Part shown: positions 1-64,000 of the stretch, piece after piece
Layout of the letters: each line of letters starts with the position of its first letter
Numbering within the stretch: the stretch's first letter is position 1
Assembly: GCA_035048485.1 (NCBI GenBank)
Contig: CM068592.1
Span: 31,804,001 to 31,868,000, forward strand
Direction of reading: 5' to 3'
DNA: 64,000 bases
From: Pteria penguin
Taxonomy: Eukaryota; Mollusca; Bivalvia; Pterioida; Pteriidae
Made by a program: the position numbers and the translations under genes
The notes under the pieces: model-generated
What the model saw: only the letters and a program-made list of their open reading frames with translations
Told to the model about the DNA's origin: nothing
Databases searched by the model: none

Positions 1-401
1 GTTAGAATATATCCTTGTATGGACTACGCGCGTAATGTGAAATACGTGCTTTATAAAATACCTACATAGTGTAGTAAGGAGTTATATATTAACCGAGATA
101 ATTAATTCTAGTTTTGAAGAGCAAATGTTACATTGTCTCATGCAATGTAAGTGTTTATCTAGCTATTGCGACTGTGAGCGATGTAATGAAAGAGACCGTC
201 AGCGTAAGAGGGCTTTTTAGTAATCAGCAAGTTGGAAAGTCTATGTATTTTGCACTATTTCCACATTTTAAGTATCTATAAATGAATATACATGAGAGAG
301 TCGGTCAGTGAATCTGCCGATTTATTTTTGGAAAGGTGGGGGGGGGGGTACAGTTTCCTTCACTGAATAGAACTGTTCAGCGTGAAATAATCAACAACCC
401 C

Positions 402-432
<31 letters not shown>

Positions 433-1683
433 ACACACACACATACGCAAACACTTTACGCACACTTCCCCGCTTATGATTTGCTTCCTACCCATCTTCA
501 TGTAAACAGCATAAATCAGTTGAATTCAGCAGCGTCTTAAAACGAATTATATAATAGGTTTAAAAAAATATGATATCTAGATACTAGTACTAATTTGGAA
601 AAATTCATTCGAACTTTTGCCAAATCTAATCATGTAAAGATTCTGTTGGGTATACTGTATTTCATTAAGTATAAATATGCGATTATATGTAAATCTGATG
701 TCCCATAAATCAAAGACTAACCTAATTATGTTGTTTCATCACATGCCCGTCAAACAGAGTAATTGTCATAGATTGTCAATTTTATACGATGACAGCTAGT
801 TTGATATTAAATTTATTCCGCGATATGTTAAAGTTGAGGAGGTTTGGAAGACAGAAGGCGTGCGGTAATCCAATAAAACACGATTCAACGTCAGCTTAAC
901 ATAACCTTTCATTCTAATTTTGACAGGGATATAATTTATTATGAAATGAATAAATTTTCTGTTGCCCTCTCGTAGAAGGCAACACCGAGATTTGTCGTCT
1001 GCTTGTATTTATTACCTTCGTATCTTTTCATGATTGCAGGTAAATCAAAGTGTATTACGAACTGCAGAAATGACAAGACATTAGTGTGGTCTATAGCAAG
1101 TACAGTGGTATATTTTTATATGTAAGAACTTGGATGGTTTTACGTTTTGGACATCGGAATTTTCGTCTTCGTTCTGTTTCCGTTTAGTAGGACACCATTA
1201 TATTAGGTAAGTGGAATTCTCTCACTGCCAGTCGGTCACGACTTTAGATGTGTATCTCTACTAGTATAGTATTCCGTCTATATTTAAAATGAGGCGTGTA
1301 TGTTTTTTTCCCAGGGATTTTGTTGGTTAAGATAATTATTAATTAGTTGCTCGACAGTTCATGATGAAGTTGGTACATTTATTACCCGTTGTGGTTGCCA
1401 CCTTCTTTTTACTTAGACTAGACCGGATTTTATTCTCAGAATCGCTTTGACTCACTTTGGGCTACTTGTCTAATGAAATGTTAACAATGCACTTAAATAA
1501 TTTTATGTGTCGCCTGGATGTGTTATAAGGTCTGTCCAGTATAGGAGGGGATATTCAAACATGGTAATTCTCCTAAAGATAGTGTCTTTATGCCTCAGTT
1601 TTGATGTGTAGTTGAGACACATTGCTTATAGTTTACATCATACACCTCTGGTGTATAGCGAGAGGTGTATAGCGAGTGATAGC
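1..1683. other. No gene recognised; homopolymer and CA microsatellite
   Basis: AT-rich sequence with no plausible coding exon. It contains a G run near 338-350 and, at about 399-442, a C run passing directly into (CA)n. Confidence 0.6.
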
Positions 1684-1966
1684 TTGATCATTGTTTTACG
1701 TCATTCCACGATTATTTTAACATATATGGTGACGGCATCTGTCGGGTGCATTGCATGTAGATCTATACTCATTGCATCGGATCCACCCGAAGCAGTAAGG
1801 ATCATCCTTTACGTATCATGCCTATAATGACACGGGACCTCAGTTTTCATGGTCTCTCATACGAATGACAGGAAACCGGTGAACTCATGGTGGGAGTCGA
1901 ACCTGGAACCTTTCCTTAAGGAGCCGAGCACCTCATCCTCTGATCTACACTGGCTCTGGTGTATAG
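1684..1966 (-). repeat. tRNA-derived SINE, family 1 (copy a)
   Basis: Shares the block ATGGTGACGGCATCTGTC..GGATCCACCCGAAGCAGT..GACACGGG with copies near 29725, 31797 and 48788. Read on the minus strand, its right end has a tRNA-like B box (ggttcgactccca). A small ORF called here is not a gene. Confidence 0.7.
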
Positions 1967-4900
1967 AAAACTCGCGGCGAACATATTTTCCATGCAAAGC
2001 CTTTTTCAGAAGGCGCTAAATTGCGAATCTTTTAACTTCCTTAAGCTTTCATTTGTTGTACTGGAGTCACATTTCCTTCCAGATGTTACACCATATGTAC
2101 TTTTACGCACATTCTTATTGCCAGTATTTGCTTAAGGGTTATATATCATATTACAAATCTATATGTAGATCTTAGAAAATTGTCGTTCAGGAATAAACAT
2201 CAAGAAAATACATAAATGGGGCTTGTCTGCAAAATAGAACGGTATGACAGAAACGATCTGGTTAGCTCGACAGTTATTTCTTGACTGGAGATGACTGGAT
2301 ATATGTAGAAAAGTTTAATTTAGTATTAGAGCCAACCCTTGGTTGAACACGATAGTTCATTTGGAGCATGTCACTGCTTGTGGACCAGATGTTCCCGAGG
2401 ATACATACAACCAAGTGTTACGGTCAGCTACGATTCATACATGTACGTTGATTTCAAGATGAATGATGGAATGTTATGGTGGTGGTATTTTTAATTTGTG
2501 GGTCGTTATGCACCATTCCATATACATGTGTTTGCCATCTTTCCACGAATTACTGGTCATTGACAAATACGTTGGATTTATACTTTGGCTTTAGGATCAC
2601 TGATAAAGGATGAACTTCTTATTCTTGAATATGTTGTCTTTTTGTATTTCTTATTATGCAGTGTATTGTGTAATCTCGGTACACTTTAGTTCTTCAGTCA
2701 CTCTTCAGTTGGTTATAAATTATTAATAGATATAGTTTGTTCCAGTATTACAGTCATCCACAATTGAATCTAGGTTCTACCATCAGCTTAGCAATTAGTA
2801 TTTTGATTACCATTTGGCTATTATCAGTATAGTACAACCGTTACTTTGCCGTATAGTCTCGTTTGTGAACAGTTTTATTTATTGAAATTGGCCAGACCGG
2901 TATTAGTCAGCGCTCAAGGCTCAAAGTTGGATTGTGTGGGTTTCAAATCACTCTCGATGTTCTGTCTTTTAAGGAAAAAAAGACGTAGGCCTCCTACCAC
3001 AATACACGACGTTAGCATGTAAAAAATCCTTAATCAATCATTGCTTCGGTAGGTACATATAGCATAGATCAAGCAGTTAACTAGACTGGTGCCGCCATCA
3101 TAAAGGTGAAATATTACTTAAGTAACCTTGAACAATGACTAATCAATTATTGAATCAATCATCCATTTGGCTCTAAAGTCTCGTTTATTGTTATTACAGT
3201 CATGCCATTGGTGTATATAACACCCGATCATTCTATTCATTTCTTGAAGTGTTCGCACAAATGGCCATTAACTGCTCATTTGTCTTGTGTGAGGGTTTCG
3301 TACGGCTTCGCTAGATCCGTAGACCTGCTGCTACATCATTTTAGGCCAGGAATTCTTTAACAAGGCCCGTGATAAACCTTCTTGCTGAGAGCAAAGTAGA
3401 TCTTCATCCAATTCTGTGCCCATCAATAAAGCGCCTCGGGTTCATCCGTGCTGTAATTTGTTTGTTCACCATTGATTTTTGTTTAACGAAATCCCGAAAT
3501 TGTCAGCCCTGTAACGAGAATAAACAGGCCATATTATGTGATTTTAGTCTTTTTAGAAAATGTGCACATAGTTTGACGATTAAATTCTCGGTTGCCAGGG
3601 CCCCACGATCTCCAATTTCCGATCTATTGTCTCCAATTTAAACGAAATGCCCGTAACTGTCCTCTGTACCATTGTTATGAAGCATCACGCGCAGACATGG
3701 TACGGGGCAATATTAGTTATGTAAATATGACTTTGATGGCGGCGTATGTAGAATGAAGATAAATATCACCAACGTGAGAAATGAGATGTCGTCATCATTA
3801 TTGGTATAATTAGGCAATTTTCTCTTACGGATTTAACACTATGATGTTGAGATGATGTTATGACTAGCATCTCCGCCGTCAAGCGTCGACTGTTTTGCTA
3901 TGCAATAGTTTAAACCTGCTTGTGTCCCCAGTCTCGTTAATAACTAGTATTAATTCTTTTGCATGAAAACTTGGGTGAATTTGTCGTTTGTCACGCAGTG
4001 TATGATCTACGTTTTCTTGGTATTGGGTGTAATAATCATCATTGACTGTTTTATTTTTGTAATGTTTTGTGTAGGCCTTTGGGCGATACTGATTGCCTTA
4101 GATAACATCTTCCCTTTGGCTGGCAATATGTTTATTAACCCCGTAATAACAGGATAACAAAGTTAGGAGTACAGTGCAGTCACCGAAATTTGTTGATTTT
4201 CTATGAATATTGAATCGAAAATGAATATTGAGGCTTCGTTTACTTCGCTCGTTTATAAAGATCGCATGAAGTCCGAACTGGATGGTGCGCTGTGCAAATA
4301 TTAACGGAGGTGAGTATAAGTTATAACATGGGTCAGTATTAAGTTGTTCTTTGTAGGATGTATAGACCAGTGACAACACTGGACCTGGTAATTCAGCGTC
4401 TGATCTAGTGGTATTTGATGTATATGTAGTATTGGAATGACTTTCACCTTTGTTATATTGTTAAAAGTCACATTTTGCGGAAATGGTAAAAGTATGAGGT
4501 TTTGTAGTTTAACTTTAACCCCTGAATCCACCACTGATCAGGAGCATGTATAAAGCATGGGGTTTGGGATGAATTAAATCCATAGACACCATAGTATGGA
4601 GTATACTCATTATACATGGATAATGTAATGGATGTGATACAGAATCTGACGGTATGGGGTGAACTGGAAGCTTGGCTTGTAATGTGAAGGTCGCGTGTTC
4701 GAACTACTTATGTCCGATGGCCGTGAAGTGAATCTGGGATCCCGTATCAGAATTGGTAAAGCCCGTTATAGATCCTTAGCTATTCACGGATATTGAATTT
4801 GGTATGCTAGCAATTGAGTGTTAGACCATATACCGTTAGCGTCGCTTAATGTTATTGCAACAAACTTGCGGTAACTGCTGTTCGATTCCGTTCTGATTTG

Positions 4901-5285
4901 CTACTAGGCATTCGGATTGTACGAAAATCGTTCGTTTACATGGATAAGAACTGCACACATCATTTAACATAAGAGTGATTGACCTTATACAGGTACAAAA
5001 CCACAAGCAATTAATTAACTCGATCAGAAACTACTGTTTTATAGAGCGGTCTGGTCATATGTAGTATTGCGTTAATGAACGTGTTTATCATCCAGCCCGG
5101 TGAATACTTGAGCGATTTACATGTAAAAGACACTTTTCAGCACGTGGGTAGGGACAGTCCCTTTCTCAGAATATGTTTTTTTTCTCGACAGAGGGCACCA
5201 ATAATTTATAGTTGACTTTGGGATTGTGCTTCTGCTTCCTGGGAAAATAGCTCCATCCACACGAAAATGATTCCGTTAGGTTTTT
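1967..5285. other. No gene recognised
   Basis: Only short chance ORFs. At about 4670-4720 there is a faint tRNA-like B box (gtgttcgaactac), probably an old SINE remnant. Confidence 0.55.
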
Positions 5286-7852
5286 AGCTCACCTGAGCCA
5301 AAGGCTCAAGTGAGCTATTGTGATCAATCACCGTCCGTTGTCCGTCTGTCTTCCGTCGTTAACTTTTCACATTTTCGACTTCTTCTCCAGAACCACTGAA
5401 CAGAATTTGATGAAACTTGATAAGCATGTAGTACTCATGGTCCCCTACAAGTGTTGTTGTTTTTCGTCCGGATTCATCAACAGGTGGCGCCACCACAGGC
5501 AAAAGTAGGTCAAAGAGGGTACCCTCCTTTGACAAACTTCTTCTTCAGACCGGGGGCATACAGAGACAAACCGAATGCATAGGAATGATTTAGAGGGATG
5601 TGTGAAGAAGTGTTGTTATTTTTGGTTCCGTTCTGAAATCAAATTTTTGACGTTTTTTTGACATTTTTTTGTACTTGGTAGTTTTAATGCAGAAAAGAGG
5701 TATTTTTTTCTTTTAGTAAACATTGATGCATTAATTTGGTTTAATTTGATCATTTCGATGGTAAGAAATACTACTGCGAAGAAAATTTTTCAATATTTTA
5801 TGTTTTGGATTTTTTATGAATTTTTTAAGACTTTCAAGAAAAAGGGGGGTGGGATAATTGGTGTAAACATTTCACAGTTTGAACTTTTTCTTCGGAACCA
5901 CTTGCTGGAATTCAATGAAACTTGGCATGCATCAAATACTCAAGGTCCCCGACAAATGTGGTCATCTTTGTCAGGATCCATGATTAGGTGGCACCACCAC
6001 AGACAAAAGTAGGTCACAGAGGGTACCCTCCTTTAACAAACTTCTTATTCAGATCGGGTGCATACAGCGACAAACCGACTGCATAGGAATGATTAAGAGG
6101 CATATGGGAAGAAGTGTTGATATTTTTGGTTCCATTCTGAAATCAAATTTTTGACGTTTTTTCATTTTTATTTTGGACTTTGTTATTTTAATGCATTAAA
6201 GAGTTATTATTTTCTTTTAGTAAACATTGATGCATTCATTTGGTTTCATTTATTCATTTCTATGGTAAGGAATGCTGGTGCGAAGAAATTTTTTCAATAT
6301 CTCGATTTTTGAATTTTTTATGAATTTTTTAAGACTTCCAAGAAAAGGGGGGGGGGGACAATTTTTCATATCTTCAACTTGATCTACAGAACAACTTGAA
6401 GGATTGTGATAAAACTGGGTAGGATGCAAGTACTCATAGTCCTTTTCAAAGGTTTTGTTTTTTGTGCGGATCATCCAAATTGGTTAACAGATAATGCCAC
6501 CATGTCTAAAAGTAGGTCTCACAATGGTACGTATACCACTTGGTAATTGAAATATGGAGAGTAGCGGTTCAAATCCAGCTGTGGTCAAAAAAATTTTTTT
6601 TTTTTTTTTTTACACATCTAAATAAGTTTTTAGATGTTTCTCAACACTCAACATATGAAATTAGGAATTTTACGTTTAAGACTTCCAAAAAAAAAAAGGG
6701 GGGGGAGGGGGGGGGTTTGGCCATTTTTCACATTTTCAACTTTTTCTACAAAACTGTTTGAAGGATTTTAATAAATCTTGGTAGAAATAAGTCACTTATG
6801 ATCTTCTTCAAATTCTGTTGTTTTCGTCCAGACCTCTTTACAGGTGGCGCCACCATAGTCAAGAGTAGGTCACAAAAGAGTTCCCTCGTTTAACAATATT
6901 CTTTTTCATACGGGCTGTATACAGAGACAAACAGAATGCATAGAAATGATCTAGAGGGATGAGTGAAGATGTATTGTCATTTTGGTTCACTTCCAAAATC
7001 AAATTTTAGAATTTTTTTCGACATTTCTTTGGACTTGGTGATTCAATGCAGAAAAAAGTGTCATATTTCCTAGTTAATTGATAATGATGATTTCTTATGG
7101 ACTATTGTGATCATAATTATGGTAAGGATTGTTACTTTGAAAGAATTTGTCAATATCTCAATTTTTGGATTTTCTATGAATTTTTTAAGACTTCCAAATG
7201 AGGGTGTATAGGAACAATTCAATCACATTTTTCACTTCTGCTGTTATACCACATGAAAGATTTTAATGAAACATGGAATACATTAAGTACTAAAAGTCCT
7301 CTATCAATTTGGTAAATTTCCTCCAAATTGGTTAACAGATAATGCCACCATGTCTAAAAAGCAGTTCTCACAATAGTACATATACCACTTGGTAATTGAA
7401 ATATGGAGAGTAGCGGTTCAAATCCAGCTGTGGTCAAAATTTTTTTTTTCATTTCTTTACACATCTAAATAAGTTTTTAGATGTTTCTCAACACTCAACA
7501 TATGAAATTAGGCAATTTTAAGTTAGATCTGGACAATATTTGAAACAATTGTTGTTCATGACCCAGACTAGAAATCAGTCAACAAAAGGCCCCACCTAAA
7601 GAAAATGACTAACTTGTTGCCCTGAATGACTTCTTGCAGAGACAAAGGAAATGCTTAATATCAAAATCACCTGAATGGATGTGCAAAAAAGTGTTGTTTT
7701 TTATTCTAGCCTGAAATAAAATTTGACATATTTTCAACATCTGTGTTGACTTAGTCACATTAATGCAAAAATAAATGAATTCTTCCTTCATGCATGACTG
7801 ATAATCTAGGTACTCAGGTGAGCGATATAGGCCCACTTGGGCCTCTTGTTTT
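5286..7852. mobile_element. Composite non-autonomous repeat element with hairpin ends
   Basis: Begins with a hairpin (AGCTCACCTGAGCC, AAA loop, GGCTCAAGTGAGCT) and ends with gctcacctgag inverted plus a second hairpin (aggccca/tgggcct). Inside are three diverged copies of a module (about 5482, 5988 and 6841) sharing ggtggcgccaccac/aaaagtaggtca and the phrase 'tgcataggaatgat'. No transposase is visible; ORFs inside are short and not conserved in frame. The 5' hairpin is a very common dispersed repeat in bivalves (recalled). Confidence 0.75.
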
Positions 7853-8029
7853 GAATACTAAAGGTTGACAGATTAAGCAACATTATGGATGGTCAGTATA
7901 GAATTATTCCTACGTACGGATACACAAATTTTAATATAGAATGAAAAATAGTATGGAACTTCAACACTCAATATTCCATTGCATGTAGCAGTAAGCTGTG
8001 TTTGTGAAACACTAATGCCCCCGGCAGCT

Positions 8030-8262
8030 CCAAAGTTTTAGCGTGAAGGTCATTGTCTAGGTCAAAAGGTAATCGACCTTAGTGTCATTTGAAAGGGTAT
8101 CATTAGTTGAGTACACATGTCAGATATGAAGTCTCTATCCCTCACGGTTCAAACGTTATAGCCAAGGTAAAAGTTGACAACAGACAGACAAACAAACAGA
8201 CAGACAGACAAACAGGAAGGACAGAAACAGTATGCCCTGATCTATCGATCCGGGGGCATAAA
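8030..8262 (+). repeat. Dispersed repeat family 2 (copy a)
   Basis: Highly similar to 28413-28640: both read tgaaggtcattgtc..gaccttagtgtcatttgaaa..tatgaagtctctatccctca, then a (cagacaga)n stretch and 'gatctatcgatccggg'. The order of parts is the same in both copies. Confidence 0.7.
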
Positions 8263-8379
8263 AATAACTGAATTTATAATAATAAATGAAACGGTGAACG
8301 CGACGATGACTGTCTACGTAGTTTTTATTCCACCTGTTGTCACGTGGATTTTGACAGAGGCACTAATACCGCAGCCATA

Positions 8380-9440
8380 GCATGCCTCCATGTCGCAATC
8401 ATATTCATTCTCCATGTCGTAATTATTACTAGCCTCTATGACGCAATAATAAACTGACTCGCACTTACTATCATCAACATGCCTCCGCGTCGCAGTCACA
8501 CTATACTCTTTATGTCGCATGCATACCCCCACGGGGACAAAGCTTGCTTGAACCCGGGATCGATTTTCGTATACAAAATCGATCCCGGATTCAAGCGAGC
8601 TTTATCCCTATGCATACCCCTGCCTTTATGATGTCTCCATGTTGCAGTTTCGTCCTGCTCTCCAGTTCGCAATTCCATGTCTTCATATTACAATCGTAAC
8701 CCTGTCATAATCATATTCTACATTTCATGTCGCAATCAGAATATGCCTCAGTGTCTCAATCATGTCGCAGTCAGAGTCAGTTTGTCTTAATGTCTCAATC
8801 TTAACTTATCCCCATGTCGCAGTCATACTCTGTCTACATCCTGAAATCTTAACCAGCTTTTAATTTCGCAAGTATACACATCCTTCATGTTTCAATCATA
8901 ACCTGTCAAAATGCTGCAATCAGAATTTGATTATTACTACGTGTATCTGTCGCCATGTCGCAGTCATGCCCTGTCATCATGTTGCAATCGTAACCTGCAC
9001 TCCATATCGCTATTCTACCCTACGATCATGTCGCAATCATATCCTGCCGCAATGCTGCAATCAGAACTTGATTGTCACTACCGTGCGTGTATCTGATAAT
9101 GTCTCAATATTAACATGTCGCCATGTCGCAGTCATACCCTGTCATCATGTCGCAATCGTAACCTGCGCTCCACATCGCTATCATTCTACCCTACCGTCAT
9201 GTCGCAATCATAGCCTGTTGCAGTGTCGTAATCAGAACTTGATTGTTACTACGTGTATCAGATAATGTCCCAATACATGTATTAACCTGTCGCCATGTCG
9301 CAGTCAAACCCTGTCATCATGTCGCAATCGTAAACTGCACTCCATATCGCTACTCTACCCGGCCATCATGTCGCAATCATGACCTGCCGCAATGTCGTAA
9401 TCAGAACTTGATTGTTATTGTGTGTATCTGATAATGACAT
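8380..9440. repeat. Irregular tandem array around 'catgtcgcaatcat'
   Basis: Short units (about 20-25 bases: catgtcgcaatcataacctg) repeat throughout. From 8911 a longer unit of about 150-180 bases is present three times (ending tgcaatcagaacttgattgt). The repeat-encoded ORFs here are artefacts. Confidence 0.8.
8519..8620. repeat. Near-perfect 34-bp palindrome flanked by 11-bp direct repeats
   Basis: Arms at 8534-8567 and 8575-8608 pair at 31 of 34 positions around a 7-base loop (cgtatac). The direct repeat atgcatacccc lies at 8519-8529 and 8610-8620. See findings. Confidence 0.8.
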
Positions 9441-9574
9441 TAGTGTAACCTATGTCCATTTTGCTTATTCCTAGAACAGACGATAAGCTCTACTAAATGC
9501 AGCTTTTGATATTCAATAGACAAGGTTTATGATAAGAAAGTACACAGCTGTGGAATCCTTTTACACTTCTATTT

Positions 9575-9778
9575 GTGGCGATAATTTATCAATCACCAAA
9601 TGCTGCAAAGTTTTGTAGCGGAGACAGCACTGATGATAGTGCTACATCTTCATTAGGTCCAGTGTCAAACATATCACAGCGAAAGTCCCTAGCTGTCAAC
9701 ACTGAGGGATCACATACACCTTGCAGTATTCTTTCTGGTAAGCTGCAGACCCCGCCCATGACCACATTACGTCGTTAA
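9575..9778 (+). other. Possible coding exon, Ser/Thr-rich, unidentified
   Basis: 67 codons (SPNAAKFCSGDSTDDSATSS...SQRKSLAVNTEGSH...LQTPPMTTLRR), ending in a stop, with a possible alternative donor tctg|gtaagc at 9738. Composition is less AT-rich than the flanks and it is not part of a repeat I can see. It could be a C-terminal exon of an unknown gene; no family recognised. Confidence 0.22.
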
Positions 9779-10274
9779 GTGCATTGTTTTATAGTAGAAA
9801 TTTAAATTGAGCACTTGCCAACTAAAGGTAATGTGTATGTAAATTTTTAATGTTCATGAGAAATTAACATAGAATTAGGTCCTGGTGGAATTTTTCTTTG
9901 TTTTGATTTATGATGTGAAAAGCATTTTAAGGCCAGGGCTATACTGCAAATATCAAAAATATTTTGCGAAGAAAAGTACAAGAAATAATAATAATAAAGC
10001 AATAGTCAAAAACAGAGAAAAATATAAATTGAAGACGATATGCGAGAGTCAAACGGTGAAACGCACTCGTTTATCTCCGAATTAACGAGTAAAATACTGT
10101 ATACTCCGTATAAAGGGTAATCTCGGTGCGTATAGATAATACTACTTGGTAAAGACTGAGAGAAAGGGATGATATCTAGAGGTAGTGGAGAGAAAAAAAT
10201 CCCAAGTAAAGGAGGAGAAAAAGGGATAAGCACCAGAGAGTTCCCAGAAGGAAAGAAAAGGATACGCTCCAAAG

Positions 10275-12475
10275 AAGGAAAAGAGAACGGGATAATCTCG
10301 ACAGAGGCAGAAGAGAACAGAATAACGCCTCAAAGAGAGAGTGTCTAGAGTAGTAGATAGGGATAAAAGACAGGGAGAACTACTGCAGAGGGAAAAGAGA
10401 AAGGGATAATCCCCACAGAGGGAGAGTGTCTAGAGTAGTAGAGAGGAATAAAAGACAGGGAGAACTACTGCAGAGGGAAAAGAGAAAGGGATGATCCCCA
10501 CACAGAGAGTGTCTAGAGTAGTAGAGAGGGATAAAAAACAGGGAGAACTACTGCAGAGGGAAAAGAGAAAGGGATAATCCCCACACAGAGAGAGTGTCTA
10601 GAGTAGTAGAGAGGGATAAAAGACAGGGAGAACTACTGCAGAGGGAAAAGAGAAAGGGATAGTCCCCACACAGAGAGAGTGTCTAGAGTAGTAGAGAGGG
10701 ATAAAAGACGGAGAACTACTGCAGAGGGAAAAGAGATGGGGATAATCCCCACATAGAGAGAGTGTCTAGAGTAGTAGAGAGGGATAAAAAACAGGGAGAA
10801 CTACTGCAGAGGGAAAAGAGAATGGGATAATCCCCACACAGAGAGAGTGTCTAGAGTAGTAGAGAGGGATAAAAGACAGGGAGAACTACTGCAGAGGGAA
10901 AAGAGATGGGGATAATACCCACACAGAGAGAGTGTCTAGAGAAGTAGAGAGGGATAAAAGACAGGGAGAACTACTGCAGAGAGAAAAGAGAAAGGGATAA
11001 TCCCCACACAGAGAGAGTGTCTAGAGAAGTAGAGAGGGATAAAAGACAGGGAGAACTACTGCAGAGAGAAAAGAGAAAGGGATAATCCCCTCACAGAGAG
11101 AGTGTCTAGAGAAGTAGAGAGGGATAAAAGACAGGGAGAACTACTGCAGAGAGAAAAGAGAAAGGGATGATCCCCACACAGAGAGTGTCTAGAGAAGTAG
11201 AGAGGGATAAAAGACAGGGAGAACTACTGCAGAGAGAAAAGAGAAAGGGATAATCCCCACACAGAGAGAGTGTCTAGAGTAGTAGAGAGGGATAAAAGAC
11301 AGGGAGAACTACTGCAGAGGGAAAAGAGATAGGGATAATCTTAAGAATAAACATCGTAAGAATTGCAACCTCAGAGTAAGAGAAAAAGGGATAATCATAA
11401 GAATAAACAACGTAAGAAGGAAAAGAGAAAGGGATAATCTCGACAGAGGCAGAAGAGAACAGAATAACGCCTCAAAGAGAGAGTGTCTAGAGTAGTAGAT
11501 AGGGATAAAAGACAGGGAGAACTACTGCAGAGGGAAAAGAGAAAGGGATAATCCCCACAGAGGGAGAGTGTCTAGAGTAGTAGAGAGGAATAAAAGACAG
11601 GGAGAACTACTGCAGAGGGAAAAGAGAAAGGGATAATCCCCACGCAGAGAGTGTCTAGAGTAGTAGAGAGGGATAAAAAACAGGGAGAACTACTGCAGAG
11701 GGAAAAGAGAAAGGGATAATCCCCACACAGAGAGAGTGTCTAGAGTAGTAGAGAGGGATAAAAGACAGGGAGAACTACTGCAGAGGGAAAAGAGAAAGGG
11801 ATATTCTCCACAGAGAAAGAGTATCTAGAGTAGTAGAGAGGGAGAAAAGACAGGGATTACTACTGCAGACAGAAAAGAGATGGGGATAAACCCCACAGAG
11901 GGAGAGTGTCTAGAGTAGTAGAGAGGGATAAAAAACAGGGAGAACTACTGCAGAGGGAAAAGAGAATGGGATAATCCCCACACAGAGAGAGTGTCTAGAG
12001 AAGTAGAGAGGGATAAAAGACAGGGAGAACTACTGCAGAGGGAAAAGAGATGGGGATAATACCCACACAGAGAGAGTGTCTAGAGAAGTAGAGAGGGATA
12101 AAAGACAGGGAGAACTACTGCAGAGAGAAAAGAGAAAGGGATAATCCCCACACAGAGAGAGTGTCTAGAGAAGTAGAGAGGGATAAAAGACAGGGAGAAC
12201 TACTGCAGAGAGAAAAGAGAAAGGGATAATCCCCACACAGAGAGTGTCTAGAGAAGTAGAGAGGGATAAAAGACAGGGAGAACTACTGCAGAGAGAAAAG
12301 AGAAAGGGATAATCCCCACACAGAGAGAGTGTCTAGAGTAGTAGAGAGGGATAAAAGACAGGGAGAACTACTGCAGAGGGAAAAGAGAAAGGGATAATCT
12401 TAAGAATAAACATCGTAAGAATTGCAACCTCAGAGTAAGAGAAAAAGGGATAATCATAAGAATAAACAACGTAAG
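10275..12475. repeat. 83-89 bp minisatellite with ~1.1 kb higher-order duplication
   Basis: The unit runs roughly 'gggagaactactgcagaggg' ... 'gggataatccccacacag' ... 'gtgtctagagtagtagagag' and repeats about 25 times. The segment from 10275 (aaggaaaagagaac, tctcgacagaggc) recurs from about 11418, so the whole array is duplicated in tandem. Confidence 0.9.
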
Positions 12476-13265
12476 AATTACTCCCTCAGAATAAAAGAGA
12501 AAGGGATAATCATAAGAATAGACATAGTAAGAATTACTTACTCAGAATAAGAGAGAAAAGGATAATCATAAGAATAGACATTGTAAGTATTACTCCCTCA
12601 GAATAAGAGAGAAAGGGATAATCTTAAGAATAGACATTGTAAGAATTAATCTCTCAGAATAAGAGATAAAGAGATAATCGTAAAAATAGACATAGTAATA
12701 ATTACTCCCTCAAAATAAGAGAGAAAAGGATACTCCAAAGAATAGACATTGTAATATTTACTTCCTGAGAATAAGAGAGAAAGAAATAATCATTAGAATA
12801 GACATTGTAAGAATTACTCCTTCAGAATAAGAGAGAAATGGATAATCAAAAGAATAGACATCGTAAGAATTACTCTCTCAGAATAAGAAAAGGATAATAA
12901 TAAGAATAGACATTGTAAGAATTACTCGCTCAGAATAAGAGAGAAAGGGATACTCATAAGAATAAACATCGTAAGAATTGCTCTTAGAATATGAGAGAAA
13001 GGGATGGTTATAAGAATAGACATCGTAAGAATTGCTCACTCAAAATAAGAGAGAAAGGGATAATCATAAGAATCGACATCGTCAGAATAAGTCCCTCAGA
13101 ATAAGAGAGAAAGGAATAATCATAAGAATAGACATCGTAAGAATTGCTCACTCAGAATATGGGAGAAAGGGATAATCATAAGAATAGACATCATAAGAAT
13201 TGCTCACTCAGAATAAGAGAGAAAGGAATAATCATAAGAATAGACATTGTAAGAATTACTCTATA
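12476..13265. repeat. 56-bp minisatellite, related to the upstream array
   Basis: About 14 units of 'ctcagaataagagagaaagg', 'gataatcataagaatagaca', 'tcgtaagaattact'. It shares the core gagaaagggataatc with the neighbouring array. Confidence 0.9.
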
Positions 13266-13275
13266 CAAAAAGAAT

Positions 13276-13932
13276 TTACAACACGTCATACTCATACAGG
13301 AGAATTACATTTACTAGTAAAAGTTTTGACAGTAATAGAAAGAAAATGATCGTAAAGTGGAAGTTGTAGAGATAAGGAAATGATCTGCACTGCATTATTG
13401 ATGAAGTCTTGAAGGAAATGTTCTTCGTGGCAGGTGATTCACGTAAAAACTCAACTCGCTGTCCATTTATCTCATACGCGACTGCATCACTTTCTGCTAA
13501 AATGACACGAAGGCGGCCATTTTTTGAAAAGGATTTATCGCTTGATAAACTATGATTTACAAAGTCTTTACATTTAAACTTATTTTGCTGACAGGGTGTA
13601 TAATTTTTCGTTGACGTGTCTACATAATACATGTAGGATTGGCCAGAATAACAGGCTATGGCGTTAAAAGTTTTTTTGGAGATACATATATGTTTCTCAG
13701 GCGACTGCATTGCAGATAGATAGATTTACATTCTGTTTTACTGAATAGAATTTTTTCGATTTACCCGTCGTTTGTCATCGAAAAATTTGAAATCACATAT
13801 GCCACGCTTTCCAAATATATAGACGTTAACGTAATTATTCAAGTTTAAACCATTGGCATTCAGAATGGCTATACTCGTGCAAGTTTTCTTAACCCGATTC
13901 AATATCGGCCTCCCCTGATCAGCCACGCTCAT
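13276..13932 (-). CDS. Possible small two-exon gene, unidentified, hydrophobic C-terminus
   Basis: Two minus-strand open stretches in the same frame: 13932-13738 (start MSVADQGRP, preceded by an in-frame stop) and 13710-13276. A GT-AG intron of about 60 bases between gacgg|gtaaatcg and ctgcaatgcag (about 13716-13778) would remove the stops between them. The predicted protein has several Cys (KKTCTSIA, IACYSG, CQQNKFKC) and ends in a hydrophobic segment (FTIIFFLLLSKLLLVNVILL), fitting a GPI signal or membrane anchor. No signal peptide at the start and no family recognised, so upstream exons may be missing. It could also be chance. Confidence 0.3.
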
Positions 13933-14517
13933 TTAGGTCATCATTTCCCAGGCGGGGCTTTCTGGGAAAGCGCAACCTGTTTCATAAAGGCAACATCAAG
14001 GTTTTATGACTATAAGAGGATTGAAATAGATTAAGTAGATAATGGAATAGTGGTATTGAAGCATCTCAACCTAACCAGATTTTGGTGAAAAATGTTTTAT
14101 TTTGTCGTAATTAATATTCTTGGTATTATTAAATAGGTTTTGCATTATATGCAAGTATACAACCAGGTCAGATATGATTTTAATAATCCCGACCGCTGTA
14201 AACATTTTTATATCAGGCTCACAAAACATGAAAATAAAATTGAGTTTTTCAACTTTCATAGTACATGTACTCCATGGTCTTTACCATAGTAAGACATTCG
14301 TGAACGCATTTAAGACACAACTGCATTGCAGTAGAGGTAGAGGGAGAAGGGGGAGGCATTAACTGCGCCCAAAACAAATCTATGTTTGAATTATATTTGT
14401 GTTGACTGTATAGTTGATATCTATGCTGAGTATTGCTCGCTACACTGGAGACGCTTACTGCTTCCGGACACCCGTTATCATGTTTGATTTCCGGTGGTAT
14501 GTAAATATCTATCATGG

Positions 14518-15395
14518 TGCATTGATGTCATAGTGGCATAGTATCGCGATTTACACATTAATGTCGCAGTGACGCAGTATCGAGCTTTATACATTGATGT
14601 CACAGCGCGACATAGTATCCTAATTTACGTGTCTTACACATTGATGTCACAGTGACATAGTGTCCTTATTTACGTGTCTTACATATTGATGTCACATTGA
14701 GTGTCCTAATTTACGTGTCTTACACATTGATGTCACAGTGACATAGTGTCCTAATTTACGTGTCTTACTTATTGATGTCACAGTGACATAGTGTCCTAAT
14801 TTACGTGTCTTACATATTGATGTCACAGTGGCATAGTATGGCGATTTACACATTGATGTCGCAGTGACATATTATCCTAATTTACGTGTCTTACACATTG
14901 ATGTCACAGTGACATAGTATCGCGATTTACACATTGATGTCGCAGTGACGCTGTACCCTAATCTACATGTCTTACACATTGATGTCACAGTGACATAGTA
15001 TCCAAATTTACGTGTCTTACTCATTGATATCACTGCGACAGTTTCCTGATTTACTTATCTTGCACATTGGTATCACAGTGACTTTGTGTCGTAATTTACC
15101 TGTCTTACACAGTGATGTCATAGTGACATAGTACAATGATTTATCACTTACGTGCCTTGCACACTGATATCACGGTGACATAGTATTGTAATTTACTTGT
15201 CTTACTTTTGAAGTCATAGTGACACATTGTCGTGAATTTTGAGTCTAACACATTGATGTCTCAGTGACGTTATATCGTGATTTACGTGTCTTACACTTCG
15301 ATGTCACTGTTACAGTTTTCTTATTTACGTGCCTTGCACACTGATGTCACGGTGACATAGTATTGTAATTTACGTGTCGTACACTGTGGTTTGCA
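14518..15395. repeat. ~55-60 bp tandem repeat ('gatgtcacagtgacatagt')
   Basis: About 15 diverged units built from cattgatgtcacagtgacat, agtgtcctaatttacgtg and tcttaca. The core gtcacagtgac is itself palindromic. Divergence rises toward the right end. Confidence 0.88.
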
Positions 15396-17189
15396 TCTAA
15401 ACTTGCATTCTCATAACATTGTAATACAATATGCAGGGTTGTAGCCAAACGTGTTGCAAGTAAAGTTGTGCCAAAAGTGTCACCAAAAGCATTGCAAGTG
15501 ATACTTGCACACCAGAAGTGTCATCAGATATATTGGATGTGATAGCTTGATCAGAGGGGATGTCATCAGGACATATTGAGCAGATTGTGTTATCGGCTAA
15601 ATGCGTGATTCACTTCTTTGCACGCAATGTTTCTGCCGGTGCTATTTTCGACGTGAAATATGATTCTTTCCTGGATCTAATGGGACTCTGAAAATAAGAG
15701 AAAAGGAGAATTCTACCTTGTACATGGATCTAGCCAAAGGTAAAGAGGGCGTCACACTAATCTGTTATCGTATCGCACAAATGGACGCGTCCTCAAAGTC
15801 AGAATGTGTTTTATGTATGGACATGTACTTTGTTTTTCATTCATTTATTCATTTACTTATTTAGTTATTTATGTAAAAGTGTCCTACCTGCTCACCGAAG
15901 AGAGACTACAGGTTTCTTTTCGGATTGTTTGTCAGGCCGTGATGTCTCAAGAAACATGCATCAAATTCAATTTTAATTTGAATATCTGCAAACACACCAA
16001 AAGAAGTTAAGATGTCAAAATTTTCAAGGTCACAGCATCAAAACTTTGAAATTGCGGTAAAACATTGATTCTGGATGATAAACCAAGAACCGGATCAGAA
16101 TCAAACCATATCCGGATGGGTATATATTCTATAAGACATGAAGTTATTAGTTATTTGGATTCATTTAAGGATTACTACGTCACAATGCAATGACACAATT
16201 TGGAAAGGCACTACATCATATATCGGGCATTTAATGGACGATAAAATTAATATAAAAAAGGTCTATTGTTTTAGTCAAAGGCCGTCCCAAATGGGAAATA
16301 ACTCTGTTCACCGAACGACGCAATAGGGGATTTATCATTCAATTGACTATACAAATAAGAAAAGAGAAGTAAGTCAACAGTATATGTACAATTTTAATAC
16401 CACTCTTTTCCACTTTTGCGAGTTAGTCCCCAACTCGAATATTTCTTCCGACTTTATTAGTTTAGACCAGTAGGGGAAACATACTGCTTCATTAACACTT
16501 TCAGAATGCTCGTTTATTCAGTGTATGCCAATTGGTTGATTTTTGTTTTGTTTGCGTGTTTGTTTGTTTGGTTTTTTTTGTTTGGTTTTTTGTTTGTTTG
16601 TGTTTTGTTTTTTGTTTTTTGGGTGTTTTTTTTGGAGGGGAGGATGTGATTAGAATTGAAATGGGAAGTTCCATCTCTCCCCTCTTCCCCTTTCTTTTTA
16701 AGTTACACCATACCATTGTTTCAACACGGTACTGCTACTGTTTCTTCCATGTACACGGTAACGCACATTTATTTCTCCCTAGGTACTTCCCGCAAAAAAT
16801 TCATGATTCGTTGGGAAACTAAATCGTTGCTTTTTCTGTGCTTTGTCTTCTTCGTTCCAATAATTTGCTGGTAATCAACGTTTTCCTGACTGCGCTAATT
16901 CAGCTGTTTTATGTAAAAAGGTTTCTTAGATAATTCGTTGTAATTTTGCTATGGGACAGTGTGAATTTTCCTCAAGTGCGTGATGATCTAATGTGTGTGC
17001 GTTATTTACATAAGGTCATTCAGATAAAATAGTATTCATGTGCTCCCATATGTTATGCAGAGGGTCTGGTGATACTTTATATTGATTCTTCGCCATGGAA
17101 TGCAGTGACGTGTTTTTGTAGTTTTTCTCCGTCTTTCCGTCTTCGTATTCATCTCTTAATCATCATCACCACCGCCGCCATGATCATAT

Positions 17190-17190
<1 letters not shown>
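15396..17190. other. No gene recognised; T/G-rich low-complexity stretch
   Basis: Unassigned sequence. At about 16531-16640 there is an almost pure T/G tract (tttgtttgtttggtttt). ORFs on both strands through it reflect composition only. Confidence 0.6.
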
Positions 17191-17220
<30 letters not shown>

Positions 17221-17279
17221 AGAGGTGGTAAAGATTATAGTTATGATAATGATTCATCATCATCATCATCATCAACATC

Positions 17280-17315
<36 letters not shown>

Positions 17316-17316
17316 G
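17191..17316. repeat. (GAT)n and (CAT)n microsatellites in inverted orientation
   Basis: GAT x10 at 17191-17220 and CAT runs at 17254-17316 (one interruption, caacatctt). The two are reverse-complementary (GAT versus ATC) across a 33-base spacer, so a hairpin is possible. ORFs here are poly-Met/poly-His artefacts. Confidence 0.9.
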
Positions 17317-19486
17317 TCGTTTTTCTTCTTCTTCGACAAATTTTACTAGTAAGGTGGGCGTTTTGCTTCACATTGATGACGTCATACCTTCTTAACTATC
17401 CCATCATAAAACCACTAACCTTCCGTAAGCTCATTCACACGAACTTGTGTCGTTCTTGTCTTTTATTCAGGTATGAAACCAATATCAATGCTTTGATCAT
17501 GTTGGCTATTTTTACACAATTATTATCCAAGAGGCAAGGGTGTGCCAGACTATGACTTGTCTTAGTCCGAAATGTCAAAAAACAAGCGTAATTTTCTCTT
17601 ATAGAGAGAATCGACGGGAATTGAAAAAAAATGTATTTTTTTTTCAGTAGAATATTACTCTTAATTCCTTTTGTATTTCACTTGTTTACATCAAAATCAT
17701 CTAAATTTGAGGGTTCAACAAAAAGCACTTCTTAAGATTAATCTACTTCTTAGACTTGCCTTTTGTGGTACAGGGATGTTCTATCTTACTGACCCAAGGT
17801 CAGTGTCATAGTAAGCCTCTGGCGAAAGTCTTGCCCAGCCCACGAAATCCTCTAATGACTTTGATCTGCTTCATAATTTGCAGAATTTAAAATGTGTGTC
17901 TTTGCCTGCGCCCGGACTCGTAACTCTCAGGTCAAGGTCACAATACATGTTGCAAAAGGAGTTTTTGTGTGCACGGTGCAAGGAGAGGAGACTTTTTTTT
18001 CATTTGAACAAGTTAGCACAGTAAATGCACGAGGGGATGACCCACAATATGGTGCATTGATTTGGTTTGTGTTCGTTTTTCAGTGTTTTATGAAGATAAT
18101 GAAATGCGATTTGATGTTTATAATAGTAGCAGGAGTATTTATAAAAAGACTTCGGTTAAATTTGTAGGTGGTTTTGCTCAGAGGACTTTAAAAGTCTTCC
18201 CCTTCCCCTTTCCTAGATTTATAAATGATCTAAAATGGTTAACAAATAAACAGTGCATTTCGTCTATGTTTCCGCCTAAAAAGTTCAAAACAGCCATAGC
18301 TATACTGCTCAGAATTCATCCTAGACTTTTTCTTAACAACATCCCTATAAAGAGAGTTGGCAAAGAACTATATACTGTGGAATATTGTTTCTGTACGTCC
18401 TCTGGAGACCAGTTTGAGGCGATTATTGTTATGACTTATATGTGACCGGTGCCGTGCAAAATATAAAACTCCCATGAGGCGAAACCGGTGCCGCAGAAAA
18501 TATATAACTCCCCTGTGATATGGATGTGATTTCGTTAAGCGGGAAAGAATGCCCGGTTTAATTTGGCTTTGTTGTGTTATACTCAGAATAATGCAAAATT
18601 GCGTTTTGGATGCAGTGTCAAGGGGGCATATTGATGTCCAGTGATCTTAATTCACTCCAGACAGAAGTGATTAAACTTAGCAGGAAAGGTTGTCATAGTG
18701 TTAAAGCCTGCAAAGAAACGAAGCTTTTATATTCAGCTTGTCGAATACTTGTATTAATAGTCCAAAGTCGCGTGACGACCTACAATTAGGCCATGAATTT
18801 GTTCTTTTAAACTCCATAGTGATGTTTAGACATAGATGAAATGATTCTGTTGATACTTATCTATCAGTTTATATTTGATAAAGAATAATACTGAAATATT
18901 TCGTCTGCGTTGAGTGAAATAATTGATGATTGCTGTATTCGTTAAAATCAATAATTTTTGTGGTATTAGAAATAAATCTAAAATACTTTAAAAAAGATAT
19001 TAAATCTTACTTATTTGTGTGTCACTTGCAAAGCAACGCGATATTAAGATGTTAATATTGTGCGGCGTCTGTCGTTCTCTCTCTCTCTGTCTATCTGTTT
19101 GTCCGTCTGTTCGTCTGTCTGTCTTTATGATAAGAGTCACACTTATGAATAATGGACAGCGTGCGACACATATATCTCCCAACATTCAAGCTAAAACTTT
19201 TATAATGAAATTTTCATCTTTTTTTCATTCGAATTGAATGAAATAAACTGATACTTCATGTGTTTTGTTTTTCTGATTAATGTAAAAAACTTGTATTTAA
19301 TAAATTAATGAGGTAAAGTTTTGCGTATGATTGATTCAAAGTAAGGAAGATTAAATGCTATATGTGTTACGATAAAATAGCAGAGACATATTTGAATATT
19401 CATGATATATTTACATATTTAATAAAAGGTGTCTTTGTGGATTAATGGGAAGTTAATACTAATGACAAAATTCTAATGAGGAAAAT
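17317..19486. other. No gene recognised
   Basis: Contains a chance-like ORF at 18062-18445, an adjacent imperfect duplication (gaccggtgccg...aaccggtgccg, 18444-18510) and a CT/GT-rich tract at 19076-19128 of the '(ctgt)n' kind. Confidence 0.5.
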
Positions 19487-20515
19487 CTAACACTCAGAAT
19501 ACCGGTACATGATTACTGTGTATATGTTACACTCAGAATACCGGTACATGATTACTGAGTATATGTTACACTCAGAATACCGGTACATGATTACTGTGTA
19601 TATGTTACACTCAGAATACCGGTACATGATTACTGAGTATATGTGACAGTAACACTCAGAATACCGGTATATGATTACTGAGTATATGTAACACTCAGAA
19701 TACCGGTACCTGATTACTGTGTATATGTAACACTCAGAATACCGGTACATGATTACTGAGTATATGTTACACTCAGAATACCGGTACATGATTACTGAGT
19801 ATATGTAACACTCAGAATACCGGTACATGATTACTGTGTATATGTAACACTCAGAATACCGGTACATGATTACTGTGTATATGTAACACTCAGAATACCG
19901 GTACATGATTACTGTGTATATGTTACACTCAGAATACCGGTACATGATTACTGAGTATATGTAACACTCAGAATACCGGTACATGATTACTGTGTATATG
20001 TAACACTCAGAATACCGGTACATGATTACTGAGTGTATGTAACACTCAGAATACCGGTACATGATTACTGTGTATATGTAACACTCAGAATACCGGTACA
20101 TGATTACTGAGTATATGTAACACTCAGAATACCGGTACATGATTACTGTGTATATGTTACACTCAGAATACCGGTACATGATTACTGAGTATATGTTACA
20201 CTCAGAATACCGGTACATGATTACTGTGTATATGTTACACTCAGAATACCGGTACATGATTACTGAGTGTATGTAACACTCAGAATACCGGTACATGACT
20301 ACTGTGTATATGTTACACTCGGAATACCGGTACATGTCTACTGAGGATATTGATTTTGTGATTTTTGTTTTACGTCACACCACGAATATTTCACTACTGA
20401 GTATATGTAACACTCAGAATACCGGTACATGATTACTGTGTATGTGACAGTAACACTCAGAATACCGGTACATGATTACAATGTATATGTAACCCTCAGA
20501 ATACCGGTATTTTAC
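19487..20515. repeat. 39-bp satellite ('actcagaataccggtacatg')
   Basis: About 25 highly uniform units: cactcagaataccggtacat, gattactgtgtatatgtta. Units with tgtgta and tgagta alternate irregularly. Because 39 is divisible by 3, the minus strand shows a 282-codon repetitive ORF (VIMYRYSECNIYT units); this is not taken as a gene. At 20352-20392 a fragment of SINE family 1 interrupts the array. Confidence 0.95.
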
Positions 20516-23500
20516 TGTATATTCATAAGAAGATAGATACGGGATTTTCGACTTCTCCGTGATACAAAGTGAATAGACTTCACAACAGTTGTCTCAAGTG
20601 GTTAAATGGAGAAAATGGTTTTATGTTGGAAGCCATGGAAATTTTCATGTTGAGTGTACTTTTATACGTATGGAGTTAAGGACATCCAACGTCTGGTTAT
20701 TGAATAAATATAGATTTCTTTATATAAATTTGATGCCTGCAAAGGAAATACCTCCCCCTTTCCTCTTTACAGGTTAATGATTAAGGAGATTCCTTTTATT
20801 AAGTTTCTGTTGTTTTACGGAGGACAAGATCAGCTGTAATCTGGTCTCAAACCTTGAAATGACCGCGCGGTCGACATTGACGAAGTTTGTTAATATTTTT
20901 TCCGGAATATGAGTTGATTCTTGATTACTCCTTTCGTGGGAGAATGAACTTCAGAAGTATTCAATCACATGTAGAGTATGTTTATATAGTAACAAGTGCG
21001 GAACAAGTGCTCTTGTGACTGTAAAGAAAAGAACATTACTTATCATTTGGCCATCAGTATGGTGACGAAAATAAAAATGTCAACGGAAATTACGTTTCCC
21101 TCCCTCCCTTGTTTGGCTATTGATTAACGAGCTTGATAATGATATTGATGAAAAGAATAGATTAAGTTGCTGTCATCTGTATCTAATAATATTTAAGAAA
21201 TCTCTTCCTCGCAATTTGATTTACCGACTGTGGTATAGGCGCTGCCTGCGATATAAAAGGCTAGCGTAGTGTACCATGTACGCTGCCAATCTCTTTGTAT
21301 TACGTGGAGTCAACAAGGTTAGTCTTGTTCCGTGATGTCTACTGTGTTTTCTCTTCTTGAATTGTTTTTTACCTTATAAGTGGAAAGAGTTGACAACATC
21401 AGGTAAGCTAGTCTTACACTCGATCTCTCATGCAGTTTTGTTTGATGTGTTTGTACGTAGCTTTTTAAACACTGATTTTCGGTTTTACTGCTTGCAGAAG
21501 GTGACCTTCCTTTTAGGTATAGTAGCACAATCTGGTTTCGAACCCTAATGACTCACGCTGCGACAAGACATATGAACTTCGTGTTTGAACATTATGTCGG
21601 AATTTTTAATGGTCCAAAAGGCCATACGATTTGTTATGCAACTTTAATGGTTGGAATCTTTTTTCGCCAGGCAGTGTCGTAAGCAATTCTATTTTGGGAA
21701 ATTCCCTAGGTTAGATTCCTAGGGTTTTCTTCTTGTAATTTTTGTTCTCATATGAGTTTTGATACTGGTTCATGTGTAATGATCTCGGTACGAGTTACTC
21801 CAGTTAATAGCTTGTTGATTGGAGCGTTAAAGTTTCTTCCGGTCATAAAATCCACCGTGATATGACACCTCGATGTTTTGGATCCAAATTACAATAATGA
21901 AATAACTTTAATTCTTTATGTTATTATTTGATGCAACAGCGGAGTTACCTCGCGGCTATGTTGGTGGGTACTGCAACTGGATCAAACCCAAAATCCGGAA
22001 ATTTGTTCACCAGTGGAACTCGCTTGCCCTTGCCCCATTTGTAGTGATAGGTCTAATTTTCCTTCTGTTCGTTTATTACCCCAATTGTACATCTATTCCG
22101 AACTTGATATATATAAATTTCCCATCTGTTCGTTTTGTTTCTATATAATGATAAATCAATATTGTTTACAATCACATTAAGATTATTTCAAATATAAAGG
22201 GACGACATCTGCTTTTTATATATTCGTGTGTTTACATATTTATATCATAATAATAATTAAACCAAACAAGCAGTTTGTAAGCAAACCAGCAGAAAGTACA
22301 ACCTCTTTGTTGTTTTTGTTAAAATACCTTATTTTGAAATCAGTTTTCTATATTTTACCTTTACATATTTTTGTTCGTGTGAGCTATCTGTGCGATTTAG
22401 AGTTTTCATTATCTTAAATTTATTATGATGTTGATCATTATGAAGAGACAAGAACTTACACACACAATTTAAAAAATATATATGTAGGTTTTATAGACAA
22501 TTTTGTCCGAAATTTCATGCAAGTTAATTTGAGCTACACAGCCGGTGTAGATCGACATGTGGGTTATATGATAATTCGGGTAACATCGAAAATTGCGTTT
22601 AGCAAAATCAAAAAGAAATTGATGTACAGGGTATGATCAACAGACAATACAGGGGTGGATCCAGCAATATTTAAAAGGTTAATATTTTCTCGATCTACAT
22701 ATGTCACAGAATGGAAGGACATTAGGAGCTCTGTACAGATTGTATCACAAATTCTTGAAAGAACAGAACAGTAATACCACGTGACTCAGTATGTATCGAG
22801 GGAATTCCCGTATGTCTGACCACGTGGTATTGAACTTTATGTATACCAATTATGGTTAAACTTGAAAGTCCTGTATTTAGTTAGTTTCAATTGTATAGTT
22901 CTTTATCTTTGAGGCGTATAAAGGTTGACATGGTTACTACCATGTGGTCAACAAAGTTTCTTCCATCGCACTCCCGGGAGTCTCCCCGAAGAGTTATGAG
23001 TTACTGTAGTGTAGTACAAAAGCATTTTATAGCGGGATCACAAAAGAATAGCTTAGACTTTGATTCAGTCGGGATATCCTTGCTGTGTTCCTCATTTAAA
23101 GAAGAGAAAAAGTAAACCAAGGAAATCTAGCATATCCTTTTAGAGACATTCCCACGTGCCCTACGCGAAAATATCTCGTTATACTTGTGTTTCCAGGGTT
23201 TGACATTCGTAGCATTTACTGTGTGTTCACTTTTACAGCTCATAGTGAGAATAAGAGTTTTAATATTTAGAGTATTTTTCTAATGACAAGTTCTTTTCAG
23301 TAGTAGTGAGGGGTGTCCTTAAAGCGAGGGCATCAGTGCTAAGTAAGCAGTGAATCATCATAATGTGTATTGCAATACTCTACCTGCGCTGAAGCAATCC
23401 TGCAATTAATGATCAATAACCACTTGGCCTTTGATTAGCACGGTGTCATTTGCATGTTCAAAGAAGTAAAAATTAATGTCAAGTGTAAATGATAAACGAT

Positions 23501-25800
23501 AAATTGTGCAATTGAAATTCAGGATCGTTAGATTTCTCTTTATAAATGCCTCAGTGTAATGACTCTGAAACTGACATGAATAAACAATCGATGACTATCA
23601 CTGATTTGCAATCTAAATGTCAGAGAATGGTGGTGTTGTGAAGGAAATGGTCTCAGTTTATGAAGTGGTCATATTGTAAATCTTTTGACTGAAGAATAAA
23701 ATAAAAAGAATGAAGGAGGAAATGATTTCATTATAAAACCATTCAGGCGTGTAAAGTAGGTTACGGAATATGTGTGGAGGTAAGCATTGACCGTCGGTAA
23801 GCGCTTAAGATGAGAACAGGTACATTTAGATGTAAGCGTCTCCTGTTTGCTTGCAATAAACGTCATCTGAAGTCGACGGTTATTTACCACAAGACATATC
23901 CAAGGATAAAGTTAGTCATGAATTCATATGCAGAGGCTAATTTAGAGCTCCCCCCCCTTTTTTTTGAAATCCTGGATCCGCCACTGATATGCTACAGTGT
24001 ATCCTTTCTCTCCCACCCCATGTATTATTATAATAGACGGACGTAAGGCCAACAACAATAATAACAACAACAACACTATCATCATCATCATCATCATAAT
24101 TATGATCATCATCTTCATCATCATCGCTATTTCCTCTCCCCTCCTCCTCCTCCTTCTTCTCTTTGAAAAAACCCTTATCTAATCAGTAGATATCTAATAT
24201 ATCTCATATATGTAGAACAGTTAGTAATGGAAACCTAAATACAACCAGATTCCGTTATTTTGCGATATTGTGTATCGTAAAACACAAGTCTTTGCTCGCG
24301 TTACTCTGATTTATAGTATTGCTCCCTTTGATACGCCGCAATCAATATCACCAAACAAGAACTACATTGTCTTTAAAGATGGACAAGGAAAACTCTCGGA
24401 TTAAGTAGGAATTTCGAATAAATTTGCATTAAATTTATAACACATGTAATCGGTGTGTCTCATGTAAAGTAGAAAAGAATATTAATGAATTTGAATATAT
24501 ATGCTAAGGCATACAACTTCCTGTATATAGACTAAAGATGATGCTCTGTATTTAAAGAAAGAGCATGTTTTAATTTCATGAAAATAGAAATTCCGTATTT
24601 GTTATAGCTGTATATAGATAATACTATATCGTGAAAAATTGAACGAAATAGAAAAAAGGAAGTTATTGAATGTAAAGGAAGACAGAAACTCTTATAAAAA
24701 ACTAGCTTGAATCAGGTACAGAAATGGTATATTTTAATTATATGAAAGAACCGATGTTATTTCATATGCATGGATTTAAAGTAGAAACAATAAATTACAC
24801 TGGAAAGTATAATGAAAAGCAAGTTCAACATCAAAGAAGAAAATTGTAACTGTAGACGTATTAATATTTTCATCATTTGCCTATTTGCTATGCATATGCA
24901 CGAAATCGGGAAGTCACAGCATATGGTTTGATGTGTTCATACGGCTTGGTAAACTTAACAAGGAATCTGATAGTGTAATGGACTGGATCACGAGCACGGA
25001 CAAATGAATGAAATATTCTAATGCATAACGTGCGAAATAGCGCCTGATTTCTAAGAATCTGACCCATGCTTATTCAGTTATTGTGTTAATGTGTTAAATA
25101 GTCATGCACGATGTTTGCACATTGATTTCTTGGTAGAAGTATACCATACGACTTGTTTGTGCATAATGTAAAACGCTACTCTGGTTTGATTCTTTTATTA
25201 CACCCCAAGATTTTTTCTCTTACATGCTGATTGGCGTCTGCCTGTTGCATTTTATAGAAATTTAGACATGCAATAAACCCACCAGAAATGTCTAAATGAC
25301 GCGGGACATTTTTGTAGCTTTTTATTGTCTCGTCCGTAAGACAGGACACGTACCATCCGTCGGCGTCGGCGAGACTCAGACCTGTAACCTGTAAGTATTG
25401 AGCCAAACATGCTGCTTAATGTACACGTTCTCCGCCATTTCTTTCGGTTCTCATTATCGCCACTGGAATCTAGCATTGCCCGAGTCCATTCGGAAACATA
25501 GTCGGGATTATTGTGTAAAATATATGTGGACATTTGTTTTACAAAGAAAGAGAGCAGTATACAAATATTGTAGAATCGTATTACACAATGGTGTGAGTAA
25601 AGGATATGAATGATCTGCGGATGTGCTAATACCTTCTTAGCTAGTCAGTAAAATTTAAAAAAAGAGTGCTTTTCGATTTCATTTAAAGAGCCTTAAAATG
25701 TGTAATTTACAATTCGTGTTACAATAGTAGGTATAAAACGGAGTCTTAAATCTAAATGAAGAAAAACCCCTCGTCAGTCCATACATCAGAACAATGACAA
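20516..25800. other. No confirmed gene; microsatellites and old repeats
   Basis: Includes one candidate membrane-segment exon (21900-22090, listed separately), a 12-base inverted repeat aataccacgtg/cacgtggtatt at 22772-22830, and an aac/aat/atc microsatellite at 24050-24125. ORFs at 25176-25533 (-) overlap sequence resembling a SINE body. Confidence 0.5.
21918..22148 (+). other. Possible coding exon with membrane segment, unidentified
   Basis: After a possible acceptor (gatttgatgcaacag at 21939) comes AELPRGYVGGYCNWIKPKIRK...HQWNSLALAPFVVIGLIFLLFVYYP. A basic stretch followed by about 20 hydrophobic residues resembles a type II anchor. GC content is locally higher than in the flanks. No clear donor. 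It could be an exon of an unrelated gene or chance; I do not recognise it. Confidence 0.22.
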
Positions 25801-25809
25801 TATAAAGAG

Positions 25810-26195
25810 AAATAAACAACCCTGTCGACAAAGCGAAACAGAAATAAACAACCCTGTCGACAAAGCAAAACAGAAATAAACAACCCTGTCGACAAAGTAA
25901 AACAGAAATAAACAACCCTGTCGACAAAGCAAAACAGAAATAAACAACCCTGTCGACAAAGTAAAACAGAAATAAACAACCCTGTCGACAACGCAAAACA
26001 GAAATAAATAACCCTGTCGACAACGCAAAACAGAAATAAACAACCCTGTCGACAACGCAAAACAGAAATAAACAACCCTGTCGACAAAGCAAAACAAAAA
26101 TAAACAACCCTGTCGACAAAGCAAAACAGAAATAAACAACCCTGTCGACAAAGCAAAACAGAAATAAACAACCCTGTCGACAAAGCAAAACAGAA
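25810..26195. repeat. 32-bp satellite ('ccctgtcgacaaagcaaaac')
   Basis: Twelve units with exact 32-base spacing, each with a GTCGAC. Neither 32 nor its stop content breaks any minus-strand frame, so three overlapping ORFs of 121-184 codons appear; they are artefacts. Confidence 0.95.
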
Positions 26196-27363
26196 AAAAA
26201 AAATAAAGAAATAGACCATGGGCGCAGGATCATAATGATGTGTGTATTTTCTATTCTGACACTATGCCACTTGACATACCATCAGGGCATATCGATAAAG
26301 TTAAGAACGTAATACAATAATCAATGCATTTAAGTGCTAATTTCTAAAAATAAACATTTGTGCAATTATTAATTATGTAAATTTAATATAATCCTGGGAA
26401 TATTGACATGCGGACGTGTAAACTGCCGCTGCTGTAGAAATTTTAATGCGATATTGATGAAGTTTCATACCGAGAATATTGAGGATAGGAAACAAATATA
26501 AAATCTCCTGTATAACAGCAATTTCTAAATTGTTAATTTAATTTTCTTTGATCTGAGGTTTTTATCACAAAATACATTATTCAGGGGACTACTGTACTCT
26601 GTTGGAATATTAACCTTGATTTCTCTATCACCTTCATGAAAGCGAGATTGCATGTAAGGATGGTAAAAACAAGAAGAAATTGATTAGGTCCATTGGCGAC
26701 AGGAAATTATTGTAAAATGTTTAGAGCAAATAAAAGCGGACAATTTCCTGTGACACGACATAGACGGCGCTGCAATAGCCTTGTGATGTCGTGACAGGGA
26801 GATGACGGCGTAAGGATTAATTGAATGAGGGGACGTAATTTATTATGATCGTAAGATGCTAAAAGAGTTGGGATATTATACTTGTATTATTGAAGGATGC
26901 TATTATACTCGACTAACAGGGATCTATGATTGGTTTGTAAGGTATGAATGCCAAATGCAGTCTACATATATGAATACATTGATCCAATAGATGTCGATTT
27001 TATCTAGTGAATGGTTCATCATGCATTTGTTTTACGGAGTTTAATGCTGTATTGCAAAAATGGTTTTGTGTGTTATATGAACAGGGTCTAAAGCTTGTTA
27101 ATACATTTGTTGTACGTAATGCACGAAACTTCACACAGACTCTTTTTAAAAATATTTTTTATCCAAATGTCAAGGTCAGGGCATGTTTATTTGGATGTAA
27201 TTTCCAGGCCGTAACTCATGTTTATTTCAGTAACTAGGTATGATTTTTAAGGAAACCGATGATAAAGTTCACAGGGTTCCTAGTCCGGTATATGAATGTG
27301 GTTTCAATTTCAAGATCCCTTCCTATAGACATTAAGTTCAACTCTATCGTACGATGCATATCA

Positions 27364-27561
27364 GAGAACCGTCTCGCCATCGAAAGGAACTTTCTGGTCT
27401 GACTAAACTATATTTGGTCATAAAACCAAACGCACTGATATCCCATGGGTTTAAGAAAGTGGGAGAACCGTCTCGCCATCGAAAGGAACTTTCTGGTCCG
27501 ACTAAAATATGTTTGGTCATAAAACCAAACGCACTGACATCCCATGGGTTAAGAAAGTGGG
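27364..27561 (+). repeat. 99-bp tandem duplication
   Basis: Two copies beginning gagaaccgtctcgccatcga, period 99, few differences. It includes the palindromic ttggtcataaaaccaa. The period of 33 codons keeps an ORF open (27354-27629), which I do not accept as a gene on that basis. Confidence 0.85.
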
Positions 27562-28412
27562 AGGAACGTCAACGTCATAGGATATTTGAATATAATTTCA
27601 TTTTTGATCGCATTGCAAAGCATAGGTGAGGTCTGTCTTTCTGTCTGTCTGTCTGTCTGTCTATTCGTCCGTTCGCCGTCAATAATTTGCGATTAGCTTG
27701 ATCTATAGCTTACTGTTAATGATACCAACTTCAAATTTGGACTGTTTGTGGGGATTGATGAGTTCTTCCCGACCGACATACAATTTGGTGACATTGTCCA
27801 CGATTTTACGCTTCAGTGAACACAGTCTGATTGTGCGTTTAGCTTAATTTCTTGCATACCATTAATGATACAACTTCAAACTTGTTCAGTTTGTAGACAT
27901 TGATGTGTTCCTCCTGACAAACACAAAATTTAGAGACCTTCAACTCGATTTTACGATTCAGTGAACACAGTTTTAAAGAGACATGTTTGTGGACAAAGTC
28001 TTACAGGTAGGCTATAATGTTATGCTTTACAATCCGGTCATACCGTCATTGACGGTTCCCTGTGCAATTCAATTTACAATTCAAAGAGTTTCTGTAAGTC
28101 ATGGAGGATACGCTTTGATTTTGAGGTCAAATGATCAAAGGTCAAGGTCGCTCTATGAATGGTTTTAATTAGTGAATTAATGTAATCGTAACCTTCAATT
28201 CAGAATATTGAATTTTGAAGAAATGCTTTCTAAAGACATGTACACAAAGTTTTCGTGACTATAGATACAGGAAAATAATGAACAAAATAAAATATATTCA
28301 GATTTAAAATGATAACTACATAGAATCCGATACATAGAAAGTTTTATTTTTTATCGTAATTGTTTATTAGATAAAGCAATTTTCCAGAAAAAAAGTAAAA
28401 AACAATTATTTT

Positions 28413-28640
28413 TAGCCTGAAGGCCATTGTCAAGGTCAACAGGTCGTCGACCTTGGTGTCATTTGAAAGGGTTTCATTAGTTGAGTACACATGTCAAATA
28501 TGAAGTCTCTATCCCTCACGGTTCAAAAGTTATGGTCAAGGTTAAAGTTGACAATAGACAAAGAGACAGACAGACAGGACAAAAAACCAATACGCTTCCG
28601 ATTTATCGATCCGGGAGGGGGGGGGGTGCATAAAACCCCA
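28413..28640 (+). repeat. Dispersed repeat family 2 (copy b)
   Basis: Sister of 8030-8262: same order of blocks (tcatttgaaagggt, tatgaagtctctatccctca, agacagacagacag, tatcgatccggg). Confidence 0.7.
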
Positions 28641-29724
28641 TACAAATACATATATCTTAAATAGACAGATAAACCGTAATCGGACATTCCCTTAAAAAGT
28701 AACAGAAGAATAGCAATATGAAACTTATGAAAAACCTAAAATAACTCAGAAATCACTACTCTTAGACGTGGGTTCATTAAGCCAAAATTATCTACTCATA
28801 GAAATTTCTTGATTTTAATTGATGTATGAATAGCAAATGATAATGTTACCATAGTATTGTTAGAATTGATAGGACTGAAACAACGTCTACGTCGCTGAGT
28901 CATTAAACTACTTCTGCGTCGCAACCAGTCAAAAGTTGGGTGTCTGAAAATATGAGATATGATTTATATTTTGAGACGAAAGCTGTAAATCTTGGCGATA
29001 CCGTTCAGTCTTGTAATAAATGCTAGGTGACAAGGCAGAGATGATAGCAAATGTATCTTGATTCCCTCTGAAACTCCCTGACTGGTCTCTCCCATATAAT
29101 CTGAAATTGTCTGATGTGAAAAGCTCGGATTTGTGTAACATTTTATGGTATTATTGATAACAAACCTTCCTCCAGGGGATGGGAAGTTTCGGCAGAGGAG
29201 CGTATTATTGCGTTATGACTTTGGGATTGAATGGTTATGCTTCTAAGGGAATCGAACATCCTAAAATGATGAATGTAATATTATTTTCTGTCATGCATTT
29301 TATGCAGTTAAGCAGGAATAAGACATACAAATTGAGAGATCTTCGGAAATGAGTTGATGATACTCCAGATCAAATTTTCATTCTGTTGATACGTACATGC
29401 GGAAAGAAATGAGGAAGTAAAGGCTATTACCTAGTCATTATAAATATATGTATTTAGCTGCACAGCACTGTTATGACTTTTTGATATGAAGGGCAATTTA
29501 TGAGGACGATCAGATTTCCACAAATGGAGAAAGGAACTGGTGCATTTTGTGCCGCCATTGTATAGTAAGTTGTGTTTGTACATCTTGTGTCCCAGTTTGT
29601 TGTAAACATGAAATTGTTGTTCATGAAATTGGCACATCTCATTTTGCCATCTTATAATTTCTGTAACCGTTTTCACTATCTCTTTTTTCATTTCTAAATA
29701 TATATAGCTTTTTGTTTTCATTCT

Positions 29725-29912
29725 TGCTCTACGTGGAACCATTATTTGGTGATGGCATCTGTCTGATGCAGTGCACAGATATTTAGACCCATGCAATGTA
29801 ATTAGGGAATTTTACTTGCCACTTCTACCATGACACGGGGGCGTAGTTTCTCACTCTCTTCTCTGTTAGACAGCGCACCGAGGGGATCCTGGGTCGTCTC
29901 TGACACAAGCCA
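29725..29912 (-). repeat. tRNA-derived SINE, family 1 (copy b, eroded)
   Basis: Recognised by ggtgatggcatctgtctgat and ccatgacacggg. The minus-strand ORF at 29431-29796 overlaps it. Confidence 0.6.
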
Positions 29913-31796
29913 TACATGTACATGATTGAGCTATACTATCACATATACGAATGTATTGGCGCTTCTGCTCCATCTGAACATAACTGGTGGCATGTGGAAG
30001 GGGTAAGAAGTATAATATGAAGTGTTTTATGGGGATTGGCCGAGTAGAAATTGGTTTTAATGATTGTTATTGCAAGATTATAAGAAAACATTTTGATGTG
30101 AATAGTTTTGTGAAGAATGAAAAACCATGCTAGTGTAAATATATTTAAGTGGTACTCCGCTCAATACTTAAACTTGACGGAAGGAACTTGTATTTATGTT
30201 TCAGAAAAGAACAAATTTTTATGTTTGATGTAATATTAGTGCAGTATTAAATCTGATGTTGCTGAAAAAAGTGTTTTAGTATATGCAACAGAATTGAATA
30301 TCTAATATGGCTGCTTATATGCAAAGTTTGCGTGGACTAGTGCGGATGCGCATTAAGATTTACAACCTGTATCAAGGATTAACTTGCCATCTTAAAGGCC
30401 TTTGGCCTTCGTAGCAAACGCTCGGACTGGAATCCTCGGACATTTGAAGCAAGATGGTTCCGTCAGTCACTGGATGGATTTTCCAGTACTGAATTTTTTG
30501 AAAACACGAAACAAAACTTGATTATTCATTCTCTCGTGATTCATGATATTGATACGAAATAGAGATCTGGTCTCTTCAAATTACAGATATCTGAACGACT
30601 TTCCTAGAAATGAAAAATAAAATATCCAATACTATCTCTAAACTTCAAAGGCAATATCTCAGATGGCGGTTTTTTAGGTGACATAAGCTCGGTGTGGTTA
30701 AAGTCAGGTCGTTATCATTTGACATGTGTAATCAATATAGACCTTTGTGGTGTACCATAAGAGAAAACGGAGATAGAACAAAAATTGTCTGCTGTGCTCA
30801 TCAATACATGCAGTTGTTTAACTTCACTGTTCACTTAATGAACAACTTTGATGTCTAAATCAATTTAGATCACAGTACATTGGGATCATATAGAGCCATG
30901 CCACAGACACTGTGTATTGCTGAAGGGTGAAAACTACAGCAAAGTGTTGAAATGACCGATACACATGCTGTCTAGATATAAAGGAACATTTCGATGCGTA
31001 TTTTTTTCTGGGCTGTAGTGTGTTCGCTTATAGTATTTCTGGATAGTAGTCTATTCACAAAGTATGACATTGGTCATTACTTTGAATGGGCTTTTATATT
31101 TTGCACGAGAAAATCCTTCCCATGGGTTCGAGATTTGACGTTTTAAAATATTTCTCAATATTACTGCCGTTCGGGTTCGTTAGTGTTTCACAATCATATC
31201 TTACTTGTTCTTACTAGTGCGCACTTAACATTTTTCTGACTTTTCTGACACAAAAATATTATCTATATATTGCCATATCATACTCCTTATTGTACCACAG
31301 ATGTTATCAACGGGTGTGAATATAGAGGGAGACAAGGGGGAGGGAGGAGGGAGGGTCCTGATCCCCAAAAATATGACGAAACTCACCTTTCTTGGATACA
31401 TTAGTTACAAACAGGTAACTGTATGGCACTCTAGTGATGATGGAGTTGGTATATTTATGATGTTATAGTTCTTCTGGACTGCAGATAAGATAGAAATTCT
31501 ATTATACGTGTTAACTTTCATTTTTGAATCTTACGAATTCAAAGTGAGGTGCTTAAGTAAGGAAGAAAGGGAGGAAGGAAGTAAAGGGCGATGACATTCA
31601 CAATTTACGAAACTAAGAGGCTTTTTCTAAACATTCTCACATTCTAGTATTAGACCACTGTCATATAATTCCTTTACTACAAACGATTTATAAGCGGAAC
31701 AGGTTGTTGCATCCTTCACGTGGTCCTAGACACGAGTTCACTTTGTCTCCATACTCTGATACCGCCATTGTAGACTGTAAAGTGGATAAATTAATT
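29913..31796. other. No gene recognised
   Basis: Unassigned AT-rich sequence with a short purine-rich tract (gagggagacaagggggaggg, about 31325). Confidence 0.55.
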
Positions 31797-31997
31797 GATT
31801 GAATTTTATTTAACGTCACACCACGAATATTTCACGTATATGGTGACGGCATCTGTCTGATGCAGGGCATACAAATTTTGACCTTTGCAACGGACCCACC
31901 CGAAGCAGTGAGGGATCTTTAACGTGCCATGCATACCACGACACGGGGCCTCGGTTTTTACTGTCTCATCTGAAAGACAGGACACCGGCATGACCAT
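31797..31997 (-). repeat. tRNA-derived SINE, family 1 (copy c)
   Basis: Matches copies a and d: cacaccacgaatatttcac, ggtgacggcatctgtctgat, ggacccacccgaagcagtga, tctgaaagacaggacacc. It ends before the tRNA-like part, so it is truncated. Confidence 0.7.
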
Positions 31998-34900
31998 AGA
32001 GTGGATAAAAGTAGTAGGTTTGTCTCTATGTATTCTTTGCTTCGTCGTTGCTGGCATGGATAACGGGTTGGAAGACTTGAGGTGTTTACTGTCTCTGAAA
32101 GATTTTTGCATTTATTAATTTGTCTGAACACTTTATGATATGTATATATGTGCATATATGTTTTTCTCGATACCAATGATTTATTTGAATAAACATTCAT
32201 AGATAACGGGTGGTAGGCAAGCATCATTTAGGTGGTCCCTGCTAAATAATGATACAACGGGAAGCATGGGCACGATAAAACTGAAAATATAGGCAAGATA
32301 AAACACAAATGATACATGTCAGTCACAATTAAGCCATGATTAATCAGAATAAGAATGTCTACAGGATGTCAAGCACAAAATATACCATGATAAACCACAA
32401 TGTTTGAATCTGATTAATATAGGACAGCCCAAAATAAACCGTATAGCATGAAACGATTTAAACTTTAAATTAATTGATCAATCATAAATGATAAGTGCTA
32501 GTCAGTTCATTGGGAATCTCTACACCGCGATAAATTACAAGAAGTAACGTGCTTAATCCGACATTGTATCCATGATAAATCACAATTTATAATCATAATC
32601 ATTTTCATGCTTGCGCTATAAACACTGCATGGCATATGTGGAAAATTTGCTCTTTTGTTCAAGAATTATGAGTTATTAGTAAGAATCGGAGGTTTTTTTT
32701 TTAAACAAAATATATGATAAATGAAAATTTATGGGAAAAACAAAACGCATCATGATCAATCGCAATTTATAACAATGCTGAATTATGACGTAGATGCTAA
32801 CCAGCCAAAACAGTATCGCCAATATCAACAAAGCCTATCAGAATGAGCATTCATAATTAATCATCGGGTTTTACCATGATAATAAAATGAGCACAAATAG
32901 CACTGCATTATAGTGTACTCACCCAATTATAGATTAAAATTTAATATATTCATTCAATTGATAGAATTGATTTTCTTCCTATGAAATATACAACAGTGTT
33001 TCCCTTGCTGTTAATGGTTATATTACGACATTACGGGTACCTGTTCCAATATTATCGATGGATTTACGCGTTGCTGGGTTTGATGTGGCTTACATATCGT
33101 TAAGTAAACACCCTACCGTAAATAAAACTATTAGACGTACAGGACGCAGTATACATGCGGCTTTATATATACAATAATGCGATATTGACACTCGTATTCA
33201 AGTGTAGTGGTTATAGTTAACGACGCTCGAAATAACAAGCTCTTCTAACCATGGGATGTGAACACTGGAAGTAGCAGGTAAACAACTATTGCAATTCTGT
33301 GACAACTTGTAGACGTGTAGACAACTTTTACGGTTCATTGATGTATACACGTGTACTTTCGTGAAAACATAAGCATGGAGTGTATGCGTTGGATGCATAT
33401 TTTCTGTAAAAGTTATTATTTTCGTTTAAGAGTGAAATTGTACTTCATGTCATGTAGATATAGTTTGTGTTGGAAGTGGAATAGAACGTGGACTTGGAGT
33501 GCTGAATTATCGTACTCCATAGTGGCGGATCTAGCGACTTCAAAACCGAGTACGGCAATGCACCCGTTCATGGTAAAATTGCAAAGGAAAGAGGGTATCA
33601 CCTTCAAACGTTGTTAAAAAGATGTTTTGTTTTAATAAAACTTAACATCGAAAAAGTGAGGTGCAATGTTAGTAAACCGTCTTAATATCCGTCAGTGTAT
33701 CGGGATGCTTCCCAGGCCAAATTATGTTTGGAGATACACTGTACTTGCATACATGATTAAAGCTTTTGAAGTCGGTGATTGGCGATCTTTCTGACACCAA
33801 GGACATATACTATTGTTTTCTTTAGGCACGCATAAGTAACATTTATGCTTATTTTTCGTACACTGCGTCACACCTAGGCCTTGCATGGATCTGCCACAAA
33901 GCTTGTCTATAAATAATATTTATTGACTAGTATATACACGTGGTAAATCGCGTTGTGATATCACTAAATATACACACAGTCGAGATTAATGCGTTTGCAC
34001 CTTTTGTCGTGTTTTGACCGCGATGTACCATTAATGATTAAACTTTCTACCGGTGTATAGGCAGGTAATCGAACAAATCAGATGAAATCAATCGTCCTGA
34101 GTGTCTGTAAATACTACAGATGAAAGAAAGGTGGAAATAAGATCATTAAATATGCATGAAGTAGTTTAAGGAATACGTTATGCAATCATAGCCTCTTTAC
34201 GTTGTGTATCGGCGTGGGAAAACCTTGTTCTATGTTTCAGATGATTGTATTGGTACAAGAAAGGAGGAGAAGGACAGTGCGTCCAGACCCAACCTCAGAT
34301 TTGGCAAAACCATACTTGTCTTGGTACTTGTTTGTTATATAGATAAGTTTTAAATTCTGTGGCATAGTTGAACATATGAGATTACCCTCCATCTCCACAA
34401 AATTTCTAGATGCGCACCATTTTAAAAACTAAATCTGCATGTACTACAAACTTCAGCAGTCGTTTTCGAAACAAATTGACATCGTCTGGCATCGTATATG
34501 GTACAAGATTTTGTTAATTCAAAGTGTCATGTAAGATACAACAATTCATACGCTACAAATCACTTCGTTATGAAGTAGTAAATAAGCTTTCAAAAACAGT
34601 AAGATTTTGATATTTGAAGGAAGCATGTGGCATAGGAAAATGAGTAACATGTACAGGGTTCCTTTATCCACCCATTTTAGAGTACCATGGTATTGATGAT
34701 CAAGTCCATAACTTTATTCATATGAACACCCCATTGATAGATTGCATTAGGCCAGAATTAATGGGAGTTACCACCCATTGGCAACCATTTTGTTTGTCCT
34801 TCTCTGTATTCTCGTGCTTGATTCAACCAAAGTTGATGATTGTTCAAGACTGTTTCAAAAAGTAAACTTGTTGATTTCTTTTAAATTTGTTGATTTCTTT

Positions 34901-35652
34901 AAAATTTGTTTAGATCTATGTCATTTATCTTGAAATATTGCCACAGTATCTGAAATATGAAATGCTTGTTTCAAGTGAGCTGTTTGAAAATGGTGAAAGA
35001 GAAAACTGAAGACATCTGACAAAGCTGTATGACAAAAATCATTAAGGACATGCACACCGAAAGTGATAATAGTGGAATATACACGGAAAACGACATTACA
35101 AAAATAGATTGTGCTGCATTTACGATACCGACTTAGGACGGTCAATTGTAGTAACAAATGTCATTCAATAGATGTGGTTAACCGGTTTATGGGCGCCCAC
35201 CTTCCCATATGAAGGGAAAACTAGATGGCCGATAAAGGGAGGTAACTCCCAACGGATTCTGACGTTTTGAAAACTACCTATAAAACGGTATGACTACGGG
35301 ACACGGGAGATTCAGTTTCTCACTCAGTAAAGCTTTTTGATGTGGGCCCATCTGTGACAGTGTACGTGTGAGTTCCCTTGTCTCCCGTGTATGATACGAT
35401 ACTTAACACGTGGTAAGGGATGGTACGAGAAGTTCAGGTCTGTGGAGAAAACAATGTATGTCTCAGGTAACATTGGCAAATAAAAAAGTGTAGATGTATC
35501 GACTGATTTTTTTATTTATATAAATGTATCTAACTTTTCCAAACGTTTCGGTCCATGACCTTTATCAATTGAAAAATGTCTGAAATTAGAATACACGATT
35601 TTTAAAAATTTATTCATATTTCTATCTATATTTCTTTTTACTCACACCTTTT
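31998..35652. other. No gene recognised
   Basis: Very AT-rich at 32280-33000, with recurrent 'catgataaa(c/t)cacaa' phrases suggesting an old decayed tandem repeat. No supported exons. Confidence 0.5.
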
Positions 35653-35825
35653 AGGACAGGCTTGTGTACTGGTTAAGCGTTTGGATTGCGGTGCCGATGA
35701 TCCGGGTTCGATTCCCGGATTGCGCCACTATCTTTAAGAGGTTGGTTACCTCCTGGTTTCATGTCGCGTTATAACTGAAAAATTTTTGAAAGCGACGTAA
35801 AACACCAATCAACCAACCAACCAAC
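35653..35825 (+). repeat. tRNA-derived SINE, family 3 (intact-looking copy)
   Basis: A-box-like tactggttaagcgtttgg and a perfect T-arm ccggg-ttcgatt-cccgg, then a body ending in (aacc)n. Too degenerate in the acceptor stem for a working tRNA. Related pieces: 45269-45418 (body and tail, same strand) and 59701-59835 (head). Confidence 0.75.
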
Positions 35826-38170
35826 TTACACTTTACATTTTCTTAGTCATATTTAAAGTTTTTTTTATTTATATTCCTCTTTTTTTTAATGATTTTTGTG
35901 AAGTATAGGGTTTCTGATCCTCCAGGGAGAAATCAGATCTGTAGAGGGTAATATATTTGAAAATTCAGAATCACGCATTCTTTACAAAATCGTTGATCAT
36001 TCCATTTCTCTAATTAAAGAAGCATGTTTGAGTCTGTTTATTACGTCACATTGCATACAGAATTGGGTAACCGGAGCGCACAAGTTTAATCAAAAGATGA
36101 ACACAAGACCCCATCATGCATGTTCCTTTATTAACTCGTTTCTTCAGGACAAGTGTCTTATTAAAGCACATCACAGTAGGCTTCACGTAGTGCAATAAAT
36201 ATTGATATCCTAATCACATCACATTGGGTCATAATTAGTCAGATATTGTCTCATTTTTAAGGCAAATCCGGGAGGAGGTGTGGTTTGGAAGATAGATACT
36301 TCCAAAATGTGTTTTTCTCTCGTTTAAGGAATAGACAAGTTGCAAAGAAGATGATATTCAAAATATTGACACAGAAAAAGATTCCCAACTCCTTCAGGTG
36401 TGTGTGTTGCAAAGATCTTAATTTCTGTGCATTAGGTCAAGCAGGAGAAGTCACCATTTAAGTGAAACGATCTTGACGTGAGATAAACAAGACACAAACA
36501 TGTCCGTCGGGGTATGTCCGTTCAGAACGACACAAATTGATACATTCCAAACAAACTTGCCAATCAACCTCCTTCTCCAGAACTGGATTCGCTCCTGAAT
36601 GGGTAGAAGCGAGGCGGCACTGCATGATCAGGGAGGAATATAACTTAATTATATACTGGTTTAATGTGATATTTTGTTCCTTTCTCATCGTCGGCATTTC
36701 TCTCTGGCATTGACCTTTCCTGACAAGTAGGTTTAAATTTGATCGATTTCCTTTCGGCCATTGTAATGCGCCGCCTCTGTACGGCAATTAATCTAACGCG
36801 TTCTTAATCACATTTGGTAGATCTGATTATATAACAATAGTAAATTATCAGAATTGTTGATAAAGCAATGTTGATGAAGAAGCATCAGACGCCAGACCCC
36901 AGGTTCCTGCCAGTAATGAGAAACATCAATCTGCTGGGACTATCCTGTCTTCATACGGGTCCCTGGAGATAACGCCCTTGAACATTTTATGCTTCTAGGC
37001 CCTTTTGTCGGTATTGACTTGCCATTTATGATGTCTCTTCGGCTATTTGTAGTTTACTATGTTGGACATTTTCTTTGTGAAAGTGAAAAGAGCAAGATAA
37101 TACATTCGTAGATTTATTTTCAGACTAGTAAGATACTAAGAAGCTGTTTTGATTTTTAGGGCCAAGATTTCCAGTAGCTTTAGTATTGCTTTCACGATTA
37201 AAGCTTCGTTGCAGGAATACTGTTTTATTAGAAATAGTGAAATTCTTTGAAACCTCGTATAACTATACAAGTCAATCAATATGATAATTCCGCACATTGA
37301 TCAAAAAGAGAAACAAATCAGACGGCGCAATTCTTGTTTTATTATTTTCTGTTATTATAGTTCATTTATAACGCACTAAAAGGCAATTTATAGGCCCTAC
37401 ATTGTCCAGGAGGAACATTTTGACGTAAATTGTTGTCATCAAAGCTTATAAAATGTTTTGATTACCATTATACGATGCAGTAGGTCTAAATTTAGAATCG
37501 TTTGATAGTAATATTAAAAATTTCATGAAATTAAAAACAAATTTATATTTTTGATTAAGATCGGTTTCATATTGTCGTTCTGAAGTCTTGGGATTTACTG
37601 AGCTCGATTTGGAACTGGCATAACTCAGTCGGTAGAGTGCTTGGTTCAGGACCGAGATGTCCCGAGTTCGAGTCTTACGATGCGAGTCTTGCGGTCCTCG
37701 GTGTCATGGGGTTTTTTCGGGCGAGGCAAGCAAAACTAAGGCCCAAGGTCACGGTAGACGTTGACACATATGCCTCACTGTTAGGGATGGGTTTGTTTCA
37801 GAGGTCTAAATTTCTATACAGTTTATCAGGCCTCCGCCATGTGAGTGAAAATCTCAAAGTGACGTATAATAAAAACTTGGAGTCGCAATCGGGTGGTGGC
37901 TTGTTCGAATTAGAGTGAGTCGGTAATGAGTCAAGGGATAGGTTTGAAAGATATATACCTTCTCCTGGCCACAGTTCTTGCAGTAGATTAAAATATGGAC
38001 TACGTGTTACAGTTATGATAAAAGGAAAAATTTGCAAAAAGTAACGTGAAACGCCATATAAAAGTTACTTTAAAACGATCGGTTACATTTGTATATTCTA
38101 ACTACACTCATTTATTCTGTAAGATAGAGTTGAAGAACTTTTGTTTTTATCTTTCCTTATTTCCTTTCAG
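35826..38170. other. No gene recognised; upstream region or 5' intron of GALNT
   Basis: Because exon 1 starts with a splice acceptor, this is probably intron between a noncoding first exon and exon 1. I could not identify the first exon. Confidence 0.45.
37613..37700 (+). repeat. tRNA-like SINE head (Leu-like), non-functional
   Basis: A-box taactcagtcggtagagtgc, anticodon-like arm cttgg-ttcagga-ccgag, and B-box-like gagttcgagtc. The T-arm does not pair well, so it is a retroposon head rather than a tRNA gene. Confidence 0.55.
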
Positions 38171-38703
38171 ATTATAAAGAAGGAAACGAGAAAATCTGAA
38201 ATATGAGTTGACCAGTAAATTCTGGATTTACAGATCTTCATACATTCCATTGGAGGATTGAAATTTCAATTAGCCAATCAAAATGGCTAGCTTCTTTAGG
38301 AGGAAGAGGAGTTTAATTTTCAAATTTCTTATCGGAATTCCAGCTATTTATTTTACAATTGTGATAGTTCTTGCATATCAGGGTGGACCCAGTCATGCGC
38401 ATGACAGTCGGGCAGATGTTGAAAAGAGAAATATTTTAGAAAAAAATAAAAATAACGTGTTACAGGAGAGACCTAAAGAAAGTTTTGCAAATGATAAAAA
38501 TCATGACCATATACATTTAGGTGATAGTGAAAAATTAGCTCATGATAGGAAAATCCATGCTGATGAACAAAGAGAAATAGCGCGTAAAATGGAAGAAGAT
38601 CGACGAAAGATGGAAGAAGAAAGTAAAAGAAGAAATGAAATGAAATTTGAACCCCAAGAGAGAAAATTGCCGGAACGGCCTTATGTAGACCCAAATGCTC
38701 CAG
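38171..38703 (+). CDS. GALNT exon 1: 5'UTR end, start codon, membrane anchor and stem
   Basis: The start ATG at 38283 has a good context (A at -3, G at +4). It opens a 140-residue segment: a short basic tail (FRRKRS), a hydrophobic stretch at about residues 11-31 that fits a type II signal anchor, then a charged stem rich in Lys/Glu. Residues about 95-120 ([18 protein letters not shown]) look like a short coiled coil. The donor is CCAG|gtacgt at 38704, phase 1. A pyrimidine tract and cag ending at 38170 form a strong acceptor before the ATG, so the exon probably starts at 38171 with 112 bases of 5'UTR. At least one noncoding exon and the promoter then lie upstream, not identified here. Confidence 0.88.
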
Positions 38704-41700
38704 GTACGTATATGTTGTGTAATGCTATACACACTTGTCGTTCCGAGTCCTTCATACTCTGCTAATGACGTAGTCATTATGAATGGTCGTCGGCACTGCA
38801 TGGCAAGCGCTTAATTACTTCTACAATAAGGACCCCCCTCCCTTTCGTGAAGCAGGGTGTGTTCGAATGGACAGAGAGACCGCCTCTGAGTAGAATATCT
38901 TATATTTCTAATTTCATCTGACTGGCCGCATAGTCATGTCTTATTTACAATAAATTGTGATCGTTTAGCCGACGTGCTCAACAAATGTTAGATTTTGTTT
39001 TGGATATGTCCCAAACCCTCCATTTCGGACGATCGAGACTTTGGTCAAACTTTGGAAGCTTACACAATATATATGGTACCGCCATTATTGAGATGGAGTA
39101 CAGTGTTAGTAAGGTACTTGTCGTATCTATTGTTAAACATTTTGATTCTTTTTTTTAAAATGATTTTAACATGTTTAAGTATATATATTCGGAACACACG
39201 TAAATAATCATTGAGTTTCTTTAATGGAAGTATATTGTTAGCTGCTGAGCCTTCTCTAACACATCTTTGTTTGTATATAGCGGGAATTGGCCAAGTAGTT
39301 ACATTTCTAATTGTTATCTTTATTAGAGGGAATTATAGAAAATAACCAGTGTCAGCCTTAGTGTCTCCTGGTGATGGGGTGCCACTTAGAATCATAGCGG
39401 TTTTTTTCTTTTAAAGACATAAGTTAACCCGTACCTACTTGACCCCCCTTATCTATCTATATACATGTATTTATCAAATACAAACATCCTTCTTTCGGAA
39501 GCCGCCTGGTAGACTGTTGCCTTAAGAGCTCACTTACAAAATGTACTTTAACACTACGAAGATGTATGGGTGTTACCCAATAAGGGATCAAGTATTGTGA
39601 TTACGACTCGCGTTCAAGGTTCGTCTGTCGTTCAATCAACCAGTCGTTCGTTAATAATAATTGTTTTTCTCCAAAGTTTGGAGAATGGGACATTTAAATA
39701 TTTTATCGACAATTGAACGATACGATTTCTGAATGGCAGTGTAGGCTAGGAACATATGATTCTGAACAAAATCAAAATGTTGTCTTCAGAAGGGGATGAA
39801 GATGAAATTTGCTACTCATGATCTGTTTAATTAACGATCATTTATTACTTTCAGCAGTCTGTATCTCTGGTCAACTAAACAACAGAATAATGATCGTAGA
39901 GCTACGGGTCTGAATTCCGTATATATCGATGATGCAATACTAACCCAATATTGATTCGAGAAACTAATGGTAACAGTTTACCAATAAATTATTTTCGCTA
40001 CTTTGCGATCTTCGAACACGCCCGACGACTCGCCGGTTTCGAGGAAGACGATGAAAGCCGAGATTGCGTGTCGTGTAGCGGTTGACTTGTTTAACTATAA
40101 GGCCCCACGATACTTCGGTGTCGGTCTATTACATAGGTTGAAATCCTTGTGCAAATCCTGTCACAGTGTAAGTAAAGTCATAATGACAAACAAAAGGGCT
40201 TCGGAATCAGATCGTCTTCGTTACAGGATAAAACGATTAATCATTGCTACAGCCCTGACGCTTCCATGCTTAAACGAAGGAAACTAACAAGGGTTATTGG
40301 GAACACAATGCTATCAGGCTTGGCACTTCTCCTAATATGCAATTTGGTTCAATTTCGAAACAATCAATATTGTTTGTATTCTCTTTTGTTCGATTTATCG
40401 CTTGTTGTTATACACGTAAATATCATCTGCACTTCGATGTATCGGTCAGATGTGATAAATGGCTTTTGCAAAGTAACCTGAGTTCACATTTGATATGGTA
40501 TGAACTTTCAATGAAGAAAAATCAGAAAGGATATCCGTTGACCTTTAGAGTAAAGTCATTATTTCGTTATTGTTTCGTTGACACTGTTCCTCCTCTGTTT
40601 TAGGCATTATTATTTAGGCCTCGCTATATGGTGGATGCCCTTTAGTAATCAAGCTGTCTGTCCATCTGTCTCTCGCACCGTTTGTCCATCATAACTTTCT
40701 ATGGCACACTAGTACTTAATTTTCCTGTTGAAGATTTTCAACATGATAATGAGATATGGCAAAGGAAGACCCCCTTCGATTTTCAAACTTATCCGCTCTG
40801 CTGTTACAGAATTTTGGGATTTGTGGAGGATTTGTTGATGATTTTACTTTTATTTATTTCAATATATTTAATAAAGATAACACAACACTGTTTAATTCAG
40901 GCGATGGCTTGATATTACGTTAGAAAATGAGATTACATGAGAAGATTTTTGCAAATCTTTCTGTAATACCCCGATAAAGCGTAGGAAGACCCCTTTTAAT
41001 TTTCTTTTCTCTTTTTTTCATTTTCTTTTTTAATGATTTGTTGTTGCAGCATTACGAAACTGGGGGAATATTTTCCCAGTATTGTTGGAAATCCTATCAG
41101 TGGGGCCCATTCTGTCTGTGTTGTAGTATGTATTATGCAGTTTATACCATTGAAATGCAGTTAAATATGTTAAAAACATTCATACTACTTGTAGGGTTAT
41201 TAATCTAGTTCTCGACAGAATTTCAATGAAAACATACTCATATATTAAATGTGAGGTTTTGCTGCTTTTAATGGGAAATTCAGGAGCCTTAATTAAATGT
41301 TTGAAAAAAGTGATACAGCAAAACTACATATATTCATGAACTAAATTTACTTAATTCGCAAGATCCTGATTGCTGATTCACTTTTTTGACTCCTGCCTTT
41401 ATACACACTGCATTTTTTTTATTCTTCATCGGGACAGAAAATCTGCCCATGTTTAGAACAATAGATTTAGTAGGTGACTAAAATACAAAACATGACCGTA
41501 ATGAGTGTTTGGGGTCTTGCGAGAGTTCGAATAATGTGTGGAGATGCATGCGCGGATCTAGAGAGAGATTGTGGGTCCATATCCCCAGGAATTTGCAAAA
41601 TATATATCATGATTTTTGAAAAAGTTGAGATATTGCAATTGTTCGCTAAGTGCCATAAGTTTGAACACCCCACCCACCCAGTGTTGGAAAAATTCAGAAT

Positions 41701-44700
41701 CCATGCATAATTTTGTTAACACAAAGCCGTGACATGATTCAGATCCTATGTGAACTCGGATATTTTTTATTTTTGTATAATTACTGACCTACAGAATGCC
41801 CTAGAGACCCCAAAAGCCAGAAAAAAGGCCTTCCTTGGTTGATGTAGTTACTATCAATTTAAATAGACATTTGGCTTTCCCAATTTTGTAGGAGAGAGCG
41901 GTCGAGCTGTTGTTATAGACAAGGACAAGTTAAACCCGGAAGAGAGAAAAAAATACGATGAGGGATGGCAGAATAATGCCTTCAACCAGTATGCTAGTGA
42001 CATGATCTCTCTTCATAGATCTTTGCCTGATGTACGAGACGAAGAGTAAGTACTCAAAGGTCATTTGTGAAATTAAATATATATGCACATTATCTTGGCC
42101 AAAAATAGATCATTCAACATTTGTAAATTTGAAATTAACCTTCATATCACCTGAATAATGTAAATTTGTAATGCTTGTAATGTGTTAGGTTACTGAATTC
42201 TGGTTGTTTACAGATGTAAATCAGTGAAGTACAGAGACAATTTGCCGGACACTAGTGTGGTAGTATGCTTTCATAACGAGGCTTGGACTGTATTATTACG
42301 TACAGTTCACAGTATTATTGATCGGTCCCCACCACATCTGCTGAAGGAAATTATATTGGTGGATGATTTCTCTGATATGGGTATGTTAAAGAAGTTTACA
42401 GCTCTACACTTGATAACAGAAATCATGGTAACCACTGTCTCTCGTTAACTTGGACCATCTGATTCTGGTAAAATTAAAGATTGCTCTATTTCTGGTTTAC
42501 TTCGGTCCCCTCATTTTAGCAATTGGGAAAGCTTTGCCAATGTTTCTGGTTTACTCAAGGCCCCTAATATAGGCATTATGGTGGACTTAACCAATGTTTC
42601 TGGTTTTTAGTCCTGTAGCCAAAGTTTCTGGTCTTTGGTCCTCTAGCCAAAGTTTCTGGTCTTTGGTCCTGTGTTATCCTCAATACAGAACATTTGCCAC
42701 AAACTGTGAACATGCCTAATACATCTTAGTATGAATTAAAGAAATATTACAAAAGAGTGAGCATCATGAATGTGAATCCAGAAGGGATGTTTGATTTTGT
42801 GATTTTCTATTACACTTTGATTTCTAGCGCACCTGAGTTGATTAGGTTCAAGTGAACTATAGTTATAGCAGTGTGTCTGGTGTCAGCTGTCAATTAACCA
42901 TAAACTTTTCATATTTTTGACTTTTTCAAAACCATTGAATAGATTTTGATGAAACTTGGACAGGATAAACAGCTTAAGGTCCCCTACAAATGTTTTTGAC
43001 TTTTTGCCAGATCTGTCATAGATTTCAGAGGGAAACCTACTTTGGCAATCTTCTTCCTCAGATCCGCTGCAGAAACGAGCAAAATGAAACAGCAAAGTGA
43101 TCTAAAAGGTGGTTACAAAATGCTGTTGGTTTTTTTTTCTTTCCATTCGGCATTTCCAAGTCAAACTTTTCAACCAATATTTGCTTCTTGATTAAGTATG
43201 CAGACAGATGAGCTTTTTCAATAATGTACATGTATATTATAGAAGTATTTGTGTATAAGTGTTTACGAATAATGCATTCACAGTTCGTTAAAAATCCATT
43301 CAAGAAAAAGCAGAAAAGTGTTACAAGAGCTTTATGTTTTGTACTTATAATAATCAATATCATAATTGTTTCATTAAAAGGACAGTTTTATTTCAATATA
43401 TGATGGAACACACAAAGAATTATATAACCTTGAAATATGAGTTCATGGTCATTTGACACCTATAATCTGTTTGGACATTTCTAGGAGAAAGTGTGACAAA
43501 AATGTCATTTATCATGTTTGTAGTAAAGGTTTTGCAGAGCATTGTTTATCTCTGCTGGATAAGAAGATATCCTTAAACTCAGGAAAAATCAGTTATAACA
43601 AAATCAAGAGGTGTTTATTTCCAAGTATTCTTCAAAAATTAATTAAAATGAAGTCTTATTCAATAGAAAAAGTTTTATAAACTTAGGAGGATTTAATATA
43701 TTTATACATTTTCATATTTAATAACAGTTAATGAAGACTTCCATTTTCACCAATCTGCATTATTAAATGTAGTTTAAAACACTTCTTTCATGTGTAATTC
43801 CTGGAAAATCTATTTATAGAACATCTTAAAAAGCCATTGGAAGATTACATAGCTAAATTAGGAAAGGTCAAGGTTGTTCGCACCAAGAAAAGGGAAGGGC
43901 TCATCAGAGCTCGGTTGTTAGGTTATTCTGTATCCACGGGAACTGTTCTAACTTATTTGGATTCACATTGTGAATGTGCAGAAGGTTGGTACATATATTT
44001 AGTATGCATATAATATTCTGTACGTCAAGGTAATACATCTGCATTGTTATTTTAATTGCTTTGAAGTTTTGTTTTTGAATTCTAAAATCTGAAGGAATTA
44101 TACACATAACTTTGTGCACTTGTACATGATTAAAAATTCTTCTTACAAAGAGTAGCCTATCTTCATATATTGTTAAATATTCAAATGTAGAATTCATTTT
44201 AATGTCGAAATAGGTAATGAAGTGTAGAGTTCTTTTTGGAATTTCAAATTCAAAGTGAATCAAATAATTTTAAATCTTTTTGAAAGTAATATTTTTATAT
44301 ATCAAGAAATAATGGTAAAAGCAACATTTATTCATGTATGATCATAGTTTTCATTTCAGCACATAAAGTTGTCATAGGTAGAACATTATTTAAGATTTCA
44401 ATATTAGCTGATACATGTTTGAGGATATTAGTTCATTCAACATGGTATCAACATATGAAATATGAGTTACCCACCTTTGTAGGTTGGCTTGAACCTCTCT
44501 TAGAACGTATTGCTGAGAACAAATCCATTGTTGTTTGTCCTGTAATTGATGTTATTGAAGATGAGTCTTTTAAGTACCAATATGGCAATGCCAAAGCTAC
44601 AAGTATCGGGGGTTTTGATTGGAACATGCAATTCAATTGGCACGCTATACCTGAATATGAAAGAAAACGACGAAATTACAAAGATTATATGCCTGTCAGG

Positions 44701-47700
44701 TATACATTACCATAGCAACACGTTTCCCTAGCAACCAGTACTGTGCTACCCTTCTAGTTACTAACTGTCTTCTGTTAATCTCATTTGAAGTATTATGGTC
44801 TGTCTGTTGTTTAAAGGAGAGAATTTATATATTTTTATCATATTTTCTATAAAATCGTAAATTTTTTTCTGTAATTTCTTATTTGTTAATATATATTTGT
44901 TTTTTGGAGATAGGATGTCAGTATTGTTAGACTTCTACTTTCATTTGTACCACAAACATATTTTATAACAGTTATGCTTCAGCTGTAAAATCATTTGTCT
45001 AGTAGGCATCATTTTGTCTGGTAGGCATCATTTTGAAATTGAATTTTTAAAATCCTAGCATTCGTTGAATAATAACAGTCAATACAAACATGATACGACT
45101 TTGAGTCATAATGCAGAAATTAAAAGTATGAAAACTGTTACGTCACTTACAGTGAGTTGTAAATAAGAATGATAGAATTATTCCTATTGAAAGCTTATAC
45201 TTTGGGCGGTTATTCATTTCATTGCTTTACAAAAGAAGGGGTTCGAGATATAGGCTGTGAATTTTGAATAAAAACAGAAGACTACATGGCTTGCACAATG
45301 CAGGCGATTTAGATTAGAATCCTTTTGTTTAAAAGGTTTATTACCTCTTTTTTCATGTCCCTTTATGACTGAACTCTTGTTGAAAGCAACATAAACCCCA
45401 ATCAGCCAATTATAATTACACAGATAATACCTTAGATAATTATCATATTTGTTGCCTTGGGAAAGGAAATCTTCGATGATTTACGTTGCGATGAATAAAC
45501 AAATAAACCATCATAAAATCCACCATAATGCTCAATATATATGAATGCTAAAGCTTTCCAGTAAAACCCAGATTTTCATGAAGCTTAAAGTTGCCAAATG
45601 TTTTCTCATTTTCATCAGTTGAGATTTCAGATAATCCCTGAATCCTGAATCTCTGATATCAGAAGAAGGATGAATGTCATTTTGACTGTAGTTTATTTCA
45701 TTAAGAAGACCGGCTTTCTATTTTATCTTTTTTGATGACACAAACCCCGTTTACGATGGTTCCACTGGGAAATCTTAAGCTTTATGCTGTCACATTAGAA
45801 ATTCTTATTGAAATTTTCCGACAGAGATCACGGGATTTGTTTTGCACAACATTCGGTCAATATGAAAAGAATCTGAGTGTGTTTGGGAGGTCATGGAATA
45901 TTGAAAACCAGAAAACAGACAAGAGTTGAAGGAACCCACATTTTAGATATAACAGTGTAGAAGAATATTTAATAATGTAGTTGGTTCATGTTTACATGAT
46001 TATGGCTAACTTATGGTTAAGGCTAATTTATACCTATCTCCTGACCACTCAAAAAATTTCCGTTTGTCTGTCGAAGTTCCACCTAGTAATTTGTTGTTAA
46101 ATCTTGCCGTTTAAAACTGTACCAATCGCGATGCAGGCTTAGGTATATACATTATTAATTAACTTAGGTAAATACGCTATGAATTGACTAAGGTGTATAT
46201 GCTGTGAATTGACTTAGGTATATACGCTTTGAATTGACTAAGGTATATACGCTATGAATTGACTGAGGTATATACGCTGTGAATTGACTGAGGTATATAT
46301 GCTATGAATTGACTTAGGTATATACGCTATGAATTGACTTAGGTATATACGCTATGAATTGACTGAGGTATATACGCTATGAATTGACTGAGGTATATAT
46401 GCTATGAATTGACTGAGGTATATATGCTATGAATTGACTAAGGTATATACGCTATGAATTGACTTAGGTATATACACTATGAATTGACTTAGGTATATAT
46501 GCTATGAATTGACTGAGGTATATATGCTATGAATTGACTTAGGTATATACGCTATGAATTGACTTAGGTATATACGCTATGAATTGACTTAGGTATATAC
46601 GCTATGAATTGACTTAGGTATATACGCTATGAATTGACTGAGGTATATACACTATGAATTGACTTAGGTATATATGCTATGAATTGACTGAGGTATATAT
46701 GCTATGAATTGACTTAGGTATATATGCTATGAATTGACTTAGGTATATACGCTATGAATTGACTTAGGTATATACGCTATGAATTGACTGAGGTATATAC
46801 ACTATGAATTGACTGAGGTATATATCAGAGACATAGAGTAGTCTATGCCTCTGGTGTATATACACTATGAATTGACTTACTAGGTATATATGCTATGAAT
46901 TAACTTAGTTTCAAATTTGAGTTTCTAAGAAATATGTATAATTCTCTCCTGAATGATGCATGGATGTCTGTATAGAGCAGTTTGTTGTATTGGGTTTTTA
47001 CATCTCTACTAACTCCATATCTCTACCTATCAGAGACACAAAATGGTCATTTAGTACAGAATAAAAAAGAACTACTAGAAAGGATAATTTGGGACCAAGA
47101 AATTTCTTGTAAATGTATTGATTTAAAGGTATCTATACGTTTTTGAGAAAAATTGTTGAATTTCTTCAATGTGGTGATACTTCTACTGAAACTTAACAGC
47201 AGGATTCATGATTTTTTTTTTCAACATAAGTTGCCTCCATTCAGAATGCTTAAGATTGGTTCCCTAGCAGTCTGTGTGCATCACAGTTCTATATATAATT
47301 ACATCCTGATACATGAGTAATACAATACATTTGACCATTCCTAACATTTTTGGAAAAATCTTACCATTAAAGAAATTTTCAATGGGGTCCTTTTCTTCAT
47401 CAACATTTATCCTACTTGACCTCTTGTCTCTGTGATCAGTAAGTTATTTATAGTACTCTTAACAATGTACTAATTATAATGCTGCTTTATGTACTGTATC
47501 AATAACACTAGCATGCTGTGTTCATACTAACACTTTCTACTCAGGCTAGAACTACATATGCTGAAAGAAAAAAAGAAAATCCCATATCAATAGAAATAGC
47601 CAGGTTCACATGAAATTCTAAGGATAGGAAAGCTATTGATATGATTGTACTTTTTATAAAATTTTTCATTCTATTGACTGGTTGCTTTTTGATGGTCTAA

Positions 47701-50700
47701 TTTTGATAGTTATGCTATGAATCACCAAATAAAAGGTTCATCATTTCATGTTTTCTATTTTCGTGAGATAAGAAAATATATTACGAATAATGATATTTTG
47801 TGAAATAAGGGAATCAATTACAAATACATGTTTTACTGACTGTCATTATGGAAGAAAAAAATTTTTATTTTCACAGAATTATTAATTCAAGTAGGGGACA
47901 TAATCCTCAGTTACTCTTACTGGACCTTCTTTTTTTGTTATTAATGTCACATGACATGCTAATTACTTGATCCAAGAAGGTTTCCATTTTTCATTGGAAT
48001 GTAATGAATAATCTTCAGTGATTGCTTTTATTTGCTGTCTCTGTCAAACTCTTCTAAAATGAAATGCTCAGTAATGCCTTTTAGATATTGTGTATCCTTT
48101 AATATTTCTTACTACTACTTCTGCCATGATGTTCTCTGATAACAGGGTCTTTATTTCTACTACTACTATGCTGTGATCACTACTGCTAGTATTACTAGGA
48201 CAGTTATTGCTACTTGTAGTAAATCTCAATTTTTCTACTACTAGCTGTTTTGAAATAATTTTTTCTGAGTCCTCAATATGCTGCATACTCCAGAACAGTT
48301 TCTTTTATTGACATTTCTGATATTTCTTGGATACACCATGTTGATCAGTTTCAAACTATCTTCTTGATATTGCATTTGACAACTAGCACTCCTGGTAATG
48401 ATAACTGGGTTTGATGAAGGTCTGCTGTACTTTGATACTTTTTTTGTCACTTTTCTTCTGTTCCTACTTTCGAATTGCATTGACATCATTATCATCATTC
48501 TGTCAGACTGTCTTTAAGAGAGAGACGTTAGCACATGTACTGGTAATGTAATTGATCAGCACTGACAGGTCAAAGGTTACAGCTATGGTTGTGTAAGTGC
48601 AGTGCTGGTAGGTCAAGGTTGCTGCTTCTTAAAATAAAAGTATTTCAAAACAATGTGAAATCTCAACATATCAGATTAGGGATATGGAGAGGAAAATTGT
48701 GTCGAGGAAGGTTTGGATATGTTTAATTATTGTGGCACCTGGTGTGATTACAATGTAGTGTATGGATCTAAAACAGATTCATTAAGACTGATTGATCATT
48801 GTTTTATGTCACTCCAGGATTATTTCACACATATGGTGATGGCATCTGACTGATCCATTGCATAGAAATTTATACCCTTGCAATAGACCCATCTGAAACA
48901 GTGAGGGATCTTTTACGTGCCAAGCCTATGGTGACATGGAACCTTGGATTTTACTGTCACATCCATAAGACAGAACGCCAGTGTGCCCATGATGGGATTC
49001 TAACCTGGGACCTCTTGGTCACAAGTCAAGCACCACATCCGCCAGGCTTAACTAGCTGCAAATACCTTAAGAATTACATTATATATACATGTGTTTACAT
49101 TGGCACGTGAATTTATGCATAGTTGAAGTTCTTGTACATATTTAAAAAAAAAAGGAGGATGTCATTTTGAAGTTTCATTGTGATATTTAAGATGACATTG
49201 AGGTGAAATTGAACGTTCTGTAAAATTAGGTCATGGGCATTTTGCTGATCAGAGATTTGACCTTACATGACAGAGATGTAATCTTCAATTCAATAATTTG
49301 ACTCAGAGGTACAAGGCTTTGTATCTTTATATGAAATGAGATTTACAGCATTTCCTTTCATGTTCTTCAGGCTGGTTAGAGCCCCTTTTGGCCAGAATTG
49401 GGCAAGGATCTGAGCATGTTGTCACCCCAGTCATTGGTAACATCAATGACGATACCTTACATTATACATCATTTGCTGCCGAACACATCAGTGTCGGAAA
49501 ATTTAACTGGAATTTGCAATTTAATTGGATGGCAATGCCCCAGTATATTAAAAAGTTCCAAAACTCCAAAATCGACCCAGTTAGGTTAGTAAGCAAAGTC
49601 TTCCCGTAGATCTTTAGTCTTTTATTTTCTGTCAGACGTAATTGATTTATTTATATTATTATTTCTTTTCCAAAACTGTATTTTTTTGGTTTATTTGTGT
49701 TAAGTGTTTCAGATGTATTTTAGACAGTGTTTAGATTCCTTTTTTTGCACCAAAATACAGATATAAGTGGTAATATTCATTGAATATGGAATAGAAAAAA
49801 AAATGTTGTTTTATTTAAAATCAAGGATTTATTATATTTTAAATGCAGGCATAAAATTTTATTATTGTGTACAGGAGCAATATTTTCTTTCACACTAATC
49901 CTGTTCATACCCTAAATATTATGATCTTCCAGACTGAGTCATCTTTTATGCATGCATTCATGCATATATCTCAGTGCCCGTGCATTACATTATACTCGCA
50001 TATCTACAAAATTCTGAATAAATATGACTTCTCTTCACATATGATACTGCCATGCACTTTCTACAAATCTTATCACGTCCATAAAGTAATTACCATCCCT
50101 AGTAATGCAGATGAAATATTAGGCAAGCAATAACCTATATGTGTGCAGAATTCGTATTGCCTGATATTGGCAGTCTATAGCTGCAAGTGATATATTTCAT
50201 TATCTTGTCACTATTTTCATTGTTGTCCTCACTTTGCAGCCCATGGTGTATTTGGTTTTCATTATTTGTGGATATTGTTGTGGCATTCTGTGAACGCATA
50301 GTCACAGTTCCTACTCCAGGAGTTTCGTGTCTTTGCATTTGTCATTGTTACGTTATTTATAGGAACTTTTTATGTCATTTTCTTTTTTCAGTTTTTGTTT
50401 TTTCTCAAGAAATTAAAACTGTCTTGAAACTGATCTTAATTACATATTTGAGTGCTTAGCTAGTGATTAATTGCCTTGGCAGACTGGTAATTCAATTTTC
50501 AAGAAAGTGTTTTAGGTCTTTACAGTCTTTTACATGTTTAGTATAGAAAGTTCATTCATATTAGGAAATGTGTTTCTGTTTATGAAAGCATCTGGTGTTA
50601 TTTTAATTTTTTTGATTTTCGGCCCATAAGTACCGGTATGACAAATATCAGGTCTAATAAAATTGTATTAGTTTCATTGATATATAATTTAGAGTCGGTA

Positions 50701-53700
50701 ATGTATGTCCATGATAGATATGACAGTACCATGACAGGGTCATGACATCATAGACACGTCAATGTGCATCAACAAAACCATTTGTGTGGGGCAGTATGTC
50801 CATGAGTAACCTGGTAGAACTGTGATTGGGTCAGTTGTATATGATTTGTGTGGGTCAGTATTTCCATGAGGAACCTGGTAGAACTTTGATGGGGTCTGTT
50901 GCACATGATAGACATAGTAATGTCCTTTGAAATAGTCATCAACCAAACCATTTGTATGGGTCAGTATATTCATATTAAAACTTGTTCAACTGAGTTGTGA
51001 CCTGGTAGAATCTAGAACTGGGACTCCAGTATCATTACATCATGAGCATATTACACGTTGCTTTTGTAAAGGAGAGGTGGTCCAGGATATCTGAGGAGAG
51101 TTGGTCCAGGATATCTGAGGTGGTCTAGGATATCTGCAGAGAGGTGGTCCAGGATATCTGAGGTGGTCTAGGATATCTGCAGAGAGGTGGTCCAGGATAT
51201 CTGAGGTGGTCTAGGATATCTGAGGAGAGGTGGTCCAGGATATCTGAGGAGAGTTGGTCCAGGATATCTGAGGTGGTCTAGGATATCTGCAGAGAGGTGG
51301 TCCAGGATATCTGAGGTGGTCTAGGATATCTGCAGAGAGGTGGTCCAGGATATCTGAGGTGGTCTAGGATATCTGAGGAGAGGTGGTCCAGGATATCTGA
51401 GGAGAGTTGGTCCAGGATATCTGAGGTGGTCTAGGATATCTGCAGAGAGGTGGTCCAGGATATCTGAGGTGGTCTAGGATATCTGAGGAGAGGTGGTCCA
51501 GGATATCTGAGGAGAGGTGGTATTTCTTTTCCGGTACTCTTCTCTCCTACACCACTAATCAGTGGCTGCCACCATATAGGTGAAATATTCCGGACATTGC
51601 ATTTGATAACATCTTAAGCAATTTATTGATATCACATCATACAGTTGTATTTTATACTTAGCATTAGAGGTACATGTACCCCAATGTAATAAAATATAAC
51701 CACACAGAACATGTAACTACATAATGCATCTTCCTTACCTACAACAGGATGGCTACAACCCATACTACAACGCATCGCAGATGATGAACATAACGTGCTG
51801 TGTCCTGTTATAGATAACATAGACTATGACACATTCCGATACAAATTCACTAAGAGCCCAGATATATCCATTGGTCGATTCGACTGGGATCTTGGTTTCA
51901 ATTGGATGTACTTACCTAACAAAACAAAACATGAATTAAAAACACCAAATTCACCAATTAGGTGATTTTTCTTAGATTTTCATTATTTACCCCTTTGTTG
52001 CAATAGTTTTCTTTCTTGGTATTTTTTTTCTGGGTATGTGTTTTATTTTGATATTCTCCCTTTGTATACCCAATTAAATGATACATTAGAATAGCATACT
52101 GTTTTATGTAGTGATTTCATTTTTTTTTTCTTCATTTGGCACAACATGACATTTTGGCACATAGTGTGGATTAAAGGAAAAGATCACTTTAATCCTATGG
52201 GAACTTAATTCATATGATTTGATAAGAAATAAATGGAAATGTAAAGTAAAGTCTTTTTAAAGTACATAAGGTATTAAAAGTCTGTAAGATACAAAAATGT
52301 GGTAAAAATTCAAGAGTGCCGTAGAAACCGTACTAAAAGTGCATAAGATCATTGCTTATTAAAGCTCTTTATGTTAGATAAAATATTGTCTATCATCTCG
52401 TACCATATTGGAAGTGCACAAATGAGACAATAATGATATCCTAATGGATTTACTGATTGCCTTCTCCATTTAGGTTGCAAGTTCTTCAGTTTATTAGAGG
52501 ATAAAAACAAAAGTCCTTCTGCGCTGAAATATATGGTGTATTCCTTAGGTCTAGGATGGTTTAAGGAAAGAAATTCTCAGAACGAAGGAAATGATGACAA
52601 CAAGTATTTTTATAAGGCAGTTGATGATTCGGACAAAGTTGTTTCCAAAAATGACATTCTACCAATATATTCAATGTTATATTAAACAAAAACTGATTTT
52701 TAAATTTTTTTTGAGGAAATATCTTGCATGATCATTTTAATCACAATGGTTGAGCAGTGGTCACCACTGGGAAGACATTCTATTTGTGAGTAATATAATG
52801 GTAAAGTTAATGTGTTTGATAAATAGGTTGGCTTGAACCACTTTTGGGGAGAATTGCGGAGAACAAACGCTTCGTTGTAACTCCCGTCATTGAGAACATC
52901 ATTGACGAGGACTTCAGCTATCAAGGCACCAGACCTGAAGGCATCTTTGTGGGCAAATTCAATTGGGAACTGACTTTCGACTGGATGCCCATACCAGAAT
53001 ATGTCAAGAAAAATATGAGCACACCCATCAGTCCTGTTAGGTTAGAGTTGTGGTTCTTGGTTCTCATGGGCAAGATGTGTGAAGCGTAGAGCTAGAATAA
53101 ACCCTCCCTAATCTATCATCTATCTCTCTTTTCTCTTCAGTATACTTACCATGCTTATTGTAAAATCACATTCCTTGAAGAAGACATTCTGAAAATAATG
53201 ACTAATACTCTTAACAGAGTTAGCTTAGCGACTACTATATGTCAAGTTAATTGAATTGTTTACTTCCTTTGTCTTTGCACCTTGTTTCCTTTGTCATAAC
53301 TGTTAGCAAAAATCATTGTCTTTTATAATCGACCAATTAAAATGAAACTAAAATATCAAGAATGGTGATCAGGAAATGAAAATATTGCAATACATATGTA
53401 TGAAAAAGTGGAAAAGATTCTGTCTTTATTATATTTCTGTTTTCATCTTGACATGAGCAATTAATTAAAAAATGTCATCTAGAAAATATTTCTTTTATAC
53501 ATATTAAGTGTAACATATACAAGAAAAAAACTGAAATGAAAATCTGCCTCCTCTGTGTTCCATTCTTCATCTTGACAATCACACTTCATTAACAGTTCTA
53601 ACCAATATTAAAAACACCCTAACATACTTTCAGCATTGATTTATGCAAATTTCATTCAATAGTATTTTTCTACCATGAATAAATCACACCTTAAGTGGCT

Positions 53701-56700
53701 TATGTAGCCGCTGGATGGAACATGCCACTAGGAAAAGATGTCCCATACATTGTTAATTACATTGAAGGTTGGTTACAGCCATTATTGGCACGCATCCAGG
53801 AGAATTCTACCCATGTGGTCTCTCCAGTCGTCCACAATCTTGACACCACCACATTGGCATTGCACCATAGTAAACAAATATACCTTGGAGTGTTTCGTAT
53901 CGATCTGTCCTTTCAATGGGAGTTACCAAAACATCTCCCAAAACACAGAATCAAAACGGCACCACTCAGGTTCATTTCTCTTAAAGGCATGGACTCATGA
54001 TTAATTGGTCCTGGTATTTGAGGATACATTTTCTGGTCTAAGGTTTTCTAAGAATTAATATGCTATTTGAATTTACAAATTTTCTAAATGTGCCGATATC
54101 ACCTGTTCCATTTTAATTCATTTTTCCACAAATGTTTCAATTTATGACTTTTTAACTTAATAACTATTTTTATAAATACATGCATCTGCTGGTTGATTTC
54201 CTTTCATTTTCCATTGCCTTTCCCTAACCTTTTTCCCTTGCTATAATTATAAATACATCTAGGTATTTTGGAATTAGGTCATTTTTGTTTGCATATATAA
54301 AGGAAAACTCTAAAATTTTGGAACATAACTGTGTAAAATAAGCTTGTCGACTTCTGATGAAAAAGAATTGTAGGGAGTAGTGATGTCATAGCTGTACAAC
54401 TGTATATCATACTGTAGCCTACTACTGCTCTTGAGCTAACAGGACTGATGCCAGATTCTCAGATACACTTATCTTTATAAATAGCCTTTAAAAATGAAAA
54501 AAGATCTTGGATTCTACATTTTTAATACACTATCCATTCCAGGGGAAATGTATTGTGAATTTCACTCATCCATTTTGTGAAAAGTTTATGATGTAAATGG
54601 AGTTTGGGAAATATTGTTGTAAGTTCAAAACTATTATTTCAGATTTGAAAGTGAAGTCTGAAAAAATGTAGGCATACAATATTTAGTTAACCAACTTGAT
54701 TAGAGTGCTGGAGATGTGAGTGTCCTCCACCAGCATGCCATAACAGACATGGTAAACAAGAAAACCCTTTTTAATGCCTAAAATGTAATAAATATACTTT
54801 AGATATAAAGTATCCAAGTATATTCTTGATTCTTATAAATCTGATTTCTCGCATATAAGGAATATGCTTTAATATGATAGATGGTAATGTCTCTTAGGTT
54901 GGTTGGAGCCAATGTTAGACCGTATCATGGATGACATGAGCAATGTGGTCTATCCTCAAATGCCCCAAATAAAGGATGATACCTTTGAATTTGTTGCCTT
55001 CAAGGCCAGAAACATCCAGGTGGGCCGATTTGATTGGGAACTGATATTCCGTTGGATGACTTTACCTGAGAACCTTAACAAGACCCGCAAGTCTATCATT
55101 AGTCCTGCTAGGTCAGTGACAGGGGTACAGTAGGCTAACAGAGTGATAAGGAGAGAGCAATGGAACTTGCAGTACTGTTAAAGAAATTAAGATTAGTTGT
55201 AGACATCTAAACCCAGGTGATCAATACTAAGCTTAATCATATGATTAGTTGATTTTACTGTTAACGACAAAAATTTAGCTAAATACAAGGTACCAAATTT
55301 CTACATGATGAAGCATGTACATTGGTTTTTTCACAATTAAATGAAAGTTTAATTATAGGTTGTAAAGGAATGCAAAATTTAAAATTTCCCCAGAATCATA
55401 TGATTAAGCTAATCAAGTTTTGAATCACTGGGCCCATATCTTTATCTGACCAGGAATTATACTGTCATGTACACCAGAGTTGATTCAAACCCCATTGTCA
55501 AAATGTCTGTACCTCTATAAAAGAAATACATGAGTTTCATATTAATTCAGTGCATACTAATGATCCGAAATCACAGAGCTGTCATAGTTTTTATATCAAA
55601 ATCTGTGACTTTAAATCAAGTCAAACTTGATGGATTTCATATTTTGAATAGTAAAGGAATTGCCATGGTTATGTCAGGTAGTCCTGCAAGTTCTTATAGC
55701 TCCTTCTTGACCAGTGTCCAGTTTGAAAGCTCACTTTACTGACCATTCAGGATAGATATGCTATAAAGGCCTCTATTTCCCTATATCATCAATTAAATAT
55801 TTTTGTATGTGCATTACTAAAAATAACTGCTGTTAAACAAAAGTTACTCATATTCATAGAATTCAAGGCAACAAATTTGTTCATGCCACATTAAGTTTAA
55901 GAAGTACCGGTATGTGTTTTTGATATTTGTGGGTTAATTAAACTGCTATAAAAATGGTTGTTCAAAATGAAAACTGTGGCTAAATGAATGAAGTTTGTTG
56001 TTTTTACTAGGGAGCTTGCTTTAAATAGTCAAACTGCTTGAGTTAGAATTACACATCATGAATTGATTAATAGACAAACTGCTTCAGTCAGAAATATACA
56101 TCATAAATTAATTCATAGTCAAACTGCTTCAATCAGAAATATACATCGTAAATTAATTTATTTACTAACCCTCGCAAACTGTGCCTCTTCCCATTTGGTA
56201 AACACTGAATAAAATAAAAAGTATTTGTGATAAATATGTTAAGCAAAACACATAAAAATCAAAGTGATTTGAATTAAATGTAGGATTTACTTAATAAACA
56301 TGAAATATAAATATGTATTGTATGAAGCTTATTTGCAGTCGTCCATAGGAATTTGCTTATATATGTATCCATAATTCAGAGCTTACACAGCAGTGCTGAT
56401 TTCAATTTCAATAAGGGAGGGGGGAATGCTGCTAAAATTTGTTAATTTGGTTACTGTAATCAGTAAAGCATCTAGTATGTTCCAGTAATTTTACATGTAT
56501 CATATGAATGAAGACACACAATACTCTTTTTTACCTTTGTGTTGTACTGTGTATGTTTATTGTATGTAGCTAGAATTTTCCTTCTTTTCATTCTGATATT
56601 TTGTACAATATTCTCATGATTGCTTTGCATATTAACAACACTAAGATTGCTTTATTGCATCTAATTGGTCTAATGGTTTTATTCCACTTCAAACTGATAG

Positions 56701-59700
56701 TTAAGGTAGTACATCCTTCTGGTAAGAAGAATAACTCAAAGTTTGATTTTCTTTTAATAATTTATGACACAACCCTATCTATATTATGAAATATTGATTT
56801 TCTCTTTAAGATACCTTCCAAAATGTTATGCCAAAATGTTATGTCAAAATTCCCTGCATCAAGAGAATACTTATTGTCTAGAAAATGATTATTAGAATTA
56901 TGCAAATTAGCAAAGCCATATTTCCTTGAACAGAGGGATGGTGTGCCTTAACTTTCTGGTGATGGCTATGAACATTATATATGATAACCTCTACTTTCTT
57001 ACAGATTTTGTTTTTATTTTAGTAAGCATGATTTGTATGTACTTGATCAATCTTTACAAAATTTAAGTGTTGTTAAACTATGTACATAAATTTTATGAAT
57101 ATATTTAATGCAGAGAAGTGCTTCTGGTTGAATTAAAATTCAGTATAAAGTTAATTGTTAATTTGATAATTTATTTTAGACATTCTTGTATACAATACTG
57201 TATACATATCTTCATCGGTGCTATCCACCGAAGCAAAATTAAATCAAATCAATTACATTCAATTTGATGTTATTTAACAGAGAATTTGTTACAAAAAATA
57301 TCTGTAAAGTTAACCAAATATTGATAACATCTGAAGAATAATTTCATCTTATTAAAATTTTTATTCCTAATGTATTTAGGTCACCAACTATGGCAGGGGG
57401 ATTATTCTCTATCAGCAGAGAATATTTTACTCACCTTGGCACCTATGATCCTGGGATGGACATCTGGGGTGGAGAAAATCTGGAGTTGTCATTTAGGGTA
57501 GGTGGCATCCGTTGATCTTCGTATCATACGTTGTAATTGTTAACATAATTTTTGCTTTTGCATTGGAGAAATAGGAATTGAGAGGATAGAGCTCATGTAA
57601 AAGAACTGATCATGGTGTCCTGATAAATTAAAAATAAATAAATAGACCTTTTTTCCAGCTGTATATGATATAAGGGGCCTAATGCACGACAAACTATGTT
57701 TTGCCACTATTTTTTCTGTTATTTAATGCTTGAATTGTGATATCACAATGAAGTGATGAAAATTCTGAAGAAAACATCTCATGTCTAGCATGTCATCAGC
57801 AACTAAAGATTTATATGAAAAAAGGTAAATTTATCCATTGAAAAGCACTAGTACTCTTCAAATCGACAATGATACTTGCCCAAAGTCCTTATCAGTCTTA
57901 AACCTTGCTTTGAATCAGGGCATCAGATCCTGTTATTTCCATTCCTTTTTAGCTCACCTGAGCCAAAGGCTCAAGTGAGCTATAGTCATAGTGCGCCGTC
58001 CGTCGTCGTCGTGGTGACTATTTTGATCATAATTGTGGTAAGGAATATTATTATGAAAGAATTTTGTCATTATCTCAATTTTTGGATTTTCTATGAATTT
58101 TTTTAAGACTTCCAAATGAGGGTGTATAGGAACAATTCAATCACATTTTTCACTTCTGCTGTTATACCACATGAAAGATTTTAATGAAACATGGAATACA
58201 TGAAGTACTAGAGGTCCTCTATCAATTTGGTAAATTTCATCCAAATTGGTTAACAGATAATGCCACCATGTCTAAAAAGCATTTCTCACAATGGTACATA
58301 TACCACTTGGTAATTGAAATATGGAGAGTAGCGGTTCAAATCCAGCTGTGGTCAAAATTTTTTTTTTTCATTTCTTTACACATCTAAATAAGTTTTTAGA
58401 TGTTTCTCAACACTCAACATATGAAATAGGCAATTTTAAGTTAGATCTGGACAATATTTGAAACAATTGTTGTTCATGACCCAGACTTGAAATCAGTCAA
58501 CAAAAGGCCCACCTAAAGAAAATGACTAACTTGTTGCCCTGAATGACTTCTTGCAGAGACAAAGGAAATGCTTAATATCAAAATCACCTGAATGGATGTG
58601 CAAAAAAGTGTTGTTTTTTTATTCTAGCCTGAAATAAAATTTGACATATTTTCAACATCTGTGTTGACTTCGTCACATTAATGCAAAAATAAATGAATTC
58701 TTCCTTCATGCATGACTGATCATCTAGGTACTCAGGTGAGCGATATAGGCCCACTTGGGCCTCTTGTTTTGTAGTACGAATGTTGAAATATGTTATATAT
58801 AAACATGAGATATATAAGATATTCATCAGAACTGTGAAAGTTTGACATGGAAATGATGAATCATCAGAATTAATGTGTAATTGACATGGAGTGTCAGCAT
58901 GAAGTGTTGATTGGATCACGGGATTCACACTGTGAAATATGATCATTGCCAGAAGTAACATGCATGATGGGAAGGTATGCCACAATGCTGAGATCTTAAT
59001 TATCAGTTGAAGGCTTATGAATTTGTAATTCCTATAAACTGGTGACATGTTGCTGAATCACCACGTTGATGCTCAGCAGTTAATAGTTCTTGTACCTATT
59101 TCATTATACTCAAACTCTTTCCTTTTTTTTTTCACACAAAATATTCTGATTGACACTTATTTGATTCTTAAGCAGAGAAAACAAGAGAGGTACATTCTGG
59201 ACAAAAGGAAATTTATAGTATAGGATGTATATATAGGATGTATATATAGGATGTATATGAAATCAGTATTAGCTTGTCATATTGAAGTTACTCTCAACAT
59301 CTGATCAATACAACTCCAAAATGTAATTTGTTCAGAAAATAGATTAAGGTTTAATTGTTAAGAGGAATCCCTTCATCTCTCTAGAAGCCAAAGAATTATT
59401 CAGTACATGACTTATTATTTGCGATTTAATAGTTCTTTAATAAATCCATATTAAGAATTACATTTCATTCATTGCCTGTTGTGAGCATATGAGTATGTGA
59501 AGATTCCTCACTGGGGATATTTTGAATTTCTTCTCCTTGCCTGCACCCACATATTTATGTTCTACCAATTATATAATGCTATAAATATAACAAAAATAAA
59601 AATTAATATACATGCATGGTTACCTTGTTATTTCCGTCCACCACTGAAGGTCATACACACACGTTATTTCCACATTCATTATGCCATTGCAGGGAATTAG

Positions 59701-62700
59701 GGGCAGGCTTGGTATAGTGATCAAGTGTTTGGCTTGCAGTGCAGATGATCTGAGTCTGATTCCCACATTCTGCCACTATGTTTAGGAGGTTGGTTACCGC
59801 CTACTCTCCTGACCCAAGACAAGGCCATGAAATCACCATTACGTCTTTGTTCTTTGTGTATATATACCTAGGGGTGACATATGAACCAACATTTACAAAT
59901 TTTTTTTCAATCAGAGATGCTGTCCACAAAAGTTTATACCAATAAACCTGTATTTTGTGGTAAAAATGTGAAAAATGGAAATCATGAAGATTCAGTATTT
60001 TATAGTATACCTACAAATCACCATATAGATTCATAGATAAATTCAGTATGGGATTTTTTCATGACATTACATGAAATTTGTTTTGTCTTCAACAATAATT
60101 AAGCTTATGATCACCATGTTTGTCAGTGTGCATATCTATGATACCTTATTTGTCAGTCCCTCATACCTATGACACTTATTTTTTGGTCCCTTTTACCTGT
60201 GATCACCTTTTTTTAGTTCCCTCTTTCACTTTTATTTCTTCTATCTTCGACAGCAATAATTTATTCCTATGAACTCTGTTTATTCTCTAAACAGTGAGTC
60301 TTGTAACAAATACTTTATTGAAGGGTTTGTTTATTATATATAGATATATTCATGTATAATAATTCTGGAAATTTAAGGTAGAATTTCATTGCAGGTCTGG
60401 ATGTGTGGTGGGACATTAGAGATCATACCTTGTTCTCATGTTGGCCATATTTTCCGTAAAAGGAGTCCATATAAATGGCGAACAGGTGTCAACGTAGTAA
60501 AGAAGAACTCTATTCGTCTAGCAGAAGTATGGATGGACGAGTATAAGAATTATTACTATGAGCGGTTTAACTATGACTTGGTAAGTACTCTAGCAGACTA
60601 TTTAAAAGTTTAAGGTAGAACATTACTGTAATAAGGGAGCTAACTCTAGTAACTGTCATTTATTTCAATTCACTATTCACTTACTATGAAGATATGTTTA
60701 AGTCCTTTTGCATTGTGATAATATTATTTCTCATACAATATGAATGTCACCACTCACCAGAAGACATAGCATCAGAAGGCCTTATTCTGATGGTTTCGGC
60801 CAGATACAAATGTAGCGTAATCAGAATACAGTGTAACATTACTGGAGAAGTCGGCCCCTTGATATGTATTATGTATTAATCAAGGCATGAGTTGCATATT
60901 CTTGAATGTAGTATGACGGAAATATATTATGACATTTACATCTCATTGTTTCTGAAATTTCAGGGAGATTATGGGGATGTAACAGAAAGGAAGAAGCTAA
61001 GAGAAAAACTTCAGTGTAAATCATTTGACTGGTTCGTGAAAAACATCTATCCTGACCTTTTTGTACCTGGGGAAGCAGTTGCATCTGGAGAGGTAAAGTT
61101 TGGTCTTCTAAAACAACATTATTGTTTTATTTAGTAATGGCAAGATGTGACTGTGAAGAATTTGAGTACTTAGTATTGGTTTTGCATATAATTCAGTCTC
61201 CCATAATGGCAACCTGTCTAGTACCTGCCACATGGTACTTAAGTAGAGTACCTTGTACCTGCCACATGGTACTTAGGTAGGGTACCGTGTTCCTGCCACA
61301 TGGTACTCAGGTAGGGTACCTTGCACCTGTCACATGGATCTTCAGTAGGGTACCATTTGTGGTTGTAACAGTAATTTTGTATAAATGAACTATTTATCTT
61401 TATAGATTCGGAGCAAGGCCAAACCTATGTGTGTGGACAGCTCTGTAGATTCCCATAATTACCATAAACCAGTCAACATGTGGCCATGTCATAACCAGGG
61501 TGGAAACCAGGTAAGTGTGGTATCATCATAAGCAGTGTGGTAACCAGGTAAATGTGGTGTCACATGATAATCATGGTAGTGTAGTAAACAGGTGTGGAGT
61601 CATAACCACAGTGGAAACCAGATAAATGTAGTGTCATAATAGGGTGGTAACCAGGTAAAAGTGATGTCATAATGAAGGTGGTAACCAGGTAAATATGGTG
61701 TCATAATGAGGGTGGTGACCAGGTAAAAGTGGTATCGTAATCAGTGTGGTAAACCGGTCTGGAGTCATAACCAGGCTGGAAACAATGTAAATGTAGTGTC
61801 ATAATAGGGTGGTAGTCTGGTAATGTTCAGGATGGTTTTCAGATAGGTTTGAAATCAAAATCAGGGTGATAATAAGATACTTCGGGTATCCTAATCAGGT
61901 TGGTCATAACCAGGTATATCTGATATGATAACCGGGTATGTCTGACATCATAACCAGGTAAAACTGATAATCTAACCTGGTATGTCTGATGTCATAACCA
62001 GGTAGGTCTGATGTCATAACCATGTAGGTCTGGTTCATAACCAGGATGTCTGATACTATAACTTGTATGTCTGTAAACAGGTACATCAAGTGTAATAACC
62101 AGGTATATCAGATGTTATATCCTGATATGTCTGATGTCATAGCCAGGTATGCTTGTTGTCATCATGAGGTATGTCTGATGTCAATACCAAGGTAGTTACT
62201 TAATGAAAAAAGCTTCTTAGGCAAGACTTGAATAATTTTCAACATAAGAGAATTAAATACATGTTGCTGTACATGTTTTACTATGATAGTACCAGGAGAA
62301 AGAAATCTCAATATAATTCACTTTCTTCGACAGATAATGAAGTCATATGTACATGTACAATTGAATATGATAGAGTATTGCATTGCTATATTATACAGTA
62401 TATATAATTTATAATATTGCAGAAGGCTTTTTTGGCTAAGTGAATAAAACTGCTGCAGTGGAAATTACTGTTTTATCTGGTGTTTATGTAGGCTTGGTTC
62501 AGTCCTAGGTTTGGTCTGATATCTATGTAGGCTGGGTTCAGTCCCAGGTTTTGTCTGGTATCGATGTAGTCTAGGTTCAGTGCAAAGGTTTCGTCTTATA
62601 TCTATGTAAGCTGTGTTCAGTCTCTGGCTTTGTCTGGTATTTTTGTAGGCTGGGTATTGTCACAGGTTTTATCTGGTATCTATTTAGGCTGGGTTCAATC

Positions 62701-63348
62701 CAAGGTTTCGTCTGGTATCTATGTAGTCTAGGTTCTGTCCCAGGTTTTGTCTGGCATCTATGTAGGCTGAGTTTAGTCCCAGATTTTGTCTGGTATCTAT
62801 TTAGGCTGAGTTTAGTCCCAGAGTTTGTCTGGTATCTATTTAGGCTGGGTTCAGTCCCAGCTTTCTTCTAGTATCTACGTAGGCTGGGTTCAGTCCCAGG
62901 TTTTCTCTGGTATCTATACATGTGGAGTTCAGTCCCAGGTTTCATCTGGTATCCATTTAAGCTGGGTTCAGTTCTGGTTGGGTCCATGTAGGAAGTTTTA
63001 TCTGTTAAGATTTGGTAATAATCTGTGGTTTCTCCGATTTCCTCTTTTATATATTTTTAAAATTACTCCTGATAAAATCAATGAGGGTGCCAGGTCGAGG
63101 GCCTTATTATTTGCCATCATTGAATTCATCAGCAGTAATTTCTATACTGACAGTCATCATAAAGGTGTCATAGTCTCTGTGTAGGAATGTACAATAACCA
63201 ACAATCATTTTATTTACAGTATTGGATGCTCAGTAAGAATGGTGAAATCAGGCGAGATGATGGTTGCCTTGACTATTCTGGAGGAGAGAATATCATAATA
63301 TATCCATGCCATGGCCAGAAGGGCAACCAGGAATGGTTTTACAAAGAG
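38283..63348 (+). CDS. Polypeptide N-acetylgalactosaminyltransferase, multi-exon, 3' end outside window
   Basis: Transfers GalNAc from UDP-GalNAc to Ser/Thr of secreted and membrane proteins in the Golgi (GT27 family, retaining, Mn-dependent). I joined ten exon positions by GT-AG sites with continuous phase: 38283-38703, 41892-42045, 42214-42380, 43820-43984, one of six exon 5 versions, 57380-57497, 60395-60580, 60964-61092, 61406-61510, 63220-63348. With the first exon 5 version this gives 597 codons, against roughly 560-640 residues for typical whole family members, and the last lectin repeat is still missing. Motifs seen in order: type II anchor, [41 protein letters not shown], lectin CVD/GGNQYW and CLD/GNQEW. 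The subfamily is not settled: exons 7-8 ([23 protein letters not shown]) look closest to arthropod Pgant-type enzymes as I remember them. Family assignment is very secure; isoform structure is inferred. Confidence 0.96.
38704..41891 (+). other. GALNT intron 1
   Basis: 3.2 kb from gtacgt to ttttgtag. ORFs at 40003-40287 and 40337-40603 show no family features and are not supported as exons. Confidence 0.8.
41892..42045 (+). CDS. GALNT exon 2: stem to catalytic domain junction
   Basis: Enters in phase 1 after a ttttgtag acceptor and leaves in phase 2 at GAAGA|gtaagt. It encodes [12 protein letters not shown]...[19 protein letters not shown]...[13 protein letters not shown]. The pattern [17 protein letters not shown] is the family's conserved entry to the catalytic domain (compare FNLMASEMIALNRSLPDVR in vertebrate GALNT1, recalled). 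It contains no ATG-initiated ORF long enough for simple ORF callers. Phase agrees exactly with exon 1 (one base carried over) and exon 3. Confidence 0.93.
42214..42380 (+). CDS. GALNT exon 3: nucleotide-sugar binding half of GT-A fold
   Basis: The acceptor tggttgtttacag is followed by A TGT AAA, restoring the frame from exon 2. The exon encodes [40 protein letters not shown]...[23 protein letters not shown] and EIILVDD are the first strands of the GT-A catalytic domain that bind the UDP moiety. The donor is ATGG|gtatgt at 42381, phase 1. The ATG at 42224 that an ORF caller would choose is internal to the protein and not a real start. Confidence 0.95.
42381..43819 (+). other. GALNT intron 3 with tandem phrase and old mobile element
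   Basis: At 42487-42672 a phrase around 'gtttctggt(tt)(t)' repeats about six times. At about 42825-43110 is an eroded copy of the 5286 element (tagcgcacctgag, aaacttggacagg, ggtcccctacaaatg). Confidence 0.65.
43820..43984 (+). CDS. GALNT exon 4: GT1 motif with DSH metal site
   Basis: Acceptor ctatttatag, phase 1 in and phase 1 out. The exon encodes [20 protein letters not shown]...[41 protein letters not shown] and the D-x-H of DSHCEC are the family's UDP and manganese ligands. The donor GAAG|gttggt is suboptimal beyond +2. This is the constant exon to which every exon 5 alternative must join; the split Gly codon (G|GN) is shared by all six. Confidence 0.95.
44483..44699 (+). CDS. GALNT exon 5a (alternative version 1)
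   Basis: 217 bases (3n+1), acceptor ccacctttgtag, donor TCAG|gtatac. It encodes [30 protein letters not shown]...[31 protein letters not shown]. This is the most conventional of the six, keeping [14 protein letters not shown] and a basic stretch before PVR as in vertebrate GALNT1-like enzymes, so it is probably the ancestral form. It lies 498 bases after exon 4 and 4.7 kb before the next copy. The ORF with a start upstream (from 44338) is intron read-through. Confidence 0.93.
46145..46915 (+). repeat. 25-bp satellite in GALNT ('gaattgacttaggtatatac')
   Basis: About 30 units of gaattgacttaggtatatac-gctat with small variants (tgactg/tgactt, acgct/atgct). One unit at 46826-46853 is replaced by an imperfect palindrome (cagagacatagagtag/tctatgcctctg). 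Confidence 0.93.
48788..49062 (-). repeat. tRNA-derived SINE, family 1 (copy d) in GALNT intron
   Basis: Body matches copy a. On the minus strand the head reads gcagctagttaagcctggcg ... ggttagaatccc, an A/B-box pair. It lies antisense to GALNT, 0.3 kb before exon 5b. The small plus-strand ORF at 48901 is inside it. Confidence 0.7.
49371..49584 (+). CDS. GALNT exon 5b (alternative version 2)
   Basis: 214 bases, strong acceptor cctttcatgttcttcag, donor TTAG|gttagt. It encodes [35 protein letters not shown]...[23 protein letters not shown]...DPVR. Against 5a, the Cys of VVCP becomes Thr, GGFDW becomes VGKFNW, and the Arg-rich tail is shortened. It resembles 5d most (VVTPVI, GKFNW, PxYxKK), suggesting that these two are the more recent duplicates. 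Confidence 0.9.
49585..51747 (+). other. Intron between exon 5b and 5c
   Basis: Includes repeated phrases at 50780-50975 (catttgtgtggg(g)cagta..tccatgagtaacctggtagaac) and the minisatellite at 51068. No other exon copy seen. Confidence 0.65.
51068..51520 (+). repeat. Minisatellite 'ggtggtccaggatatctgag' with higher-order pattern
   Basis: Units of about 20 and 26 bases alternate (ggtggtctaggatatctgca-gaga versus ggtggtccaggatatctgag). A block of about 180 bases repeats (starts near 51095 and 51275). Confidence 0.9.
51748..51961 (+). CDS. GALNT exon 5c (alternative version 3)
   Basis: 214 bases, acceptor ccttacctacaacag, donor TTAG|gtgatt. Translating from the split Gly gives [34 protein letters not shown]...[22 protein letters not shown]...NSPIR. 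It keeps the CPVID of 5a but has GRFDW like 5f. It has no start codon long enough to be called as an ORF, so it is invisible to ATG-based ORF finding; I found it by homology to its neighbours. Phase and length match the other five exactly. Confidence 0.9.
52474..52685 (+). other. Candidate phase-compatible terminal or poison exon inside the exon 5 array
   Basis: A good acceptor (ttgccttctccatttag) is followed by gttgc, giving the same split Gly codon as the six exon 5 copies. The frame is then open for about 69 codons (start [16 protein letters not shown], end [10 protein letters not shown]) to a TAA at 52683. Resemblance to [15 protein letters not shown] is slight (LLE, NKS). If spliced to exon 4 it would truncate the enzyme right after the metal site. 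It could be a degenerate exon 5 copy, a regulatory poison exon, or chance. I do not recognise the protein. Confidence 0.3.
52827..53040 (+). CDS. GALNT exon 5d (alternative version 4)
   Basis: 214 bases, weak acceptor (tgtgtttgataaatag, few pyrimidines), donor TTAG|gttaga. It encodes [37 protein letters not shown]...[26 protein letters not shown]...SPVR. It is closely similar in layout to 5b. The frame stays fully open and the conserved positions (GWLEPLL, P of VVTP, FxW, FxW, PVR) are intact, so I see no sign of decay. Confidence 0.9.
53041..53767 (+). other. Intron between exon 5d and 5e
   Basis: AT-rich, no repeat or further exon recognised. The last 70 bases are open in frame with 5e. 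Confidence 0.6.
53768..53969 (+). CDS. GALNT exon 5e (alternative version 5, divergent)
   Basis: 202 bases, still 3n+1; donor CTCAG|gttcat. It encodes [35 protein letters not shown]...[30 protein letters not shown]. It is four residues shorter than 5b-5d and 5f. The Trp of the first F-x-W is replaced by Ile (FRI), and PVR is PLR. The acceptor (gttaattacattgaag) is poor, and the reading frame is open upstream to about 53695, so the exact 5' boundary is less certain than for the others. It is either the most specialised isoform or one under relaxed constraint. Confidence 0.78.
53970..54897 (+). other. Intron between exon 5e and 5f
   Basis: AT-rich, nothing else recognised. Confidence 0.6.
54898..55111 (+). 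CDS. GALNT exon 5f (alternative version 6)
   Basis: 214 bases, acceptor ggtaatgtctcttag, donor CTAG|gtcagt. It encodes [38 protein letters not shown]...[25 protein letters not shown]...SPAR. The stretch after VV differs most (YPQMPQI instead of CPVIDVI), while FDW and the second FxW are retained. It is the last copy I can find before constant exon 6, 2.3 kb downstream. Confidence 0.9.
55112..57379 (+). other. Intron between exon 5f and 6
   Basis: AT-rich. At 56020-56160 a phrase 'agtcaaactgcttcagtcag' plus 'aaatatacatcataaattaa' occurs three times. No further exon 5 copy found. Confidence 0.6.
57380..57497 (+). CDS. GALNT exon 6: WGGEN motif
   Basis: The acceptor taatgtatttag plus G completes the Arg codon (AG|G) left by any exon 5 version. 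The exon encodes [48 protein letters not shown] and [10 protein letters not shown] are the Gal/GalNAc-T motif of the family; the Glu is catalytically essential in studied members. The donor is AGG|gtaggt, phase 0. No ORF with a start codon covers it. Confidence 0.96.
57951..58770. mobile_element. Internally deleted copy of the 5286-7852 element, in GALNT intron 6
   Basis: Starts with the same hairpin agctcacctgagccaaag and then jumps to sequence matching about 7120-7852, including the 3' hairpin end. Only scattered differences from that copy are seen, so the two are close relatives. The ORFs at 57876-58387 and 58584-59048 (-) belong partly to it. Confidence 0.82.
59701..59835 (+). repeat. tRNA-derived SINE, family 3 (head only), GALNT intron 6
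   Basis: gggcaggcttggtatagtga .. gatgatctgag .. gattcccacattctgccact aligns with 35653 onward; the B box is mutated (gtctgattccc). Confidence 0.6.
60395..60580 (+). CDS. GALNT exon 7: catalytic flexible loop
   Basis: 62 codons in phase 0 on both sides; acceptor gaatttcattgcag, donor GACTTG|gtaagt. It encodes [35 protein letters not shown]...[32 protein letters not shown] includes a manganese/UDP-contacting His and begins the mobile loop that closes over the active site. This loop is constant in every predicted isoform, which locates the isoform variation in exon 5 rather than here. Confidence 0.96.
60964..61092 (+). CDS. GALNT exon 8: end of catalytic domain and linker
   Basis: 43 codons in phase 0; acceptor gtttctgaaatttcag, donor GAG|gtaaag. 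It encodes [45 protein letters not shown]-x-x-x-R-x-x-LR-x-x-LxCKSF-x-W-x-x-x-x-IYP is the conserved end of the family's catalytic domain and leads into the lectin domain. Confidence 0.95.
61200..61345 (+). repeat. ~40-bp tandem repeat in GALNT intron 8
   Basis: About four units of 'gtacctgccacatggtactt' plus 'aggtagggtacc' in a 313-base intron, so the repeat fills nearly half of it. Confidence 0.8.
61406..61510 (+). CDS. GALNT exon 9: ricin-type lectin repeat alpha
   Basis: 35 codons in phase 0, acceptor ctatttatctttatag, donor CAG|gtaagt. It encodes [38 protein letters not shown] and CHNQGGNQ(YW) match the CLD and QxW elements of a ricin-B type repeat that binds existing GalNAc in family members. 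The final 25 or so coding bases recur in the downstream intron as a tandem repeat. Confidence 0.94.
61485..62190 (+). repeat. Tandem repeat derived from exon 9 3' end and its splice donor
   Basis: The exon 9 end (gtcataaccagggtggaaac-cag|gtaagtgtgg) recurs through the start of intron 9 in eroding units. Perfect AG|GTAA steps occur at GT positions 61548, 61655, 61689, 61723 and 61958. Toward the right the unit becomes 'tctgatgtcataaccaggta'. Confidence 0.85.
62490..62990 (+). repeat. ~39-40 bp tandem repeat in GALNT intron 9
   Basis: About 13 diverged units of 'ggctgggttcagtcccaggt' plus 'tttgtctggtatctatgta'. The ORF at 62825-63184 is repeat-encoded. Confidence 0.88.
63220..63348 (+). CDS. 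GALNT exon 10: lectin repeat beta
   Basis: 43 codons in phase 0; acceptor tcattttatttacag, donor GAG|gtaatt. It encodes [43 protein letters not shown], completing the alpha QxW and giving a full beta repeat (CLD ... [10 protein letters not shown]). Repeat gamma, the stop codon and the 3'UTR must lie beyond the window. An ORF continuing after 63348 is intron read-through. Confidence 0.95.
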
Positions 63349-63534
63349 GTAATTGAAGTAACCCCTATATGTACACATAGAATATGCCAAGGTCTGAATC
63401 TTAGGAATCTTGGGCTATTAATTAGTACATGAATATTTTCTTAACATTTTAGCATTTATCATTTACTTACATCCAGTTGTCCACATCATAATCATCTATG
63501 GAATCCTAATGGGAATAAATAGGAATTCTATTAA

Positions 63535-64000
63535 GGCTTCGCCTCTCTGCTATTCTATCAGGGCCTCTATGCTATTCTATCAGGGCCTCTATGCTATTCT
63601 ATTAAAGGCTCTATGCTATTCTATCAGGGCCTGTATGCTATTCTATTAAAGGCTCTATGCTATTCTATCAGGGCCTGTATGCTATTCTATTAAAGGCTCC
63701 ATGCTATTCTATCAGGGCCTGTATGCTATTCTATTAAAGGCTCTATGCTATTCTATCAGGGCCTGTATGCTATTCTATTATAGGCTCTATGCTATTCTAT
63801 CAGGGCCTGTATGCTATTCTATTAAAGGCTCTATGCTATTCTATCAGGGCCTGTATGCTATTCTATTAAAGGCTCTATGCTATTCTATCAGGGCCTGTAT
63901 GCTATTCTATTAAAGGCTCCATGCTATTCTATCAGGGCCTGTATGCTATTCTATTAAAGGCTCTATGCTATTCTATCAGGGCCTGTATGCTATTCTATTA
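63535..64000 (+). repeat. 22/44-bp satellite in GALNT intron 10, runs off window
   Basis: Alternating 22-base half-units ctattctatcagggcctgta-tg and ctattctattaaaggctcta-tg, about 20 half-units. The array continues past the window end; the ORF at 63701 is an artefact. Confidence 0.93.

Follow-up and report, generated by a model that had tools for sequence, protein, structure and literature searches.

Animals diversify their initiators of O-glycosylation through many GALNT genes. Dscam-type arrays consist of tandem homologous exons, of which one enters each mRNA, with docker-selector RNA pairing. Selector sequences are also named in PMC6071210. Within the GALNT family, Drosophila PGANT9A and PGANT9B are described in PMC6115407 as a tissue-specific two-way swap of approximately 30 residues in the lectin alpha repeat, which alters substrate choice, and PMC12776162 presents Drosophila PGANT5A and PGANT5B as two-way splice variants of the catalytic domain, covering residues 398–457 with the flexible loop, and with a changed peptide preference. 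A passage of PMC9741552 gives GALNT13, Pgant5 and gly-5 as recurrent tandem-exon substitutions in the GALNT family; the passage states neither position nor copy number, and describes no six-copy array. Only one mollusc enzyme of the GALNT type, from Biomphalaria, was characterised as of 2019, according to the abstract of PMC6994419.

The 64,000 nt of Pteria penguin DNA analysed here (the window, to which all coordinates refer) contain a PGANT9-like polypeptide GalNAc-transferase gene on the + strand, with exons 1–10 located at 38283–63348 and the last lectin exon or exons lying beyond the window end. The gene has six intact copies of the exon that aligns to the acceptor wall of GalNAc-T2, and we consider it likely from the sequence that one copy is used per mRNA, which would give enzymes with a common donor site and lectin domain acting on different peptides. 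Exon 1 (38283..38703) contains the start codon, the N-terminal hydrophobic anchor and the stem, and was placed by N-terminal alignment to relatives from oysters and snails and by the splice model, while exon 2 (41892..42045) and exon 3 (42214..42380), in which the GT-A catalytic domain begins, were placed by the splice model and whole-protein tblastn. Exon 4 (43820..43984) continues the catalytic domain to the DSH metal motif and ends in a phase-1 donor at 43985, and exon 6 (57380..57497) runs from SPTMAGG to WGGEN behind a phase-2 acceptor AG ending at 57379; both sites are common to all cassettes and, as originally predicted for the exons bounding the array, agree with the splice model. The remaining exons on this strand are exon 7 (60395..60580), which is single-copy and aligned to the active-site histidine and flexible-loop region, exon 8 (60964..61092) with the end of the catalytic domain and the linker, exon 9 (61406..61510; 105 nt, phase 0/0) with the first lectin repeat (alpha, by PGANT9 alignment), and exon 10 (63220..63348), which continues the lectin domain.

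Spliced with the first cassette (5a), exons 1–10 encode 597 residues without a stop. The closest solved homolog of this protein is Drosophila PGANT9 (712 bits, versus 547 for GALNT1), and the closest database relatives are P0001 (80% identity) and Ostrea edulis P0003 (79%). Features of family GT27 are present, with DSH in exon 4, WGGEN in exon 6 and PF00535 scores of 110–125 bits across the six spliced forms, and a C-terminal ricin-type lectin domain is indicated by the alignment of exons 9 and 10 to that of PGANT9. PF00652 was found in five Crassostrea gigas orthologs, and is shortened in one of these (P0014). A tree built from the constant part placed the window protein near the oyster and mussel branches, within neither, and no strongly supported group includes it. 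Skipping of exon 9 would preserve the frame, and exactly that 35-residue block is absent from C. gigas isoform X6 (P0014), a further splice option in the region swapped in PGANT9. No Rfam families or tRNAs were detected in the window. Minisatellites outside the array were located at 10302–12399, 19488–20350, 25804–26200 and 63541–64000; the second of these, with a 39-bp unit, gives rise on the − strand to an open frame of 295 residues, apparently an artefact of the repeat.

Between the single-copy exons 4 and 6 are six homologous tandem exons, each preceded by AG and ending in a GT donor, and all start exactly where they had been predicted to. The first is cassette 5a (44483..44699, 217 nt), which is of the canonical metazoan type with GGFDW and shows 92% identity to the oyster a-type. 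It is followed on the + strand by 5b (49371..49584, 214 nt; GK type, 61% identity to C. gigas P0007), 5c (51748..51961, 214 nt; GR type), 5d (52827..53040, 214 nt; GK type), the divergent 5e (53768..53969, 202 nt), which has a low-scoring donor and an intact open frame, and 5f (54898..55111, 214 nt; GR type), which is 78% identical to its counterpart in C. gigas X5. All six are stop-free, are entered in phase 1 and left in phase 2, as in a mutually exclusive cluster sharing position and phases, and encode the 68–73 residues of the catalytic domain (GWLEP to PVR) that connect the DSH metal motif with SPTMAGG. The asymmetric phases probably come from an ancestral single exon. Two of the introns contain minisatellites, at 46138–46824 between 5a and 5b (25 bp × 27 copies) and at 51070–51521 between 5b and 5c (nested units of 43, 110 and 153 bp).

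The pairwise amino-acid identity of the six copies is 34–55% (BLAST E of approximately 2e-8 to 9e-24), synonymous change is saturated and hence undefined in 12 of the 15 pairs and 1.95–3.40 in the other three, and dN is 0.44–0.76 with the least change at second codon positions, consistent with the alternate cassettes retaining constraint at the protein level. Only 1.9% of 210-nt frames sampled from the region (cassettes included) were open, and chance therefore does not account for six copies that are open and match in phase. The possibility of a hidden or degenerate seventh cassette was discarded, since tblastn of both window strands gave next matches only at E ≥ 0.3, and a profile derived from 44 cassettes (among them the six of the window) recovered the same six at E ≤ 7.1e-22 and then only matches at E ≥ 1.6. 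One tblastn match at 5b that ran beyond the donor was dismissed as chance extension through stops. At E 0.01, the inter-cassette introns showed no homology to each other except for one 21-nt inverted match. Assemblies can fail at minisatellites such as those in the introns, and an array of this kind might then reflect several paralogous genes collapsed at one locus; we regard such an artefact as highly improbable, as the repetition is confined to the cassette. No second match to exon 4 or exon 6 below E 0.5 was seen in the window, whole-protein tblastn placed each non-cassette exon at one place (apart from a weak echo of the lectin repeat within exon 10, E 0.041), and neither a second GALNT gene nor duplicated neighbouring exons were found within the window. 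In P0121, an old gene model of C. gigas, three cassettes likewise stand in a row before exon 6 in one protein, with a 5f-type cassette last, as in the window.

The lengths of the six cassettes all equal 1 modulo 3, which builds exclusivity into the reading frame. We translated every in-order combination of cassettes to the end of exon 10: single cassettes gave 592–597 residues open through exon 10, omission of all cassettes led to a stop after 349 residues, and each of the 57 sets with two to six cassettes reached a stop after 376–399 residues. Only single inclusion can thus yield a full enzyme, regardless of the splicing machinery. The original prediction had named frequent in-frame transcripts with two or more copies as an observation that could refute it, but a full-length transcript of this kind is impossible with these cassette lengths. 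Its central claim, mutually exclusive use, is favoured by this frame arithmetic and by the five C. gigas records with one cassette each that are described below, with P0121, which joins three, pointing the other way.

The same position is variable in C. gigas. Five proteins (P0007, P0009, P0011, P0012 and P0014) have zero differences over the 298 residues before the cassette, and four are identical across the 271 residues following it, with P0014 differing only by the 35-residue deletion corresponding to exon 9; at the position of the window cassettes, however, they carry five different cassette types, one each. As the five cassettes differ while the flanks match, these entries are most simply read as splice forms of one gene, although isoforms X2, X3, X5 and X6 are automated gene models, judging by their names. 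A further entry, P0010, carries an X2-type cassette and comes from contigs of ≤2575 nt, which for an intron-rich gene would reflect spliced RNA, provided that its source label 'lgn' stands for contigs assembled from reads, as we infer. In P0122, a protein from a 1327-nt contig resembling C. virginica, a 5d-type cassette is spliced to exon 6, and the frame opens with 11 residues that do not derive from exon 4, representing either a retained intron, an assembly edge or an alternative start. Isoforms of the array are already present in public protein records, and cassette counts per species are lower bounds because proteins more than 90% identical are merged in the database. Searches with the cassette alone were weak, as the search requires shared 5-residue words, giving 12 matches at E ≤ 1 among 1450 candidates and, in a second search, 5 at E ≤ 0.001 among 9.

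A cassette tree was made from the six window cassettes and 38 database cassettes chosen from the 128 proteins returned, using 72 columns; its bootstrap was unsettled, and 7/40 inner branches were starred. In it, 5f grouped together with C. gigas X5 (100/98), 5d joined C. gigas X2 and the C. virginica-like sequence (97/92), and 5a fell among canonical bivalve cassettes (96/90); the fork between canonical and alternate cassettes had 86/89, below the star level. For 5b and 5c no one-to-one partners were firmly supported in this tree, and no ortholog of 5e was found among the database relatives compared. In the tree of the constant part, two freshwater mussel proteins (P0058 of Sinanodonta and P0093 of Potamilus) are strongly diverged, lie on a long branch and may constitute a separate paralog. 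Cassette 5e is the weakest of the six copies, with the longest branch in the cassette tree (2.0), the lowest donor score, a length of only 202 nt and loss of the Trp at the position of W276 of GalNAc-T2, and double inclusion of cassettes always truncates the protein. Some copies, chiefly 5e, could accordingly be duplicates in decay, or poison exons seldom used productively. We judge this unlikely, as the reading frame of 5e is fully open between AG/GT borders and the form spliced with it reaches 110 bits to PF00535, and 5d and 5f have orthologs in Crassostrea. The claim that one gene may make up to six initiators with a common anchor, UDP site and lectin domain is thus borne out in its architecture, through the six-way cassette and the single-copy anchor, core and lectin exons, while use of all six in P. 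penguin and activity of each as an initiator are predictions, to be qualified for 5e above all, which may be decaying or specialised.

The cassette aligns to the acceptor-peptide wall of the GalNAc-T2 active site, with five of the eight peptide-pocket residues of that enzyme falling within it. Phe280 and Trp282 (T2 numbering) are kept in 6/6 cassettes and the other three aligned pocket residues vary; the alternate cassettes replace the second Gly of the conserved GGF by Lys, Arg or Val, and Val255 by Asn or Gln. Among the 120 relatives listed, 108 have GGF, 11 have GKF or GRF and one has neither, and the GGF carriers include C. gigas X3, whose cassette otherwise diverges. The cassette end (residues 354–362) lies below pLDDT 50 in a structure model of the X3 type. 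In the stick insect Timema (P0070), an unusual cassette includes GLNFVFIPV, with the grip Trp changed to Phe. Net charge was between −2 and 0 for five of the six cassettes and +4 for 5e, and a net-charge switch as in PGANT9 was set aside, since no clear pattern was apparent across the six. The substitutions at the GGF motif and at Val255, together with 5a being the canonical type across animals, would fit a gene in which only 5a is active, the alternates forming secreted or Golgi proteins that bind without glycosylating, or that dampen 5a. This seems to us quite unlikely, because the DSH and WGGEN motifs and the loop exon do not change between forms, Phe280 and Trp282 are retained throughout, and the alternates are under protein-level constraint.

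We favour a gene with six intact cassettes, in which exactly one would be spliced into each mRNA in P. penguin, tissue-specific splicing factors may pick the cassette, and wrong combinations could be lost through nonsense-mediated decay. The cassette wall would set the peptide preference while the donor site and lectin domain stay constant: with Phe280 and Trp282 kept as the Pro-x-Pro grip, variation at 255, 270 and 284 and at the neighbouring 273 is predicted to alter the choice of acceptor. That such a swap would alter peptide preference follows the precedent of two-way splicing in PGANT5 and PGANT9. Donor scores ranged from −2.2 to 3.0 in the cassettes and from 1.8 to 8.6 in the other nine exons (1.9 for exon 4), a comparison that is suggestive only. 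In the array introns of this one species, and at low power, no docker-selector pairing clearly above shuffled sequences was seen: the best sums of −114.9 and −86.9 kcal/mol were within 12 shuffled minima each (−104.0 to −116.0, with one lower than −114.9, and −86.3 to −95.5, with eleven lower than −86.9).

The 11 GKF/GRF carriers come from Crassostrea, Saccostrea, Mytilus, the chiton Liolophura, Octopus, Solemya, the nemertean Lineus and one oyster-like entry. A second lineage of pocket exons would be defined by the signature G-Lys/Arg-F, mostly with Asn or Gln at T2 position 255, and Met after the grip Trp. We tentatively suggest, at slightly less than even confidence, that the switchable pocket is ancient, with molluscs and perhaps all lophotrochozoans having this second lineage, which bivalves expanded into a six-way selector so that one Golgi gene supplies tissue-tuned initiators that might act, for instance, on proteins of mucus, byssus or shell. 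On the favoured reading, a single gene would diversify initiators by swapping the wall that grips the peptide while the rest remains constant. Such an array represents a natural domain-swap experiment, with six pockets on one scaffold from which acceptor preference could be read against pocket residues, and may offer a route into mollusc mucin and adhesive glycosylation.

Among described systems, PGANT9A/9B is likewise one gene with an alternative exon and belongs to the closest solved homolog, but is a two-way swap in the lectin domain, whereas the window gene has a six-way choice of 68–73 residues in the catalytic domain. The original prediction had named gly-5 and pgant9 as precedents, which is correct for tandem-exon swaps in GALNT genes, but PGANT9 splicing affects the lectin alpha repeat and not the acceptor-pocket exon, according to PMC6115407. 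By tblastn the window contains no second copy of exon 9 (lectin alpha repeat), and hence no switch of the PGANT9A/B type. PGANT5A/5B shares alternative splicing within the catalytic domain, but its swapped region corresponds by alignment to exon 7, of which tblastn likewise found no second copy (flexible loop) in the window, and hence no PGANT5A/B-type switch. The array resembles those of the Dscam type in its tandem homologous exons, and differs in that docker-selector pairing did not stand out. A swap located in the acceptor-pocket exon is in none of the available passages on PGANT9, PGANT5 and GALNT13/gly-5, and a six-way array of such exons was absent among the papers listed in the literature searches, two of which covered 20 of 23 and 15 of 189 entries, most subscription journals lying outside these searches; on this basis, it constitutes a new variation on the tandem-exon swaps already known in GALNT genes.
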